Positions 1 to 64,000 of a DNA stretch of 64,000 nt are shown here, piece by piece. Below the pieces are notes generated by a model. It was not told the origin of the DNA and searched no databases. It was given only the letters and a program-made list of their open reading frames with translations. The stretch spans positions 1 through 64,000 of the forward strand of contig NZ_QNHG01000002.1 of the NCBI RefSeq assembly GCF_003290025.1, given 5' to 3'. The DNA is from Pseudogemmobacter bohemicus (lineage in GTDB: Bacteria; Pseudomonadota; Alphaproteobacteria; Rhodobacterales; Rhodobacteraceae). The position numbers and the translations under genes were made by a program. Numbering within the stretch: position 1 is the stretch's first letter; every line of letters begins with the position of its first letter.

Positions 1-173
1 CCTTTTTTCGGGGAAGTCACAAATTCTTCGCGGAACTCTGCGAAAATCCAACAAAACAAGGTGATTACAACGCGAAGAAATTCGCGTCAGCCTGGCGTTT
101 TCGCAGGCCAGAAGTGGCCATCAGAAAGAATATTGCGCAAACCACCCTGAATGACGGAAGAAAAATCAGTCAC
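1..173. other. Intergenic edge region, no gene seen
   Basis: These 173 bases lie downstream of msrQ and run to the window edge. They are more AT-rich than the rest of the window. I see no open frame with a plausible start and no strong terminator. Confidence 0.5.
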
Positions 174-818
174 TTAGCGTAAATCGGCGAATCCCGTCCG
201 AATCTGCTCCCGCCTGGCGCGAATCCGCGCCTGAATCAGCCGCCAGATCAGCAGCCCGGCCAGAATCGCCGCCCAGATCCAGCCCTCCGGCCGGATGATC
301 TTCATCTGCCAGAGGTAGTGCAGCACTGCGAGAACAGTGGCCGGCCAGATCAGCAGATGCAGCCTGCGCCAGCTGCGCCCCATCCGCCGGATCGAGGCTG
401 CGTTCGAAGTCACCGCCAGCGGGATCAGCAGAAGGAAGGCGACGACCCCCATGATCAGATAGGGACGCTTCACCAGATCACTCAGCGCCTGCGAGATCAG
501 CAGCCCCATATCCAGCCAGATCCAGGCCAGAAGGTGCAGCGCTATATAAAGGATCGCCAGCAACCCAGCCGCCCGGCGATGCCGGATCAGGTTCACTCCG
601 GTCAGCGCCCGCAGCGGCGGAATCGCCAGACAGATGAACAAAAGCCAAAGCCCGGTCTTGCCCAGATCATGCTCGATCGCCTTGACCGGATCGACCAGCA
701 TCCCGCCCGAAAGCACCTGGAATGCCAGCCAAGCCAGCGGCAAGAGCCCGAGAAGCCAGACACCCCATTCCGGCAACCGTCTTGAGACCGCATTCAACCG
801 GTCGGAAACCGCGCTCAA
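174..818 (-). CDS. msrQ: MsrQ, heme-binding membrane subunit of the MsrPQ methionine sulfoxide reductase
   Basis: This 214-residue protein is an integral membrane protein of the YedZ/MsrQ family. It is known to pass electrons from the quinone pool or flavin to periplasmic MsrP, which repairs oxidised methionines. Hydrophobic segments lie at about residues 18-36, 52-70, 80-102, 117-136, 149-168 and 178-194. Histidines that could ligate heme sit in the central helices (LHLLAW, RLHLLIW and VLHYLW). Its start codon overlaps the msrP stop by 4 bases, so the two genes are translationally coupled in the usual order P then Q. Length and context fit the family well. Confidence 0.93.
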
Positions 819-1726
819 TAGTTCACCGCCAGATCCATGCCTGCATAAAGCGCGGCCACCTCTTCGCCGTAACCGTTGAACATCAGCGTCTCCTCGCGCC
901 CGGCGAAAACGCCGGCGCCGATCCGCCGCTCGGTCGCCTGGCTCCAGCGCGGATGATCCACCTCAGGGTTCACATTGGCATAGAAACCATATTCCGAAGG
1001 CTGCAATTCCTGCCAGGTTGTGCGCGGCTGTTCGGCGGTCAGGGTGATCTTCACAATGCTCTTGATCGACTTGAAGCCGTATTTCCATGGTACCACCAGC
1101 CGGATCGGGGCGCCGTTCTGCTTCGGCATCTCCTCGCCATAGAGGCCCGTGGCAAGGATCGTCAGCGGATTCATCGCCTCATCCAGCCGCAGCCCTTCGA
1201 CATAGGGCCAGTTGATGCCGCCACCGCGCTGCCCGGGCATCTCATCGGGCCGGTAGACGGTCTCAAAAGCCACATATTTCGCCGAAGCCTGCACGCCGAC
1301 CCGGTCCAGCAGGCCCGCAAGCTGAAACCCCTGCCATGGAATCACCATCGACCAGGCCTCGACACAGCGGAAACGGTAGATGCGCTCCTCGATGGGCTGG
1401 CCCTTGATCAGATCGGCGAGGTCGTAACTTCCGGGCCTGTCCACGAGGCCGCCGATACTGACCGCCCAGGGATCGGTGGTCAGCGCCCCGGCATAAGCGG
1501 CCGGATCATCCTTGTTCCAGCCGAACTCATAATAGTTGTTGTAGTTGGTGATCTCTTCCAGCGTATTCGGCGCCGCATCGGTGGAATAGCGCCCGACATC
1601 AGCGCGCGCGACCACCGGCAGCGCCAGCCCGGCCACCGCGCCCGTCAGCAAAGCGCGCCTGTTGATCCATGTCGCCTTCGGCGTGACATCTGACCAGCGC
1701 AGGGGTCCCGGGGCTCTTGCAGGCAT
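815..1726 (-). CDS. msrP: MsrP, periplasmic molybdopterin methionine sulfoxide reductase
   Basis: This is a YedY/MsrP-type molybdoenzyme that reduces methionine sulfoxide in periplasmic proteins with electrons from MsrQ. The start used here gives MPARAPG followed by a twin-arginine signal ([13 protein letters not shown]) ending at VVARA. An in-frame ATG 12 bases upstream is also possible. The conserved cysteine that ligates molybdenum is in YRFRCVEAW, and the segments WSMVIPWQG and [12 protein letters not shown] are typical of the family. The protein is about 303 residues, normal for MsrP. Folded export through Tat fits a cofactor loaded in the cytoplasm. Confidence 0.93.
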
Positions 1727-1823
1727 GACATACTCCATCACGGCTTGGCTGCGCTTACCCTGACACAGAAGGCACAATTATCCAGACACAGATAAGAGAG
1801 GCCCCACGCGGCCCGCCCCTTTC

Positions 1824-1858
1824 ATCTGTCCTTAAATATCCCCGCCGGAGGCATCCGC
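1824..1858 (-). repeat. Dispersed 3'-end repeat, GATATTT / ACAGATGAAA subtype
   Basis: Read on the minus strand this is CCTCCGGCGGGGATATTT followed by GGACAGATGAAA. It lies just beyond the clpB terminator hairpin in the clpB sense direction. It matches the other six copies listed in this window. Confidence 0.7.
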
Positions 1859-1868
1859 AGCCAGCAAA

Positions 1869-1896
1869 GGGGCGGCAAGGTCTCCCCTGCCGCCCC
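1869..1896 (-). terminator. Probable clpB terminator hairpin
   Basis: A perfect 9-bp stem (GGGGCGGCA with TGCCGCCCC, 10-base loop) begins 22 bases beyond the clpB stop. The minus-strand sequence after it has only a short T run (CCTTTGC), so termination may be helped by the adjacent repeat. Confidence 0.55.
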
Positions 1897-1917
1897 CTGT
1901 TCAAGTGCCGCACCCGC

Positions 1918-4533
1918 TCAGTGGACCTTAGCCTCACTCGGTCGCTGCCGGTGCGAGGCGACCACGCGGTCGCCCACCTGCAGCCCCTCGTCGCTCGCCG
2001 TCACCTTCACGACCGAGCCGTCAAGGATCTCACCGCCCAGGAGCATCTCGGCCAGCGGGTCCTGCAACTGGCGCTGGATCACCCGTTTCAGGGGCCGCGC
2101 GCCAAAGACCGGATCATAGCCCTCCTCGGCCAGCCACTCTTTCGCCTTGTCGTCCAGCTCAAGCGTGATCTTGCGATCCGCCAGCCGCCGCTCCAGCCGT
2201 TTCAGCTGGATCGAGACGATGCCCGACATATCGGCGCGGCCCAGCCGGTCGAAGATGATCATCTCATCCAGACGGTTCAGGAATTCGGGGCGGAAATGCG
2301 CCCGCACCGCTTCCATCACATCGCGTTTCGCCTGGGTCGCATCGGCGCCATCCGGCAGTTCCGACAAGGCCCGCGCGCCAAGGTTCGAAGTCAGGATGAT
2401 CAGCGTCTGCTTGAAGTCGACGACACGCCCCTGACCATCGGTCAGCCGCCCGTCATCGAGCACCTGCAACAGAACGTTGAACACATCCGGATGCGCCTTC
2501 TCGACCTCATCGAACAGCACGACCTGATAGGGCCGGCGCCGCACGGCCTCGGTCAGCACACCGCCCTCATCATAGCCGACATAGCCCGGAGGCGCCCCGA
2601 TCAGCCGCGCCACCGAATGTTTCTCCATGAATTCCGACATGTCGATGCGGACCATCGCAGTGTCATCGTCAAAGAGATATTCGGCCAGGGCCTTGGTCAG
2701 CTCCGTCTTGCCCACGCCGGTCGGGCCAAGGAACAGGAACGAGCCAAGCGGCTTATTCTCATCCGAAAGCCCGGCGCGCGCGCGCCGCACCGCTTTCGAC
2801 ACCGCTTCCACCGCCTGATGCTGGCCGATCACCCGTTTGCCGAGCTCCTCTTCCATCTTCAGGAGTTTCTCTTTCTCGCCCTCCAGCATCTTGGTCGTGG
2901 GGATGCCGGTCCAGCGCTCGACCACCTCGGCGATCTGCTCGGGCCGCACGGATTCCGAGACCAGAGCCTCGCCCTCACGCCCCTCGGCCTCACCCAGCTG
3001 CTTTTCCAGCTCGGGGATGGTGCCATATTGCAGCTCACCGGCTTTGGCGAAATTGCTTTCGCGTTTGGCCTGATCCAGCTCTGCCCGGGCGCGATCAAGC
3101 TGTTCCTTGATGTCGCGGGCCTTGTTGAGATTGTCGCGCTCGGCCTGCCATTTCGCAGTCAGCTCGGACGAATGGTCCTTCAGATTGGCAAGCTCCAGCT
3201 CCAGCTTTTCCAGCCGGTCTTTCGACGCCGCATCGTCTTCCTTCTTCAGAGCCTCGGCCTCGATGGTCAGTTGCAGGATCTGGCGATCCAGCGCGTCCAG
3301 CTCTTCGGGCTTGCTGTCCACCTCCATCCTGAGCCGGGCCGCGGCCTCATCCACCAGGTCGATGGCTTTATCGGGCAGGAAACGGTCGGTGATATAGCGA
3401 TGCGACAGCTGAGCCGCCGCCACCAGCGCCGAGTCGGTGATCTTCACCCCGTGATGCAGCTCATATTTCTCTTTGATACCCCGCAGGATCGAGATCGTAT
3501 CCTCGACCGTCGGCTCTTTCACCAGCACCGGCTGGAAGCGCCGGGCGAGGGCCGCGTCTTTCTCGATATATTTGCGGTACTCATCCAGCGTGGTCGCGCC
3601 GACGCAATGCAGCTCTCCCCGGGCAAGCGCGGGCTTGATCAGGTTGGCGGCATCCATCGCGCCATCGGTCTTACCGGCACCGACCAGAACATGAAGCTCG
3701 TCGATGAAGAGGATGATCTCGCCAGCCGCCGACTCGATCTCTTTCAGAATGGCTTTCAGCCGCTCCTCAAATTCACCGCGATATTTCGCACCGGCGATCA
3801 GCGCGCCCATATCCAGCGCCATCAGCTTCTTGTTGCGCAAGCTCTCGGGCACGTCACCGTCAACGATGCGCAAAGCGAGGCCTTCCGCGATGGCGGTCTT
3901 ACCGACACCGGGTTCGCCGATCAGCACCGGGTTGTTCTTGGTGCGGCGCGACAGCACCTGCATGGCGCGGCGGATCTCGTCATCGCGGCCGATGATCGGG
4001 TCGATCTTGCCCTGCTCTGCGGCCTCGGTCAGGTCGCGGGCATATTTCTTCAGGGCCTCCATCGTCTCTTCCGACGAGGCAGAATCGGCCGTCCGGCCCT
4101 TGCGGATATCGTTGATAGCAGCGTTCAGCCCCTGAGCCGTCACAGCCCCGGCGGTCAGCGCATCTTTCGCGCGGGTATTCACCAAGGCCAGCGCGGTCAG
4201 CATCCGCTCGACCGGCACGAAGCTGTCGCCCGCCTTTTTGGCAACCGCTTCCGCCTCATCCAGCACGCGGACAAGCTGCGGGTCGATATAGGTCTGGCCG
4301 TCGCCGCCGGTCACTTTCGGCAGCTTCGCAATGGCAGCATTGACCGCCTCGTTGACGCGCTCGGGGCTGCCCCCCGCACGACGGATCAGATTGGAAGCAA
4401 GGCCCTGGTCATCATCCATCAGGGCTTTCAAGAGATGGTCGGGCAGCACACGCTGGTGGCTTTCCCGCATCGCAATGGTCTGGGCGGCCTGAATGAAACC
4501 GCGCGAACGCTCCGTGAACTTTTCGATGTTCAT
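1918..4533 (-). CDS. clpB: ClpB, ATP-dependent protein disaggregase
   Basis: This 871-residue Hsp100 chaperone forms a hexamer that rescues aggregated proteins with DnaK. The order is: N domain (about 1-145, starting MNIEKFTER), first AAA+ module with Walker A GEPGVGKT at 206-213, a long coiled-coil middle domain (about 400-530) and a second AAA+ module with GPTGVGKT. The pore-loop motif YRGEFEER is present. The start was chosen for its conserved N terminus and the AAGGAGAG ribosome site just upstream; an in-frame extension to 4974 has no family resemblance. A sigma-32-like promoter lies about 80 bases upstream, matching heat-shock control. Confidence 0.98.
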
Positions 4534-4610
4534 CGGTCTCTCCTTTTCATAAGCGCCGATCTTTGCGGGCGCCCTGAAAAGGCACGCCCACCCCGGCCTT
4601 CGATTTCCAA

Positions 4611-4638
4611 TCTGGGGCGGCGGCGGGGTGGGTTCAAG
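4611..4638 (-). promoter_or_regulatory. Candidate sigma-32 (RpoH) promoter of clpB
   Basis: On the minus strand CTTGAA (4638-4633) is followed after exactly 15 bases by CCCCAGA (4617-4611). This fits the heat-shock sigma consensus CTTGAA / CCCCAT. The distance to the clpB start predicts a leader of about 70 bases. Confidence 0.65.
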
Positions 4639-4819
4639 CCGTCCCGCGCCTGAGTCAGCGAAAATTTCCACCCGGGTTTCCACCCGACCGGAGGGGCCGT
4701 TTTCCGCCTGGAGGCGACAGGGCTTTCGGCGGCTTTCATCCCGGTTCCCGGCGAGAGGGGCGCCGGATCTTGTCGCAGCGGCGCCCGCATGGGCAAAGTT
4801 ACCAAAAAGAGGAAAGAGC

Positions 4820-5254
4820 ATGACCGACCGACTCGAACCCATTTTGCCACAAGTGCCCGTCGAAGGCATCGCCGTCCATATCGGCCGGGCCGGGATCTGT
4901 ATGGGCGACATGGCCGAGGCGCGGCTGTTGCCCGACGGGCGCGTGGGGATCTTCGCCATGGCGCGGCAGCGCATTCTGGGGATCTTTCCGGTACGCCGCG
5001 TCAGCTATCTTGGCCATCTCGGCCCTGTGGCCGAACGCATCCTGGCCCCGGCCCTGATCGAGGGGCTGATGCTGCGGCTCCGGATCGTGGTGCTGACGCC
5101 CGAGCATCTGGCGACCTCGGGCCCGCCCGAGATCCATGTCTCGGTCTGGGCCGATCCGCAGCGGCTGGCGCCCTGTCTCAGCCCGGATGCCCTGTTCGTG
5201 CCCGAGGCGTTGCAGAAGGAGGCCAATAAAGGCGACGCCCTCAGCCCGGCCTGA
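4820..5254 (+). CDS. Conserved small protein, possibly HIRAN-like
   Basis: This 144-residue protein starts [10 protein letters not shown] after an AGGAAAGAG ribosome site. The order of motifs is [33 protein letters not shown], a hydrophobic region around IEGLMLRL, then PEIHVSVW. This resembles the HIRAN fold (a conserved G, DGR(V/I)G and a YLG-type element), but the match is by eye only. There are no membrane segments or signal peptide. It is divergent from clpB, across a 286-base gap that holds the clpB promoter. Function unknown; HIRAN proteins are usually linked to DNA binding. Confidence 0.6.
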
Positions 5255-5256
5255 AA

Positions 5257-6144
5257 TCAGGGCTCATAGCGGATATAGGCAAAGGCATGCCCATCCGGCG
5301 CCCAGGACGGTACATTGATCGTGCCCTGGCCGCCGGTGACCTCGGCCAGCACCCGCTGATTGCCGCCCTCGGGGTCCGAGATCATCAGCCGCACCGGCAG
5401 ATCCGCCGGATGCCCCTCGGTACCGGGCGGGTAAGACAGCCAGCAAAGCCAGCGACCGCAGGGCGAGGGATGCGGGAACCAGTTCACCCGCTCATCCGCG
5501 AAAAGCTGGCGCTGATTGCTGCCATCCGCATCCATCACCCAGATCTGTGCATGACCGGAACGGTCGGAGTTCCAGTAGATCCGCCTGCCGTCATGGCTGA
5601 AATCCGGGCCATCACTTTGCCCCTCGCCCCAGGTCAGACGTCGCTCAGCCCCGCCCTTCACGGCACGAGTATAAACATCAATCACCCGACTGCCCTCCCT
5701 GGCAGCGACATAGGCAATCACCCGACCGCTGGGAGAAATGCCATGAAGCCAGCTCGGAGCCTCGCCGGAGACCTTCTCCGGCACGGCATCAGCGGCAATC
5801 CCAGGGCGTGGCACAGTATAGATCTGCGCCCCTTTTCCCTCATAATGGCTTCCAAACAGGATTTTCCCACGCCGCGTCACGAGATGATCATTGTTGCAAC
5901 GATCCGCAATCCCGGTGCTGATCGGCTCCAACGGCAGCGGCCCCGCCTGCGAAAACATCCAGAAGCGGCCATTGATATTCACCGGAGTGACCCGCCACAG
6001 GCGACCGCCGGAATTGACAATAAGGCATCCCCCTCCGGGCCACCAGTTCGGGGCTTCCAGTCTTTCCTGGCCAGGGCGGCCTTCATGGCGCAGGATTTCG
6101 GTCACCCGGCCTTCCGGCGTGATGGTCTCAAGAACGGAAATCAC
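5257..6144 (-). CDS. TolB-like beta-propeller protein
   Basis: This 295-residue protein is built of WD40-like PD40 repeats. Blocks of the form SPSGRVIAYVA, SHDGRRIYWNSDRSG and PDGHAFAYIR recur through its length, and ADGSNQRQL and EGGNQRVL mark the repeat ends. No signal peptide is apparent, unlike TolB itself, so it is probably cytoplasmic. It starts inside the last codons of the upstream gene (4-base overlap), so the two are probably translated together. It is convergent with the HIRAN-like gene, 2 bases away. The substrate or partner is unknown. Confidence 0.75.
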   Translation of the reverse strand: MISVLETITPEGRVTEILRHEGRPGQERLEAPNWWPGGGCLIVNSGGRLWRVTPVNINGRFWMFSQAGPLPLEPISTGIADRCNNDHLVTRRGKILFGSHYEGKGAQIYTVPRPGIAADAVPEKVSGEAPSWLHGISPSGRVIAYVAAREGSRVIDVYTRAVKGGAERRLTWGEGQSDGPDFSHDGRRIYWNSDRSGHAQIWVMDADGSNQRQLFADERVNWFPHPSPCGRWLCWLSYPPGTEGHPADLPVRLMISDPEGGNQRVLAEVTGGQGTINVPSWAPDGHAFAYIRYEP

Positions 6145-6914
6145 TCGCGCGCCTTTGGCGTCAGCAGTTTTTTGGGGCGCAGCGCTTCAGCGGCTTTGAA
6201 CAGGCCAAAGGTCTGGTTGACGTAATTCACCGCACCGCCGATCTGGTCGATATAGGTGTCAAGCTCGACTGTGCGTTCAGCCGCCAGCACCTGCACGGTG
6301 CGGGACGGGTCGATCCCCTCGAATTGCGCATAGAACAAAGGCTCCCCCCGGCGCAGCACGATATCCTTCTGCGGCTCATGCCATTCGAACGCCCACATCA
6401 GCGGGCGCGGCCAGACCGAGATCGGAAAGCGGCCGCCAAAGATGGTGCCGGGCAGCGGATCGGGGCGGTAATGCATGAAGGGGGAAAGCTGCGTGAGGTA
6501 AACCAGCTCATCCGCAATGAAACAGTAAGGCAGCGAAAGCTGGATCGTCGGGCGATCCGGGTAGCGCCATTCGGATTCATTCACAAGCGTGAGCATCTCA
6601 TTCAGTTTGTTGCCCCGGACCGGGCTGGCCGTCCCCAGCCGGTTGATCAGCACCGCGCGCCCGTCTTTGTCGCGGGCAAACCCGATCTGCAGGTCGAACG
6701 GGCATTTCACCATGAAATACCGGCTTTCCAGCTGGATCACGCCCGGGCAGCGCGCGGCACTTTTCGCATGTGTCCGGTTTTGCTGGCGGAACATCACCCG
6801 TTCTGGCGGGTCATAAAGCACCGCATTCTTGTCTTTCGTCAGAAACCAGCCCACCTGGATCGGGCCTGAGCCGGGCCCTTCCTCGGGGCGCTCGACGGTA
6901 ATCGTGATATCCAT
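6141..6914 (-). CDS. Conserved protein of unknown function
   Basis: I do not recognise a named family for this 257-residue protein. The start MDITITVERP is preferred because AAGGCAGG lies 4 bases upstream; the ATG 39 bases earlier lacks such a site. It is rich in aromatic residues and prolines (GWFLTKDKN, FPISVWPRPLMWAFEWHEP). It has no signal peptide, no long hydrophobic helix and no recognisable nucleotide-binding motif. It is coupled to the beta-propeller gene downstream by a 4-base overlap, so the two products may act together. Confidence 0.7.
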   Translation of the reverse strand: MDITITVERPEEGPGSGPIQVGWFLTKDKNAVLYDPPERVMFRQQNRTHAKSAARCPGVIQLESRYFMVKCPFDLQIGFARDKDGRAVLINRLGTASPVRGNKLNEMLTLVNESEWRYPDRPTIQLSLPYCFIADELVYLTQLSPFMHYRPDPLPGTIFGGRFPISVWPRPLMWAFEWHEPQKDIVLRRGEPLFYAQFEGIDPSRTVQVLAAERTVELDTYIDQIGGAVNYVNQTFGLFKAAEALRPKKLLTPKARE

Positions 6915-7079
6915 TGACCTGCCTTGAGATACTTTCCACCAGACTCGCGCCATTAACCTTGTCTGTCAATGAAACCCGCCCAGGTGAACAGCGGCTTAAC
7001 GGCACACGCCTGTCTCTTGTCAAACCCGCGCGCGCGTGAGACAGGGGCGCATCCCCAGCCAGAACCCCGGAGAAGACCG

Positions 7080-7766
7080 ATGGATGACCGCCTGATCGTC
7101 GCGATGGATGTGCCGAATGTGGTCGCAGGCCTCGCGCTGGCGGACCGGCTGGGGGATGCGGTCAGCTTTTACAAAGTGGGTCTGGGGATGCTGACCGGCG
7201 GCGGCCTCGCGCTGGCGATGGAGCTGAAGAACGAGCGCGACAAGCGGGTTTTCCTTGACCTCAAGCTCTTTGACATCGGCCAGACGGTTGAGAATGCGGT
7301 GAAGGGGATCGCCGGGCTGGGCCTTGATTTCCTGACCGTGCATGGCGATCCGCAGGTGGTGCGGGCGGCGGCCGAGGGCAAATCCGGCACCGATCTGAAG
7401 ATCCTCGCGGTCACCGTGCTGACCTCGCTCGACCGCGCCGATCTGGATGCGAATATGATCCTGCCCGGCGATATTCACGAGATCACCGTCGAGCGTGCCC
7501 GCCGCGCGCTGGAGGCGGGGGCCGATGGTGTCATCGCCAGCCCGCAGGAAGCCGCGCTGATCCGGGCCTTGCCCGAGACGAAGGGCCGGCTGATTGTCAC
7601 CCCGGGCGTGCGTCCGGCGGGGTCGGCCAGCGGCGATCAGAAGCGGATCGCCACGCCAGAAGCTGCGCTGCGCGACGGGGCCGATCATATCGTGGTCGGA
7701 CGCCCGATCTGGGCCAGCGCCGACCCGGCGGCGGCAGCCCGCGCGATTATTGCGGAACTCCCCTGA
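7080..7766 (+). CDS. pyrF: Orotidine 5'-phosphate decarboxylase
   Basis: This 228-residue class I enzyme makes UMP from OMP in the last step of pyrimidine synthesis. The catalytic DxKxxD motif is at residues 60-65 (DLKLFD). Substrate-binding Asp10 (VAMDVP) and Lys32 (FYKVGLG) are present, as is the phosphate-binding TPGVRP segment near the C terminus. The start MDDRLIVAMD gives the normal family length and follows a GGAGAAG ribosome site. It stands alone here and is convergent with the TetR gene, with no gap between their stop codons. Confidence 0.97.
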   Translation: MDDRLIVAMDVPNVVAGLALADRLGDAVSFYKVGLGMLTGGGLALAMELKNERDKRVFLDLKLFDIGQTVENAVKGIAGLGLDFLTVHGDPQVVRAAAEGKSGTDLKILAVTVLTSLDRADLDANMILPGDIHEITVERARRALEAGADGVIASPQEAALIRALPETKGRLIVTPGVRPAGSASGDQKRIATPEAALRDGADHIVVGRPIWASADPAAAARAIIAELP

Positions 7767-8423
7767 TCAGTGAAGCGGCCCTTCCGCGCTGAAATGGCGC
7801 GGGAAAAACGCGGCGACGCAGACCATCAGCGTCGCCAGGGCCTCTGCCGCCTCATAAGGTGACTGCATCGTCATCATATCCAGCCAGACGCCCTCGGTCG
7901 TGACCCGCAGCACCCGCGCGGTGCGGGTCGGATCGACGCTATAGCCGTGATCCGCATTCATCCGGCGGCAGAGCGTTTCCAGATAGTCATTATACTGCTC
8001 ATCGTTTGAGCCGCATTTCTCCTGGTAAAGCGGTCGCCCCGAGGTCTCGCCCCAGAACGAACACCAGGCCGCCAGCCGCCCCGGCGTGCAGATCTCGGGC
8101 CGGAAATCCGCCGCCAGCATCGCATAGAGCTGCTCCGCCGCATCCACACCCGCCGCGTCGACCGCGCCGGTCCAGTTCTGCCGGTATTCGTCCGACAGAT
8201 AGAGCAGCGTTTCCGAAAGGAGGTTCTCCTTGGTCTGGAAATGGAAATTCACCAGCCCATGCGACAGCCCCGCCATCCGCGCCACCTCGGACATGGTCGT
8301 CCTGGAATAGCCAAAGCGCGCGATCGTCTCGATCGTCGCCTCGATCAGCTGCACGCGCCGGGCGTCGCGCGGCATCTTGCGGGGCTGGGACTCAGGGGTA
8401 TCGGTCTGCTCGATTGCGGCCAT
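7767..8423 (-). CDS. BetI-like TetR-family repressor
   Basis: This 218-residue regulator has an N-terminal helix-turn-helix at about residues 40-62 (TTMSEVARMAGLSHGLVNFHF). Its C-terminal half resembles BetI, the choline-responsive repressor. It is transcribed away from the long catabolic operon that begins 129 bases upstream of its start, and an inverted repeat lies between them. By position it probably controls that operon and itself, with the pathway substrate or an intermediate as effector. BetI likeness supports a quaternary amine ligand but does not prove it. It should not be named betI without a choline pathway beside it. Confidence 0.88.
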   Translation of the reverse strand: MAAIEQTDTPESQPRKMPRDARRVQLIEATIETIARFGYSRTTMSEVARMAGLSHGLVNFHFQTKENLLSETLLYLSDEYRQNWTGAVDAAGVDAAEQLYAMLAADFRPEICTPGRLAAWCSFWGETSGRPLYQEKCGSNDEQYNDYLETLCRRMNADHGYSVDPTRTARVLRVTTEGVWLDMMTMQSPYEAAEALATLMVCVAAFFPRHFSAEGPLH

Positions 8424-8490
8424 CTGTGTCTCCGTTCGCAGCCAGTCTTGCCTGAAAAATCGCTGCGTTAAAAGCGCTTTCAGATTCTGA

Positions 8491-8506
8491 TTGACAGTTC
8501 AGTCAA
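8491..8506. promoter_or_regulatory. Candidate operator, inverted repeat TTGAC-N6-GTCAA
   Basis: TTGACAGTTCAGTCAA lies in the 129-base gap between the TetR gene and the aminotransferase gene. The two arms are perfectly inverted. Each arm also resembles a -35 hexamer (TTGACA on plus, TTGACT on minus), so a bound repressor would block promoters in both directions. Confidence 0.6.
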
Positions 8507-8552
8507 AATAATTCGAGACTTTGACCAGCCGCAACAGGAACAGGTTGACGCC

Positions 8553-9911
8553 ATGACCACCGCGCTGCATCGCAAGCTCGCGAAGTCGAATGCCCATTTC
8601 AAAAAGGCGCTGAAGAAGCTGCCGCTGGGGGTGGCCTCGACCTTCCGATACTGGGGTGACGAGCGGACGATCTATGTCCATCACGGCAAGGGTGGCCGGA
8701 CCTGGGATATCGACGGCAATAATTACGTCGATTACCGGCTGGGTTACGGCCCGGCGATCCTCGGTTATGCAGACGACCGGGTTGATGCCGCCGCGCGGCG
8801 GGGGATGGAGGTCGGCGGCGTCTTCGCCCTTTCGACCGAACGCGAACTCGCCGTGGCCGAGCGCATCTCGAAAATGGTGCCTGCGGCAGAGCTGGTGCGG
8901 TTCTCCAATTCCGGCACCGAGGCGGTGATGTCGGCGCTGCGGCTGGCGCGCGCCTATACCGGCCGCGAGAGCTATCTGCTGGTCGAGGGCGGCTATCATG
9001 GCCTCTTCGACGCCGCCATGTGGATGGCCAATATGGATGAATGGGACGCCAAATCGAACAGCGACCCCGAGATCGTGCCCTATGGCAAGGGCATCCCAAA
9101 CACGGTCAAACAGCTCGCCCATCTGGTGCCGATGAACGATATGCAGCGGCTGGAGGACACCTTCCGCAAGCATGGCGACGATATGGCCGCAATGCTGATC
9201 GAGCCGATCCAAGGGAATTGCTGCGGCATCTCGGCACGTAAAGACTATGTGCAACTCGCCCGCAAACTCTGCGACCAATATGGCGTTTTGCTGATCATCG
9301 ACGAGGTGAAAACCGGCTTCCGCGTCGGCAAGGGCGGCATCCAGGGCATTCTGGGCGTGAAGCCCGATATCACCACCTTTGCGAAAGCGGTCGGCAATGG
9401 CTATCCGATCTCGCTGGTCGCGGGGCGCGAGGACATCATGCGCACCTTCCGCTATGGCGGCGCCTCGCATGGCGGCACCTATACCGCCCATTCCGTCAGC
9501 CTCGCCGCCGCCGAGGAGACGCTGCGCATCCTTGATGAGACTCCGGCGCTGGAGACACTGGCCAATTACGGCACGCGTCTGAAAACCGGCATCTCGGAGA
9601 TCCTTTCGGCGCGCGACATCACGCATAGCTTCTCGGGCCACCCGTCGATGTTCGGCATTTTCTTCGATGCCGTGCCGCCGGACAATTACCGCGCCTGGAA
9701 GACCTCGGATTACTCCTTCTACGACCGCATGGCCTACTATCTGCATGACATGAACATCATCGTAGAGCCGGATAGCCGCGAGCCCTGGTTCATGTGCGAG
9801 GCGCATGGCCTGGACGAGAGCTGCTACACCGACACCATCCGCGCGGTGGAAACGGCGGTCGACCTGACGCTGCGCGACCAGGCAGAGGGCAAGCTGGACG
9901 CCGCCGAATGA
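8553..9911 (+). CDS. Class III PLP aminotransferase
   Basis: This 452-residue fold-type I enzyme belongs to the omega-aminotransferase / glutamate-1-semialdehyde aminomutase group. The Schiff-base lysine is Lys278 in TTFAKAVGNG, the cofactor ring contact is Asp250 (IIDEVKTGF), and the phosphate-binding turn is SNSGT at 118-122. It is the first gene of the operon. Its stop overlaps the start of the first flavoprotein (ATGA). In this context it probably removes or moves the amino group of a pathway intermediate. Housekeeping heme synthesis is unlikely given its neighbours. Confidence 0.92.
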   Translation: MTTALHRKLAKSNAHFKKALKKLPLGVASTFRYWGDERTIYVHHGKGGRTWDIDGNNYVDYRLGYGPAILGYADDRVDAAARRGMEVGGVFALSTERELAVAERISKMVPAAELVRFSNSGTEAVMSALRLARAYTGRESYLLVEGGYHGLFDAAMWMANMDEWDAKSNSDPEIVPYGKGIPNTVKQLAHLVPMNDMQRLEDTFRKHGDDMAAMLIEPIQGNCCGISARKDYVQLARKLCDQYGVLLIIDEVKTGFRVGKGGIQGILGVKPDITTFAKAVGNGYPISLVAGREDIMRTFRYGGASHGGTYTAHSVSLAAAEETLRILDETPALETLANYGTRLKTGISEILSARDITHSFSGHPSMFGIFFDAVPPDNYRAWKTSDYSFYDRMAYYLHDMNIIVEPDSREPWFMCEAHGLDESCYTDTIRAVETAVDLTLRDQAEGKLDAAE

Positions 9912-11539
9912 CTTATGACGCGTTGATCCTCGGCGCGGGGCATAACGGGCTGGTCACTGCCTGTTACCTCGCCCGCGCCGGGATGAAGGTGCTGGTGGTC
10001 GAGAAAAACGACTGGGTCGGCGGCGCCGCCGTCTCGCGCGAACTGACCCCGGGCTTCACCTATTCCAATTGCTCCTATGTCGCATCGCTGTTCCGCCCCG
10101 AGATCATGCGCGATCTGGAACTGCCGCGCCACGGGTTGCAGATCCTGCCCTATGAGGGCGGCGCGGTGTTTCAGGAAGGCGGCGGCTATCTCGGCATGTA
10201 TCGCGACCATGACGCGAACCGTCGCGAATTTGCCCGCCATTCCGCCCGCGATGCCGAGGCCTATGACGTCTATTCCCGCGACGTGCTGCGCTTTTGCCGC
10301 TTCATCCGCCCGATGCTGTTGCGCACGCCCCCCGATCCGGCCCGCTTCCGGCCCCGCGATCTGGGGGAGCTCATGTTCATCGGCAAACAGGTCTCCGGCC
10401 TGTCGGAGCGGCAGATTGCCGAGATGGTCCGCTTCTGGACCATGTCGATCTCCGACTATCTCGACCACTATTTTGAAAGCCCGGTGATCAAGGCCTATCT
10501 CGCGGTCTCGGCGATCATCGGCACCGCCCTTGGGCCGATGTCGCCCGGCTCGGCCTATGTCCTGCTGCATCACTATATGGGCGATGTGGACGGCAATATC
10601 GGCGCCTGGGGCTTTGCGCGGGGCGGTATGGGGTCAATCACCAAAGCGCTGTCTTCGTCGCTGATGGCCTCGGGCGGAGATATCCGCACCGGTTCGCCGG
10701 TGGCGCAGGTGCTGGTGAAGAACGGACGCTCGGTCGGCGTCGTGCTGGAAAACGGCGACGAGATCCGGGCGAAGCGGGTGATTTCCAACATGGATGTCAA
10801 ACGCACCATGCTGAAACATGTCGCCGAGGCCGAGCTGCCCGGCGATTACGTCGCCTCGGTCAGGAAATTCAAGACGCGCGGCTCTTCGGGCAAGCTGAAC
10901 ATCGCGCTGGACGGGGTGCCGAAATTCACCGCCCTGCCCGAAGGGTCAAGCGCGATCAAAGGCGATCTGCATTTCACCGATTCCATCGAGAAGATGGAGC
11001 GCGCCTATGATGACTGGAAGAATGGTCATTTCAGCCGCGATCCGTTTCAGGACGTGATGATCCCCACCATGATCGACCCGACCATGACGCCGCCGGGCAA
11101 GCATTTCATGTCCTGTTTCGTGCAATATGCACCGCCAAAGATCGGGGGCCTGGCAGAGGGGGGCCGCGACTGGGCCGATGCCGATCGCGATGCTTTCGGC
11201 CAGGCCTGTCTCGACCAGATCGAACGCTACGCGCCGGGGTTCAAAAACCTCGTCCGCCATGTCGAGGTCCGCACGCCCCGCGAGCTGGAGGCCGAGGTCG
11301 GGCTGACCGAAGGCAATATCTTCCAGGGCGAGCTGACCTTTGACCAGTTGCTCTTCAACCGCCCGGTGCCGGGCTATGCCAATTACCGAACGCCGGTTCG
11401 TGATCTCTGGATCTGCGGCTCGTCGACCCATCCCGGCGGCGGGGTGATGGGGGCGCCCGGCCGCAATGCGGCGGCCGAGATCCTGCGCGATGCGAAACTC
11501 TCTCCAAAGGATATGAGCGATGCCTGGCCCGTCCTTTGA
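9908..11539 (+). CDS. FAD-dependent oxidoreductase, phytoene-desaturase-like (first copy)
   Basis: This 543-residue flavoprotein has a dinucleotide-binding GAGHNG at residues 9-14 followed by the acidic end of beta-2 (VVEKNDWVGG). A C-terminal flavin-binding segment reads CGSSTHPGGGVMG. This places it in the amine oxidase / phytoene dehydrogenase superfamily (PYROXD2-like), which oxidises C-N or C-C bonds. It overlaps the aminotransferase by 4 bases and the next flavoprotein by 20 bases. Carotenoid synthesis is unlikely because no other crt gene is present. The substrate is probably an amine or betaine intermediate. Confidence 0.88.
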   Translation: MTYDALILGAGHNGLVTACYLARAGMKVLVVEKNDWVGGAAVSRELTPGFTYSNCSYVASLFRPEIMRDLELPRHGLQILPYEGGAVFQEGGGYLGMYRDHDANRREFARHSARDAEAYDVYSRDVLRFCRFIRPMLLRTPPDPARFRPRDLGELMFIGKQVSGLSERQIAEMVRFWTMSISDYLDHYFESPVIKAYLAVSAIIGTALGPMSPGSAYVLLHHYMGDVDGNIGAWGFARGGMGSITKALSSSLMASGGDIRTGSPVAQVLVKNGRSVGVVLENGDEIRAKRVISNMDVKRTMLKHVAEAELPGDYVASVRKFKTRGSSGKLNIALDGVPKFTALPEGSSAIKGDLHFTDSIEKMERAYDDWKNGHFSRDPFQDVMIPTMIDPTMTPPGKHFMSCFVQYAPPKIGGLAEGGRDWADADRDAFGQACLDQIERYAPGFKNLVRHVEVRTPRELEAEVGLTEGNIFQGELTFDQLLFNRPVPGYANYRTPVRDLWICGSSTHPGGGVMGAPGRNAAAEILRDAKLSPKDMSDAWPVL

Positions 11540-13061
11540 CCGCACATCCTCTGATCGCAGCGTGATCGTCATCGGGGCCGGGCCGAATGGCCTTGCCTGC
11601 GCCCATCGGCTGGCGTCAAAAGGCCGAAAGGTTACGCTGATTGAGGCCGAGGCCCATCCCGGTGGCGGTGCCCGCGCATTGCCAGACCTCGCGCCGGGCC
11701 TGACTCCCTCACTCGCGCATCTGGTCTGGCAGCTTGACCCGCGCGTCGAGGCAGCGATGGACCTTGCGCGCCATGGTCTCGCCTGGGAGGCGACCGATAT
11801 CCCGACCACGGTGATCGGGCGCGAGGGCAATCTGGTAATCCGGGGCGCGCTGACCGACGGCCCGGATGCCGCCGCCTGGAAAGAACTGCACCAGCGGCTG
11901 ATGTCCTTCGCGGCAGCCCTGGAACCCTTTCGTCGCATGGCACCGCCGCGCCTCCAGGCTGCGGGCAATTCCTGGGGCAGGCTTGCGAAGAATCTGATCG
12001 GCATCCGGGCGCTTGGCACCAGGGATTTCCGCGAACTTTTGCGGGTCATCCTGATCAACGCCCATGACGTGGCGCAGGATGAGCTGAGCGACCCGCGCCT
12101 GCGCGCCGCGCTTTGTTTCGATGCGGTACTGGGTGCCTGGGCCGGGCCGCGTTCGCCCAATACGCTGATCCTGCTGCTGGACCGGCTGGCGGGAGAGATC
12201 GCGGGCCGCAAAGGTGCCCTGGCTTTGCCCAAAGGCGGCATGCCGGCGCTGGCACGCGCCATGGCCAATGCCGCAACCGCAGCAGGCGTTTCGCTGCGCA
12301 GCAATGCGCGGGTCAGCCGGATCAACATCGCCGATGATCAGGTCACCGGCATCACGCTGGAAAGCGGCGAAACCCTTGCAGCCCCGCTGGTCATCTCGGC
12401 CATCGGTCCGAAGGCGACGATCCTGTCGCTGGCCGGTGCGCAGCATTTCGACACCGGCCTTGTCACCGCGCTCAGGCATCAGAAATCGCGGGGCGGCACG
12501 GCAAAGCTCCACCTCGCGCTTTCCGCGCTGCCGGATTTCCAGGGCGCCGATCCGCGCGCGCGCATCCTGCTGACACGCGATGAGCATGAGGTCGAGACCG
12601 CCTTCAACCCGGTGAAATATGGGGAAGTGCCGGCGCGTCCGGTGATGGAAGTGGTGATCCCGACCGCCTTTGGCGGCACCGGCGCCCATCTTCTGTCGGC
12701 CAATGTACAATTCGCCCCCCATGCGCCAAAGGCGGGCGAGGATGCTGCGCGGGCTCAGATGCTGGCCGCCTGCATGACACGGCTGGAAGAGGCCGCGCCG
12801 GGGATCGGCGCGCTGATCACCAAAGCCGATCTGCTGATGCCCTATGATATCGAACGGCAATTCGGCATGGCAGGCGGCAACTGGCATCATGGTGAGCTGG
12901 CGGTGGAACAGATGCTTTTCAACCGGCCCATTGCACCGCTGTCGCGCTATGCGACACCGCTGAAAGGGCTCTGGCTGACCGGCGCCGGCACCCATCCCGG
13001 CGGCATGTCGGGCGCGGCCGGACGAAACGCGGCGGATGCCGTGCTGGAGGCGAAAGCATGA
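11520..13061 (+). CDS. FAD-dependent oxidoreductase, phytoene-desaturase-like (second copy)
   Basis: This 513-residue flavoprotein has GAGPNG at residues 19-24 and a C-terminal flavin segment TGAGTHPGGMSG. It is a diverged relative of the preceding gene, sharing the QMLFNRP-like segment (QLLFNRP in copy one), the LHLALS/LNIALD block and the THPGG motif. The N terminus overlaps the first copy by 20 bases in another frame, so translation is coupled. Tandem copies could form a heterodimer or perform two successive oxidations. It overlaps the GcvT-like gene by 4 bases. Confidence 0.87.
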   Translation: MPGPSFDRTSSDRSVIVIGAGPNGLACAHRLASKGRKVTLIEAEAHPGGGARALPDLAPGLTPSLAHLVWQLDPRVEAAMDLARHGLAWEATDIPTTVIGREGNLVIRGALTDGPDAAAWKELHQRLMSFAAALEPFRRMAPPRLQAAGNSWGRLAKNLIGIRALGTRDFRELLRVILINAHDVAQDELSDPRLRAALCFDAVLGAWAGPRSPNTLILLLDRLAGEIAGRKGALALPKGGMPALARAMANAATAAGVSLRSNARVSRINIADDQVTGITLESGETLAAPLVISAIGPKATILSLAGAQHFDTGLVTALRHQKSRGGTAKLHLALSALPDFQGADPRARILLTRDEHEVETAFNPVKYGEVPARPVMEVVIPTAFGGTGAHLLSANVQFAPHAPKAGEDAARAQMLAACMTRLEEAAPGIGALITKADLLMPYDIERQFGMAGGNWHHGELAVEQMLFNRPIAPLSRYATPLKGLWLTGAGTHPGGMSGAAGRNAADAVLEAKA

Positions 13062-14272
13062 GTGCATCCCCCTCTCTTCATGCGCCGCAGGCGCTGAACC
13101 ATTTCAGATCTCCGCTGGCGCAAACGCCTTTCCATCCGCGCACCAATGCCGCGAACCGCTTGCAGGGCTGGGCGCCATGGGCCGGCTATATGACCGCCAC
13201 CTGTTTCGGCGATTCCACCATGGAACATACGGCGATCCGCAATGCCGCGACGCTTTATGACATCTCGCCGATGGTGAAATACCGCATCACCGGGGCGGAT
13301 GCGGTGGCTTACCTCAACCGCCTGACTTTGCGCGATGTGGGGAAGCTGGCGACAGGCCAGGTGCATTACACCGCCTGGACCGATGATCTGGGCAAGGTGA
13401 TGGATGACGGCACGGTTTTCCGACTCGGCCCCGCCGATTTTCGCCTCTGCTGTCAGGAGCGGCATCTGCCCTGGCTGACGGAAACCGCCTGGGGGCTGGA
13501 TGTGGGGCTGCGAGACGAGAGCGAAGACCTCGCCGCGCTGGCGCTGCAGGGGCCGGTCTCGGCAACCGTGCTGCAAGAGGCCGGGTTCAACGTGCAGACG
13601 CTGAAGCCCTTCCGCATGGCGAGTTTCGCCTTTCAGGGCACCGATGTGCTGATCTCGCGCACCGGATTCACCGGCGATCTGGGCTATGAACTCTGGATCA
13701 CACCCGACCAGGCGCTGCCGCTCTGGGATCATCTGATGCAGGCCGGTGCGCTTTACGGGCTGATGCCGGCTGGATCCGAGGCGGTGATGCTGGCGCGGCT
13801 TGAGGCCGGCTTCATCACCACCGGCATGGATTTCGTCCCGGTGCAACATGCGGTGCGTGAGGATCGGGCGCGATCGCCATTCGAGCTGGGCCTCGACTGG
13901 ATGATCGCCTGGGACAAGGGCCATTTCACCGGCCGCCGGGCGCTGGCGGCAGAGCGCGACGGCAAAACCTCGAAATGGGCGCTGGTCGGACTGGACATCC
14001 CCGGTAATGTCAGTGCGGAGGGGGCGATCCTTTACTTCGACAAGCGCCGCGAGGCCGGGTTCATCACCGCCGCCTGCTGGTCGCCGACGCTGAAACGCAA
14101 CATCGCCATCGCCCAGGTCGAGGCGCGCCATGCCTCCTGTGACCATCTCTGGGTCGAAATCTACGCGCTGCGCGAGCTGCAATACCAAAAGCTGATGCTG
14201 CCGGTCACCAAAACCGCCCGCCCGTTTTTCGCACCCGAACGCCGTCGTGCCACACCACCGGGGAGATACTGA
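13058..14272 (+). CDS. GcvT-like aminomethyltransferase family protein
   Basis: This 404-residue protein has the GcvT/DmdA fold. Segments such as LYDISPMVKYRITG, VKYRITGADAVAYLNRL and the C-terminal barrel (LVGLDIPG, GFITAACWSPTLKRNIAIA) match the tetrahydrofolate-dependent family. This family includes the glycine cleavage T-protein, DMSP demethylase, and the folate domains of dimethylglycine and sarcosine dehydrogenases. Here it is a stand-alone protein beside Rieske and flavin oxidases. I infer that it passes a methyl or formaldehyde unit from an N-methylated intermediate to tetrahydrofolate. No gcvH or gcvP is nearby. Confidence 0.87.
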   Translation: MSASPSLHAPQALNHFRSPLAQTPFHPRTNAANRLQGWAPWAGYMTATCFGDSTMEHTAIRNAATLYDISPMVKYRITGADAVAYLNRLTLRDVGKLATGQVHYTAWTDDLGKVMDDGTVFRLGPADFRLCCQERHLPWLTETAWGLDVGLRDESEDLAALALQGPVSATVLQEAGFNVQTLKPFRMASFAFQGTDVLISRTGFTGDLGYELWITPDQALPLWDHLMQAGALYGLMPAGSEAVMLARLEAGFITTGMDFVPVQHAVREDRARSPFELGLDWMIAWDKGHFTGRRALAAERDGKTSKWALVGLDIPGNVSAEGAILYFDKRREAGFITAACWSPTLKRNIAIAQVEARHASCDHLWVEIYALRELQYQKLMLPVTKTARPFFAPERRRATPPGRY

Positions 14273-15456
14273 TGCCACATGATATTGCACAGAACGCCCC
14301 CCATCCCGACAGCCCCCGCCTCAGCCATTGCCCCGAAACGCTTCCCCGCGCAGCCTGGATCGCCCCCGACTGGTTCACGCGTGAGATGGAGACGATTTTC
14401 GCCCGGCAATGGGTGATGGTCGGGCGGCTGGCCGATCTTCCCCCTGGCACCCTGCGCGGCGTGAAGGCCGGCGCGGCACCGGTCCTGCTGGCGCGGGCGG
14501 CGGATGGCTCGCTTTCGGCCTTTCACAACAGCTGCCGCCATCGCGGTTCGGAACTGTGCCGCGAGGGCGAGGACCGGTCCTTCGGAAAGCTGATCACCTG
14601 CCCCTATCACGCCTGGGCTTATGGCGCCAAAGACGGGCGGCTGATCTCGACCGCCCATGCGATCCCGACCGCCGATTTCCGCAAAGAGGATCACGCGCTG
14701 AAGCCGGTGGCCCTGCGTCTCTGGAACGGGTTCATCTTTCTGAACCTCTCGCGCGATCCGGGTTCGATCCTGGCCGATATGCCGCTGGACACCTATGCCA
14801 ACTGGCCGATGGAGGGGCTGGTCACCGGCCATCGCTGGGAATCGGATCTCGGCTGCAACTGGAAAGCCTTTTGGGAGAATTACTCGGAATGCCTGCATTG
14901 CCCGGGCATCCACCCCGAGCTTTGCGACATGGTGCCGGTCTACCGACAGGGCATCATGGGCGCGAATGAGGCGCGGGGCTGGAGACCCGGTCAGCCCACC
15001 GGCCCGACCCTGAAACCCGGTGCCGAAAGCTGGACGCCCTCGGGCGCGCCCTGCGGGCCGGTCTTTCCCGGGCTGACCCCCGAGGAACGCGCGCGCGGCT
15101 ATACATTCGTCACGCTCTGGCCCTCGACCTATATCGTCGCCCATGTCGATTATGTCCGCGCCGTACGGCTGGAGCCGGTCTCCCCCACCCGCACCCGCCT
15201 GGTGGCTGAATGGTATTTCCCGCCCGAGACGCTGGGGCAGCCGGGTTTCGACCCCGCCGCCATTGCCGCCTTTGCAAAACTGGTGATGCAGCAGGACGGC
15301 GCGGCGTCGGAGATGAACCAGCGCGGCATCGCCTCGCCTGCCTTCACACGCGGCACGCTGATGCCCGAGGAATATGAAATCCATCGGTTTCACCAATGGG
15401 TGCTGGCCGAAATGGCCAAGGATGACAGGGTCCTGGATACGGAGGCAACCCAATGA
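14272..15456 (+). CDS. Rieske non-heme iron oxygenase, CntA/GbcA-like (first copy)
   Basis: This 394-residue alpha subunit has a Rieske cluster motif C88-x-H90 ... C110-x2-H113. The mononuclear iron site reads E206-x2-H209-x4-H214 (SECLHCPGIH). A bridging Glu in place of the usual Asp is known from carnitine oxygenase CntA (E205, H208, H213). A C-terminal QQDGAASEMNQ segment carries the likely Asp ligand. Such enzymes demethylate or cleave quaternary ammonium compounds. No reductase gene is present in the operon. Its start overlaps the GcvT-like stop by one base. Confidence 0.93.
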   Translation: MPHDIAQNAPHPDSPRLSHCPETLPRAAWIAPDWFTREMETIFARQWVMVGRLADLPPGTLRGVKAGAAPVLLARAADGSLSAFHNSCRHRGSELCREGEDRSFGKLITCPYHAWAYGAKDGRLISTAHAIPTADFRKEDHALKPVALRLWNGFIFLNLSRDPGSILADMPLDTYANWPMEGLVTGHRWESDLGCNWKAFWENYSECLHCPGIHPELCDMVPVYRQGIMGANEARGWRPGQPTGPTLKPGAESWTPSGAPCGPVFPGLTPEERARGYTFVTLWPSTYIVAHVDYVRAVRLEPVSPTRTRLVAEWYFPPETLGQPGFDPAAIAAFAKLVMQQDGAASEMNQRGIASPAFTRGTLMPEEYEIHRFHQWVLAEMAKDDRVLDTEATQ

Positions 15457-16682
15457 CCGGCTTTCCCGCTACGCCGCTGCAATCAGACCCGATCCCTTCT
15501 GGCTGGGATCGTCGCGGACTGCCGGCCTGGACCTACCATTCCCGCGCGTTGTTCGACCTGGAACGCGAAGAGGTGTTTCTGAACCACTGGCAGGTCGCCG
15601 GCCATGTCTCGGATATTCCGGCCCCCGGCGACTGGCTGTCTTTTGATCTTCTGGGCGAGCGGGCGGTGATCATTCGTGGCCAGGACGGCGTGGTTCGCGC
15701 CTTTATGAACCTCTGCCGCCATCGCGGCGCACGGGTGGTTGACGGCGCGCAGGGGAAATGCCGGGGCGCGCTGGTCTGCCCCTTCCATGGCTGGGTCTAT
15801 AACCTTGACGGCACCCTGCGCGGCGTCTCGCGCCCCGACACGTTCGGCGAGGGGCTGGACAAAAGCGCCTTCGGCCTGAAACCCCTGGAGCTGGAGATTT
15901 TCGCAGGCTTCCTGTTCCTGCGCTTTCGCCCCGGCCCGCAGCCAGCGGTCGCGGAATTGCTGGCCCCTTACGCGCCCGATTTCGCGGCCTGGCGTTCTGA
16001 CCGGCTGATGCCGCTGGATATTTCCGGCTGGTCGGCCGAACTGGAGGTGAACTGGAAATCGGTCCGCGACGTGGATAATGAAGGCTATCACGTCGCCCTC
16101 GCCCATCCGTCTTTGCAGGACCTTTACGGCCGCGATTACCGCGACCTCTATTTGCCCGGGGGCTTTCATGTCAGCTACGGCTTTTACGGCGACCGCCCCG
16201 GCCGGCGCTGGTCGGTGAAGAACTATGTGAAACACTCGCCGATGCGAGACGACCTGCCGCCGCATCTGAGGCGGAACTGGGCCTATTACGGCCTCTTCCC
16301 CAATATCGTGATCGCCTTCACCCCCGAGACCGCGCAATTCTACCACGACGTGCCGCTGTCGCCGGGCAAGACCCTGCTGACCGGCCGCCAATACCGGATC
16401 GCCGATGAGGACCGCCAGACCCGCGCCGCCCGCTACCTGGCGCATCGGATCGACCGCGACACTTCGGCCGAGGATCAGCAGCTTTCCATCTGGTCGAACG
16501 AATCGATGCGGTCGGAAAATTTCGAGGGCTTCCACCTCTCGGATCTCGAATACGGGCTGCGCCGCCATCACGATCAGCTGCGCCGCCTGCTGCCGGTGAT
16601 GACCCGAGGTGCCGCACCCGCAGAGGGTGAAATGCGCGCCGTTAACAAGGATTTGCTTTGCGCAGGAGAGGGCCGGGCATAG
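15453..16682 (+). CDS. Rieske non-heme iron oxygenase, CntA/GbcA-like (second copy)
   Basis: This 409-residue alpha subunit has Rieske ligands C88, H90, C109 and H112. Its iron site is E210-x2-H213-x4-H218 (NEGYHVALAH), the same spacing as E205/H208/H213 of CntA. It differs widely from the preceding copy, so the pair is not a recent duplication. The two could act on successive methyl groups, or form one mixed trimer. It overlaps the first Rieske gene by 4 bases, and a 42-base gap precedes the transporter genes. Confidence 0.93.
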   Translation: MTGFPATPLQSDPIPSGWDRRGLPAWTYHSRALFDLEREEVFLNHWQVAGHVSDIPAPGDWLSFDLLGERAVIIRGQDGVVRAFMNLCRHRGARVVDGAQGKCRGALVCPFHGWVYNLDGTLRGVSRPDTFGEGLDKSAFGLKPLELEIFAGFLFLRFRPGPQPAVAELLAPYAPDFAAWRSDRLMPLDISGWSAELEVNWKSVRDVDNEGYHVALAHPSLQDLYGRDYRDLYLPGGFHVSYGFYGDRPGRRWSVKNYVKHSPMRDDLPPHLRRNWAYYGLFPNIVIAFTPETAQFYHDVPLSPGKTLLTGRQYRIADEDRQTRAARYLAHRIDRDTSAEDQQLSIWSNESMRSENFEGFHLSDLEYGLRRHHDQLRRLLPVMTRGAAPAEGEMRAVNKDLLCAGEGRA

Positions 16683-16724
16683 GCTTTCTTAAAAACATAT
16701 AACAAACCACCCAGGGAGAACGAC

Positions 16725-17843
16725 ATGAAGCTGACCCGTCGCCACGCGCTTTCCGCCCTATCCGGTGCAGTCCTCGCCACTCCGCTTTCGGCGCCCTTCA
16801 TCCGCCCGGCACGGGCCCAGTCCGGTTCGGTCAATGTCTATAACTGGTCGGACTATATCGGTGAAACGACCGTCGCCGATTTCGAGGCCGAGACCGGGAT
16901 TTCCGTGGTCTATGACCTTTATGCCAGCGCCGAAGAGGTGGATGCGAAAATGCTGGTCGGCGGCACCGGCTATGATCTGGTGCTGCAATCGGGCATGTCC
17001 TATCCGCGCATGGTGGCGGCGGGGATCTATCAGCAGCTCGACCGCTCGAAACTGCCGGGCTGGAAAAATCTCGACCCCGATATCCTGAAGATCGTCGAAG
17101 ATTACGACCCCGGGCTGCTGCATGGTGTTCCCTATATGTGGGGATCGGTCGGGATGGCCTACAATATGCAGATGGTGCGCGAGCGTCTGCCCGACGCCAA
17201 CCTCGACAGTCTCGACGTGCTGTTCAAACCGGAGAATGCGGCGAAACTGGCGGATTGCGGGATCTCGGTTCTCGATAGCCCGACCGATGCCGGCTATATG
17301 ATGCTGAAATATCTGGGCATCGACCCGAATACCGCCGGCGCCGCCGAATATGCGAAAATGGCCGAGGCCTTTGCGCCGATCCGGCAATATATCTCGACCT
17401 TTGACAATGCGAATTATCTCAATGCGATCCCCAATGGAGAGCTTTGTGTGATCAATTCCTGGTCGGGCGATTACGGCGTCGCCAAGACCCGCGCCGCCGA
17501 GGCCGGGATCGAGATGGAGCTGGCCTATTTCGTACCGGAAACCGGCGCTCCGGCCTGGTTCGACCTCTTCGGCATTCCCGCCGATGCGCCAAATACCGAG
17601 AATGCGTATAAATTCCTCGATTACCTTTTGCGCCCCGAAGTGGCGGCGGCCTGCACCAATTACACCGGCTATGCCAATGCCAATGCGGCAGCGACGCCGC
17701 TGGTCGATCCCGCGATTGCCAGCGACCCGGCGATCTATCCCGATGATGCGACCCTGTCGCGCCTCTTCACCACAAGGCCAATGTCTGAAGAGCAGGAGCG
17801 CGACCTGAACCGCGCCTGGCAGCAGATCAAGAGCGGCGGCTGA
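16725..17843 (+). CDS. Polyamine-type ABC transporter, periplasmic binding protein
   Basis: This 372-residue protein belongs to the PotD/PotF group of solute-binding proteins. It carries a twin-arginine type signal (TRRHALSALSGAVLA, cleavage near PARAQ), and the mature part begins VNVYNWSDYIGE, a hallmark of the family. The AGGGAG ribosome site is 8 bases upstream. In this operon the ligand is more likely an N-methylated cation than spermidine or putrescine, because the other genes are oxidative demethylation types. Ligand-site residues were not compared. Confidence 0.92.
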   Translation: MKLTRRHALSALSGAVLATPLSAPFIRPARAQSGSVNVYNWSDYIGETTVADFEAETGISVVYDLYASAEEVDAKMLVGGTGYDLVLQSGMSYPRMVAAGIYQQLDRSKLPGWKNLDPDILKIVEDYDPGLLHGVPYMWGSVGMAYNMQMVRERLPDANLDSLDVLFKPENAAKLADCGISVLDSPTDAGYMMLKYLGIDPNTAGAAEYAKMAEAFAPIRQYISTFDNANYLNAIPNGELCVINSWSGDYGVAKTRAAEAGIEMELAYFVPETGAPAWFDLFGIPADAPNTENAYKFLDYLLRPEVAAACTNYTGYANANAAATPLVDPAIASDPAIYPDDATLSRLFTTRPMSEEQERDLNRAWQQIKSGG

Positions 17844-17855
17844 GGCGAACCCGTC

Positions 17856-18956
17856 ATGTCAGACCCGGCCCCTTTCATCCGCATCGAGGGCGTCTCCAAA
17901 CGCTTTGGGCATTTCGAAGCGGTGCGTGACGTCAATCTGACCATTGGCAAGGGCGAGATCTTCGCCCTGCTCGGCGGCTCCGGCTGCGGCAAGACCACGC
18001 TTTTGCGGATGCTGGCGGGGTTCGAGACGCCGACATCAGGCCGTATTTATATCGACGGTCAGGATATGGCAGATACCGCCCCCTGGGACCGGCCGGTGCA
18101 TATGATGTTCCAGAGCTACGCGATCTTCCCGCATATGAGCGTCGAAAAGAACATCGCCTATGGGCTGAAACATGAGAAGCTGACCGCGGCCCAGCGGGCG
18201 GCCCGGGTCGGGGAAATGCTGGCCCTGGTGCAGCTGACGCCGTTTGCCAAACGCAAACCGCATCAGATTTCCGGCGGGCAAAGACAGCGTGTGGCGCTGG
18301 CGCGCGCGCTGGCGCGGCAACCCAAGGTGCTGCTGCTGGATGAACCTCTCGCGGCGCTGGACAAGAAACTGCGCGAACATACCCAGTTCGAGCTGATGTC
18401 CATTCAGCAGCGCACCGGGGTCACCTTCGTTGTGGTCACCCATGACCAGGAAGAGGCAATGACACTCGCCGACCGCATCGCGGTGATGGACAAGGGCGAG
18501 GTGAAACAGGTCGGCCCGGCAAACGAGATCTACGAATACCCGAATTCCCGCTTTGTCGCCGGCTTCATCGGCGCCATCTCCACCTATCCCGGCCGCGTCA
18601 TTCGTCTCACCGGCGATATCGCCGAGATCGACATCCCCGCGATGGAGGGCACCTTCGCCGCCCGCAGCCTTCCCGGCCTGACCGAGGGCCAGCAGGTCAC
18701 CGTCGCGTTGCGCCCCGAAAAAATCGCCATCTCGAAAACCTGCCCCGACGCGGTGAACGTGGTCGAGGGCCAGGTGAAAGACCTCGCCTATTTCGGCAAA
18801 GACAGCCTCTACCGCGTCACCCTGCCGGGCGGCGAGCTGATCTCGGTCCATGCGGTCAATGCGCGCCGTGCTTCGGAATCCGGTCGCCCCGCCGATTGGG
18901 ATGACCGCGTCTGGCTCTCCTTCGAGCCCGCCTCAGCCATAATCCTCACGGATTGA
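17856..18956 (+). CDS. Polyamine-type ABC transporter, ATP-binding subunit
   Basis: This 366-residue ATPase has Walker A GGSGCGKTT at 40-48, the signature ISGGQRQRVALARAL and Walker B VLLLDEPLAALD. A C-terminal TOBE domain follows (about 285-360). It resembles PotA/PotG. It follows the binding-protein gene by 12 bases. A 121-base gap containing a copy of the dispersed repeat separates it from the permease genes. Confidence 0.94.
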   Translation: MSDPAPFIRIEGVSKRFGHFEAVRDVNLTIGKGEIFALLGGSGCGKTTLLRMLAGFETPTSGRIYIDGQDMADTAPWDRPVHMMFQSYAIFPHMSVEKNIAYGLKHEKLTAAQRAARVGEMLALVQLTPFAKRKPHQISGGQRQRVALARALARQPKVLLLDEPLAALDKKLREHTQFELMSIQQRTGVTFVVVTHDQEEAMTLADRIAVMDKGEVKQVGPANEIYEYPNSRFVAGFIGAISTYPGRVIRLTGDIAEIDIPAMEGTFAARSLPGLTEGQQVTVALRPEKIAISKTCPDAVNVVEGQVKDLAYFGKDSLYRVTLPGGELISVHAVNARRASESGRPADWDDRVWLSFEPASAIILTD

Positions 18957-18990
18957 GGAGCCAGATCATGTGGACAGAAAGCGCCCTCTC

Positions 18991-19042
18991 CTTCCTCTTG
19001 ACTGAAATACTCCCGGGGGGTGCGGGGGGCAGGCAGCCCCCC
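18991..19042 (-). repeat. Dispersed 3'-end repeat, GAGTATTT / TCAAGAGGAA subtype with G-rich hairpin
   Basis: The minus strand reads a GGGGGG-CTGCCTG-CCCCCC hairpin, then CCCCCCGGGAGTATTT and TCAAGAGGAAG. It sits inside the transporter operon and points against transcription. It is the only copy here that is not in the sense direction of an upstream gene. Confidence 0.6.
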
Positions 19043-19077
19043 GTCTCCGACGCCAGCCACACACCAGGAGGCCAGAT

Positions 19078-20001
19078 ATGAAAGCCCTCGCCTCCTGGTT
19101 CCACCGCCGCGGCTGGCGCGAGCTGATCATCGGCATCCCCTATCTCTGGCTGACCCTCTTCTTCCTGATCCCCTTCCTGATCGTCGTGGCGATGAGCGTC
19201 GCCACCCGCACCCCCACAGCACCCCCCTTCGGTTATGGCGGCGAGAACCCGATCCTCAATTTCGAGGGCTATGGCCGGCTTTTCACCGAAACCCTCTATA
19301 TCCGCGCCTTCGTCACCTCGCTGATGAATGCCGCCATCGCCACGCTGTTCTGCCTGGCTCTCGGCTATCCGATGGCGCTCGGCCTCACCCGCGTCTCGAA
19401 ATCCTGGCGCAATATCCTGTTGATGCTGGTGATCCTGCCCTTCTGGACCTCGTTCCTCTTGCGGGTCTACGCCTGGATGGGGCTGATGGGCCGGAACTCC
19501 TGGTTCAACTCGATGCTGACCGACGCCTGGAATTTCGTCGTGCCGCAGGCTTACACGCTGAACTCGATCCCGATGATGAACACCAATTTCGCGGTGATCC
19601 TCGTCATGGTCTATACCTACCTGCCCTTTATGATCCTGCCGCTTTACGCCAATCTCGAACGGCTCGACCCTGTGCTCGACGAGGCGGCAATGGATCTCGG
19701 CTCCCGACCTTTCCAGGTCTTCCGCGACGTGACCCTGCCGCAATCCATCCCCGGCATCATCGCGGGCGGCATGCTGGTCTTCATCCCTGCGGCCGGAGAG
19801 CTGGTGATCCCCTCCCTCGTCGGCAACCCGTCCTCGCCGATGATCGGCCGCATCATCTCGGATGAATTCGCGCAAGTCAGGGACTGGCCGATGGCTTCCA
19901 CCGTCGCTGTGGCGCTGCTGATCCTGATGGTCGGGCCGACCATGCTTTACGCACGATACCAGCAAAAGGCCGAAAGCGCCGGCGCGGAGGACAAACCATG
20001 A
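19078..20001 (+). CDS. Polyamine-type ABC transporter, permease 1 (PotB/PotH-like)
   Basis: This 307-residue inner-membrane protein has about six hydrophobic segments. It carries the cytoplasmic EAA loop (DEAAMDLGSRPFQVFRDVTLP) that contacts the ATPase, and starts after AGGAGG. Together with the next gene it forms the translocation channel. The gap upstream may carry its own leader, but no clear promoter was found. Confidence 0.93.
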   Translation: MKALASWFHRRGWRELIIGIPYLWLTLFFLIPFLIVVAMSVATRTPTAPPFGYGGENPILNFEGYGRLFTETLYIRAFVTSLMNAAIATLFCLALGYPMALGLTRVSKSWRNILLMLVILPFWTSFLLRVYAWMGLMGRNSWFNSMLTDAWNFVVPQAYTLNSIPMMNTNFAVILVMVYTYLPFMILPLYANLERLDPVLDEAAMDLGSRPFQVFRDVTLPQSIPGIIAGGMLVFIPAAGELVIPSLVGNPSSPMIGRIISDEFAQVRDWPMASTVAVALLILMVGPTMLYARYQQKAESAGAEDKP

Positions 20002-20837
20002 CCCGCCGTCCCGTCTTCCTGATCACCGTGATGTGCTTTGGCTTTGCCTTCTTCTACATCCCGATCCTGTCGATGATCGTCTATTCCTTCAATGAAAGCC
20101 GGCTTGCCACCGTCTGGGGCGGGTTCTCGACCAAATGGTATGTCTCGCTGTTCTCCAACCGCCAGGTCGGCGCCGCGCTCTGGCTGTCGTTAAAGATCGC
20201 CCTGGTCTCGGCCAGTATCGCGACGATCCTTGGTGCCATGGCCGGGATCACGCTGGCACGGTTTCGCAAATTCCGCGGCCGCACGCTGTTTTCCGGCATG
20301 GTCACCGCGCCTCTGATCATGCCCGAGGTGATCACCGGCATCTCGCTTCTGATCTTCTTCACCCTGCTGGCCAACTGGATCGGCTGGCCCGGGCAACGCG
20401 GCTTCACCACCATCACCCTGGCACATATCACCTTCTCCATGGTCTTCGTCACCACCGTCGTCCATTCGCGCATGACCCAGATGGACCGCTCGATCGAAGA
20501 GGCGGCGATGGATCTCGGCTCGCGCCCCTGGCAGGTTTTGCGGGATGTGACGCTGCCGGTGATTTCGCCGGCGCTGCTTTCGGGCTGGCTGCTGGCCTTC
20601 ACCATTTCGCTGGATGATGTGGTGATCTCGTCCTTTGTCACCGGGCCGGGTGCGACCACGCTGCCCTTGCTGATCTGGTCCAAGGTCAAGCTGGGCGTCA
20701 CCCCCGACATCAACGCGCTGGCGACGCTGATCGTGGCGCTGGTCGGCATCTGCGTGATCCTTGCCGGCTGGCTGATGAGCCGGGCCGAAAGGCGCCGCCT
20801 GGCCGAACAACGGCTTGCCTACAGGACGAATGGATGA
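19998..20837 (+). CDS. Polyamine-type ABC transporter, permease 2 (PotC/PotI-like)
   Basis: This 279-residue inner-membrane protein has the EAA loop EEAAMDLGSRPWQVLRDVTLP and about six transmembrane segments. It overlaps permease 1 by 4 bases and the cupin gene by 4 bases, so the transporter and the downstream enzymes are one transcription unit. It has the family's usual length. Confidence 0.93.
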   Translation: MTRRPVFLITVMCFGFAFFYIPILSMIVYSFNESRLATVWGGFSTKWYVSLFSNRQVGAALWLSLKIALVSASIATILGAMAGITLARFRKFRGRTLFSGMVTAPLIMPEVITGISLLIFFTLLANWIGWPGQRGFTTITLAHITFSMVFVTTVVHSRMTQMDRSIEEAAMDLGSRPWQVLRDVTLPVISPALLSGWLLAFTISLDDVVISSFVTGPGATTLPLLIWSKVKLGVTPDINALATLIVALVGICVILAGWLMSRAERRRLAEQRLAYRTNG

Positions 20838-21682
20838 GCGCCGCGCTCTGGCTTGCACTGGCCGAGCCTGCCGGTCCCGCCGGGTCCGGCAGGCGCCGCT
20901 ACGCTGCTGCGATGGCACTGCATGGCGCCGGCCTTCTTTCCACCGCCCAGCTGGAATCCTACCGCGAGGCCGCCACCACCGACGCCATCGACCCGCATCG
21001 CGTCATGGCGGATCGCGGCCTCGCCCCGCCCGAACCGCCGGAGCCTGATCTGGCCGCCCGCCTCTCGCATCTTCTGCAGGAGACCGACCGCTGCCTCTCT
21101 GCCCTGACCGGTCCCGGCATTGCCGAAATCCGCAGCCTGCTCGCGCCCTCGCTGCTGCAAAGGCCGGTGCCACGGACCGGCTCTGACAATCCGGTGGTCC
21201 GCAGCCATATCGCGGCAGCGCTCGAGGCGATGCATCCCACCGATCCGACCCTTGCCGCCGCCATCGGCACGCTGGCCCGGGATCTGCCCTGGATCACCTA
21301 TGACGCCTATCCCCTGTCCGAAATAGGGCCGCATTTCGGGCGCGTGCATGCCTTTTGTACGCTGGTCGGTGCGGGGGCCGCCTGGCCTGCCGATGATTTC
21401 GACCTCGGGCTTTTCCTGGTGGCGCCCGGCGTGCTTTACCGCGACCATGCCCATCCCGCGCCCGAACTTTATCTGCCGCTGACCGGCCCGCATCGCTGGC
21501 GTTTCGCCCCCGATACGCCCTTCCGGCCGCTGCCCGCCTTTCACCCTGTCTGGAACCCGCCGCTGCAACCGCATGCGACCCTGACCGGCGCCGTCCCCTT
21601 CCTCAGCCTTTTCGCCTGGACGCGCGATGTCGATCAGCCCGCCCATGTGCTGCCCGCCAGCGACTGGAGCCTTTATGAGTGA
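20834..21682 (+). CDS. DMSP-lyase-like cupin protein
   Basis: This 282-residue protein has a C-terminal cupin with H205-x-H207-x3-E211-x-Y213 (DHAHPAPELYLP) and a second-motif His247. This spacing matches the metal site of the cupin DMSP lyases (DddW, DddQ, DddL group), which split DMSP into DMS and acrylate. The N-terminal ~150 residues are helical, as in that family. It lies between a permease gene and an amidohydrolase gene, overlapping both. Family relatives need not cleave DMSP, so the gene is not called dddQ or dddW. A lyase or isomerase acting on a betaine intermediate is an alternative. Confidence 0.75.
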   Translation: MSAALWLALAEPAGPAGSGRRRYAAAMALHGAGLLSTAQLESYREAATTDAIDPHRVMADRGLAPPEPPEPDLAARLSHLLQETDRCLSALTGPGIAEIRSLLAPSLLQRPVPRTGSDNPVVRSHIAAALEAMHPTDPTLAAAIGTLARDLPWITYDAYPLSEIGPHFGRVHAFCTLVGAGAAWPADDFDLGLFLVAPGVLYRDHAHPAPELYLPLTGPHRWRFAPDTPFRPLPAFHPVWNPPLQPHATLTGAVPFLSLFAWTRDVDQPAHVLPASDWSLYE

Positions 21683-23303
21683 CACCCTCCTGATCAATGG
21701 CCGGATCCATACGATGGATCCGGGCCTGCCGCTGGCCTCTGCCCTCCTGATTCGCGATGGGCTGATCGCCGCTGTCGGAGGCGCGGAAATCGCCGCCCTC
21801 GCACCGGGTGTCAGACAGGTCGACCTCGGCGGCCGGCTGGTGCTGCCCGGTTTTCAGGATCCGCATACGCATCTCTTGTCCGGTGGCACCGATCTCACCA
21901 CCGCCGCGCAACTCTATGATGCCGAAACGCTGCATGATCTGGCGCGGCTGATCCAGGACCATACCGCGCGACGGCCCGATCTGCCGCTGATCATCGGCGC
22001 GGGCTGGCAGCCGGGCTATTTCGGCGATCACAACCTGACCGCCGCCTGGGTCGACCCGCTGACAGGCCACCGCCCGGCGCTGATCTACGATTCCAGCTTT
22101 CACTCCGCCTGTTTCAACACAGCCGCGCTGGAAATGGCGGGGATCGGAACGGACACGCCCGACCCGCCCAATGGCCATATCCTGCGTGACACCGCCGGAC
22201 GCCCCACCGGGATGCTGCATGAAGACGCCATTCCCTGGGCGCTGGAACGCCTGCCCGCCTTCACCGATGACCAGCTGATCGAGGGGCTCCTGGCCGGCCA
22301 GGCCCATGCCAATCGCCACGGCATCACCGGCGTGATCGACGCGAAGATCACCGCGACGGAGGCGCGGATTTATGCCCGTGCCGCGCGTGAGAACCTTTTG
22401 ACCCTGCGCGTCGCCGGTGCGGCGCATGTGTCCGAGGCCGATACACCGGAAAGCGCCGTCGCCCGGCTCAGCGCGCTGCGCGCCGCCCATCCCGGCCCCG
22501 ATTTCCACATCAATGCCGCGAAATTCTTCATGGATGGGGTATTCGAGAACCGCACAGCCGCCTGTCTCGCCCCCTATGCCGATGGGCCCGGCGGCAATGC
22601 GCCCTGCATGTTCACCCGCGATCAGACGCTGGCCCTGATGACCGCGCTTGATGCGGCGCGGTTCCAGATCCATGTCCATGTGATCGGGGACGCCGCCTGC
22701 ACCCGCGCGCTTGACGGGCTTGAGGCGGCTTTGGCCGCGAATGGTCCCTGGCCCGCCAGCCATCAGATCACCCATCTGCAACTGGTCGCAGCCCAGGATT
22801 TCCCCCGCCTTGCCCGCCTCGCCATGGCGAATATCCAGCCGCTCTGGGCCCGGTTCGACCCGAAAATCCCTGATATTGCGCTGGAGATGATCGGTCCTTC
22901 GCGCCTGCCACAGACCTATGCCTTCCGCGACATGCGCGACCCCGGCACCCCGATCACCCTGTCTTCGGACTGGCCGGTCTCGACCCTGAACCCGTTCGAG
23001 ATCATCGAAACCGCCATCACCCGCCAGGCCCGCCAGGTCGAGGATCCAGGTCCGCCCTTCCTGCCTGACCAGGCGCTGAGCATCGGCGAATGCGTGGCGG
23101 GCTATACGGTCCAGGCGGCGCGTGCCTGCTGGCGCGAGGGCTATAGCGGGCGGCTCACGCCCGGGTTTTCCGCCGATCTGATCGTGACCGACCAGGATAT
23201 CTTCACCTGCCCGCCGACGCAGATTTCCGCGACCAGAGTTCTCCTGACCCTGTTCCGAGGCCGCATGGTCTGGCGCGATCCGGGCTGCGATCTCGCAGTC
23301 TGA
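21675..23303 (+). CDS. YtcJ-type metal-dependent amidohydrolase
   Basis: This 542-residue protein belongs to the amidohydrolase 3 group. The metal-binding motif PHTH lies in VLPGFQDPHTHLLSGG near residue 57. Later metal ligands are in QIHVHVIGDAA and the SSDWPVSTLNP segment. It starts MSDTLLINGRIHTMD, overlaps the cupin by 8 bases and ends the operon. Such enzymes hydrolyse amides or imides, often exocyclic ones. Here it may open a ring or release an N-acyl group of the transported compound. A typical metal-bound member should be cytoplasmic, and no signal peptide is seen. Confidence 0.87.
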   Translation: MSDTLLINGRIHTMDPGLPLASALLIRDGLIAAVGGAEIAALAPGVRQVDLGGRLVLPGFQDPHTHLLSGGTDLTTAAQLYDAETLHDLARLIQDHTARRPDLPLIIGAGWQPGYFGDHNLTAAWVDPLTGHRPALIYDSSFHSACFNTAALEMAGIGTDTPDPPNGHILRDTAGRPTGMLHEDAIPWALERLPAFTDDQLIEGLLAGQAHANRHGITGVIDAKITATEARIYARAARENLLTLRVAGAAHVSEADTPESAVARLSALRAAHPGPDFHINAAKFFMDGVFENRTAACLAPYADGPGGNAPCMFTRDQTLALMTALDAARFQIHVHVIGDAACTRALDGLEAALAANGPWPASHQITHLQLVAAQDFPRLARLAMANIQPLWARFDPKIPDIALEMIGPSRLPQTYAFRDMRDPGTPITLSSDWPVSTLNPFEIIETAITRQARQVEDPGPPFLPDQALSIGECVAGYTVQAARACWREGYSGRLTPGFSADLIVTDQDIFTCPPTQISATRVLLTLFRGRMVWRDPGCDLAV

Positions 23304-23386
23304 TTGGGCGGTCTGATCTGGCATAAACCCATTCTAAACGCTCTGCATCGCAAACTGGCCCTGTTTTTCAGCAAGGGCCGGCAGGC

Positions 23387-23623
23387 ATGGTTCCGTTTCA
23401 TCTTTTTCTCCGGCTCGAAACCGGCACAGGGCGCGAGGACTGGCTGCTCATCAGCGCGGCGGCGGCGGCTCTGACGACTTTTCTCGGGCTCTGGCTCAGC
23501 GCGGGCGGGGCGGATCACGTCACCCAAAGCCTGCGCGGCGTCATCTCGGATGCGGTGAATGAAATCGGCAGCGAGGGGGCGGCCGCCACCGCCTTGCCAC
23601 CAGAGCAAGGGGAAATGCCATGA
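23387..23623 (+). CDS. Small pilin-like protein (divergent Flp type)
   Basis: This 78-residue protein has a short basic leader, then G13 followed by TGREDW and a hydrophobic helix (LLISAAAAALTTFLGLWL). Flp pilins are cut after a Gly, with Glu at +5 and Tyr at +6. Here Asp18 is at +5 and Trp19 at +6, a conservative variant. It overlaps cpaB by 4 bases and opens the tad-like operon. No other pilin candidate is present. The assignment is by motif and context, so a structural or anchor role is possible. Confidence 0.55.
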   Translation: MVPFHLFLRLETGTGREDWLLISAAAAALTTFLGLWLSAGGADHVTQSLRGVISDAVNEIGSEGAAATALPPEQGEMP

Positions 23624-24450
23624 AAGTCAGGATCTTGATGCTTATCCTGTTGGGAATTCTGCTTTCTGTGGTCGCGGGCTTCGGCACGTTCCAATATTCC
23701 CGCGCCCTCGAATCCGAGCTTGCGACGGCCAGGGTCAGCCTGCGCGCCTTTGGGGAGACGGTGCTGGTGCCGGTGCCCGTCCGCGACCTCGCTCCGGGCA
23801 GCATCCTCGGTCAGGACGATTTCATGCCGGTCAAGATGCCGGGCAGCTATCTGCCGGACAATGTGCTGCAAAAACTTCCCCCGGAAACCGAGGGAGGATT
23901 CGTCGCACTGGCCGCTTTGCGCAAAGGGGCGCTGGTGCTGAAAGGCGATATCGCGACCTCGGCCGGGGGGCCGGATTACGGCTTCATCCTCTCCGGCGAC
24001 GCCCGGGCCATCGCGATCCGGGCACAAAATCTCGACGATTTTATTGATCGGCTGAAGGCCGGCGACCCCCTTGACCTGCTCTGGACCCGCAATACCGGCG
24101 GCGGCACCACCGAGACGCGGATGCTGGGTTCGGCGCTCCGGATCCTGGCGCTGCCCACTGGCGGTGGCGAAGGGCCGCTTGCCGACAAGCTGATCCTGGA
24201 AGGAGCCTCGCAGGATGCGATGCGGGTGGTCGAGGCCTCGTCCTCAGGTGTGTTCAGCATCCTGCCCTCGGCGCACAAACTCAGCCTTGACCAGGAGGAA
24301 TTCGTCGTGGGCCCCGCCGATCTTGCCACCCTGCCGCTGGTGGTGCGTGAGGGTCAGGCAGACGGCGTCGCCCAGGTCGCGGCCCGCGCCAGGTGCCAGA
24401 CCGCCATCGTGCGCGGCGGCGCGCGCTCGGTCATGGATGTGCCATGCTGA
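23620..24450 (+). CDS. cpaB: CpaB/RcpC, Flp pilus assembly protein
   Basis: This 276-residue protein has one N-terminal membrane helix (about residues 4-24) and a periplasmic SAF domain (VPVPVRDLAPGSILGQDDF). A CpaB C-terminal region follows. In tad systems CpaB is a periplasmic component near the secretin. Unusually, no secretin gene (cpaC/rcpA) follows it here; cpaE comes next, overlapping by 7 bases. Confidence 0.88.
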   Translation: MKVRILMLILLGILLSVVAGFGTFQYSRALESELATARVSLRAFGETVLVPVPVRDLAPGSILGQDDFMPVKMPGSYLPDNVLQKLPPETEGGFVALAALRKGALVLKGDIATSAGGPDYGFILSGDARAIAIRAQNLDDFIDRLKAGDPLDLLWTRNTGGGTTETRMLGSALRILALPTGGGEGPLADKLILEGASQDAMRVVEASSSGVFSILPSAHKLSLDQEEFVVGPADLATLPLVVREGQADGVAQVAARARCQTAIVRGGARSVMDVPC

Positions 24451-25769
24451 GCGAACCCCCGCCGCCGGAAGACGAGGGCCCGATGCGGATCTGCGCGATC
24501 TGCGACGGATTTGACGCGCTCCTGCGCATGTCAGCCTGGCTGGTGCATGTGCCAGCCAATGCCATCCGCACCGATCTCGGCCTCACCGAGGCGCTGGATC
24601 TGCTGCACCAGCCAGCACTCCAGGATTTCGACCAGATCATCCTTGCCCCCGATACCGGCAAGACCGCGGCGCCCAAACTGGTGACAGGTGTGTTGCAGGC
24701 GGCGGCCGGCACGGGCAGAAATCTCGTCCTGCTGCTGCCCCCGGGATCACGGCTGACCTTGCCGCAGATCCCCGGGATGCAGATCCATTACGGCCCGCCC
24801 TTCGCCGCACCGGAGCCTGTTCCCGATCATCCCGCCGACGGCAATGCCGCTTCAGCGGGCGAGGCTGCGCGGCAAGACCAGAAACCCTCCACCCCCGCGA
24901 AAGGTCTGCTGACCCGCCTTCTGCGCCGCGGCCCGGCTCAGCCGGTGGCGCAAAACGGGGTTCTGTTCGCCCCCGAACTGCCGCAACAGCCCTGCCGCAT
25001 TCTGGCGTTCCAACCGGTTGCCGGCGGGACAGGCGCCACCACCCTGGCCGTCAACCTCGCTGTCGAGCTGTCGCGCCTGCCCGACCCGCCGGAAATCTGT
25101 CTGATCGACCTCAATCTGCAATTCGGCAATTCCGGCACCTATCTCGATCTGCCGGCCAATTCCCGGGTGACCGATGCCTATCGCCAGCTCGGCGCGCTGG
25201 ATTTCGATTCTTTTCAATCCTGCCTCTTGCGGGTCTCGGACCATCTGCGCATCTTCGCTGCCCCGGCGGAAATCCTGCCTATTGACGGCATGTCCGACCG
25301 GGATCTGCGCCGCATCCTCTCGCTCGCGCGCGATCATGCCGATCTGGTCCTGCTCGATCTGCCGCATCTGATCACCGACTGGAGCGGGACCGCCTGGGCC
25401 GAGGCCGATGCGGTCTTCACGATCAGCCGCTCCGATGTCCGTTCCGCGCAGAATATGGTGCGCCTGCTGGCCCTTTTGCGGGCGGAGCGGCTGGCGGAAG
25501 GCCGGCTCTTTCATCTGCTGAACATGGTGCCGCCCCGCCCCGATGCCGCATTCACCGCCTCACGCAACGGGTTTGAGGCCGGGATAGGCGCCGCCTTCTT
25601 CCGCCAGCTGCCCGATGGCGGGCATGAGGTGGAGACCGCCTGCAATTCCGGAACGCCGCTCTGGAAAGCGGCTGCCACCAACCCCCTGCGCAAGGGCATT
25701 CTCGACCTCTGCGAGGCGCTGGCCCCGAAAATCGACCGCCGCCGGCAGACTGAAACGGGGGCCGTCTGA
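24444..25769 (+). CDS. cpaE: CpaE/TadZ-like pilus assembly ATPase homologue
   Basis: This 441-residue protein has an N-terminal receiver-like half (about 1-130) and a ParA/MinD-type half. The deviant Walker A reads AGGTGATT where both usual lysines are replaced by Ala or Thr. This suggests a scaffold with weak or no ATPase activity. VCLIDL/LVLLDLPH segments supply the remaining core strands. TadZ proteins localise the pilus at a pole. The start chosen overlaps cpaB by 7 bases; MRICAICDG 39 bases later is an alternative. Confidence 0.87.
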   Translation: MLSEPPPPEDEGPMRICAICDGFDALLRMSAWLVHVPANAIRTDLGLTEALDLLHQPALQDFDQIILAPDTGKTAAPKLVTGVLQAAAGTGRNLVLLLPPGSRLTLPQIPGMQIHYGPPFAAPEPVPDHPADGNAASAGEAARQDQKPSTPAKGLLTRLLRRGPAQPVAQNGVLFAPELPQQPCRILAFQPVAGGTGATTLAVNLAVELSRLPDPPEICLIDLNLQFGNSGTYLDLPANSRVTDAYRQLGALDFDSFQSCLLRVSDHLRIFAAPAEILPIDGMSDRDLRRILSLARDHADLVLLDLPHLITDWSGTAWAEADAVFTISRSDVRSAQNMVRLLALLRAERLAEGRLFHLLNMVPPRPDAAFTASRNGFEAGIGAAFFRQLPDGGHEVETACNSGTPLWKAAATNPLRKGILDLCEALAPKIDRRRQTETGAV

Positions 25770-27157
25770 TGTTCGACAAGTTCCGCCAGAGCAAATTCGG
25801 CGAGGCTGTACCGGTGCCCGATCCGGATCAGCCGCTGCTTCCGGCCGGCGATGGCGATGCGCCCCCTTCGCCCGAGATTGTCATCGCGCGCCAGCGGCGC
25901 CGGAAACTCGCCGAAATCCGCCAGCAGGCACATCAGCAATTGCTGGAAATTCTGAACCTTTCCGCACTGGTCCAGGCCTCCGAAGCCGATATCAAGGCCG
26001 AGATCGCGGCGGTCCTGAAATCGCTGATCCCCTCGCAAAGCGTGGCGGTCAGCCGCTCTGAACGCGATGGCCTTGTCGAGGATCTTTATTATGAGGTGAT
26101 GGGCCTTGGCCCGCTTGAGATCCTGATCAATGACGAGATGGTTTCCGATATCCTGATCAACGGGCCCGAACAGGTCTTCGTCGAACAGGGCGGCTTGCTT
26201 GAGCTGACCGATGTGCAGTTTCAGGATGAGGCGCATCTGCGGCGCATCCTGCAAAAGATCGTCGGCATGGCGGGCAGGCGGCTCGATGAATCAAACCCTT
26301 ATGTTGATTCCCGGCTGCCTGACGGCTCGCGTCTGAATGCGGTGATCGCGCCGATCGCGCTGGATGGCACGCTGGTTTCCATCCGTAAATTCCGTAAGGA
26401 CAAGCTGAGCCTCGACCAGCTGACCTTCCTTGGCGCGATGAGCGAAAAGATGGCGATCTATCTGCGCACCGCCGTCGCCTGCAGGCTGAATATCGTCATT
26501 TCGGGCGGCACCGGTTCGGGCAAAACCACGCTGATGAATGCGCTTTCGGCTTTTATCGGCAAGCGAGAGCGCATCATCACGGTCGAGGATACCGCCGAAT
26601 TGCAACTCCAACAGGCGCATGTCGGGCGAATGGAAAGCCGGCCCGCCAATATCGAAGGCAAGGGCGCAATCACGCAGCGCGACTGTCTGCGCAATGCGCT
26701 CCGGATGCGGCCCGACCGGATCATCGTCGGCGAGACACGTGGCGATGAGGTGATCGACATGTTGCAGGCGATGAATACCGGCCATGACGGCTCGATGACC
26801 ACGATCCACGCCAATTCCGCGCGCGACGCAACCAGCCGGCTGGAGAATATGGTCGCGATGTCAGGCGTTGAGATCCCGCTCGGCGCGCTCAGACGCCAGG
26901 TCGCCAGCGCGGTCAACCTGATCGTCCAGGTCAACCGCTTGCAGGATGGCAGCCGCAAGGTGACCTCGATCACCGAGGTGACCGGCTGCGAGGGCGAGGT
27001 TCTCACCATGCAGGAGCTGTTCTATTTCGAGCATACCGGCGTCACCCCGGATGGCCGGGTCGAGGGCGGCTTTGCCGCTTCGGGGGTGCGTTCGGCCTGG
27101 ACCGACCGGTTTCGCCGCTGGGGCATCGCCTTGCCTGCCGATCTCTGGGGGGTGTGA
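25769..27157 (+). CDS. cpaF: TadA/CpaF, secretion ATPase
   Basis: This 462-residue type II/IV secretion ATPase powers Flp pilus assembly. Walker A GGTGSGKT is at 246-253, the Asp box (ITVEDTAELQL) and Walker B region (RIIVGETRGDE) follow, and a His box (GSMTTIHANS) is present. The N-terminal ~90 residues are variable and helical, as is usual. Its start codon shares one base with the cpaE stop. Confidence 0.94.
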   Translation: MFDKFRQSKFGEAVPVPDPDQPLLPAGDGDAPPSPEIVIARQRRRKLAEIRQQAHQQLLEILNLSALVQASEADIKAEIAAVLKSLIPSQSVAVSRSERDGLVEDLYYEVMGLGPLEILINDEMVSDILINGPEQVFVEQGGLLELTDVQFQDEAHLRRILQKIVGMAGRRLDESNPYVDSRLPDGSRLNAVIAPIALDGTLVSIRKFRKDKLSLDQLTFLGAMSEKMAIYLRTAVACRLNIVISGGTGSGKTTLMNALSAFIGKRERIITVEDTAELQLQQAHVGRMESRPANIEGKGAITQRDCLRNALRMRPDRIIVGETRGDEVIDMLQAMNTGHDGSMTTIHANSARDATSRLENMVAMSGVEIPLGALRRQVASAVNLIVQVNRLQDGSRKVTSITEVTGCEGEVLTMQELFYFEHTGVTPDGRVEGGFAASGVRSAWTDRFRRWGIALPADLWGV

Positions 27158-27159
27158 CA

Positions 27160-28110
27160 ATGCCGCTTTCCCTGACCTTCGGCCTGATCCTCTCGGCCGG
27201 CTGTGGTCTTGTCGTGCTGGCGCTGTGGCTGATTTCGGATCTCGGTGCCCGACACCGGCGGCTGACGGCGATACGGCGTTTTTCCGGAGAAGTCCGCAGC
27301 GGCGACCCGCTGCTGGAAGAGGCCGATGCTGTCGCCCTGCGCCGCGACGCACTGCACCGAAACTGGCTGACCCTGTTCGCCTCCCCCACGGGCGGGCGGG
27401 CGGATATCGTGCCCCGCCACCTCGCGCTGATCCTCATCCTCACCGTGACCACGATTATGACCCTGTTGGCGCATGTCGTTCTCGGCCTCGGCCTGACCAT
27501 CGGGATTGCCACCGGGCTGATCCTGTCGCTGGTGATCTGGGTCATGCAGGTCCGCCGGCTGATCCGCCGCCGCGCCTTCGCTATCGAAGAGGCGCTGCCC
27601 GAGGCCATGGATCTGATCGTACGCTCGCTCAAGGTCGGGCTGCCGGTCGGTTCTGCGGTTCAGACCGCTGGCAAAGAACTGAGCGGCCCGCTTGCCGAGG
27701 AATTCTCGGAGACTTCGGCACGGATCAGCTATGGCCAGGAGCCGGTCGGTACGCTGCGCGACATGGCGAACCGCACCGACAGCCAGGGGTTGCGCTTCTT
27801 CGCGGCAGCCGTGGCGATCCAGTCCAGCACCGGCGGCAATCTCGCCGAGGTTCTGGAGCGGCTTTCTTCCATCGCGCGCGGGCGACAGCAATTGCGCCGC
27901 AAAGTTCGCTCCATCACCTCCGAGGCGAAATGGTCCGGCCGTTTCCTGTCCTTCTTCCCGCTGGGGGCAACGGTGATGCTGCTTGTGGTAAACCCCGACT
28001 ATTTCTCGGAAATCTCCGACAAGCCCTTCTTCGTGCCGATGCTGGGCCTGGTGGCGACGCTGCTCTTTCTCAATATCCTCTTCATGCACTGGCTGGTGAA
28101 AGTGGAATGA
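27160..28110 (+). CDS. tadB: TadB, Flp pilus inner-membrane platform protein
   Basis: This 316-residue protein has the T2SSF/GspF-type domain (EEALPEAMDLIVRSLKVGLP) and about four membrane segments, two near the N terminus and two at the C terminus. The ATG at 27160 is preferred; an in-frame GTG at 27154 overlapping the tadA stop is also possible. TadB and TadC together form the platform that works with the TadA ATPase. Confidence 0.9.
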   Translation: MPLSLTFGLILSAGCGLVVLALWLISDLGARHRRLTAIRRFSGEVRSGDPLLEEADAVALRRDALHRNWLTLFASPTGGRADIVPRHLALILILTVTTIMTLLAHVVLGLGLTIGIATGLILSLVIWVMQVRRLIRRRAFAIEEALPEAMDLIVRSLKVGLPVGSAVQTAGKELSGPLAEEFSETSARISYGQEPVGTLRDMANRTDSQGLRFFAAAVAIQSSTGGNLAEVLERLSSIARGRQQLRRKVRSITSEAKWSGRFLSFFPLGATVMLLVVNPDYFSEISDKPFFVPMLGLVATLLFLNILFMHWLVKVE

Positions 28111-28144
28111 CCAATGCCGCACAACCCGGAACAGGAGGCCGGCA

Positions 28145-28990
28145 ATGACCTCATCAGCATTCTTCCTTGGTGCCTTCATCCTCAGCGGGTCGCTGTTCTC
28201 GCTGGCGATGCTGGTGGTCAGCCGCCTGCCCGAAGGCGTCTTCCGCAGCAGGCCCCGTAATGAGCCCGCCGCCGCGCCCCTCTCTGGCGATGCGGCCGAG
28301 CTGCGGCGCCAGCTTTTCCAGGCCGGCTTCAGCCATCCCGAGGCTGCGCGCTATTTCACCATGACCAAGATCGGGCTGGCGATCGGCATGGTGGCGCTGG
28401 TGGCGGCGCTGCTCGTGCTGTCTGCGCCCCTCGCGGCGCTCGCGCCCGTGAAGAAGGCCATCGCGCTGATTGCCGGCTTTCTGCCTGGGTATTTCCTGCC
28501 CACCATGATCGTCGACCGCCGCCGCAAGGCCTGGCAAAAGCGAATTGCCATCGCCCTGCCCGATGCGCTGGATTTCATGCTGGTCTGTGTCGAGGCCGGG
28601 CAGACCACCGACCTTGCATTGATGCGGGTGGCCGAGGAAATGGCACCGGTTCACCCCGATCTCTCTGCCCGGCTGCACGCCCTGACCGAAGCCCTGACCG
28701 CTGGGGCCGAGCGCCAGGACGCCTGGAACCGTCTGTCCCAGGAGACCGGCAATGATGATCTGCGCCAGCTTGCCACTATCATTGTGCAATCCGGCACCAT
28801 GGGCACCCCCGTCGCCCAGACCTTGCGGGTGTTCAGCGCCGATCTGCGCGACCGGCGGGTGCGCCAGATCGAAGAGCGCGCCAATGTTCTGCCAACCAAA
28901 ATGACGCTGGGAACCATGCTCTTCACCGTGCCCCCGCTGCTGATCCTGCTGTTGGCACCGGCGGTCTATCGCCTGATGACCACCAACTGA
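28145..28990 (+). CDS. tadC: TadC, Flp pilus inner-membrane platform protein
   Basis: This 281-residue protein has the second T2SSF-type domain (ALPDALDFMLVCVEAGQT). Membrane segments lie near residues 6-24, 80-118 and at the C terminus (GTMLFTVPPLLILLLAPAVY). It follows tadB by 34 bases with an AGGAGG ribosome site. Length and order are normal for tad loci. After it, the genes tadD, tadE, tadF and tadG expected in a full locus are missing. Confidence 0.9.
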   Translation: MTSSAFFLGAFILSGSLFSLAMLVVSRLPEGVFRSRPRNEPAAAPLSGDAAELRRQLFQAGFSHPEAARYFTMTKIGLAIGMVALVAALLVLSAPLAALAPVKKAIALIAGFLPGYFLPTMIVDRRRKAWQKRIAIALPDALDFMLVCVEAGQTTDLALMRVAEEMAPVHPDLSARLHALTEALTAGAERQDAWNRLSQETGNDDLRQLATIIVQSGTMGTPVAQTLRVFSADLRDRRVRQIEERANVLPTKMTLGTMLFTVPPLLILLLAPAVYRLMTTN

Positions 28991-29005
28991 CCAGGGAGAA
29001 AGGGC

Positions 29006-31477
29006 ATGGAACAGGGCGAAAAACAGACCGCGAATGAGGGCAGCTGGCGGCCGGCTTCGGTCTTTTGCCTGACCCTGCTGCCGGCAGCCAGCCAGATCCT
29101 CACCCCGATTGCCACCCGGCCCGAGGTGCAGCCGCTTTCTGCAGCCGTCTTCGCCGCGATCCTGACCGGGATCCTCGCCGCGCTCTTGCCGACGGACAGA
29201 TTCGGCAACCGGATCATGCATCTGCTCGTCCTGATCACAGCCATGGTGCTGCTGCCTGTTTTCGGGATCAGCAGCCTCTTTCTGCCGGAAAGCCCGGGCA
29301 ATGGCGGCACGGTTTTCATCACCGCGCTTTGCTGGGTGGCCGGGATCCTGCTGGCGCTGCTCGCCCGCGCCTCACGCCAGGTTCTCAGCTGGCAGGCGGT
29401 CGCCAACTCAACCGCCCTGATCCATCCGATCCATCTTTTCTTTGCCTTTTCCGTCTACTCGACGGGATTTTGGCTGATCGCGACCATGGTTCTGCCTGGT
29501 CTCAGCGCGCCATTCTCCCTTGAGCGCGCCCTTCTGGCCGCCGGGCTGGCGGCCTTCACGCCAGGCGTCACATTGCTTTTCGGCCTGGCCGTAGCCATTG
29601 CCGGCGACCGGAAGGAGATGGCTCCCTCCGATCTGACGCCGGTGCTTCTGACGATTGCCGCCGTGCTGGGCCTTGGCCTTGCCGCAAGCAATCGGATCAC
29701 CGCAGAAATTCCGGCGGGCTATCTGACCCTGCTGCTTGTGCCTGCCTTGCTGGCGGTCTTCCTCTTCCGGCGTTTCGCGGCACTGACCCTTGCGGGGATG
29801 TTGCTCTTCCTTTCGACCCCTCTGCTCTGCGCCTGGCTGCTTGCCAGTCCGGCGGGTGATCCGGGCCTGCTTGCCCTGCTCGCCGCCCTGCCTTTCAGCA
29901 TCATGCGCACCAGCCGCCGAAGCGGTGGCAATCTGGTGCGGCGCGCCGGCGACCCGCCGCCCGCCGTCCTTTCAGCCTTCAGCCGTAGCTCGACCAGCTG
30001 GCTGATCCTGCTCGACCTGGAAAAACGCACCGTGCATTTCCCCTTCGGATCCGCCTTCTCGGCCGAGCGCGGGCAGCCGGTCGGCTTCAACCGCATCTTT
30101 CAGGAAAGCGGTTCCGGCGGCTTGCTCGATCTTCTGCGCGAATTGCAGAAACCGGTGGGCGAGAAGCCCGCCCCGGTCCGAATTCGCCTCCAGATGAAAC
30201 CGGGCGGCGAAGCGCGGCGCCAGGACAGCGAGCCGCAACTCTTCGAGGCGCGGATCCTGGAAAACAATCGCCCCATGGCCTGGCTCGCGCTGTTCAGCCT
30301 TTCGCATGAGAAGGAACTGGCCGAGCGCGCCGAGCAATTGCTCGCCGATGCCGTGCTGCGCGAAGAACGGCTGCTCTCCTTCGCCGCGCATGAATTGCGC
30401 ACGCCGGTCGCCATCCTCTCCATGCTCGCCGAGGAGTTGCGCAACGGCTCTCTCTGGGAGGATGTGCGCGAGGGGTTTGAGCAAACAATGGAGCGGATCA
30501 CCACTATCATCGAAGACCTCAGGGCCGACAGCGGCACCAACGCCACTCCCAGCGGTCAAAGTTTTACCCCGGCCGATCTGATCTCGCAGCTGTTCGAAAT
30601 TTTCTCGCCGGTCGCCACCACCCATGGCGTCACCATCGAGGCCAGCCAGACCGACAGTGCCGATCTGCAGCTACTGGGGGATTTCGGCAGAGTTTTCATT
30701 GCCTTGTCTAAGCTGATCCACAATGGCATCATCCATTCGCGCGGCAGCATGATCCGGATCAGCGTGATTGCCAGCCGTGGCGCCGGCGCCGAGGTCACCC
30801 TGACCTGGCAGGTCGCCGATAATGGCATCGGCATCCCCGAGCCAGAGCGCGAACGGATGTTCGAGCCCTTCTGCACACCGCCCGGCGCGGCCTCGGGGCG
30901 CACGGGGGCAGGGCTTGGCCTTTATACAGCGCGCAAGGCCATAGGGCTGCTCGGGGGTGATCTCAGCCTCCTTGAATCGCAGCAGGGCACCCATTTCGTG
31001 CTGAGCCACCCGGTGCGCAGCGCCGTTCCGTCCGGCCCGGTGACCGAAGCAGCGGAGGAGGACGACCTGACGGATCCGGCGACTGCCCCACGCTGGTTTG
31101 CCCGCCATGTGCTGCTGATCGAGGATAACCGCCTCGTCGGTGAAATCACCCGCACCCGGTTGCGGCGGCTGTTCCGCCATGTCGATTGGGCCGAAACGGG
31201 GACCGATGGTCTCGAAATGTGGTATCGCGGCAGCTATGATCTGATCCTGGTCGATCAGCTGCTGCCAGGCGCCACCGGCTGCGAAATCGTGCGCGAGATC
31301 CGCAAGACCGACAAACAGGTGCCGATCATCGGCATCACGGCATCGACCCTGGGGTCAGAATGCCGGGATCTTGAGGCTGCCGGCGTCACCCTCGCCCTGG
31401 AAAAACCGCTGAGTTACACCCAGCTTATGGGCCTGGCCGAGGAATGGTTCCCCGATCAGCGTGCGCAGGCCAGCTGA
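29006..31477 (+). CDS. Membrane hybrid sensor histidine kinase with C-terminal receiver
   Basis: This 823-residue protein has about eight transmembrane segments in residues 20-290, then a linker. The HisKA domain carries the phospho-acceptor His462 (FAAHELRTPVAI). An HATPase domain follows (N573 in the N box, DNGIGIP at 605-611, TGAGLGLYTARK), then a receiver domain with Asp750 (LILVDQLLPG) and Lys800. It starts 15 bases after tadC and is probably co-transcribed with it. It has no output domain of its own, so a separate Hpt or response regulator is expected. The sensed signal is unknown. Confidence 0.92.
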   Translation: MEQGEKQTANEGSWRPASVFCLTLLPAASQILTPIATRPEVQPLSAAVFAAILTGILAALLPTDRFGNRIMHLLVLITAMVLLPVFGISSLFLPESPGNGGTVFITALCWVAGILLALLARASRQVLSWQAVANSTALIHPIHLFFAFSVYSTGFWLIATMVLPGLSAPFSLERALLAAGLAAFTPGVTLLFGLAVAIAGDRKEMAPSDLTPVLLTIAAVLGLGLAASNRITAEIPAGYLTLLLVPALLAVFLFRRFAALTLAGMLLFLSTPLLCAWLLASPAGDPGLLALLAALPFSIMRTSRRSGGNLVRRAGDPPPAVLSAFSRSSTSWLILLDLEKRTVHFPFGSAFSAERGQPVGFNRIFQESGSGGLLDLLRELQKPVGEKPAPVRIRLQMKPGGEARRQDSEPQLFEARILENNRPMAWLALFSLSHEKELAERAEQLLADAVLREERLLSFAAHELRTPVAILSMLAEELRNGSLWEDVREGFEQTMERITTIIEDLRADSGTNATPSGQSFTPADLISQLFEIFSPVATTHGVTIEASQTDSADLQLLGDFGRVFIALSKLIHNGIIHSRGSMIRISVIASRGAGAEVTLTWQVADNGIGIPEPERERMFEPFCTPPGAASGRTGAGLGLYTARKAIGLLGGDLSLLESQQGTHFVLSHPVRSAVPSGPVTEAAEEDDLTDPATAPRWFARHVLLIEDNRLVGEITRTRLRRLFRHVDWAETGTDGLEMWYRGSYDLILVDQLLPGATGCEIVREIRKTDKQVPIIGITASTLGSECRDLEAAGVTLALEKPLSYTQLMGLAEEWFPDQRAQAS

Positions 31478-31555
31478 TCCCCGGCGGGTCCTGGGCGGTC
31501 GCAGATTCGGGACACTTCACCCCCTGTTCACCCCCTGTATCGCGCGAAAGACGTC

Positions 31556-31581
31556 GGGGTGCGGGCCTTTGCCAGCACCCC
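31556..31581. terminator. Possible bidirectional hairpin between convergent genes
   Basis: GGGGTGC and GCACCCC form a 7-bp stem with a 12-base loop in the 130-base gap between the kinase and helicase genes. There is no T run on either side, so a role in termination is uncertain. Confidence 0.35.
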
Positions 31582-31607
31582 GGGCCAATGATCAGAGCCC
31601 TCGCGTC

Positions 31608-33992
31608 TCAGCTGCGCGGGCGCTTCGGCGGCGTGAAGCGCTTGGAAGTGTCGCTTGCATCTGCCGGGCGTGCCGCCGGTTTGCGCGTGGCAAAGCCTTT
31701 GCCCGCATCGGTTTTCGCGCCAAAGCTCTTGCTGCCGGCCGCGCGCGGAGCGCCCTTGCCATAGGCGGGCTTCCCTTCCACGGGCTTGCCAGATGCCGGT
31801 TTACCCGCATAGGGCTTGCCGCCATCCCGTTTTTCATAAGGACGCGACTCACCTTCCGCCCGAGGCTTGCGGGGCGCTTCATCGCGGGCGGGGCGGGCGT
31901 CACGCCCTGCCGGGGCGCCGCCATGGCTTTTGAACCCGGTCGCACGGGCCGGACGATCCGGGCTGCCGCCATGCGATCGGAAACCGGCCGAACGCGGAGC
32001 CGCTTTCGCTGGCCGGTCATCACGCATCGGGCGCTCGCCATCGGTCGGGGTCCAGCGCGGTTTGGCCGGTGCATCCTCGTCGCGGCGGGTATAGGGCTTA
32101 CGCGGAGCATCTCCATCCTCACGACGCGCATAGGGCTTGCGCGGCGCATCGCCTTCCTCGCGGCGGGCATAGGGCTTGCGCGGGGTGTCGCCTTCTTCGC
32201 GCTTTGCCCAGGGTTTCTTCGGCGCATCGCCCTCTTCACGCCTGGCCCAGGGCTTGCGCCCTTCGCCGGTCTCGGCAGCCTCACGCGGTGCGCGCGGGCG
32301 GCGCGGAGCCTCCTCCTCAGCCTCGGCGCGGGGTGGACGCGGCGACCAGGCCGGTTTCCCCTCGCGCGGCGCACGTTCGGGGCGGGCACCGGTCACCCGG
32401 CCCTTCGGCCCGAATTCGGGTGCCTCGGCAGTACGCTCCATCACCAGACCCGGCTCGATCTCGGTCATCTCTTTGAACCGCGCGGCCAGCGGCTCGGCGA
32501 TCTGCACGAAGGTCACATTCTGCTGTACCCGGATCGCGCCGATCCCGTCTTTCGCAATACCACCGGCTTCGCAGATCTTCGGCAAGAGCCAGCGCGCCTC
32601 GGCCCGGCCCTCATGCCCGACCGAAAGCTTGTACCAGACCGATGGCCCGAACTCGCCCCGCTCACGCGGTGGCAAGGCGGCTGGCGGCGGCAGGTCTTCG
32701 ACCAGCTCTTCCGGCGCAGAGCGCTTGGCCCGCCAAAGCCGCACGAAAGCCGCCGCAATCGCCTCGCCGCCATGGGCCTCCAGCAGATCCGCCGCGATAC
32801 CGGCCTCTTCGCCCGGCGCCTCGGTCAAAGCCGGGTCCGAGATCAGACGCGCATCTTCCCGCTCCTGAACCTCATCGGCACCCGGAGCCTTGCCCCATTC
32901 CGCCACCAGTTTCGCCCCCTGCAGGATGCGATTCGCCTTGCGGAATTCGGCCTGCGGCACCACAAGAACCGACGTGCCCTTGCGGCCCGCCCGCCCGGTC
33001 CGGCCAGAGCGGTGCAGCAGCGTTTCGGGATTGGTCGGCAGATCGGCATGGATCACCAGGTCGAGGCCCGGCAGGTCAATGCCCCGCGCCGCCACATCGG
33101 TCGCGATACAGACACGCGCCCGCCCGTCGCGCAGCGCCTGCAGCGCATGCAGGCGCTCGCTTTGCGACAATTCGCCCGACAAGGCCACCACCGGGAAGCC
33201 CCGGTTCACCATCCGCGCATGCAGGTGGTTCACATTGGCTCGGGTCTTGGCGAAGACAATCGCCACCTGGGCATCATACCAGCGCAGCAGGTTGAAAATC
33301 GCCGGCTCTTTGTCGCGATTCGACACAGAGACAGCACGGTATTCGATATCGGCGTGCTGGCTGGCTTCGGATTTCACCTCGACCCGGCGCGCATCGCGCT
33401 GATAGGTGGCGGCGAGCGAAGCGATCTCTTTCGGCACCGTGGCCGAGAACATCAGCACGCGCTTTTCCTCGGGCGCGGCGCCCAGCAGGAATTCCAGATC
33501 CTCGGCAAAGCCCATGTCCAGCATCTCATCGGCCTCATCAAGGACGACAGCGGCCAGCTCGGACAGATCCAGCGACTTGCGTTCGACATGGTCACGCAGC
33601 CGGCCCGGCGTGCCGACCACGATATGGGCGCCGCGATCCAGCGCCCGGCGCTCGGTACGGTAATCCATGCCGCCGACGCAGGAGGCCACGGTCGCGCCCT
33701 CATAAAGCCAGACCAGTTCCCGCTGCACCTGCAGCGCCAGTTCGCGCGTGGGTGCAATTACCAGCGCCAGCGGCTTGTCGGCGGGCAAAAGCTGGTCAAT
33801 GCCGCCCAGCACCTCGGGCGCGATCGCAAGACCAAAGGCCACCGTTTTGCCGGAACCCGTCTGCGCCGAAACCAGCAGGTCACGCCCGATCAGATCGGTG
33901 GCCAGCACGGCCTCCTGCACCGGGGTCAGCGCGGAATAGCCCTTGGCTGCCAGCGCCGCCTTAAGCGGGCCCGCGAGAGAATCAATCGTCAT
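31608..33992 (-). CDS. DEAD-box RNA helicase with DbpA domain and repeat tail
   Basis: This 794-residue helicase unwinds structured RNA, probably in ribosome assembly or cold adaptation. The Q motif is near 23-26, Walker A AQTGSGKT at 43-50, DEAD at 152-155, SAT at 183-185 and HRSGRTGRAGR near 327-337. A DbpA-type RNA-binding domain lies near 450-500. The C-terminal ~270 residues are basic and disordered, with five near-identical 13-residue units at 580-643 (KPYARREEGDAPR type). Length is greater than DeaD of E. coli because of this tail. Confidence 0.95.
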   Translation of the reverse strand: MTIDSLAGPLKAALAAKGYSALTPVQEAVLATDLIGRDLLVSAQTGSGKTVAFGLAIAPEVLGGIDQLLPADKPLALVIAPTRELALQVQRELVWLYEGATVASCVGGMDYRTERRALDRGAHIVVGTPGRLRDHVERKSLDLSELAAVVLDEADEMLDMGFAEDLEFLLGAAPEEKRVLMFSATVPKEIASLAATYQRDARRVEVKSEASQHADIEYRAVSVSNRDKEPAIFNLLRWYDAQVAIVFAKTRANVNHLHARMVNRGFPVVALSGELSQSERLHALQALRDGRARVCIATDVAARGIDLPGLDLVIHADLPTNPETLLHRSGRTGRAGRKGTSVLVVPQAEFRKANRILQGAKLVAEWGKAPGADEVQEREDARLISDPALTEAPGEEAGIAADLLEAHGGEAIAAAFVRLWRAKRSAPEELVEDLPPPAALPPRERGEFGPSVWYKLSVGHEGRAEARWLLPKICEAGGIAKDGIGAIRVQQNVTFVQIAEPLAARFKEMTEIEPGLVMERTAEAPEFGPKGRVTGARPERAPREGKPAWSPRPPRAEAEEEAPRRPRAPREAAETGEGRKPWARREEGDAPKKPWAKREEGDTPRKPYARREEGDAPRKPYARREDGDAPRKPYTRRDEDAPAKPRWTPTDGERPMRDDRPAKAAPRSAGFRSHGGSPDRPARATGFKSHGGAPAGRDARPARDEAPRKPRAEGESRPYEKRDGGKPYAGKPASGKPVEGKPAYGKGAPRAAGSKSFGAKTDAGKGFATRKPAARPADASDTSKRFTPPKRPRS
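32061..32255 (-). repeat. 39-bp tandem repeat within the helicase tail
   Basis: Five in-frame copies of a 39-bp unit encode 13-residue blocks of the form KPWAKREEGDTPR. The last copy is shorter and diverged (KPYTRRDEDAPA). Copy number is likely to vary between strains. Confidence 0.85.
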
Positions 33993-34216
33993 CTATTTTC
34001 CTGTCAGGGGGCCAGTTGCCCCCGCATATGAGCCAGAGAGAAGGCCCAGAGCACCGCCGCAACCCTCCCGGTCACGGCCCGGAACAGACAGGCCTGAGGG
34101 CGCCATACAAGGTTTTGCGAGCGCTGTCCATCAATCACCGCGGCCGCGCAGGATATGACGGGGCGATGATGGCGCCCCTGTTCCGAAACGCATGTTCCGG
34201 TTATGATCCTGTGACC
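33993..34216. other. Intergenic region between helicase and dinB
   Basis: This 224-base gap separates divergent genes and must hold both promoters. No clear sigma-70 hexamers or LexA box were identified. A direct repeat GTTC-N10-GTTC lies at 34180-34197, but the alphaproteobacterial LexA box has a 7-base spacer. Confidence 0.4.
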
Positions 34217-35470
34217 ATGCCCAGCCTCTGCCGCGACTGCCTGACCCGATTCGAAACCGGCCGCCGCTGCCCGTCCTGCCGGTCGCCGCGCGTGATCGCG
34301 CATGTCGAGCTTGAGACCCTCACCATCGCCCATATGGATTGCGACGCCTTTTATGCCAGCGTCGAAAAGCGCGACAATCCGGCGCTGCGGGATCAGCCGC
34401 TGATCGTCGGTGGCGGCAAGCGCGGCGTGGTCTCGACCTGCTGCTACCTGGCCAGGATCCGCGGGGTGCGCTCGGCCATGCCGATGTTCCAGGCGATGAA
34501 GCTCTGCCCCGAGGCGGTGGTGGTGCCGCCCCGCATCGCGCATTACGCCGACGCCTCGCGCCAGATCCGCACCATGATGGAAGAGCTGACCCCGGATATC
34601 GAGCCGCTGTCGCTGGATGAGGCCTTTCTCGACCTCACCGGCACGGCGAGGCTGCATGGGGCGCCGCCGGCGGTGCTGCTGGCGCGGCTGACGAAACGGA
34701 TGGAGAAAGAGGTCGGCGTCACCGGCTCCATCGGGCTGTCGCATAACAAGTTTCTGGCGAAGATCGCCTCGGATCTCGACAAGCCGCGCGGCTTTTCGGT
34801 GATCGGCCGGGCCGAGACCGAAGGATTTCTGGCGCCGAAGCCAGTGGGGATCATCTGGGGCGTTGGCACCGCCAGCCGCGCGGCGCTGGAGGCGGCGGGG
34901 GTACGGACGATCTCCGACCTCCTCCGCTGGGACCGCCGCGACCTGACCCTGCGCTTTGGCCAGATGGGCGACCGGCTCTGGCATCTGGCACGCGGCGAGG
35001 ATCACCGCCGCGTCAGCCGCGATGCGGGCCTGAAATCCATCTCGAAAGAGACGACCTTTTTCGAGGACACCACCGATGCCGATCTGCTGGATGGCCATCT
35101 CTGGCGGCTGGCGGAACAGGTCTCGGACCGGGCCAAGGCAAAAGATCTCGCCGGTCGCACCATCACACTCAAGCTGAGAAAAGGCGATTTCCAGATCGTC
35201 ACCCGCCGCCAGGCGCTGCCCGATCCGACCCAGCTCGCCGACCGCATCTACCGCACCGCGCGCGAAATGCTGGACCGCTCCGGCATCAAGGGCCCGTTCC
35301 GCCTGATCGGCACCGGCCTCACCGACCTCTGCCCCGGCCCGGATGCCGATCGCAGCCCCGATCTGCTCGACCCGGCTGCGGCCCGGCGCGTAAAGGCGGA
35401 ACATGCCGCTGACGCCATCCGCGCCCGTTTCGGCAAAGACGCGATCATCAAAGGCCGTGCCCTGCGCTGA
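34217..35470 (+). CDS. dinB: DNA polymerase IV (Y-family), DinB
   Basis: This 417-residue error-prone polymerase bypasses DNA lesions. Catalytic acids are Asp41 and Asp43 (HMDCDAFYASVE) and Asp134-Glu135 (LSLDEAFLDL). A short N-terminal extension has four cysteines (C5, C8, C18, C21) that could bind zinc, a feature of many alphaproteobacterial DinB proteins. The little-finger domain follows (about 300-400). The start MPSLCRDC was chosen for this conserved extension; a long upstream in-frame extension lacks similarity. The C terminus has no obvious clamp-binding motif at the very end. Confidence 0.94.
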   Translation: MPSLCRDCLTRFETGRRCPSCRSPRVIAHVELETLTIAHMDCDAFYASVEKRDNPALRDQPLIVGGGKRGVVSTCCYLARIRGVRSAMPMFQAMKLCPEAVVVPPRIAHYADASRQIRTMMEELTPDIEPLSLDEAFLDLTGTARLHGAPPAVLLARLTKRMEKEVGVTGSIGLSHNKFLAKIASDLDKPRGFSVIGRAETEGFLAPKPVGIIWGVGTASRAALEAAGVRTISDLLRWDRRDLTLRFGQMGDRLWHLARGEDHRRVSRDAGLKSISKETTFFEDTTDADLLDGHLWRLAEQVSDRAKAKDLAGRTITLKLRKGDFQIVTRRQALPDPTQLADRIYRTAREMLDRSGIKGPFRLIGTGLTDLCPGPDADRSPDLLDPAAARRVKAEHAADAIRARFGKDAIIKGRALR

Positions 35471-35480
35471 TCCCATTCCC

Positions 35481-35512
35481 CTGACGCAAATACTCCCGCC
35501 GGAGGCATCCGC
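35481..35512 (-). repeat. Dispersed 3'-end repeat, GAGTATTT subtype, short form
   Basis: On the minus strand the core is GCGGATGCCTCCGGCGGGAG followed by TATTT. It lies between convergent genes, 3' of the 35546-35887 gene in its sense direction. Confidence 0.65.
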
Positions 35513-35545
35513 CCCCGGCCAGAGGTTCCGTCTGTCGTAAAGTCT

Positions 35546-35887
35546 TCAGTCGTAAAAAGGCGTCATCTGCGCCACGATCACCGAATTCTCGGCCAGGGCA
35601 CGCTCCATCAGCGCAACCTCTTCCTCGCCGATCTCATCGCCCGCCGCCCTCCGCTCATCCAGCGTGCCCAGACCCTGCACCTCCAGCGGCGAAAGATCGG
35701 CATCTTTCAGGATCGCCACGGTCTCGCGCACCGCCTCGGCCTCATCAACACCCGAGGAATAGCAGAGCAACGCCGCACCGGTCGCCTTTTCCGGCAAACC
35801 GTCCCCCGCCTTGCGGCCCACCTCGACCACCAGGGAATAGACCTGCTGCGGGCGCTTTTCCTTTACCGGTTTCTCAACATCATCCAT
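35546..35887 (-). CDS. Conserved hypothetical protein
   Basis: I do not recognise this 113-residue acidic protein. It begins MDDVEKPVKEKRPQ, has an alpha/beta core (YSLVVEVGRKAG, GAALLCYSSGVDEAEAV) and ends IVAQMTPFYD. It contains no signal peptide, no membrane helix and no known motif. It follows dapD on the same strand, but two strong hairpins lie between them, so it may have its own promoter. Confidence 0.65.
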   Translation of the reverse strand: MDDVEKPVKEKRPQQVYSLVVEVGRKAGDGLPEKATGAALLCYSSGVDEAEAVRETVAILKDADLSPLEVQGLGTLDERRAAGDEIGEEEVALMERALAENSVIVAQMTPFYD

Positions 35888-35896
35888 GCCCGCGCC

Positions 35897-35941
35897 CCCA
35901 AATCCTTCAAAGGATTTGGGCCGGTTTCTTCAAAGAAACCG
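35897..35941 (-). terminator. Twin hairpins 3' of dapD
   Basis: Two adjacent perfect hairpins with 2-base loops lie 15 bases beyond the dapD stop. They are an 11-bp stem (CCCAAATCCTT) at 35897-35920 and a 9-bp stem (CGGTTTCTT) at 35922-35941. Similar twin structures follow other units in this window. Confidence 0.65.
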
Positions 35942-35955
35942 ACCCCCGCTTCTGT

Positions 35956-36783
35956 TCAGTCGCGCAACAGCTCGTTGATCGAGGTTTTGGAGCGTGTCTG
36001 CGCATCCACCCGCTTCACGATCACCGCGCAGTACAGGTTCACACCGTTTTTCGACGGCAGCGAGCCGGCGACCACGACCGAGCCCGCCGGCACTTCGCCA
36101 TACATCACTTCGCCGGTTTCACGGTCGACGATCTTCGTGGATTTGCCAATGAACACACCCATGCCCAGAACCGAGCCCTCGCGCACGATGCAGCCTTCAA
36201 CCACTTCCGAGCGCGCGCCGATAAAGCAATTATCCTCGATGATGGTCGGGCCAGCCTGCATCGGTTCCAGCACGCCGCCAATGCCGACGCCGCCCGAGAG
36301 GTGCACATTCTTGCCGATCTGGGCGCAGGAGCCGACGGTGGCCCAGGTATCGACCATGGTGCCCTCATCGACATGGGCGCCAAGATTGACGAAAGACGGC
36401 ATCAGCACCACGCCTTTCGCGATATAGGCCGAACGGCGGACGATGCAGTTCGGCACCGCGCGGAAACCGGCGGTTTTCCACTCGGCCTCACCCCAGCCGT
36501 TGAATTTGCTGTCGACCTTGTCCCACCAGGTGCCGCCCTGCGGGCCGCCTTCCTGGATCTCCATATCTTTCAGGCGAAACCCCAGAAGAACCGCCTTTTT
36601 CGCCCATTGGTTCACATGCCAGTGGCCATCCGCCTGACGCTCGGCCACGCGCAGTTTTCCCTTGTCCAGCGCCTCAAGCGTCGCCTCGATGGCATCGCGC
36701 GCCTCGCCTTTCGTCGCCGGGGTGATGGTGTCGCGTGCCTCCCAGGCAGCCTCGATTGCGGTTTCCAGAGCGGCATTCGACAT
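35956..36783 (-). CDS. dapD: Tetrahydrodipicolinate N-succinyltransferase
   Basis: This 275-residue trimeric enzyme transfers succinyl from succinyl-CoA in lysine and diaminopimelate synthesis. A left-handed beta-helix of hexapeptide repeats covers about 100-240 ([21 protein letters not shown]). The N-terminal helical domain begins [18 protein letters not shown]. This start gives the normal family length; the in-frame extension over the LOG gene has no support. It is divergent from the LOG-family gene. Confidence 0.97.
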
Positions 36784-36891
36784 GTGCAATTCCTCGGACA
36801 GGGTTTTGTTCGGGTTCAACGGGCTATAGAGCTTGAAGCCGGGCCACGCAATCACACCCTTTCCGGGCGGCCCCTGTTCGCAGGAGGGACC

Positions 36892-37713
36892 ATGAACGAC
36901 GAGTCGCGCAATCACCCGTTCCGGGACAGCAGCCAGGATCTGATCGCTGCCGATAAATGCCCCGATACGCTGCAGACCCGGGCGCCCGCTTACCGACTGG
37001 CCTTTGCCGACCAGGATTTCCTGACGCGCGAGGATCTGCGTCCGGTGCGGCTGCAGCTGGAACTGCTGAAACCGCAGCTGATCATGGATGAGCGCGGCAT
37101 CGAGACGACCATCGTGCTGTTCGGCGGCGCCCGCATTCCGGCGCCGGAACATCGCGAGCAGGCAAAGACCAAAGCTCTGGCCGATCTTTCCCCCTATTAT
37201 GACGAGGCGCGGCGTTTCGCGAAGATAATGACCGAGCGCAGCCTTGCCAGCTATGGCCGCAAGGGCGTTATCGTAACCGGTGGCGGCCCGGGGGTGATGG
37301 AGGCCGGCAATCGCGGCGCGGCTGAGGCCGGCGGCCATTCCATCGGCCTCAATATCGTCTTGCCGCATGAACAGGCGCCGAATGCTTATGTCTCACCGGA
37401 TCTGTGCTTCAACTTCCACTATTTCGCGATCCGGAAGATGCATTTCCTGATGCGGGCCGAGGCGATCGTGGTCTTCCCCGGCGGTTTTGGCACGCTTGAT
37501 GAGATGTTCGAGGCGCTGACGCTGATCCAGACCAGGCGGATGAAGCCGGTCCCCTTCCTCCTGTTCGGCAAGAGCTGGTGGGAAAGCGTGGTCAACTGGA
37601 GCCAACTGGCCGAGGCCGGGGTGATCAGCCCGGAAGACCTCGACCTGTTCACCATGGTCGAAACCGCCGAAGAGGCGATTGCCGCTATCGACGGCTGGAA
37701 AAAACCCTGCTGA
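36892..37713 (+). CDS. LOG-family protein (putative lysine decarboxylase / cytokinin riboside phosphoribohydrolase type)
   Basis: This 273-residue protein carries the two family motifs, GGGPGVME at 130-137 and PGGFGT at 196-201. LOG proteins release bases from nucleotide monophosphates; many bacterial members are misnamed lysine decarboxylases. The start follows a strong AGGAGGG site. It is longer than plant LOG because of an N-terminal helical extension of about 70 residues. Its substrate is unknown. Confidence 0.88.
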
Positions 37714-37750
37714 TGGGCAAGCGGGGCCGCTCAGGCCCCGCCTTCCGATA

Positions 37751-38446
37751 TCAGCCGCGCGCCGGGATAGTCATCGCCCGCTGCATCGCCGGACGCGCGA
37801 GGATCCGGTCCAGATAGGCCGGCACGTTTTTCAGCTCTGCCCAGCCCGCAATATCCGCCGCCTTGTAGAACCCTTTCAGCGTGTTGAGCCAGGGGCCAAT
37901 GGCCATATCGGCGATGGTATAGTCGCCGACCAGCCAGTCCTGGCCCTCCAGCGCGCCATCGAGCACCTTCAGCAGCCGCTCCGCCTCGGCGCGGTAGCGC
38001 TCTTTCGGGCGCGGGTCCTCGATCTCTTTGCCGGCAAAATGGTGGAAAAAGCCCAGCTGGCCAAACATCGGACCAAGGCCGCCCATCTGGAACATCAGCC
38101 ACTGGATCACCTGCCAGCGCTTCGCTCCGGGCAGGAATTTCCCGCTTTTCTCGGCCAGATACAGCAGGATCGCGCCGCTTTCGAACAAGGGCAGCGGCTG
38201 GCCATCCGGCCCATTGGGATCAATGATCGCCGGGATCTTGTTATTCGGGTTCAGCGACAGAAATTCCGGGCTGAACTGGTCGTTCTTTCCGAAATCGACC
38301 AGATGCGGCTCATAGGCGAGGCCGGTCTCCTCCAGCATAAGCGAGACCTTGATCCCATTCGGGGTAGGCAACGAGTAGAGCTGGATCACATCGGGATTGC
38401 GGGCGGGCCAACGGGCGGTGATCGGAAATGCTGAAAGCGTGGTCAA
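37751..38446 (-). CDS. Glutathione S-transferase, YfcG/YghU-like
   Basis: This 231-residue protein has an N-terminal thioredoxin-like domain ([20 protein letters not shown]) with the NKIPAI cis-Pro motif. The glutathione-binding [13 protein letters not shown] follows, then an all-helical C-terminal domain ([14 protein letters not shown]). This pattern is that of the nu-class disulfide-bond reductases. It is convergent with the LOG gene, 37 bases away. Confidence 0.93.
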
Positions 38447-38595
38447 TGCGGCCTCCTGAGCCTGTTTTGGTGAGAGATAGGCAATTTTTCCCCATGGGTA
38501 AGCCCTGTTTTATGTGCGATATTCCCGCCGCGTCTGTGCGCAAAGTGCAGAGAACAGGGCCGGGCAAATCCGGCGGTAACAAGGGACACAGTCAG

Positions 38596-38982
38596 ATGCT
38601 CAATGAGTTCAAGGCCTTTATCTCCCGCGGCAATGTCATCGATATGGCCGTCGGTATCATCATCGGTGCGGCCTTTACCGCCATCGTCACCTCGCTGGTC
38701 GATGACCTCGTCAATCCGCTGATCGGCCTGATCATCGGCGGGATCGACTTCTCGAATCTCAGCTTCGGCCTTGGCGAGGCGCAGTTCAAGATCGGAAGCT
38801 TCATCAATGCCGTGATCAAATTCCTGATCATCGCCTGGGTGGTCTTCCTTTTGGTCAAAGGCATCAACCGCGTCTCGCAAATGGGCAAGAAAAAAGAAGA
38901 GGCCGCCCCGGATGCACCCGCCGCCCCCACCGAGGCAGAACTCCTCCAGGCGATCCTGGTCGAGCTGAAATCGAAAGCCTGA
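38596..38982 (+). CDS. mscL: Large-conductance mechanosensitive channel
   Basis: This 128-residue protein begins [20 protein letters not shown], the conserved S1 and TM1 region. TM2 is at about 72-95 ([20 protein letters not shown]), and a charged C-terminal helix follows ([13 protein letters not shown]). It protects the cell from osmotic downshock. The start was chosen on the conserved N terminus, and a strong intrinsic terminator follows. Confidence 0.97.
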
Positions 38983-39005
38983 CGGGTTTCAAAGCCTGAA
39001 GACCA

Positions 39006-39034
39006 AACGGCCCGCCTTGCGCGGGCCGTTTTTT
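39006..39034 (+). terminator. mscL intrinsic terminator
   Basis: AACGGCCCGC pairs with GCGGGCCGTT (10-bp perfect stem, 5-base loop) and runs into a T6 tract, 23 bases after the mscL stop. Confidence 0.93.
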
Positions 39035-39119
39035 CATGCAGCTTTGCGTGCGGGGCGTGGAGTGCAACGCCCCCTGTATTTGTCCCGGATGCTGTTCTGG
39101 ATCACAGGAGGGAAATCAG

Positions 39120-39980
39120 GTGCCATTAGCCGGAGTTCAGAGCATCGGTGCAGGAATACGCTATGCGCTCGCAGAAGGTGACAGCCTGTTTGTCCTGCCG
39201 GGCGTGACAGTGATGAACACCGCATTGGGTACCATTCGCAATTTCGGCTCGCTGGACGGCGATCTCTATCTCGGTTCCGGTGCGGATATGGTCGACAATC
39301 GCGAAGGCCGCATCACCGGCGTGGTGCTCGGGAATGGCGGCAATGATGTCTTTATCGGCAATCCCGTCCGGGCCGAGACCTTCAATGGCGGCGAAGGCGT
39401 CGATACGGTGGATTTCCGCAATGGTGGTTCGGTGATCGTCGCGCTGGATCTCAGCCGCGCCGGCAGCGGTCAGGCGCTTGGCGATACTTATTTCAATGTC
39501 GAGAATATCTTCGGCTCGAAGCAAAATGACATCATCGCCGGCAACAACCTGAACAATGTGCTGACCGGCGAAGATGGCAATGACTGGCTGCATGGGCGGG
39601 GCGGCAACGATCTCCTGCGCGGCGGACCGGGCGCCGATACCCTGGCGGGCGGTGCCGGGAATGATGGCTTCCAGTTCATGCATAGTGATAATGTCGGCGA
39701 CACCATCATGGATTTCACCAATCTGGCCGGGAACAATGATTTCTTCCATATCTCGGCGGCAGGTTTCGGCGGCGGCCTGGTCGCGGGCGCGCTGGCGGCG
39801 GCGGCCTTCCAGTCGGGCGCAAGCAATGTGGCGGGCTCTGCGGCGACCCGTTTCATCTACCGCAGCACCGACAACACCCTCTGGTATGATGCCGATGGCA
39901 ATGGCGCGGGTGCGGCGGTCCTGCTGGCAACGCTGCAATCCGGCGCCACGGTGACCGCCGCAGATTTCCTGATCTTCTGA
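39120..39980 (+). CDS. RTX-type calcium-binding protein (putative type I secretion substrate)
   Basis: This protein of 286 residues has glycine/aspartate nonapeptide repeats, clearest in the middle (GEDGNDWLHGRGGNDLLRGG, then GADTLAGGAGNDGF). These bind calcium in RTX exoproteins. The C terminus ends DFLIF, like the uncleaved signal of type I secreted proteins. The GTG start at 39120 is preferred because AGGAGGG lies 7 bases upstream; an ATG at 39036 lies in the mscL terminator. No secretion gene is adjacent. The type I ABC gene at 59.7 kb in this window is broken. Confidence 0.85.
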   Translation: MPLAGVQSIGAGIRYALAEGDSLFVLPGVTVMNTALGTIRNFGSLDGDLYLGSGADMVDNREGRITGVVLGNGGNDVFIGNPVRAETFNGGEGVDTVDFRNGGSVIVALDLSRAGSGQALGDTYFNVENIFGSKQNDIIAGNNLNNVLTGEDGNDWLHGRGGNDLLRGGPGADTLAGGAGNDGFQFMHSDNVGDTIMDFTNLAGNNDFFHISAAGFGGGLVAGALAAAAFQSGASNVAGSAATRFIYRSTDNTLWYDADGNGAGAAVLLATLQSGATVTAADFLIF

Positions 39981-40002
39981 TCCGCCCATCTGCCGGCAAA
40001 GG

Positions 40003-40030
40003 AAAACCCCCGACCGCAGGGGCGGGGGTT
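40003..40030 (-). terminator. rpsU terminator
   Basis: AACCCCCG pairs with CGGGGGTT (10-base loop). On the minus strand it ends in TTTTCC, so it probably terminates rpsU and also separates it from the RTX gene. Confidence 0.75.
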
Positions 40031-40110
40031 GACCTTGAAAGGACCGAACGGTCCCAGTGTTCACGTCCCGGAAGCCCGGGAAACGCCTCGAAGTTACCTC
40101 GCGGTGAAAC

Positions 40111-40317
40111 TCAGAGTGCGCCTTCGCGTTGCGCTTTCTTGCGCGCGAGTTTACGCGCACGGCGGATCGCTTCGGCTTGCTCGCGAGCTTTCTTAACCGA
40201 CGGTTTCTCGAAATGTTGCTTAAGCTTCATTTCACGGAAAACGCCTTCGCGCTGCAGCTTCTTTTTCAGAGCACGGAGTGCCTGTTCGACGTTATTGTCG
40301 CGGACGCTGACCTGCAT
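40111..40317 (-). CDS. rpsU: 30S ribosomal protein S21
   Basis: This 68-residue basic protein begins [20 protein letters not shown] and contains [20 protein letters not shown], the family hallmark. It is part of the small-subunit platform near the anti-Shine-Dalgarno region. It is divergent from the COQ9-family gene. Confidence 0.97.
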
Positions 40318-40424
40318 GTGGTTGTCACCACCTTCCTAAGCTAGAGTTGCACATATTTGTGCAGGCCCGGCGCGCATAACAGATGCAGGGGCACCTGTCC
40401 ACCTTTTGACCTGCGGAGACGGCA

Positions 40425-41123
40425 ATGGAAGCGGCTGAAGCAAGGGAAAAACTGCTGAATGCGGCGTTGCCGCATGTGGCTTTCGACGGCTGGTCCGAGA
40501 CCACGCTGAAGGCGGCAGCGGCTGATTCGGGGGTGGCACCGGGCCTGGCCGCCGCGCTCTTCCCGCGGGGTGGTGTGGATCTGGCGCTGGCCTGGCATAT
40601 GCAGGGCGACCGCGAAATGGCGCGGATCCTTGCCGAAGAGGATCTCACCCTGCTGCGGTTTCGCGACCGGGTGGCGCGGGCCGTTCTCTTGCGGCTGCAG
40701 CTTGCCGATCGCGAGGCGGTCCGGCGCGGCAGCACGCTTTTCGCGCTGCCGCTTTACAGCGCCGATGGCACCCGCGCGATCTGGGGTACGGCCGATGCGA
40801 TCTGGACCGCGCTTGGCGATACCTCGGATGATGTGAACTGGTATACAAAACGCATGAGCCTTTCGGCGGTCTATGCGGCAACGGTGCTGTTCTGGCTGGG
40901 CGATGACAGCACCGGCCAGCAGGCGACGCGCGATTTCCTCGACCGCCGCATCGAAGACGTGATGCGGTTCGAGAAAACCAAAGCAGCCCTTGCCAGCAAC
41001 CCGCTTGGCAAGGCACTGATGGGGGGACCGCTGAGTTTCCTTGGCCGGATCCGCCCGCCCCGTATGCCCGCCGATCTGCCGGGCCAGGAAGCAAAAGGCG
41101 GCAAAGGCCCCCGTCCCTTCTGA
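40425..41123 (+). CDS. COQ9-family ubiquinone biosynthesis protein
   Basis: This 232-residue protein has the COQ9 C-terminal domain (DVNWYTKRMSLSAVYAATVLFW), which binds lipid intermediates and helps COQ7-type hydroxylation. The N-terminal 60 residues form a TetR-like helix-turn-helix (TLKAAAADSGVAPGLAAALFP), as in known COQ9. COQ9 is found in alphaproteobacteria and mitochondria, so it supports the taxonomic call. The quinone oxidoreductase gene follows by 37 bases. Confidence 0.92.
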   Translation: MEAAEAREKLLNAALPHVAFDGWSETTLKAAAADSGVAPGLAAALFPRGGVDLALAWHMQGDREMARILAEEDLTLLRFRDRVARAVLLRLQLADREAVRRGSTLFALPLYSADGTRAIWGTADAIWTALGDTSDDVNWYTKRMSLSAVYAATVLFWLGDDSTGQQATRDFLDRRIEDVMRFEKTKAALASNPLGKALMGGPLSFLGRIRPPRMPADLPGQEAKGGKGPRPF

Positions 41124-41160
41124 TCTGGCCTTCCCGCCCGCAAAAAGACAAAGCAAGCCC

Positions 41161-42168
41161 ATGCCCATGACCGACAAGCTTTCTGATTCCATGCAGGCCA
41201 TCGAGATCGTGGCGCCCGGAGGCCCCGATGTCCTGCAACCCTGCAGCCTGCCGGTGCCGGTGCCGGGCCATGGCCAGATCGTGATCCGGGTAGCCTATGC
41301 CGGGGTGAACCGCCCCGATGCGCTGCAACGCGCCGGCGCCTATGCGCCGCCCGCCAATGCCTCGCCGCTGCCGGGGCTGGAATGCTCAGGCACTGTGGTC
41401 GAAACCGGCCCGGGCGTGACGCGCTGGAAGATCGGTGAAAAGGTCTGCGCCCTGCTCCCGGGCGGCGGCTATGCCGAATATGCGCTTTGCCATGAGACCC
41501 ATGCCCTGCCGGTGCCCGCCGGCATGTCGATGAAAATGGCCGCCTGCCTGCCCGAGACCTGTTTCACCGTCTGGTCGAACATCGTGATGCGCGGCGGGCT
41601 GAGGGCCGGCGAGAAATTCCTCGTCCATGGCGGGACATCCGGCATCGGCACCACGGCCATCCAGATCGCAAAGGCCCTCGGCGCACGGGTCTTCGCCACC
41701 GCCGGCAGCGATGAGAAAGCCCGGGTCTGCACAGATCTGGGCGCCGAGGCCGCCTTCAACTACCGCACCCGTGACTTCGTGACCGAGCTGCGCAAGCTGG
41801 GTGGCGCCGACCTGATCCTCGATATGGTGGGCGGCAGCTATATTCCCCGCAATATCAAAGCCCTGGCCGATGAGGGCCGGATCGTGCAGATCGCTTTCCT
41901 GCAAGGCGCCAAGGCCGAGGTGAATTTTGCCGAGGTGATGATGCGCCGCCTCACCATCACCGGCTCGACGCTCCGCCCGCAAAGCGACATCGCGAAAGCG
42001 CAGATCGCGCGGGATCTGGAGCGCGAGGTCTGGCCGATGATCGCGCGCGGCGCGCTGAAAGTGGTGCTCGACAGCGAATTCACGCTGCGCGACGCCGCGA
42101 AAGCGCATGAGCGGATCGAATCCCCCGGCCATATCGGCAAGATCGTGATGAAGGTCGAGAATGCCTGA
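41161..42168 (+). CDS. NAD(P)H quinone oxidoreductase, PIG3-like zinc-free MDR
   Basis: This 335-residue medium-chain reductase has the quinone reductase pattern RPDALQRAGAYAPP and PLPGLECSGTVVETG. The NADPH-binding segment is GGTSGIGTTAIQIAKALGAR. It lacks catalytic zinc ligands. It probably reduces quinones or enals with NADPH. MTDKL two codons later is an alternative start. It sits just downstream of the COQ9-family gene, with no terminator between them. Confidence 0.9.
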   Translation: MPMTDKLSDSMQAIEIVAPGGPDVLQPCSLPVPVPGHGQIVIRVAYAGVNRPDALQRAGAYAPPANASPLPGLECSGTVVETGPGVTRWKIGEKVCALLPGGGYAEYALCHETHALPVPAGMSMKMAACLPETCFTVWSNIVMRGGLRAGEKFLVHGGTSGIGTTAIQIAKALGARVFATAGSDEKARVCTDLGAEAAFNYRTRDFVTELRKLGGADLILDMVGGSYIPRNIKALADEGRIVQIAFLQGAKAEVNFAEVMMRRLTITGSTLRPQSDIAKAQIARDLEREVWPMIARGALKVVLDSEFTLRDAAKAHERIESPGHIGKIVMKVENA

Positions 42169-42189
42169 CCTCAACGCGGGCTGAAATCT

Positions 42190-42269
42190 GCGCCTCCGGC
42201 GGGAGTATTTTTATCAAGAGGAAATGCCGTCTTCCTCCTGACCCAAATACTCCCGCCGGAGGCATCCGC
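42190..42269. repeat. Dispersed 3'-end repeat, inverted pair between convergent genes
   Basis: The left arm reads GCCTCCGGCGGGAGTATTT then TCAAGAGGAAATG in the plus direction; the right arm is its near-perfect inverse. Each arm lies 3' of one convergent gene (quinone reductase on plus, RNase T2 on minus) in that gene's sense direction. The whole unit can fold into one long hairpin. Confidence 0.8.
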
Positions 42270-42279
42270 ATTTAACCAG

Positions 42280-42930
42280 TCAGCGCACCGCGTCGAGCAC
42301 CGCGTCTTTCAGCCGGCAATCACGGATTGTGTCCTGGCCGCAGCGGCGCGGCTCAAGGTCTTTCGTCAGGCAGATCCGCACTTCGCGGATGGCGCCGTCC
42401 TGACAGGTGATGGTCACCTGATCGGCTTTCAGCCTCGGGTTCGATTCCAGAAACGCGACTTCGATCACTTCGGCGGGTACTTTCAGCGTTTTGGACATAC
42501 GCCTGAATACCGGCGGGATTTTGATGCTGTTATACGCCTCCCGCGCCGTCGCGTAATAGACGCGCGGCGCCAGGCCCGAGCAGCGACCATGCTTTTTCCA
42601 CTGATAGAAGGCCGAACCCGCCCCGCCCATCACATCCGCCATTGCCGCAGATTCTCCGCGCGCAGGGTCACGCTCTGCCGTGCGACAGTAAGACGGCCAG
42701 CCCTTTTCATATTGCGGCCACAGCCCGTGCAGCACGAAGGTCAGCCCGCGTCCGATATCGCATTGCGGGTCCTGGCGCGCATCGCCCTCTGCCTCGCACC
42801 AGCCGGAGGACCAGGACAGCGCCATGACGTAATAATCGAAATCGCCGGCCTTCTCACCCTCGGCCCTTGCGGGGGACAAAGCGGCGGTTGCGGCCAGAAA
42901 GGCGCAGACGAGCGACAGGATCCGCAGCAA
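42280..42930 (-). CDS. Secreted RNase T2-family ribonuclease
   Basis: This enzyme cleaves RNA in the periplasm. Both catalytic segments are present, HGLWPQ (catalytic His68 in this numbering) and QWKKHGRC (His114). Cysteines for disulfides are conserved (GWCEAEG, SYCRTAE, KKHGRC, ITCQDG). The TTG at 42930 is chosen because GAGGG lies 9 bases upstream and gives a normal 23-residue signal (LRILSLVCAFLAATAALSPARA). An in-frame ATG at 42984 has no ribosome site, but would add 18 residues. Confidence 0.88.
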   Translation of the reverse strand: MLRILSLVCAFLAATAALSPARAEGEKAGDFDYYVMALSWSSGWCEAEGDARQDPQCDIGRGLTFVLHGLWPQYEKGWPSYCRTAERDPARGESAAMADVMGGAGSAFYQWKKHGRCSGLAPRVYYATAREAYNSIKIPPVFRRMSKTLKVPAEVIEVAFLESNPRLKADQVTITCQDGAIREVRICLTKDLEPRRCGQDTIRDCRLKDAVLDAVR

Positions 42931-43083
42931 TTTTACTTTCCCTCTCGCAGGAATCGCACTATATGGCAGGGAATTCCCCGACATCGGAGAACGTGAACCA
43001 AAAGTTCACAGCCGTTTTCCCGGCACGGGAGAGATTTGTAAAGGCCAGCCCTGCAATCGGGGCAGCAGCTGAAAGGAAGTCCT

Positions 43084-43848
43084 ATGTCGAAGCCGATCAT
43101 GGCCCGCGCGACCGCCGTATGGCTGGTGGACAATACGACCCTGACCTTTAAGCAGATCGCCGATTTCTGCGGTATGCATGAGCTGGAAGTCCAGGGCATT
43201 GCCGATGGCGATGTCGGCGGTGGCGTCAAAGGGTTCGACCCCGTGGGGAACAACCAGCTTGACCAGGTCGAGATCGACCGTGGCGAGAAAGACCCGCTTT
43301 ACAAGCTGAAGCTCAAGTTCAACGCAGCCGCCGTGGGCGAGGAAAAGCGCCGTGGCCCGCGCTATACGCCGCTGTCGAAACGCCAGGACCGCCCTGCGGC
43401 GATCCTCTGGCTGGTCAAGTTCCACCCGGAACTGTCGGATGGCGCCATCGGCAAGCTGGTGGGCACCACCAAACCGACGATCCAGTCGATCCGCGAGCGC
43501 ACCCACTGGAACATCCAGCACATCACCCCGGTCGACCCGGTCGCGCTTGGCCTCTGCCGCCAGTCCGAGCTGGACGCCGCCGTGCAACAGGCCGTCCGCC
43601 GCAAGGCAACCGAAGGCGGCGTGATGTCGGATGACGAGCGCCGCAAGCTGGTCTCCACCGAGCAGAGCCTCGGAATGGAGCCGGTGGCGCGTGTCGAAAC
43701 CGCCCTTACCGGGCTGGAAGTCTTTGGCGAAGAGCCCGGTCGCGAAGAGGACGACACGGACGAGAAGGATTTCTCGGATGCCGACAGCTTCTTCTCACTG
43801 CCCTCGGGCGATCAGGATGACGACGAGGACGAAGAGCCCCGCCGCTAA
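43084..43848 (+). CDS. trcR: DUF1013 cell-cycle transcriptional regulator, TrcR-like
   Basis: This 254-residue protein begins MSKPIMARATAVWLVDNTTL. It has a helix-turn-helix-like N terminus (TFKQIADFCGMHELEVQGI) and a second DNA-binding-type segment (SDGAIGKLVGTTKPTIQSI). The C-terminal ~50 residues are strongly acidic. The family is confined to alphaproteobacteria and is annotated as a cell-cycle regulator. An AAGGAAG site precedes the start. A strong terminator follows. Confidence 0.85.
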   Translation: MSKPIMARATAVWLVDNTTLTFKQIADFCGMHELEVQGIADGDVGGGVKGFDPVGNNQLDQVEIDRGEKDPLYKLKLKFNAAAVGEEKRRGPRYTPLSKRQDRPAAILWLVKFHPELSDGAIGKLVGTTKPTIQSIRERTHWNIQHITPVDPVALGLCRQSELDAAVQQAVRRKATEGGVMSDDERRKLVSTEQSLGMEPVARVETALTGLEVFGEEPGREEDDTDEKDFSDADSFFSLPSGDQDDDEDEEPRR

Positions 43849-43885
43849 GCGCGAAAACGCGCAGATATTGCCTTAAACCAGGCAG

Positions 43886-43913
43886 AAAACCGGGCCAGGC
43901 GCCCGGTTTTTTT
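43886..43913 (+). terminator. Intrinsic terminator after the DUF1013 gene
   Basis: AAAACCGGGC pairs with GCCCGGTTTT (10-bp stem, 5-base loop), followed by a T run. Confidence 0.93.
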
Positions 43914-44015
43914 CTTTGTCTCGCCTTAGTTCAGCGATCTTTGCCAGACATGCAGGGAGGAGGCCAGCGGGGGCTGGCCCTGTGTGATCCCACTCTGGAT
44001 GTGAGTGCTGCTGCC

Positions 44016-44498
44016 ATGAGATTTTCCCTGTTGCCGCCTCTGGCGGTCGCCCTGATTGCGCTTGCCGCGCCGGCAATCGCCTGTACCGCTGCCTCTGACC
44101 GGCAGCAGATCCGACAGGAATTCGCCCAATGGGTCAATGCGCTGCGCACCGACCGTGGGCTGCGTCCGCTGGCGATCAACCTGACGCTGGATCGCGCTGC
44201 CAGGGGACATGCCTGCGACATGGCAAAGAATGCCTTTATGAGCCATAGCGGCTCTAACGGGTCAACGCTGAAGACACGGCTGAAACGGGCGGGCTACGGG
44301 CTGAAAACCGCCACCGAGAACCTTGCGACCAGCAGTTCCGCCCCGAATTCGGCAACGCCGGCGCGGCTCTGGCTGAATTCGCCCTCGCATCTGGTCAACC
44401 TCCTCAACCCGGATATCACCGAGATGGGGCTGGAGATCACCGTGGCGCGCGGCAAGACCTATTACGTCTTTGTCGGCGGCCGGCCGCGCGGCAGCTGA
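44016..44498 (+). CDS. Secreted CAP/SCP-domain protein
   Basis: This 160-residue protein has a signal peptide (MRFSLLPPLAVALIALAAPAIA) and a CAP domain. Conserved features are the NALR segment, AARGHACDMA with HxxxM-type context, FMSHSGSNG and a TENLA motif. CAP proteins are extracellular and may bind lipids or cell-wall components. No other gene in this region suggests a partner. Confidence 0.9.
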   Translation: MRFSLLPPLAVALIALAAPAIACTAASDRQQIRQEFAQWVNALRTDRGLRPLAINLTLDRAARGHACDMAKNAFMSHSGSNGSTLKTRLKRAGYGLKTATENLATSSSAPNSATPARLWLNSPSHLVNLLNPDITEMGLEITVARGKTYYVFVGGRPRGS

Positions 44499-44542
44499 CC
44501 CCGCTGTTCAGCCCAAACCCGTGGCTCAGCCTCAACTCTGGC

Positions 44543-44881
44543 TCAGACTCCGGCTGGCCAGCGTGCTTGCGCCAGCACCTTTGCCTCGCCCTGGGGCGGG
44601 GCCTCGCCCGTCTCCCAGGCATAAAGGCGGATATGGTCGGCGCCGGCGCCATCCGGCCCGGCCATCACCCGCCATTCCAGACTGAATCCTTCGGGGATCA
44701 GCCCCTCGGCCCAGAACGTGATCTCTTCGCTTTCCAGCGCCTCTGACGGCAGCATCGGCCAGCCCGCCTCATCGCCCCAATAGACCAGCGCCTCGATCTC
44801 CGGATCCTTTGCAGCCAACACGGCCAGGGGCTGCAGGAACAGCTCTTCCGGCGTCTTTTGCTGCGGCTTTTTCGGGGCCAT
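44543..44881 (-). CDS. Conserved hypothetical protein
   Basis: I do not recognise a function for this 112-residue protein. It begins MAPKKPQQKTPEELFLQPL and contains VYWGDEAGWPMLPSEALESEEITFWAEG, then a tail rich in Trp and Gly. It is acidic with no signal peptide or membrane helix. It is divergent from rnr, 107 bases away, and convergent with the CAP gene. Confidence 0.65.
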   Translation of the reverse strand: MAPKKPQQKTPEELFLQPLAVLAAKDPEIEALVYWGDEAGWPMLPSEALESEEITFWAEGLIPEGFSLEWRVMAGPDGAGADHIRLYAWETGEAPPQGEAKVLAQARWPAGV

Positions 44882-44988
44882 CGGAACCTCTCTGGAACGG
44901 GCCTGAAACTGGCCCGCATAAGCGGTGGAAAGCGCAGCCTGTCAAGCATTTGCTTCCCGGCTGGCCGGGGTCGTGCTAGGTCTGGCGC

Positions 44989-47238
44989 ATGAGCCAGATC
45001 CCATCCAAAGAGCAGATCCGTCAATGGATCACCGACAATCCCGGCCTGTCGTCCAAGCGCGACATCGCGAAAGCCTTCGGTGTGAAGGGGGACGAGCGCA
45101 GTGAACTGAAACGCGTCTTGCGCGAGATGGAGACCGAGGGTGATCTTGCCAAACGCGCCCGGCGTTTCCTCCCCAAAGGCGAGCTGCCGCCGGTTGCGCT
45201 GCTGAAAGTATTGCCCCCCGATGCGGCGGGCGATCTTTTTGCCGAAGCGATGGAGGAAGGCGTCGATCCCGATACCGGTCGCATCCTGATCATCCCGAAA
45301 AAGGGCGATCCGGTTCTTGGCGCCGGTGACCGGATTCTGGCGCGGCTGGCGAGGGTCGATCTGGACGATTACGTCTGGGAGGCGCGGTTGATCCGGCGCA
45401 TCGGTTCGAACCCGCTGAAAGTGCTGGGCGTATTCCGCAAAGGATCCGAGGGCGGGCGGATCGTGCCGATCGACAAGGGCCAGGACAAGGAATGGCGCGT
45501 TCTGCCTGATGGGGATCTGGGCGCCAAAGATGGTGAGCTGGTCGAGGGCGAGGCCGTGGGCAATCGCCGCATGGGCCTGCCCCAGGCGAAGATCGTGGCG
45601 CGTCTGGGCGATCCTGCCGGGCCTCGCGCGGTCTCGCTGATCGCCATTCACCAGCATGGTATCCCCGATCAGTTCCCCGACAAGGCGGTGGAAGAGGCCG
45701 ATAACGCGGCTCCCTTTACAATGGCGCATCGCGAAGACCTGCGCGCTCTGGATCTGGTGACCATCGACCCCCAGGATGCCCGCGACCGCGATGATGCGGT
45801 GCTGGCGCTGGTCGATGACGAGCCTGGGAACCCGGACGGATTCGTCCTTTGGGTCGCCATTGCCGATGTGGCGAATTATGTCCGCCCGGGATCGGCTTTG
45901 GACCGTGAGGCAAGGCGGCGCGGCAACTCGACCTATTTCCCCGACCGTGTTGTGCCAATGCTGCCGGATACGCTGTCTGGCGATTTGTGTTCGCTGCACG
46001 AACATGTTGACCGCCCCTGTATGGCGGTGCGGATGCGGGTCAATTCCTCGGGGCAAAAGATCGCGCATCGCTTCACGCGCGGCGTGATGCGCTCGAAAGG
46101 CAGTCTGGAATACGGCCAGGTGCAGCGCGCGATTGACGGCCAGCCCGATGCGGCAACCGGGGCGCTGCTGCCGCAGCTACAGACGCTTTACGCCTGCTAT
46201 GACGCGCTGAAACGCGGCCGCGCGCTGCGTCAGCCGCTGGATCTGGACCTGCCGGAACGCCAGATCGTTCTGTCCGATGAGGGCAAGGTACTGTCCGTGA
46301 ATTTCAAGGACCGGCTCGACGCGCATAAGCTGATCGAGGAATGCATGGTGATGGCGAATGTCGCCGCCGCCGAGGAATTGCAGCGGGTGAAGCAGCCGCT
46401 TTTGTACCGCGTCCATGAAGAACCCTCGCCCGACAAGCTGGAGGCTTTGCGCGAGGTGGCGGAGGGGTCCGGTTTCACGCTGGCCAAGGGCCAGGTGCTG
46501 AAAACCTCGCATCTGAACCAGCTCCTGAAGCAGGCCGAAGGGTCGGAATTTGATGAGCTGATCAATATCTCGACCCTGCGGTCAATGACCCAGGCCTATT
46601 ACGCGCCCGAGAATTTCGGCCATTTTGGGCTTGCGCTGAAGAATTACGCGCATTTCACCTCGCCCATTCGGCGCTATGCCGACCTGATCGTGCATCGTGC
46701 GCTGATCCGGGGGCTGGGGCTGGGTCCGGACGGGTTGTCGGATTTCGACATGGAAAACCTTGCCGAGACCGGCAAGCTGATCTCGGATGCCGAGCGCCGG
46801 TCGATGGCGGCCGAGCGCGACACTGTCGATCGCTATCTGGCGGCCTACCTCTCGGACCGGGTCGGCGCGGAATTCACGGGCCGCGTGGCCGGGGTGCAGC
46901 GGTTTGGCCTCTTCGTGAAGCTTGATGAGACCGGCGCTGACGGGCTGGTGCCGATCCGCGAGGTCGGACGCGAATTCTTCCATTTCGACCCCGACAGCCA
47001 GACCCTGATGGGTGCAGATACGGGCCTGACCATCGGCATCGGCCAGAAGGTCAGGGTGCGGCTGGCCGAGGCGGTGCCGGTGACCGGCGGGCTGATCCTT
47101 GAACTGGTCGAGCTGGAAGACCGCGCCCTGCCCTCGGGCCGGGCGGCCAATGGGCGCGGGCGGGCGCCGAAACGCGCGCTCGGCAAGGCGCGGGCGGCTC
47201 AGGCTGCGAAACGGCGGGTGGTGAGGCGCCGCAAATGA
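44989..47238 (+). CDS. rnr: Ribonuclease R
   Basis: This 749-residue 3'-to-5' exoribonuclease degrades structured RNA. The N-terminal helix-turn-helix (about 1-60) is followed by cold-shock-like domains. The RNB catalytic domain has DPQDARDRDDAVLA with clustered metal-binding Asp residues, and HFTSPIRRYADLIVHR. An S1 domain (EFTGRVAGVQRFGLFVKL) precedes a basic C-terminal tail (KRALGKARAAQAAKRRVVRRRK). It overlaps the lytic transglycosylase gene by 4 bases. Confidence 0.96.
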   Translation: MSQIPSKEQIRQWITDNPGLSSKRDIAKAFGVKGDERSELKRVLREMETEGDLAKRARRFLPKGELPPVALLKVLPPDAAGDLFAEAMEEGVDPDTGRILIIPKKGDPVLGAGDRILARLARVDLDDYVWEARLIRRIGSNPLKVLGVFRKGSEGGRIVPIDKGQDKEWRVLPDGDLGAKDGELVEGEAVGNRRMGLPQAKIVARLGDPAGPRAVSLIAIHQHGIPDQFPDKAVEEADNAAPFTMAHREDLRALDLVTIDPQDARDRDDAVLALVDDEPGNPDGFVLWVAIADVANYVRPGSALDREARRRGNSTYFPDRVVPMLPDTLSGDLCSLHEHVDRPCMAVRMRVNSSGQKIAHRFTRGVMRSKGSLEYGQVQRAIDGQPDAATGALLPQLQTLYACYDALKRGRALRQPLDLDLPERQIVLSDEGKVLSVNFKDRLDAHKLIEECMVMANVAAAEELQRVKQPLLYRVHEEPSPDKLEALREVAEGSGFTLAKGQVLKTSHLNQLLKQAEGSEFDELINISTLRSMTQAYYAPENFGHFGLALKNYAHFTSPIRRYADLIVHRALIRGLGLGPDGLSDFDMENLAETGKLISDAERRSMAAERDTVDRYLAAYLSDRVGAEFTGRVAGVQRFGLFVKLDETGADGLVPIREVGREFFHFDPDSQTLMGADTGLTIGIGQKVRVRLAEAVPVTGGLILELVELEDRALPSGRAANGRGRAPKRALGKARAAQAAKRRVVRRRK

Positions 47239-48464
47239 AACACCTCGCTTTGGCCGCGCTGATGGTGCTGGCGCCTCCTGCCCTTGCGCAGGTGGTTGAG
47301 GAGGCGGAAGGCGTGATGGCGGAAGGTCGCGAGGTGGAATCCGAGGCCGGTTTCCGGGCCTGGATTGGTGAATATCGCGCTAAGGCGCTGTCGGCCGGCG
47401 TGCCGGCGGCGGTCTGGGACCGCGAGATGCGTGCGGCAGAGTTCCTGCCTGATGTCGTCCGCCGCGACCGCAACCAGAATGAATTCACCCGCACGATCTG
47501 GGATTATCTCGACATTGCCGTCTCGGAGGAGCGGGTGGCGATGGGCCGTGCGGCCCTGGCGAAACATGGCGCCCTGCTGGAAAAAATCGAAGCGCAATAT
47601 GGGGTTAGAAAGGAAATCGTGCTGGCGGCCTGGGGGCTTGAGACCTCTTACGGCACCTTTCGGGGCACGACTGACACCATTTCGGCCCTGGCAACGCTGA
47701 CCTATGACGGGCGGCGCGAGGCGTTTTTCGGCGAGCAATTGATTGAGGCGCTGAAGATCATTGAGGCCGGCGAGGTGAGCCGCGCCGATATGCAGGGCAG
47801 CTGGGCCGGTGCGATGGGGCATACGCAATTCATGCCAACCTCCTGGCGCGATTATGCCGTGGATTTTGATGGCGACGGCCGGCGGAACCTGTGGTCCGGT
47901 GATCCGGCGGATGCGCTGGCCTCGGCGGCGCATTACCTCGCGGAACATGGCTGGGCCGCAGGCGTGCCCTGGGGGATGGAGGTGAGGCTGCCGGAGGGGT
48001 TTGACTACGACCTGACCTCAGAGCGGGTGGTGAAACCGGTGGCGGACTGGGCGGCACTTGGGGTGAAGCCGGTCGCTGGTGACTGGCCTTCGGGCGAGCG
48101 GGTTTCGATCCTGGTTCCCGCCGGCGCAGAAGGGGCGTCCTTTGCGATCTGGCCGAATTTCCAGGCGATCGAGAGCTACAATCCGGCCGATGCCTATGTG
48201 ATTGCGATTGGTCACCTGGCCGACCGGATCGCGGGCGGCGGACAGATTGAGGCCGCCTGGCCCCGCCACTGGAAGGCGCTGACGCTGGAAGAGCGCAAGG
48301 AGGTCCAGTCGCTGCTATCGGCGGCCGGGTTCGAGGCCGGGGGCGTCGATGGGCGGATCGGTCCGAAGACCGTGGCGGCGGTGAAGGCCTGGCAGAAGGC
48401 GCGCGGTCTGGTGGCGGATGGCTATGCCAGCCCGGATGTGCTGCGCGGGTTGCGGACGGAGTAA
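47235..48464 (+). CDS. Lytic murein transglycosylase, MltB-like, with peptidoglycan-binding domain
   Basis: This 409-residue periplasmic enzyme cleaves peptidoglycan glycan strands. It has a signal peptide (MKHLALAALMVLAPPALAQ), catalytic Glu136 (WGLETSYGTFRG) and a GHTQFMPTSW segment. A C-terminal PG_binding_1 domain lies at about 352-405 (GGVDGRIGPKTVAAVKAWQ). No lipobox is present, unlike MltB of E. coli. It is translationally coupled to rnr, and twin hairpins follow. Confidence 0.94.
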   Translation: MKHLALAALMVLAPPALAQVVEEAEGVMAEGREVESEAGFRAWIGEYRAKALSAGVPAAVWDREMRAAEFLPDVVRRDRNQNEFTRTIWDYLDIAVSEERVAMGRAALAKHGALLEKIEAQYGVRKEIVLAAWGLETSYGTFRGTTDTISALATLTYDGRREAFFGEQLIEALKIIEAGEVSRADMQGSWAGAMGHTQFMPTSWRDYAVDFDGDGRRNLWSGDPADALASAAHYLAEHGWAAGVPWGMEVRLPEGFDYDLTSERVVKPVADWAALGVKPVAGDWPSGERVSILVPAGAEGASFAIWPNFQAIESYNPADAYVIAIGHLADRIAGGGQIEAAWPRHWKALTLEERKEVQSLLSAAGFEAGGVDGRIGPKTVAAVKAWQKARGLVADGYASPDVLRGLRTE

Positions 48465-48468
48465 CGAC

Positions 48469-48517
48469 CTCCGGCAGGCCGGAGCCCACCGAGACCATTG
48501 GTTTCCCGAACCAATGG
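48469..48517 (+). terminator. Twin hairpins 3' of the transglycosylase gene
   Basis: CTCCGGC/GCCGGAG (2-base loop, 48469-48484) is followed by CCATTGGTT/AACCAATGG (5-base loop, 48495-48517). The dispersed repeat follows at once. No long T run is present. Confidence 0.6.
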
Positions 48518-48532
48518 CGAAATCCAATGGCC

Positions 48533-48563
48533 TCACCCCGGGATATTCAGCGACAGATGAAAT
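48533..48563 (+). repeat. Dispersed 3'-end repeat, diverged GATATT / ACAGATGAAA copy
   Basis: CACCCCGGGATATTC then CGACAGATGAAAT lies 3' of the transglycosylase gene in its sense direction. Confidence 0.55.
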
Positions 48564-49220
48564 CTACAGGCCGAGCAGGGCTGGCAGGTCTTTCATGCTG
48601 TGTAAGAGCGGAATGTTCAGGGCTTTGAGGCCCTGGGCGGGCGGGGCCTCTTCACCATGGGCGGCGAAGCCGAGGCAGGGGATGCCGGCGGCGATGGCGG
48701 CGCGGGCGCCTGCGGGGCTGTCTTCGATCACCACACAGGTTTCGGGGGCAGCGCCGCAGGCTTTGGCGCAGGCGAGGTAGAGATCTGGCTGCGGCTTGGG
48801 CCGCCCCATGGCCTGGCCTGAAAGCACGGCGCGGAAGCGTGGAAACAGGCCGCGCGCGCCCAGGGTGATCTCCATCTTTTCCGGCGAGCCGTTGGAGCCC
48901 ACCGCGAAGGGGATGCCGGCGGCGTCGAGCCGGTCGAAGACATCGGTGACGCCCGGGATCAGCGGCACTCCGGTCTCAAGCATGGCATACATATCGGCAT
49001 AGAGATCGGCGACCCAGCCTTCCGGCAGACTGGCGCCATTGGCGCGGGCGCGGGTGGCGACATCCTCGACCGTGCCGCCGATATAATCGCGCTCCAGCGC
49101 CTCAAGCGTCAGAGGGAAGCCGTGGCGGGCAAGGCTGGTGAGCATCAGCTGGAAGGTCGGGCCTTCGCTGTCGACGATCACCCCGTCACAATCGAAGAGA
49201 ACGGCGGCGGGAGGGGTCAT
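48564..49220 (-). CDS. HAD-superfamily hydrolase, phosphatase-like
   Basis: This 218-residue protein has the HAD nucleophile motif FDCDGVIVDSEG (Asp10, Asp12), motif II GSNGSP, the KPQPDLYL motif with Lys, and motif IV VIEDSPAGARAA. The helical cap is of the beta-phosphoglucomutase type. It probably hydrolyses a small sugar phosphate, but the substrate cannot be told. MTPPAAVLF was taken as the start; the upstream extension lacks a ribosome site. Confidence 0.92.
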   Translation of the reverse strand: MTPPAAVLFDCDGVIVDSEGPTFQLMLTSLARHGFPLTLEALERDYIGGTVEDVATRARANGASLPEGWVADLYADMYAMLETGVPLIPGVTDVFDRLDAAGIPFAVGSNGSPEKMEITLGARGLFPRFRAVLSGQAMGRPKPQPDLYLACAKACGAAPETCVVIEDSPAGARAAIAAGIPCLGFAAHGEEAPPAQGLKALNIPLLHSMKDLPALLGL

Positions 49221-49337
49221 GGCACGATCCGGTTCTGGCAGCGGGCGGGCAGCGCCCGGCCCCGCGCTATCACCCGGTCCGGCGGGATGACAGATGCGGA
49301 TGCGCAATAGAGAGGGATTGTGTGATAGCGGTAACGG

Positions 49338-49907
49338 TCAGGCTGCGACCGGCGGGCGCAAAAGGGTGATCCAGGTCTCACCATAGCGGCGCTGGTCGAG
49401 GAGTTCATAGCCGCCGGGGGGGGCGGGGGCGGTGCCTTCCTCCCAGACGATCATCGCACCCGGGACGAGCCAGTTGCCGCTCTGCGCGGAGGCGAGCGCC
49501 GCTTCGCCCAGCGATTTGCCATAGGGCGGGTCGAGAAACACGAGATCATAGCCGGGGCCGCGATTGGGGCCGAGCTTTGTCGCATCGCGGCGCCAGACAT
49601 CGGTGCTGCCCATGGCCTGCATCTTCTCGATATTGCGGCGCAAAAGCGCACGGGCGGCGGTGCCGTCATCGACAAAGGCCACCCGCGCGGCGCCGCGCGA
49701 CAGCGCCTCCAGCCCAAGCGCGCCGGTGCCGGCGAAGAGATCCAGCACCCGCGCGCTCTGGACCGGATTGCCGTAGCCGCCGTTCAGAAGCAGGTTGAAG
49801 ATCGCCTCGCGCACACGGTCTGAGGTGGGGCGCAGATGTGCGGCCTCATCCCCCTGTCCGACATCCGCGAGTTGCAGGCCCCGCCTTGCGCCTCCGATGA
49901 TGCGCAT
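49338..49907 (-). CDS. rsmD: 16S rRNA (guanine(966)-N(2))-methyltransferase
   Basis: This 189-residue methyltransferase begins MRIIGGARRGLQL, with the conserved TSDRVREAIFNLL segment. The SAM-binding VLDLFAGTGALGLEALSRG and catalytic DPPYG motifs are present. It methylates G966 in 16S rRNA. Its start codon shares a base with the stop of the upstream ferredoxin reductase-like gene (TAATG). Confidence 0.95.
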   Translation of the reverse strand: MRIIGGARRGLQLADVGQGDEAAHLRPTSDRVREAIFNLLLNGGYGNPVQSARVLDLFAGTGALGLEALSRGAARVAFVDDGTAARALLRRNIEKMQAMGSTDVWRRDATKLGPNRGPGYDLVFLDPPYGKSLGEAALASAQSGNWLVPGAMIVWEEGTAPAPPGGYELLDQRRYGETWITLLRPPVAA

Positions 49908-51100
49908 TATTTCAGCAGCGCCTTGAGGTCGGGGGCGGTGGTGATCAGTTCGGGGGAGGGCGACTTCCCCGATTCGATCAGCCTTTTGCCGACCATATAG
50001 GCGCGGGCATCGCTCATGGCGTCGACGGCCAGCAGGTCATCTCCCCGGTAATACCAATGCGACGTGCCGCCGATTTCGCGGGTGATCACCCGGTCATAGC
50101 CGATATTCAGCCCGGCAATCTGCAGTTTCAGATCATATTGGTCCGACCAGAACCAGGGCTTTGCCTCATAGCTTTTGGCGGCACCGAGCATGTTTTCCGC
50201 GACGATCTCGCTCTGGTCGATGGCATTGCCGACCGATTCCAGCCGGATCCGCCCGCCCTTCCAGGGGAAAGACGCGCAATCGCCTGCGGCCCAGATCGTC
50301 GGATCCGAAGTACGGCCATGCGTATCCGTGGCAATCCCGTTGTCGAGCGCGATTCCGGCGGTCTCGGCCAGTTCCGCGCCGGGCGAGACGCCGACGCCCA
50401 CCACCACGAAATCCGCCGCGATCTCGCGCCCGTCTTTCAAAAGGACGCCCGTGACGGAAGTGTCGCCGAGGATACGGTCGAGCCCGGTTTCCTCGATGAT
50501 GGTAACGCCGTGGTCGCTATGGGTCTTGCGGACGAAATCGGCGGTCTCGGCGGCGGCGACGCGTCCGAGGATGCGGGGCGCGGCCTCGATCAGGGTGACG
50601 GTGAGGCCCAGCTTTCTGGCGACGGCGGCCGCCTCAAGCCCGATATAGCCGCCGCCGACCACCACGAGGCTGCGCCCCGCAGTGAATTCGGCGCGCATCC
50701 GGTCGACATCGGCGAGGTTGCGCACGGTGAAGACGCCGTGCAGATCGCCACCAATCGCCGCCGGGAGCCGGCGGGGGGTCGATCCGGTGGTCAGCGCCAG
50801 CTGGTCATAGGGAATGGTCTCGCCGCCGACCGTCACGGTTTTCGCCGCGCGGTCGATGGCGGTGACCGGCTGGCCAAGGCGCAATTCAATATTGTTCTCG
50901 GCCCAGAATTCCGGGCTGCGCAGCCAGAGCCGCTCCTGCTCCATCTCGCCCATAAGATAGGCTTTCGACAGAGGCGGGCGCTGATAGGGCGGCGCGGATT
51001 CGTCGCCGATCAGGGTGATCGGACCATCGGCCCCGATTGCGCGCAATTTCGCCGCCAGCGCCGCACCCGCCTGACCCGCGCCCACAATCACCACCCGCAT
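49907..51100 (-). CDS. FAD-dependent ferredoxin reductase-like protein
   Basis: This 397-residue flavoprotein has an N-terminal FAD site GAGQAGAALAAKL, a second NADH site GGGYIGLEAAA, and the ATG-like and GD segments TGSTPRRLP and WAAGDCAS. A C-terminal reductase domain follows (FWSDQYDLKLQIAGL). It resembles rhodocoxin or putidaredoxin reductase, which feeds electrons to oxygenases through a ferredoxin. No ferredoxin or oxygenase is adjacent. It could in principle supply the Rieske enzymes at 14-17 kb, but that is speculation. Confidence 0.92.
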   Translation of the reverse strand: MRVVIVGAGQAGAALAAKLRAIGADGPITLIGDESAPPYQRPPLSKAYLMGEMEQERLWLRSPEFWAENNIELRLGQPVTAIDRAAKTVTVGGETIPYDQLALTTGSTPRRLPAAIGGDLHGVFTVRNLADVDRMRAEFTAGRSLVVVGGGYIGLEAAAVARKLGLTVTLIEAAPRILGRVAAAETADFVRKTHSDHGVTIIEETGLDRILGDTSVTGVLLKDGREIAADFVVVGVGVSPGAELAETAGIALDNGIATDTHGRTSDPTIWAAGDCASFPWKGGRIRLESVGNAIDQSEIVAENMLGAAKSYEAKPWFWSDQYDLKLQIAGLNIGYDRVITREIGGTSHWYYRGDDLLAVDAMSDARAYMVGKRLIESGKSPSPELITTAPDLKALLK

Positions 51101-51180
51101 TGTCCGCCCCCTCTGGAATGTTACGGAGCGCAGCCTATAACTTCCCGGGCAACAGGCGCAACGCGCGAGGAGACACGGAT

Positions 51181-51672
51181 ATGTCGCAAATCACTGTCGG
51201 GGCGAAACTGCCCGAAGCGAAACTGCTGAAACTGGGTGAGAACGGGCCGGAAGCGGTGGATCTGGGCGAAAAGCTTAAGGGTCGCAAAGTGGTGATCTTC
51301 GGGTTGCCGGGCGCCTATACCGGCGTCTGCACCACTGCCCATGTGCCGAGCTTTATCCGCACGGCGGAGAAATTCGCGGCAAAAGGCGTGGCCGAGATCA
51401 TCTGCGTTTCGGTCAATGATCCGTTTGTGATGGATGCCTGGGAGAAGTCGACCGGGGCGGACAAAGCCGGCCTGTCCTTCCTGGGCGATGCGGACGGGTC
51501 TTTCACCAAAGCGATCGGGCTGGATTTCGATGCACCGCCCGCCGGGCTGCTGGGGCGCTCAAAGCGCTATGCGCTGCTGGCCGAAGATGGTGTGGTGAAG
51601 GTGCTGCATCTGGAGGCCTCGCCCGGGCAATGCGAGATTTCGGGTGGCGAGGCACTGCTGGCTGAGGTCTGA
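51181..51672 (+). CDS. Peroxiredoxin, Prx5-like
   Basis: This 163-residue peroxidase reduces hydrogen peroxide and alkyl peroxides. The peroxidatic cysteine is Cys50 in PGAYTGVCTTAHVP. Cys75 and Cys151 are also present, and Cys151 (PGQCEISGG) is placed like the resolving cysteine of Prx5. The GGAG ribosome site lies upstream of the ATG, which gives the usual length. It is divergent from the ferredoxin reductase-like gene. Confidence 0.94.
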   Translation: MSQITVGAKLPEAKLLKLGENGPEAVDLGEKLKGRKVVIFGLPGAYTGVCTTAHVPSFIRTAEKFAAKGVAEIICVSVNDPFVMDAWEKSTGADKAGLSFLGDADGSFTKAIGLDFDAPPAGLLGRSKRYALLAEDGVVKVLHLEASPGQCEISGGEALLAEV

Positions 51673-51690
51673 TCTTTCGGGCTGGCCTTC

Positions 51691-51745
51691 GCGGGGGGCT
51701 GTCTGCCCCCCGCCCCCCCGAGGATATTTCGGGACAGATGAAATC
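51691..51745 (+). repeat. Dispersed 3'-end repeat, GATATTT / ACAGATGAAA subtype with G-rich hairpin
   Basis: A GGGGGG-CTGTCTG-CCCCCC hairpin is followed by CCCGAGGATATTTC and GGGACAGATGAAAT. It lies 3' of the peroxiredoxin gene in the sense direction and shares its module order with the copy at 18991. Confidence 0.65.
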
Positions 51746-51885
51746 AGGGGCGCGAACTGCGAACTGTTTCGCAATGTCGAAGGCCATCATCCCGCCCTGC
51801 CCTGCAATGGCAGAGCGCAGTGGCCTCCTGCCTCGATCACCGTTCCCTCCACCGCGGCGCCGCAAGACTGCTTCCAGTCCCAAGC

Positions 51886-52923
51886 GGCTCTGTTGCACAA
51901 ATCGGCTGCTGACCGGACTGCCCCCTTCCGCCGACAGACCTATCCTGCGACCTCTGTGATAGGTGTGCCAAGTGCGGTGAAGCCGTTCAGGACGGCTACG
52001 CGGACTTGGAACTCTGCACCTGACGGTCGAAGTCCCTGGCTGACAGGCGCTGGCCCAGCAGTTTAACGCAGTGCATTTTGGTCTCTACTCGGCTTCTACG
52101 GTGGTAGCCGCTCCATCGTCGCCAGATGATGCGCCCGACCCGCTTCGAAGTGCGCAGGATCTCGTTGCGGGCGATGGCCCCGGGGGTGTCGGGCTTCCAA
52201 TCCTTGGCGTTCTTGCGGGGCGGGATGATCGCGGCGGCCCCTCGGGCGGCGATGGCTTTATGGCATTTGCGGGTGTCGAAGGCACCATCGGCGGTGACGG
52301 TTGCGATCTCCTGCTCGGGCGGGATCTGGTCGAGCATCTCGGGCAGCAAGGGCGCATCGCCCACGTTGCTGGTGGTGAACTCGGCTGCACGGATTTCCAG
52401 GGTTTTCTCATCGATCCCGATGTGGATCTTGCGCCAAACTCTGCGTTTCGAGCCGCCATGCTTGCGGGCGTTCCACTCGCCTTCACCCTCGACCTTGATC
52501 CCGGTGCTGTCGACCAGCAGGTGCAGGGGGCCGTCCGAACCACGAAAGGGAATGTTGACCTTCAGGGCCTTCTGGCGTCGCGACAGCGTGCTGAAGTCGG
52601 GCACGTCCCAGTCGAGGCCGATCAGCCGTAGCAGGCTCTCGACGAAGCCGGTCGTCTGGCGCAGCGCCATCCCGAACAGCACGACAGGTCTGGATGGCAG
52701 CGTCGCTGTAGTCGGGTTGCCGCCCACGCTTGCCGGTCGGCGCGGCCTCCCAGATCATGGCGGGATCGAACCAGATCGTCAGCGAGCCCCGGCGCTTGAG
52801 CGCCTCGTTATAGGCGGGCCAGTTCCTGGTCTTGTAGGCGGGGGGCGTAGGTCTGCTCATGCCGCACAGCTACCATGCTGGATTCTCAAGATGAATCCAG
52901 CAGCCGATTTGTGCAACAGAGCC
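51886..52923 (-). mobile_element. IS5-family insertion sequence, decayed
   Basis: Perfect terminal inverted repeats (GGCTCTGTTGCACAAATCGG...) lie at 51886-51911 and 52898-52923. They enclose a broken transposase gene. No clear target-site duplication is visible. Its right end abuts the next element. Confidence 0.88.
51940..52860 (-). pseudogene. IS5-family transposase, two frameshifts
   Basis: The N-terminal part begins MSRPTPPAYKTRNWPAYNEAL. The frame then changes near 52,685, after DAAIQTC, into the segment VLFGMALRQTTGFVESL, and changes again near 52,018, after DFDRQV. The final frame runs to TEVAG and a stop at 51940. The losses look like about 11 bases at the first site and one base at the second (inferred from expected reading). 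DDE-type segments (LLVDSTGIK, VTADGAFDTRK) survive in the middle frame, but no full-length protein can be made without frameshifting. Confidence 0.85.
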
Positions 52924-52925
52924 AG

Positions 52926-54538
52926 GGCCTAGGCTGTATGGAAACTCACCGCGGATGATATCTGACGCGTTGCTCCGGCCAAGATGAGGCGACCAGCAAC
53001 AAATCTCGACAGGACGTGGTTTGGCGGCCCTTTTCAGGCCTTCACCGCCGCCATCAGCCCTTGGATCCCGATCAGCGCCATCATCCGTTTGATGTTACAG
53101 GCAAGGACGTTCAGCGCGATCTCGGTCCTCACGTTCCTCAGCCTGCGGGTCAGGAAGTGGGTCGTGCCCATCCAGGCCTTGATGGTGCCGAAGGGATGCG
53201 CGACCGTGCCGCGGCGGATCGTCATCGGCTCAGTTGGTCCGATCAACCTGGCCCGTGCCGCCTCGATCAGATGCTCGTGCGCCCACCGGGTGATCCGGCG
53301 CTCCTTGCCGGTTGTGCAGCGGGCCTTCATGGGGCATCCGCCGCACTCCCCGGTCCAGTAGCGGCGCAGTTCCAGCCCGTCTTCCTCGGTCGTGTAGCGG
53401 TAGAGGTCAGCGCTTCGCCAGCGGGGCAGCGGTAGACATCCGCATCGGCCTCGTAGGCGAAGTCGGGCTTCACATACATACCCTTGATCCTGTTGCCGGA
53501 CGTCTCCGGCTTGGGGATCGTTGTGGTGATGCCAGCCTCATGGCAGGTCAGGATCTGCCGTCCGCTGAAGTAGCCCTTGTCGGCCAGCACATGCATCGTG
53601 TCACGATGAAGCGCCTCCTGCGCGGCCAGCGCCATCGGCACCAGAAGATCGCGGTCATGGCCCTGATTGGTGACGTCATGCACGACGATCAGGTGCGTTT
53701 CCGCATCGACGGCGGTCTGGACGTTGTAGCCGACCATACCGCTGTTGCGGGCGCTCGTGGCCATGGCGCGGGCGTCAGGATCTGTCAGGGAGATCTGACC
53801 GTCCGGTGCATCGGCCAGCGCGCGATCCATAGCTTGCAGATGCTGGATGTGCTGGCGGACGCGGCCGTAGCGCTTGGCCAAATGCGCGACCTTCTCGGCC
53901 CGAACCTCGCCTTCTTCTTGTTGATCGACGCGGACCATCTCGGCGATGTAGCGTTCGACGTCCGCCTCCAGATGGGCGATGCGGCTGGCGACCTTGCCCT
54001 TGGTGAAGTTGCGATCCCGTGCATTCACTGCCCGGAACTTGCTGCCGTCGATGGCAATGCACGCGCCCTTCAGCACACCGATGCGGCGGCACAGCTCCAC
54101 AAACTGGGCGCAGGTTCGGCGGATGCCAGCGCCGTTGTCGCGGCGGAAATCGGCGATGGTCTTATGATCGGGCACCAGCCGGCCCGTCAGCCACATCAGT
54201 CCGACGTTGCGGCCCCGCCTCGCGCTCCAGCCTGCGGCTCGACGGGATCCGGTTCAGGTAGCCGTAGATGAACAGCTTGAGCAGAACAGCAGGATGGTAG
54301 CCGGGGCGACCCGTGCGTGCCGCTGCCGACCGCACGAAGCCGAAGTCAGCCAGATCAAGCTCATCTACGAAGAGATCGACCACCCGGACCAGATGATCCT
54401 CATGGATCCAGTCCTCGAGCCGATCGGGGAAAAGGACTGTCTGCCCGCGCGCTACGCCTTCGATGAAACCTGACATGCCGATCCCCCGCAGCCATGCAGA
54501 AGTCTACCATAGAGCGGAGTTTCCACACACCCTCGGCC
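52926..54538 (-). mobile_element. IS1182-family insertion sequence, decayed
   Basis: Imperfect 22-bp terminal inverted repeats lie at 52926-52947 and 54517-54538 (GGCC-AGG-TGT-TGGAAACTC core). The left end is 2 bases from the right end of the IS5-family element. The transposase inside is frameshifted. Confidence 0.8.
53034..54476 (-). pseudogene. IS1182-family transposase, two compensating frameshifts
   Basis: Three open frames together give a protein of about 480 residues. The first covers MSGFIEGVARGQTVLFPDRLEDW to EREAG and the second MWLTGRLVPDHKTIADFRRD to CPAGEALT. The third is MKARCTTGKERRITRWAHEHL to the end. The frame changes near 54,213 (an extra G in a GGGG run) and near 53,408. 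The net change is zero, so the outer frames agree. The order and content match an intact IS1182 transposase. Confidence 0.85.
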
Positions 54539-54580
54539 GGTTGGCGGAGCAGATCACGGAGTGGCCTGTCATGGAATCTC

Positions 54581-54925
54581 TTATAGCCGATCAAGGGTGG
54601 TGAAGCTTGTGCGCGCGACGGGGATGCCCATGGCCTCGGCGAGCTCTGCCTTTTCCCACCGCTCTGAGCTGGCGCCGTAGTAGGAGATCGTCCAGTTCGC
54701 CGTCTGCGGAACCCCACGCAAGATTCGCTCAAAATACGGGCGGTCGACTGCGGTAAGGCTGTGGCCGAACACGAAGATCTCTTCAATGTCGGTGAGGCCG
54801 AAAAAGAAGCGCCAATTGCGCGCGATGATCTTCTCGGTCGGTTTGAACGTGCCACGGAAGTAATCGTCGATTAGCCGATACCCACCGGCAACGCGGGTGT
54901 CGGTATCCTTATCGACTTGGCTCTC
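54581..54925 (-). pseudogene. C-terminal remnant of an AbiH-like phage abortive-infection protein
   Basis: The frame is open from a TAG at 54926-54928 to a TAA at 54581. It encodes RLIDDYFRGTF, then EEIFVFGHSLTAVDRPYFERI and YYGASSERWEKAEL. The GHSL...D..YF pattern is that of the AbiH family. No N-terminal half is present, so this is a remnant. Its 5' side ends near the serine recombinase remnant, and its 3' side is 43 bases from the IS1182 end. Confidence 0.65.
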
Positions 54926-54975
54926 CTAGGATTCGTGATCGCCCGGCCCCCAGCCGTGGCCGAGGACGATGTCGG

Positions 54976-55400
54976 ATGCTTCGTCCAGCAGAGATCCGCG
55001 ATCAGGACATCCTGGTGAACGCGATCCTCGCCGGCACCCCGGCGGAGCGGATCCAGGCGAAGATGGAACAGCTGGAGACGCGCCAGAAGCAGTTGGAGAA
55101 AGACCTGGCCACCGCCCCTGCCCCCGGCTCGACCATCGGCATCCACCCGAAGATGGCAGAGAACTGAAAACAAAGGATCCAGGCGCTGATCGCTGACCTT
55201 ACGGAGCCGGGCCAGGAGGGCGAAGCGCGGGAGGCGATCCGGGGGCTGATCGAGAAGATCGTGGCGACACCGATGCCTACCAAGGGCAAGCGGATGACGC
55301 TGGATCTGGTGCTTCACGGCGATCTGGCTGGGATTTTGGCCATGAGCCTTGGTGCCGACCAGATATCCGGACAACAAAAAACCTCCCTTTTACAGAAGGT
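54976..55400 (+). pseudogene. C-terminal remnant of a serine recombinase
   Basis: The frame encodes the end-region of large serine recombinases: ILAGTPAERIQAKMEQLETR, LEKDLATAPAPGST and RIQALIADLTEPGQ. It ends in EAIRGLIEKIVATP. An in-frame TGA at 55165-55167 interrupts it. The resolvase catalytic domain and zinc ribbon are absent. The frame stays open to a TGA at 55477-55479, over the phhA 3' end, but similarity fades after about 55,380. Confidence 0.7.
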
Positions 55401-55403
55401 TGA

Positions 55404-55793
55404 TCAAAGTGTAGGTTTCTGGTTGCGGGGGCGGGATTGCGCCTTTGCTTCGCAAAGACAGAGAACCGGCTCGCCGTGATCGGTGATCACCGTGGCGTCA
55501 GGTGCGAAACGGTCGAGTTTTCGGGCCAGATCGGTGTCGAGGCCGGTCAGCCCATCCGTGTCATGGGTGGTCAGCGTAACATCGACGATATTATACCGGT
55601 TTGACCATTCCGGATGGTGATTGGCGCGCTCTGCCGCGAGGGCGGCACGGGACATGAAGGCCCAGGCCTCAGAGAAGCTGCGGAATTTCCAGATCTTGCG
55701 CAGCGCATCGCGCCCGGAGACCGCTCGCCAGCCGGTGGCTTCCAGCGCGGGAAGTTGTTCTTCGCGTTCGGTTTTGGTCAGTGGCGTGGCCAT
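55404..55793 (-). CDS. phhA: Pterin-4a-carbinolamine dehydratase
   Basis: This 129-residue protein recycles tetrahydrobiopterin after aromatic amino-acid hydroxylation. The family signature is ERANHHPEWSNRYNIVDVTLTTHD. Relatives usually end shortly after LARKLD; this one continues about 30 residues (PDATVITDHGEPVLCLCEAKAQ...), reading into sequence next to the recombinase remnant. The tail may be a scar of that insertion. The start MATPLTKTERE follows a GGGAGGG site, 16 bases after the GNAT gene. Confidence 0.9.
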   Translation of the reverse strand: MATPLTKTEREEQLPALEATGWRAVSGRDALRKIWKFRSFSEAWAFMSRAALAAERANHHPEWSNRYNIVDVTLTTHDTDGLTGLDTDLARKLDRFAPDATVITDHGEPVLCLCEAKAQSRPRNQKPTL

Positions 55794-55809
55794 GGCACCC
55801 TCCCTTTGG

Positions 55810-56967
55810 TCAATCGGCCTCTCCGCTGCGGCGGAACGGGCCGTAATGGGTGAGGATTTCGATCTCTTCATCCATTGCAAGCGATTCGCGTGCCACGAAA
55901 TCGGCGACGGCGCAGCGGAAGCCCGGATCGGTGATATGGTGCAGGGACCAGGTCTCCTGGGGCAGGTAGCCGCGCGCGAGTTTGTGTTCGCCCTGGGCGC
56001 CGGCCTCGACCCGTTGCAGGCCCTGCGCGATGGCATAGTCGATGGCCTGGTAGTAGCAGAGCTCGAAATGCAGTGCCGGGTAATCGGCCAGCGCGCCCCA
56101 ATAGCGGCCGAACAGCGTGTCGCGGCCGATGAAGTTCAGTGCGCCCGCCACCGGGGTAGCACCGTCAAAGGCCAGGACCAGCAGCATGTCATCCCGCATC
56201 GTCTGGTGAAACGCGCGGAATGCCTCGCGGGTAAGATAGGGGCGGCCCCATTTGCGGGACCCGGTATCCTGGTAGAAAGCCCAGAAAGCATTCCAGTGTT
56301 CGGGCTCGATCTGGTCGCCGCTGAGGGCGCGGATGGTCAGGCCATGGACGCGGGCGGCCTCGCGTTCTTTGCGGATCATCTTCCGTTTGCGCGAGGACAG
56401 ATCGGCGAGAAAATCGTCAAAGCTGGCATAACCCCGGTTCAGCCAGTGGAATTGCTGGCTCTTGCGGGCGATGAGGTCCTGGAATCCTTCCAGGGCCTGC
56501 GCCTCTTCTGCGGTGCAGAAGGTGACATGCAGCGACGAGATCTGATTGCTGCCGGTGATCGAAATGGCGGCCTCGGCCAGCGCCTCGCGACAGCGGGCCG
56601 GGCCAAGGAGGCGCCGGCCGGTCACCGGGGTGAAGGGCACCGCCGCCTGGAGTTTCGGGTAATAGCGGCCGCCGGCGCGCTCATAAGCCTCGGCCCAGCC
56701 ATGGTCGAAGATATATTCGCCCTGGCTGTGGGTCTTGAGCCAGAGCGGCATCAGCGCGGCGGGGCGGCCGCCCTCCGAGAGGATCAGGGGCTTCGGCAGC
56801 CAGCCGGTCTTGCCGCCGGTCGAACCGGAGACCTCCAGCGCCAGCAAAAAGCGATGGGTGGTGAACGGGTCGATGGGGCGGCCCCGGGCCTGTTCCGGCG
56901 CGGCAATCGCATCCCAGAGGGCGGCAGGGATTTCGGCCAGACTGTCAGCGAGGGTGATATCGGCCAT
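55810..56967 (-). CDS. GNAT-fold acetyltransferase, peptidogalycan/FemAB-like (DUF482)
   Basis: This 385-residue protein belongs to the family of large GNAT proteins related to FemAB. Segments include LSSRKRKMIRKEREAA, GALNFIGRDTLFGRYWG and RVEAGAQGEHKLARGY. It is probably cytoplasmic. It sits in a tight unit with ridA, the phosphodiesterase gene and phhA. Its substrate is unknown. Confidence 0.85.
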   Translation of the reverse strand: MADITLADSLAEIPAALWDAIAAPEQARGRPIDPFTTHRFLLALEVSGSTGGKTGWLPKPLILSEGGRPAALMPLWLKTHSQGEYIFDHGWAEAYERAGGRYYPKLQAAVPFTPVTGRRLLGPARCREALAEAAISITGSNQISSLHVTFCTAEEAQALEGFQDLIARKSQQFHWLNRGYASFDDFLADLSSRKRKMIRKEREAARVHGLTIRALSGDQIEPEHWNAFWAFYQDTGSRKWGRPYLTREAFRAFHQTMRDDMLLVLAFDGATPVAGALNFIGRDTLFGRYWGALADYPALHFELCYYQAIDYAIAQGLQRVEAGAQGEHKLARGYLPQETWSLHHITDPGFRCAVADFVARESLAMDEEIEILTHYGPFRRSGEAD

Positions 56968-57027
56968 CGCGATCCTGTTCCGGGGCGGGGTCTTCCTGCG
57001 GTTAAGATGGGGCGGGATGCCTTTGGG

Positions 57028-57798
57028 TCAAGCCGGGATCACCGCGAGATAGGATTCAAAGGTCACATTCTGCGCGATGGTGCGGGCCTTTGCCTCGGCC
57101 CCGGGCGAGCGGATCGTCCAGCACAGGATCGCTGCGCCCTGCCCCTTCAGCGCGGCCACACGCGGGCGGGCAAGATCGGCGGCCTCATGGCTGATGAAAG
57201 AGGCGCCTGTACAGTCGTAATCCGGAATGTCGCGCAGGCGGTCGCAGGTGGCCCGGTCCAGCGGCGCCCAGTCATCAGGGTCATAGGCCGATGTGGTGAT
57301 CCCGCGCGGAACCTCGGGCGCGAGCCGGGCCATATGGGCGATGGAATGCGGGTTGAAGGACATCACCGCCACATCGCCCCGATAATCGGCCAGCAGGCGG
57401 GCAGTTTCGGCCTCCAGCCTGCCATCGGTGTCGGACATGGTCAGGCTCTGGTCCTTCAGCTCGATCAGCAGCGGCACCTGGCCGGCGACGAGATCCAGCA
57501 CCTGGGCGAGGGTGGGAATGGGGTCCTCACCGTCTTTCAGGATGATCCGGCCCAGCTCTTCGGCTGTGCGTGCATTTACCGGGCCGGTCTCAGCGGTCAG
57601 ACGGTCGAGACCCTCATCGTGAAAGACCATCGCCACACCGTCCTGCGACAGCTGCAGGTCGACCTCAATAGCATAGCCGGCACGAATGGCGGCCCGGATC
57701 GCGGCCGGAGAATTCTCGATGACCCCCCTGCCACGATCATGCAGCGCGCGATGGGCGACGGGCAGATGCAGGAACGAGGCCGGCAGGGGGATCCGCAT
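57028..57798 (-). CDS. Glycerophosphodiester phosphodiesterase
   Basis: This 256-residue cytoplasmic enzyme has the GDPD barrel. The catalytic HRALHDRGRG and the metal ligands in AIEVDLQLSQDGVAMVFHDEGL are conserved. It hydrolyses glycerophosphodiesters to glycerol-3-phosphate. It has no signal peptide, so it is the UgpQ-like form. It starts 2 bases after the ridA stop codon. Confidence 0.94.
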   Translation of the reverse strand: MRIPLPASFLHLPVAHRALHDRGRGVIENSPAAIRAAIRAGYAIEVDLQLSQDGVAMVFHDEGLDRLTAETGPVNARTAEELGRIILKDGEDPIPTLAQVLDLVAGQVPLLIELKDQSLTMSDTDGRLEAETARLLADYRGDVAVMSFNPHSIAHMARLAPEVPRGITTSAYDPDDWAPLDRATCDRLRDIPDYDCTGASFISHEAADLARPRVAALKGQGAAILCWTIRSPGAEAKARTIAQNVTFESYLAVIPA

Positions 57799-57800
57799 GA

Positions 57801-58259
57801 TCAGGCGATCTCGAAAATCGCGTCGATTTCCACCGCAACGCCAAGCGGCAGCGAGTTCGACGATACGGCAGCGCGGGCGTGGCGGCCTTTATCGCCCAGC
57901 ACCTCGACCATGAAGTCGGAGGCGCCGTTGATCACCTTGGGCTGGTCGGTGAAATCGGGAGTGGAATTGACGAACCCGGTCAGTTTGACCAGCCGGATGA
58001 TGCGGTTCAGATCACCGCCGCAGGCGGCTTTAGCCTGGGACAGGAGCGAGATCGCGCAACGCCGCGCGGCATTGGCGCCCTGTTCTACCGAGAGGTCAGA
58101 GCCCAGCTTGCCTTTGATCGGGCCGTTTTCGTCTGCACTGATCTGGCCGGAAACATAGACCAGAGTGCCGCTTTGCACGAATCCCACATAGTTCGCGACC
58201 GGGGCCGGCGCCTCGGGAAGGGTGACGCCGAGCGCTTTCAGACGGGCTTCGATGGACAT
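57801..58259 (-). CDS. RidA-family reactive intermediate deaminase
   Basis: This 152-residue protein has the RidA/YjgF fold. Family marks are PAPVANYVGFVQSGTLVYVSG and the C-terminal segment RAAVSSNSLPLGVAVEIDAIFEI. RidA removes reactive enamines made by PLP enzymes. The catalytic Arg of archetypal RidA is represented by Arg in GRHARAAV, so activity is plausible. It heads the ridA-GDPD-GNAT-phhA unit. Confidence 0.92.
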   Translation of the reverse strand: MSIEARLKALGVTLPEAPAPVANYVGFVQSGTLVYVSGQISADENGPIKGKLGSDLSVEQGANAARRCAISLLSQAKAACGGDLNRIIRLVKLTGFVNSTPDFTDQPKVINGASDFMVEVLGDKGRHARAAVSSNSLPLGVAVEIDAIFEIA

Positions 58260-58332
58260 GGGATTCTCCGCTGATGGGTTTCGCAGCAGAGCCTAGCCGC
58301 AGCCCGCCCGGGCGACAAGCAGGGCACCGCAA

Positions 58333-58378
58333 ACGATTTCTTGCAAGAAATCGTGCCGGAGTTTTGCAAAACTCCGGC
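58333..58378 (-). terminator. Twin palindromes 3' of the type I secretion adaptor gene
   Basis: ACGATTTCTTG/CAAGAAATCGT (22 bases) and GCCGGAGTTTTG/CAAAACTCCGGC (24 bases) are perfect palindromes placed end to end, directly against the adaptor stop codon. Confidence 0.7.
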
Positions 58379-59698
58379 TCAGCTCTCGCGGAAAGCGCGG
58401 TTGAAATAGTCCATGAAGGGTTTCACCAGATAGCCGATCGGGGTGCGGGCATCGGTCTGGATAAAGGCTTCGACCGGCATCCCGGGCATCAGTTGCAACC
58501 CTTCAAGCTTGTCGATCTCGCCCTCGTCCGGCACGATCTCGACCCGGTAGTAGCTGGCTTGGGTCGCCTGATCACTGAAGGCATCCGCCGATACCACCGT
58601 CACCTTGCCCTGAAGATGCGGCGTGGTGCGCGAGGAAAAGGCCGAGAAGACCAGTTCCACCGCCTGGCCGACATGCAGCTGGTCAATGTCGATGGGGGAG
58701 ACCTGGGCCGCAATCACCAGCGGCCGGTCCTGCGGCACGATATAAAGCAGCGGATCTGCGGGGCGGATCACGGCGCGGGGCGTGGTCACACCAAGCCCCA
58801 GCACAATCCCGGCCACCGGAGTGCGGATATCCAGCCGCGCCACCTGTTCGCGCAATGCGCGGCGGCGCTCGGCCAGTTCCAGCTCCATCGGCGCAATCTC
58901 GCGCAGCCGGTCGGTCGCTTCCTCGCGGCGGCGGATGTCGATGCTGCCGATCACCACATTGATCTCGGTGATGCGTTCCTCGGCCTGGGCGCGGGTGGAG
59001 ATCAGGTCACCCGTCTGGCCCAGAAGCCGCGCCTCTTCGCGCTGCAACGCCAGCACCGAAGCCGCCTGGGTCAGCCCGCGTTCCAGGAGGCTCTTCTGGC
59101 TGGTCAGCTCCTGGCGGATCAGATCCAGCTGGATACGGATCGCCTCGGATTGCGCATCAATCCCGGTGATCCGCGCATTGATCTGGTCGATCTGGCGGAT
59201 CAGCTGTTCCGCCTCTTTCGCCGAGGTCGCACGCCGCGCCTCGAACAGGCTGATCTGGCCGTCGATCTGGCCCTGTACCTCGGGGCGGATTTCAGCCTCG
59301 GCCAGCAAGTCTTCGGGGAATGCCAGTTCGGCGACATTGTCACGCTCGGCCTCAAGCCGCACCCGTTGCGAGATCACCTCGGAAAGCTGGCCTTCGACAA
59401 TCGCCAGTTCCGAATGCAACAGCGTGCCGTCCAGCCGGATCAGCACATCGCCGGCCTCGACCTTCTGACCCTCGATCACCTCGATTGCGGCCACCACACC
59501 GCCATCAGGATGCTGGATGACCTGGCGGTTCTGTTCGACCTCGATCTGGCCGACGGCCACGATGGCGCCCGAAAGGCTGGCCATCGCGCCCCAGACGCCA
59601 AAACCGCCGATCAGCGCGAAAAGTGCCAGAAAGCCGATGATCATCGGGCCGCGCATCGACCATTGGCTCAGGCCGGTATCGGAAGCAGGCCCGCTCAT
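58379..59698 (-). CDS. Type I secretion periplasmic adaptor, HlyD/PrsE family
   Basis: This 439-residue membrane fusion protein links an inner-membrane ABC exporter to an outer-membrane channel. One membrane helix is near residues 19-45 ([19 protein letters not shown]). Lipoyl-like half-motifs and a long coiled coil with repeated helices follow (about 90-270). The C-terminal segment [22 protein letters not shown] is typical of PrsE-like proteins. It overlaps the ABC gene upstream by 4 bases. That partner is broken, so this gene may be orphaned. Confidence 0.9.
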
Positions 59699-60781
59699 TG
59701 CACGCCTCCCTGGCTGGCGGGGCTTTGCACGCCCTGGATCGGCCGCGCGATATCTCCGGCATTCTTGACCGCCTCGCGCAGCACCTGGTCACGCGGGCCG
59801 AAATTCTGCACCATTCCGTCTTTCATCAGCATCAGGAGCTCGCATTCCTGGATCGCCGCCGGCCGGTGCGCCATGATGAACACCGCGCAGCCATCGGCTT
59901 TGGCCTGGCGGATCGCCTGGTTCAGGGCCAGCGAGCCGTCATTGTCGAGATTGGAGTTCGGCTCATCCAGCACCAGCATTACCGGATTGCCGTAAAACGC
60001 CCGGGCAAGTCCGATCCGCTGGATCTGCCCGCCCGAAAGCTGGCCGCCCATGCTGGTCACCGGCGTGTCATAGCCCTTGGGCAGATGCAGGATCAGATCA
60101 TGCACCGCCGCTTTCTTCGCCGCCTCGACGATCTTTTCCGGATCGGCCTTCTCATCAAGCCGCGAGATATTCTCGGCGATAGTGCCATCGAACAGGGTCA
60201 CGCGCTGCGGCAGATAGCCGATATAGCTGCCCAGCACGTCCGGATCGTATTGATCCAGCGTCGCGCCATCCAGCCGGACCGTCCCCGCCGCCGCCGGCCA
60301 GACCCCGCAAAGCGCCCGCGCCAGAGAAGATTTCCCCGATCCCGACAGCCCGATCACCCCGATGGCCTGGCCCGGATCCACCCGGAAGGACACACCGCGC
60401 AACACGGGGCGGGTATCGCCGGGCGGCAGCACCGCAAGCCCTGCGACCTCGATCCGGCCGGTCGGGCGCGGCAATGCGGTGCGGGGCACCTCGCGCGGCA
60501 CATCCGAGAGAAGCTTCGCCAGCCGGTCCCGCGCCGCCCGGGTTCTGGCCAGCATCGGCCATTGCCCGATGGTCTGCTCGATCGGCTGCAATGCGCGGCC
60601 AAGCAGGATCGAGCCCGCGATCATCGCCCCGGGGGACAATCTGCAGCATGTAAAGCGGCGAGGTCAGCATCAGCAGATTGGCAAAGACCGAGAAGAGGAA
60701 TGCCGCCAGCAACGCCCCCCGCGAGAGCGACCGGACCGAGGCAAGCTCACTCAGCCCGGATTGCGTGCTGTCTTTGGCCAA
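59695..60781 (-). pseudogene. Type I secretion ABC exporter, internal deletion
   Basis: The 5' part (TTG start at 60781 with GGAG 7 bases upstream) encodes LAKDSTQSGLSELASVRSLS and SPLYMLQI, the normal start of a PrsD-type exporter. At about 60,640 it jumps, in a different frame, to SPGAMIAGSILLGRALQPIEQ, which normally lies some 200-250 residues later. Most of the membrane domain is therefore missing. The ATPase domain is intact (GLSGSGKS, LSGGQIQRIGLARA, LVLDEPNSNLD) and forms a 314-residue frame from 60639. Without the membrane helices no export channel can form. Confidence 0.85.
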
Positions 60782-60980
60782 TGCAATTCTCCAGATGTCA
60801 CAAAAATCTCTCAGTAAACGCCCGGATTTTGGCCGAAGCCTGCCGCCCCGGGCCGCGTCGCACGAATGTCCGTTGTCTTGAGCTTTGCCACACCGTAAGC
60901 CTCTGACGCAATATGCCTGCAATCTTGCCCGTGTTTTGTGGCCCCGGCCACCCGTCATATGCCGCCCCGAGATCCTGTTG

Positions 60981-61769
60981 ATGACCGCAACCTGCCCGCC
61001 TTTTCCCTTTGCGCCCCGCCCCATTCTGCTCGCCCTCGGGCTGAGCGCATTGAGCGCCTGCGCCCAGGCGCCCTCGGCCGATGGCGTCAGTGACCCGCTT
61101 GAGCCGGTGAATCGCGGTGTTCACGCGGTGAATAAGGGGCTTGATACGGTAATCGTGCGGCCGGCCTCGAAAGCCTATGGCACGGTGGTGCCGGGGCCGG
61201 TGCGCCAGGGGGTTTCCAATGTGGCGGATACGCTGGATCTGCCGGGCGTGGTGGTGAATCAGGTGCTGCAGGCCCGGATCGGCGAGGCCACCACCAACAC
61301 GCTGCGCCTTGCGGTGAATGCGACTGCGGGGATCGGCGGGCTGTTCGATGTGGCCTCGGTGCTGGGCATGCCGAAGACGGATGCCGATTTCGGCCAGACG
61401 CTCGCCGTCTGGGGTGTCGGCGAAGGCCCCTATGTCGAGCTGCCCATCGAAGGGCCCTCGACCGCGCGCGACACGGTCGGGCTTGTGGTCGATCTCGCGA
61501 TGAACCCGCTGAACAATGTCTTCGACGGCAATGATGCGGATGCGACCCTGGCGATTGAGGGCCTGTCACGATTGAATGATCGCTACCGCTATTCCGATAC
61601 GATCGATTCGATCCTATATGACAGCGCTGACAGCTATGCCCAGCTCCGGCTGCTTTACCTGCAGAACCGGCGGCATGAGATCGCGAAAGCGAAGGGTGGC
61701 ACGGGCGGGGAAGATGGTGACTTCATCGACCCCTATGAGGAAGATTTCATTGATCCCTATGCGGATTGA
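60981..61769 (+). CDS. mlaA: MlaA/VacJ outer-membrane lipoprotein
   Basis: This 262-residue lipoprotein takes part in retrograde phospholipid transport that keeps outer-membrane asymmetry. The lipobox is LSAC with Cys27. The family core runs from SDPLEPVNRGVHAVNKGLD through PLNNVFDG to the acidic C terminus. MTATCPPF was taken as start because it gives a normal signal peptide; an upstream in-frame extension is basic and unlikely. mlaC follows by 16 bases. Confidence 0.92.
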   Translation: MTATCPPFPFAPRPILLALGLSALSACAQAPSADGVSDPLEPVNRGVHAVNKGLDTVIVRPASKAYGTVVPGPVRQGVSNVADTLDLPGVVVNQVLQARIGEATTNTLRLAVNATAGIGGLFDVASVLGMPKTDADFGQTLAVWGVGEGPYVELPIEGPSTARDTVGLVVDLAMNPLNNVFDGNDADATLAIEGLSRLNDRYRYSDTIDSILYDSADSYAQLRLLYLQNRRHEIAKAKGGTGGEDGDFIDPYEEDFIDPYAD

Positions 61770-61785
61770 CGCTGCGAGGACTGAC

Positions 61786-62397
61786 ATGTCTGGTACTTTT
61801 GTTTCCGGCCTTTCGCGCCGCCACTTTCTCGGAACCGGGCTTGCGGCTGCCGCAGCCCTGGGTGCCATGCCCGCTTTCGCGCTGTCTGATGCCGAGGCAC
61901 GGGCGCTGATCGACAAGGCAGTGGCTGATATCAACGCGATCATCAATTCGGGCCGCTCCGAGGCCCAGATGTATCCCGCCTTTGAGAAGCTCTTCGCGAC
62001 CTATGCGGATGTGCCGCAAATCGCGCGCTCGGCGCTTGGCCCGGCGGCGAAGACGGCCTCCAAGGCGCAGCTCCAGTCCTTCACCACGGCCTATCAGGGC
62101 TATGTCAGCCGTAAATATGGCCGCCGCTTCCGCGAATTCATCGGCGGGCGGATCGAGGTGACCGGCGCCCGGCCGGTAAAAAGCTATTTCGAGGTGATCT
62201 CGACCGCCTATCTGAAAGGCGAAAGCCCCTTCGAGGTGCGCTGGCATGTCTCGAACAAAAGCGGCAAGAACCTGTTCTTCAATATCATCATCGAGGGTGT
62301 GAACATGCTCGCCTCGGAACGCACCGAGATTGGCGCGATGCTTGATAAGCGCAAAGGCGATGTCGATGCGCTGGTGCAGGATCTGCAAAGGGCCTGA
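61786..62397 (+). CDS. mlaC: MlaC, periplasmic phospholipid-binding protein
   Basis: This 203-residue protein carries phospholipids between MlaA and the inner-membrane Mla ABC complex. It has a twin-arginine type signal (LSRRHFLGTGLAAAAALGAM, cleaved after PAFA), and the Tgt2 domain (FTTAYQGYVSRKYGRRFREF) follows. The GAGG site precedes the chosen start. The mlaFED genes are not in this window, so they must lie elsewhere. Confidence 0.9.
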   Translation: MSGTFVSGLSRRHFLGTGLAAAAALGAMPAFALSDAEARALIDKAVADINAIINSGRSEAQMYPAFEKLFATYADVPQIARSALGPAAKTASKAQLQSFTTAYQGYVSRKYGRRFREFIGGRIEVTGARPVKSYFEVISTAYLKGESPFEVRWHVSNKSGKNLFFNIIIEGVNMLASERTEIGAMLDKRKGDVDALVQDLQRA

Positions 62398-62422
62398 GCC
62401 CCGCTTGCGACCAGCCGGGGAA

Positions 62423-62500
62423 GCCTCCGGCGGGAGTATTTGGGTCAAGAGGAAATGCCGTCTTCCTCTTGACGAAAATACTCCCCGCGGAGCGATCCGC
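62423..62500. repeat. Dispersed 3'-end repeat, inverted pair between convergent genes
   Basis: The left arm GCCTCCGGCGGGAGTATTT, then GGTCAAGAGGAA, lies 3' of mlaC in its sense direction. The inverted right arm (TTCCTCTTGAC, then AAAATACTCC) is 3' of amtB in its sense direction. It closely matches the pair at 42190. Confidence 0.75.
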
Positions 62501-62532
62501 AGCTGCGGCGATCACCACGCTTAACCCAGAGA

Positions 62533-62563
62533 AAAGCCCGCCGGATCCAATCCGGCGGGCTTT
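62533..62563. terminator. Bidirectional terminator between mlaC and amtB
   Basis: AAAGCCCGCCGGAT pairs perfectly with ATCCGGCGGGCTTT (14 bp, 3-base loop). A T run follows on the minus strand, so amtB termination is likely. It also protects against read-through from mlaC. Confidence 0.93.
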
Positions 62564-62607
62564 GTCTTCCGGGGCAGTACGGGGCCGCGCGGCCCCGCAC
62601 CGTCTGA

Positions 62608-63957
62608 TCAGTAGTGATAGGCGCGCTCGCCATGCGAGGTGAGGTCGAGGCCTTCCCGCTCGGCTTCTTCCTTGACGCGCAGACCACCGGTCACGGCGCC
62701 GACCACCTTGTAAAGGACAAAGGACAGCACCGCGCAGTAGATGATGGTGATCCCGACCGCAGCAATCTGGTAGTAGACCTGCTCTGCCATGCCGCGCTCG
62801 GCCGGATAGCCCTGACCGCCCAGCGACGGGGCTGCGAAGATGCCTGCGCCGACCGCGCCGACGATGCCGCCGATGCCGTGGATGCCGAAGACATCGAGGC
62901 TGTCATCATAGCCCAGTTTCACCTTCACGACGGCGACGAAGTAGTAAGCCGCAGCCGAAGCGATTGCGCCGAGGAAGATCGCGCCGATCGGGCCGACCGC
63001 TCCGGCGGCCGGGGTGATGGCGACGAGGCCCGCAATCATGCCCGAGACACCGCCCAGCATCGAGGCCTTGCCGCGCAGCAGTGCTTCAACCAGAACCCAG
63101 CCGAGAATGCCGCCGGCGGTTGCGGTGAAGGTGTTGATCATCGCGAGGCCTGCCAGCGGGCCGGCACCCAGAGCCGAGCCGACATTGAACCCGAACCAGC
63201 CAACGAAGAGGATCGAGGCGCCAACCATGGTCAGCGTCAGCGAGTGGGGCTGCATGTTCTCTTTGCCATAGCCGACGCGTTTTCCAACGCAGATCGCGCC
63301 AACCAGGGCCGCGATACCGGCATTGATGTGAACAACCGTGCCGCCTGCAAAGTCAAACACTTCCCAGCCGAAGAAGAGACCATTCGGGTCCCATGCCATA
63401 TGCGCGACCGGGTAATAGACCACGGTGACCCACAGCAGCGAGAACAGAAGCGCCGCCGAGAATTTGATCCGCTCGGCAAAGGCGCCGATGATCAGCACCG
63501 GGGTGATTGAGGCGAAGGTCATCTGGAACGCGATGAAGACATATTCCGGGATGGTGCCCGAAAGGCTCTCCGGCCCCACACCGGCGAGGAAGAGTTTGCT
63601 GAAACCGCCGAAATAGGGGCCCTCGGCACCGCCAAAGGCAAAGGAATACCCGTAGACCACATAGGCGACCATCATCAGCGCGGCGATGGTGGTGGTCTGC
63701 ATCAGCACGGAAAGCATGTTCTTGGTGCGGACAAGACCGCCATAGAACAGCGCGATCCCCGGGAAGATCATAAAGAGCACGATGACGGTCGAAACCATCA
63801 TCCAGGCGGTGTCACCGGTATCAAGGGTCGGTGCGGCCTCGGCCACTTCGACAACCGCTTCCGCTGCCGCCTCGGTGGCTTCCTGAGCCAGGGCGGGCAG
63901 GCCGGCCACAAGCGACAATGCCGCCGCAAGACCGGTATATTTGACGAGTTTGTTCAT
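62608..63957 (-). CDS. amtB: Ammonium transporter AmtB
   Basis: This 449-residue channel moves ammonia or ammonium across the inner membrane. It starts with a cleavable signal-like segment (MNKLVKYTGLAAALSLVAGLPALAQ), and eleven membrane helices follow. Pore-lining His residues are in AHMAWDPNGLFF-like and GIHGIGG contexts. The usual partner glnK, which encodes the PII regulator, would lie upstream, beyond the window edge (43 bases away). Confidence 0.95.
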   Translation of the reverse strand: MNKLVKYTGLAAALSLVAGLPALAQEATEAAAEAVVEVAEAAPTLDTGDTAWMMVSTVIVLFMIFPGIALFYGGLVRTKNMLSVLMQTTTIAALMMVAYVVYGYSFAFGGAEGPYFGGFSKLFLAGVGPESLSGTIPEYVFIAFQMTFASITPVLIIGAFAERIKFSAALLFSLLWVTVVYYPVAHMAWDPNGLFFGWEVFDFAGGTVVHINAGIAALVGAICVGKRVGYGKENMQPHSLTLTMVGASILFVGWFGFNVGSALGAGPLAGLAMINTFTATAGGILGWVLVEALLRGKASMLGGVSGMIAGLVAITPAAGAVGPIGAIFLGAIASAAAYYFVAVVKVKLGYDDSLDVFGIHGIGGIVGAVGAGIFAAPSLGGQGYPAERGMAEQVYYQIAAVGITIIYCAVLSFVLYKVVGAVTGGLRVKEEAEREGLDLTSHGERAYHY

Positions 63958-64000
63958 TTTTACTGATTTCCCCTAATTCCCTCGGGTCCCTGTTCAGATC

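What the first reader, a model, noticed from the sequence alone, without database searches (positions are those of the whole stretch)
8553..23303. Eleven-gene operon for uptake and oxidative N-demethylation of an unknown N-methylated compound
Enzyme classes (aminotransferase, two flavoproteins, GcvT-like, two Rieske oxygenases, cupin, amidohydrolase) and a polyamine-type importer are packed with overlaps in one transcription unit under a divergent BetI-like regulator. The Rieske enzymes have the CntA-type site, and the GcvT-like protein suits methyl transfer to folate. I know of no characterised pathway with this gene set, although homarine, trigonelline, stachydrine or trimethyllysine degradation would be reasonable guesses. 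Inference: the compound is a cationic N-methylated osmolyte or aromatic betaine.
Basis: partly seen in the sequence, partly recalled or inferred. Interest (0 to 1): 0.88.

Follow-up and report, generated by a model that had tools for sequence, protein, structure and literature searches.

The report
Operon for degrading a methylated amine
A tightly packed set of twelve bacterial genes, repeated in many related bacteria, looks like an undescribed route for importing a methylated, positively charged nitrogen compound (probably a methylated relative of putrescine) and stripping off its methyl groups.

Summary
The gene set is real and conserved, but has twelve genes, not eleven: aminotransferase, two flavoproteins, GcvT-like protein, two Rieske oxygenases (RO1, RO2), four PotFGHI-type importer genes, a two-domain DMSP-lyase-family cupin and an amidohydrolase, opposite a BetI-like repressor gene. 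In 41 complete Rhodobacterales-type loci (picked by RO2), importer, repressor and the cupin's N-terminal domain go with RO2 almost always; aminotransferase and FAD/FAD/GcvT only with RO1 (one incomplete locus breaks this). The operator TGATTGAC-N4-CARTCA is in 47 of 49 intergenic regions. Both oxygenases carry the bridging glutamate of carnitine/betaine-type Rieske enzymes but form clades of their own.

A relative cluster adds a PuuC-like dehydrogenase. So a methylated diamine is likelier than a betaine. In 39 of 40 cluster-bearing genomes there is a trimethylamine monooxygenase gene or the GcvT module, so both may serve methyl removal; the trimethylamine enrichment is weak in an unselected family sample (6 of 13 against 50 of 235). 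Substrate, activities and electron donor are unproven; no structure model could be made.

The parts
7767..8423 (-). BetI-like TetR repressor gene
   Evidence: PF00440 and PF13977 above cut-off; BetI equivalog 88.9 bits, below cut-off 201.3
8488..8505 (+). Conserved palindromic operator TGATTGAC-N4-CAGTCA
   Evidence: same site in 47 of 49 TetR/first-gene intergenic regions exactly, 2 with one mismatch; only exact copy in the window's genome
8553..9911 (+). Class III aminotransferase (AT3), HemL/GntE-like
   Evidence: PF00202; best NCBIfam GntE 439.5 bits, cut-off 525, not met
9908..11539 (+). FAD1, CrtO/amine-oxidase-like flavoprotein
   Evidence: PF01593; start set at 9908 from conservation and ATGA overlap
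11520..13061 (+). FAD2, second CrtO/amine-oxidase-like flavoprotein
   Evidence: PF01593
13058..14272 (+). GcvT-like aminomethyltransferase
   Evidence: PF01571, PF08669; best PDB TMAO demethylase 9q5a, E 2e-48
14272..15456 (+). RO1, Rieske oxygenase alpha subunit
   Evidence: PF00355, PF00848; best PDB 3vca, bridging Glu
15453..16682 (+). RO2, Rieske oxygenase alpha subunit
   Evidence: PF00355, PF00848; best PDB carnitine monooxygenase 6y9c; bridging Glu
16725..17843 (+). PotF-type solute-binding protein
   Evidence: best PDB PotF and SpuD-type chains, E 1e-95 to 1e-98; pocket residues
17856..18956 (+). ABC transporter ATPase (PotG-type)
   Evidence: PF00005, PF08402
19078..20001 (+). ABC permease 1
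   Evidence: PF00528
19998..20837 (+). ABC permease 2
   Evidence: PF00528
20834..21682 (+). Two-domain protein: N-terminal small domain (about residues 8-70, free-standing in some relatives) plus DMSP_lyase-family cupin
   Evidence: PF16867 66.6 bits, cut-off 27; domain split; conserved H205 H207 E211 Y213 H247
21675..23303 (+). Amidohydrolase (Amidohydro_3); ORF listed from 21627
   Evidence: PF07969 289 bits; start

Best explanation
A catabolic operon for a dicationic N-methylated diamine or polyamine-like compound: a quaternary or tertiary ammonium at one end, a primary amine at the other. Proposed order: (1) the PotF-type ABC importer takes it up, and the ligand or a product lifts the BetI-like repressor from its operator; (2) RO2, then RO1, hydroxylate next to the ammonium nitrogen, which removes a methyl group as formaldehyde or cleaves the C-N bond and frees a methylated amine; (3) FAD1 and FAD2 oxidise the remaining N-methyl groups and the GcvT-like protein passes them to tetrahydrofolate; (4) the aminotransferase removes the primary amine to give an aldehyde for central metabolism; (5) the DMSP-lyase-family cupin and the amidohydrolase do accessory steps (elimination or ring/amide opening) that not all relatives need. 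Shown by sequence: gene set, conservation, operator, domain families, active-site and pocket residues. Inferred: substrate class, reaction order, every enzymatic activity, source of electrons for the oxygenases. The confidence below is for the whole statement with a diamine as substrate; for an N-methyl-ammonium catabolic operon without the diamine part it would be about 0.75.
For: Conserved cluster: 41 complete Rhodobacterales-type loci. Pocket: operon SBPs have D39 60/61, D247 59/61 (2 E), D278 61/61, aromatic W37 and W244 61/61, which PotF work assigns to binding the amines and the carbon chain (PMC8666671, passages). E185 is D in 61/61 while 21 of 23 ordinary PotF-type paralogues of the family have E, and position 87 is M, L or I in 53/61 against none of 23: a diamine site with a roomier, less polar distal end. 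A relative cluster (L162) joins a PotF-type importer, a Rieske gene, FAD1-FAD2-GcvT, a PuuC-like aldehyde dehydrogenase (PuuC best model, 557.5 bits, cut-off 850, not met) and a PRK07036 aminotransferase above cut-off, its SBP again with D185 and the three aspartates. Rieske enzymes: bridging Glu as in YeaW/CntA, Stc2-like and GbcA rows, Asp in HcaE. Methyl removal: 39 of 40 cluster genomes have Tmm or the GcvT module near RO2 (38 of 40 if FAD1 is the marker); Tmm is in 19/20 without and 10/20 with GcvT, Fisher p 0.003, not corrected for kinship.
Against: Two Rhizobiales SBPs tested (L042, L043), in clusters with RO2, FAD1-FAD2-GcvT and an aminotransferase, lack D39, D247 and D278 (G, T, C), so the diamine reading cannot be stretched to them. 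D185 is not proof of the Rieske link: the two ordinary paralogues with D185 (L219, L220) have no Rieske gene within the stretch fetched. No paper on trimethylated diamines was found for six name forms (0 papers), so the proposed natural substrate is not known to be abundant. The cupin and the amidohydrolase, and the PMT-like methyltransferase of relatives, have no clear role. The operon has no reductase gene; a GbcB-type reductase is in only 14 of 40 cluster genomes. Pocket inference rests on alignment without a structure model.
Confidence: 0.45

Rival explanations
1. Same substrate class, different chemistry: RO2 works like carnitine monooxygenase CntA and cleaves the C-N bond, releasing trimethylamine and an aldehyde; trimethylamine is then burnt by Tmm and its partner genes in some genomes and by FAD1-FAD2-GcvT in others.
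For: RO2's best solved relative is carnitine monooxygenase. A gene above cut-off for trimethylamine monooxygenase (760.4 bits, cut-off 675) follows the cluster in L088 with a GcvT-like and a reductase gene. Tmm is in 29/40 cluster genomes and in the window's own genome. The clusters without RO1 have Tmm in 8/8 (with RO1 21/32, p 0.08).
Against: RO2 does not group with YeaW in the tree. Linkage of Tmm to the cluster was seen in one locus only. In the family sample the enrichment is weak: 6 of 13 genomes with RO2 at 65% or more against 50 of 235 others, p 0.08 (5 of the 18 genomes with a more distant RO2 among the 235 have Tmm). 29/40 against 50/235 gives p 5e-10, but the 40 were picked as best RO2 matches, some genomes are in both samples, and nothing is corrected for kinship. 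Confidence lowered from 0.35 to 0.3.
Confidence: 0.3
2. One reading: a zwitterionic betaine (homarine, trigonelline, stachydrine, trimethyllysine) is imported and demethylated.
For: RO1's best PDB match is 3vca, which I recall as stachydrine demethylase Stc2; RO1 is sister to the GbcA/Stc2-like group, support 90/75 only. BetI-like repressor with an operator one mismatch from a site between genes that read as choline uptake and betaine genes. The two Rhizobiales SBPs tested lack the diamine aspartates.
Against: The operon's own SBP keeps the diamine carboxylates. I see no gene in the operon for a betaine ring or carnitine backbone (amidohydrolase role unknown).
Confidence: 0.2
3. Ordinary polyamine (putrescine, spermidine) uptake and transamination, with the Rieske and GcvT genes serving another substrate under the same control.
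For: PotF equivalog is the best SBP model (342.7 bits, cut-off 636); ordinary PotF-type paralogues of the family lie beside class III aminotransferases in 3 of the 4 E185-type contexts looked at.
Against: The minimal clusters keep RO2 with the importer and drop the aminotransferase, the reverse of what this predicts; the SBP distal pocket differs from ordinary PotF paralogues.
Confidence: 0.12
4. A sulfonium compound related to DMSP is degraded: the cupin cleaves it and the GcvT-like protein demethylates it.
For: Cupin in PF16867 above cut-off, with metal ligands and tyrosine conserved; GcvT-like protein has a weak DmdA match, 125.4 bits, cut-off 410.
Against: The GcvT-like protein scores higher as TMAO demethylase and as GcvT; 6 of 41 complete loci lack the cupin domain; the SBP is diamine-type; the closest solved cupin match has E 1.1e-8.
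Confidence: 0.06

Closest known systems
Carnitine monooxygenase CntA/CntB (E. coli YeaW/YeaX)
   Same: Rieske alpha subunit without a beta-subunit gene beside it, bridging Glu; best PDB match of RO2
   Different: RO2 is a separate clade; no CntB-type reductase gene in the operon
Glycine betaine monooxygenase GbcAB and stachydrine demethylase Stc2
   Same: RO1 nearest in tree (90/75) with an E-C-x-H-C site in both
   Different: RO1 scores 152 bits against GbcA cut-off 670; own clade with support 100/99
TMAO demethylase Tdm and dimethylglycine/sarcosine oxidases
   Same: Homologous GcvT-type folate domain; oxidation of N-methyl coupled to it in the known enzymes (recalled)
   Different: Here the GcvT protein is separate and is paired with two CrtO-like flavoproteins
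Putrescine uptake and catabolism (PotFGHI, Spu, Puu)
   Same: Importer family and diamine carboxylates; a class III aminotransferase; PuuC-like gene in one relative cluster
   Different: Distal pocket E185D and hydrophobic position 87; Rieske and GcvT genes
DMSP lyase cupins (DddQ/DddL type)
   Same: PF16867, HxH...E.Y...H motif
   Different: Fused to a small N-terminal domain without Pfam match; activity unknown

Membership tests
Quaternary-amine Rieske oxygenases (CntA/GbcA/Stc2 type) | Rieske CxH...CxxH and His-His-carboxylate iron site | tested here: met
   Rieske motif in RO1, RO2 and every compared row; RO2 H213, H218 and D341 conserved in at least 95% of 81 rows, RO1 H209, H214 and D342 in at least 95% of 47; their role as ligands is by homology, recalled
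Quaternary-amine Rieske oxygenases (CntA/GbcA/Stc2 type) | Bridging Glu in place of Asp | tested here: met
   Glu in 8 of 8 RO1 and 13 of 13 RO2 rows, Asp in HcaE; that this marks the class is recalled
Quaternary-amine Rieske oxygenases (CntA/GbcA/Stc2 type) | Falls inside the GbcA, CntA or Stc2 group | tested here: not met
   GbcA model 152 and 122 bits, cut-off 670; RO1 and RO2 each form separate clades
Quaternary-amine Rieske oxygenases (CntA/GbcA/Stc2 type) | Reductase gene next to the oxygenase gene | tested here: not met
   no match to four reductases in the window or in 85 of 86 stretches compared; elsewhere in the genome GbcB-like in 14 of 40 cluster genomes, L088-type reductase in 29 of 40
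PotF putrescine-binding proteins | D39, D247, D278, E185, aromatic box | tested here: inconclusive
   all kept in the window protein but E185, which is D in 61/61 orthologues; PotF equivalog cut-off not met
DMSP lyase cupins | PF16867 domain and metal/tyrosine motif | tested here: met
   66.6 bits, cut-off 27; motif residues conserved
DMSP lyase cupins | DMS release from DMSP | not testable with these tools
   needs enzyme assay
GcvT / TMAO demethylase / DMSP demethylase | Curated equivalog score | tested here: not met
   TMAO demethylase 257.5 (1100), gcvT 177.9 (235.85), DmdA 125.4 (410) bits
BetI | BetI equivalog score | tested here: not met
   88.9 bits, cut-off 201.3
BetI | Palindromic operator of BetI type in the divergent promoter | tested here: inconclusive
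   conserved operator found; a one-mismatch copy lies between genes that read as choline uptake/oxidation genes (gene names by reading, not by model)
Guanitoxin transaminase GntE | GntE equivalog score | tested here: not met
   439.5 bits, cut-off 525

The most novel reading that the evidence does not exclude
An undescribed, widespread bacterial pathway that imports and degrades N-methylated (quaternary) diamines or polyamines, built by joining a modified putrescine importer, two new clades of Rieske oxygenase and a split flavin/GcvT demethylation module, with a DMSP-lyase-family cupin doing a new C-N cleaving reaction. Between genomes the pathway swaps its FAD/GcvT module for the trimethylamine oxidation genes.
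Probability: 0.3. Interest if true: 0.8.

Novelty: new variant of a known kind. Interest (0 to 1): 0.6.

Why it matters
If the substrate is a methylated diamine, a part of dissolved organic nitrogen now invisible to gene-based surveys would become traceable, and a gene that annotation names as DMSP lyase family would be explained as something else. The operator, the pocket and the module swap make the guess directly testable.

Tried and rejected
Aromatic ring dioxygenase: rejected (family scores, tree). Chance packing: rejected. GbcB as the general electron donor: weakened, 14 of 40 genomes. PMT-like SAM methyltransferase as an essential part: it is in 18 of 41 complete loci but the window's genome has only weak, partial matches. 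Small N-terminal domain: no Pfam match for three free-standing copies at E 1 and two more at E 0.1; no function proposed. Promoter and terminator scan of 7700-24000: about as many sites as shuffles (4 against 2.9, 10 against 10.3). Operator sought in six loci of the PRK07036 type (five Rhizobiales, one Parasedimentitalea): none. Paper searches in which I found no description of this gene set: (listings only; the library is open-licence PubMed Central, no bioRxiv). Of two papers I saw passages: PMC8666671 (used) and PMC6421345 (nothing on this cluster). I recall a homarine operon called homABCDER in marine bacteria; one search found no paper with that word, so it was not compared.

Limits: gene calling in loci is a simple ORF heuristic of mine; presence or absence was scored by tblastn identity thresholds within the fetched stretch only, so a module elsewhere in a genome is not counted; loci are related, so counts are not independent; the loci were picked by RO2 and capped at the best 80 of 577, so distant forms are under-sampled; 27 of the 80 loci were dropped from the table because a contig end lay within 9 kb of RO2. 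Exceptions among dropped loci: L094 has AT3-FAD1-FAD2-GcvT and RO2 without RO1; L059 and L078 have the small cupin CUP7 together with GcvT.
Full report
Anatomy. The stretch 8553-23303 holds twelve genes on the + strand: class III aminotransferase (AT3), FAD1, FAD2, GcvT-like, RO1, RO2, solute-binding protein, ATPase, two permeases, cupin, amidohydrolase. A BetI-like TetR gene is divergent at 7767-8423. With FAD1 starting at 9908 and the amidohydrolase at about 21675, six of eleven junctions are overlaps of 1-4 nt; the widest gap is 121 nt. Of the ten proteins scanned with NCBIfam, none meets the curated cut-off of a named equivalog: GntE 439.5/525, GcvT 177.9/235.85, TMAO demethylase 257.5/1100, GbcA 152 and 122/670, PotF 342.7/636, BetI 88.9/201.3. 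So the operon is made of known superfamilies but, as far as these models go, of unnamed subfamilies.

Conservation. The cupin searched in 248 genomes of the family gave 95 with a match at E 0.001; apart from the window itself 9 had full-length matches at 48-55% identity, and these lie beside RO1, RO2 and/or the importer. The closest is Paracoccus sp. IB05, RO2 90%, with the same flanking genes. Of the 80 loci, 53 have at least 9 kb on both sides of RO2; 41 are of the window's type and 12 carry a PRK07036-type aminotransferase instead. In the 41: SMALL domain 40, SBP 39, TetR 37, cupin domain 35, RO1 33, AT3 21, GcvT 21, FAD1 20, amidohydrolase 18, PMT-like methyltransferase 18, a second small cupin (CUP7) 12. 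RO2 is in all by design of the search. In these 41, AT3, FAD1, GcvT and PMT do not occur without RO1 (21/21, 20/20, 21/21, 18/18), and CUP7 not with FAD1 or PMT. Among the 27 incomplete loci L094 breaks the first rule and L059 and L078 the second. RO2 with importer, repressor and SMALL looks like the core, RO1 comes next, and AT3 and FAD1-FAD2-GcvT are mostly added on RO1. The loci are related, so the counts are not independent events.

Control region. Intergenic regions of 49 loci (window included) share the dyad TGATTGAC-N4-CARTCA: 47 exact, 2 with one mismatch. Exact six-base dyads were shared by up to 8 loci, against 1 in each of 50 mononucleotide shuffles. In the window the site is 8488-8505. 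The window's genome has one exact copy, this one; of three other places with one mismatch, one lies between a binding-protein gene and a pair of aldehyde dehydrogenase and GMC-oxidoreductase genes that read like choX and betBA, the other two inside or beside unrelated genes (names by reading). The repressor thus looks like a BetI paralogue that kept a BetI-like operator. Six PRK07036-type loci lack the site.

Oxygenases. In a tree with YeaW (carnitine), an Stc2-like protein (beside an annotated stc4 gene), the window genome's GbcA-like protein and HcaE (aromatic), RO1 and RO2 form separate clades (RO1 100/99; RO2 98/96); RO1 is sister to GbcA/Stc2-like at 90/75, RO2 is joined by the Rieske protein of cluster L162 at 92/68; several reference rows have long branches, so deep placement is unsure. 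The 8 RO1 and 13 RO2 rows have Glu at the bridging position, HcaE has Asp. So they look like quaternary-amine Rieske enzymes in site chemistry but are not members of the characterised groups. No reductase like GbcB, YeaX, Stc4 or the PDR type was found in the window or in 85 of 86 stretches; the exception, L088, has its reductase inside what looks like a trimethylamine gene set. The window's genome has a GbcA/GbcB-like pair elsewhere (498.9/670 and 364.8/500 bits).

Binding protein. Best solved relatives are PotF and SpuD-type chains. Using PotF residue roles from passages of PMC8666671: in 61 orthologues D39 60, D247 59 (2 Glu), D278 61, W37 61, W244 61, R254 61. E185, a distal-amine contact, is Asp in 61/61; position 87 is M, L or I in 53/61. 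In 23 ordinary PotF-type paralogues (under 50% identity) from the same family E185 is kept in 21 and position 87 is T, S, D, A or H. Of four E185-type contexts fetched, three have a class III aminotransferase beside the importer; the two D185-type controls have no Rieske gene nearby, so D185 alone does not mark Rieske clusters. I infer a dicationic ligand whose distal ammonium is bulkier than in putrescine. Against this, two Rhizobiales SBPs (L042, L043) and that of L044 lack D39, D247 and D278 but keep aromatic residues, so their ligand differs.

Wider family. FAD1 orthologues at E 1e-120 occur in 24 of 289 genomes of the class, the window's included. I fetched eight contexts outside the family; two are short contigs. 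In L162 FAD1-FAD2-GcvT sits with a PotF-type importer (50%), a Rieske gene, an NADH:flavin oxidoreductase, a PuuC-like aldehyde dehydrogenase (557.5 bits, cut-off 850), a PRK07036 aminotransferase (683, cut-off 618), and a glutamine-synthetase-like gene that does not discriminate (194.6 bits type III glutamine synthetase, 189.4 gamma-glutamylputrescine synthetase, both below cut-off). L165 has AT3-FAD1-FAD2-GcvT, L164 a PMT-like gene, a distant SBP and PRK07036 with the module, L167 and L169 AT3 nearby; L166 has no aminotransferase. So an aminotransferase is near the module in five of the eight.

Fate of the methyl groups. In L088 the cluster (RO1 to cupin) is followed by a GcvT-like gene, a reductase, a gene 68% like one in the window genome's own GcvT/reductase set on contig C4, and a gene above the cut-off for trimethylamine monooxygenase (760.4 bits, 675) (I recall the set as Dmm, no model named it). 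Tmm was then sought in the genomes of the 41 complete loci (40 held): 29 have it, and the same 29 have the reductase. Genomes without the GcvT module near RO2 have Tmm in 19 of 20, those with it in 10 of 20 (Fisher p 0.003); 39 of 40 have at least one, 38 of 40 if FAD1 is taken as marker. In the family sample Tmm is in 6 of 13 genomes with RO2 at 65% or more and in 50 of 235 others (p 0.08), 18 of the latter with a more distant RO2. None of this is corrected for kinship and some genomes are in both samples. It suggests that the pathway yields methylated amine that either the Tmm-type genes or FAD1-FAD2-GcvT oxidise, and leaves open C-N cleavage of the CntA kind by RO2. The window's genome has both.

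Cupin. The 282-residue protein has PF16867 at 114-257 (66.6 bits, cut-off 27). H207, E211, Y213 and H247 are invariant in 51 aligned sequences and H205 nearly so. Its N-terminal part occurs as a free-standing protein of 74-112 residues after the permease, after RO2 or, in two Rhizobiales plasmids, after GcvT. Family membership is met; lyase activity is untested, and 6 of 41 loci lack the cupin domain. I do not read it as evidence for DMSP.

Verdict. My best explanation, a methylated diamine or polyamine, is held at 0.45; the broader claim without the diamine at about 0.75. No paper describing this gene set turned up in the searches.

Noticed in passing
window 23620-27157: Genes that look like the start of a Flp/Tad pilus set (RcpC/CpaB-like below cut-off, AAA_31 below cut-off, T2SSE above cut-off) begin after the operon on the same strand.
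   Followed up: no
window 18957-19077: A GC-rich, inverted-repeat-like stretch fills the widest gap of the operon, before the first permease gene.
   Followed up: no
L021, L022, L028, L035, L037 and others: A SAM methyltransferase most like plant phospho-base N-methyltransferases (5wp5, E 1.5e-32) sits in 18 of 41 complete loci, all with RO1, and in 8 of 12 PRK07036-type loci without RO1; odd in a demethylation cluster.
   Followed up: partly
L022 (same region as L082), L080, L092, L095: MttB-family trimethylamine methyltransferase homologues lie near the cluster.
   Followed up: partly
L029, L034 and 12 of 41 complete loci: A second small ChrR-type cupin (Cupin_7) lies after the operon; not with FAD1 in the complete loci, but with GcvT in the incomplete L059 and L078.
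   Followed up: partly
L090: The record is titled Exiguobacterium profundum (a Firmicute, recalled) but carries a typical Rhodobacterales-type cluster, so the title is probably wrong.
   Followed up: no
L068, L070, L100, L107: A choline-kinase-like gene and a fused FAD/GcvT gene (dimethylglycine-dehydrogenase-like by reading) lie beside the repressor gene.
   Followed up: partly
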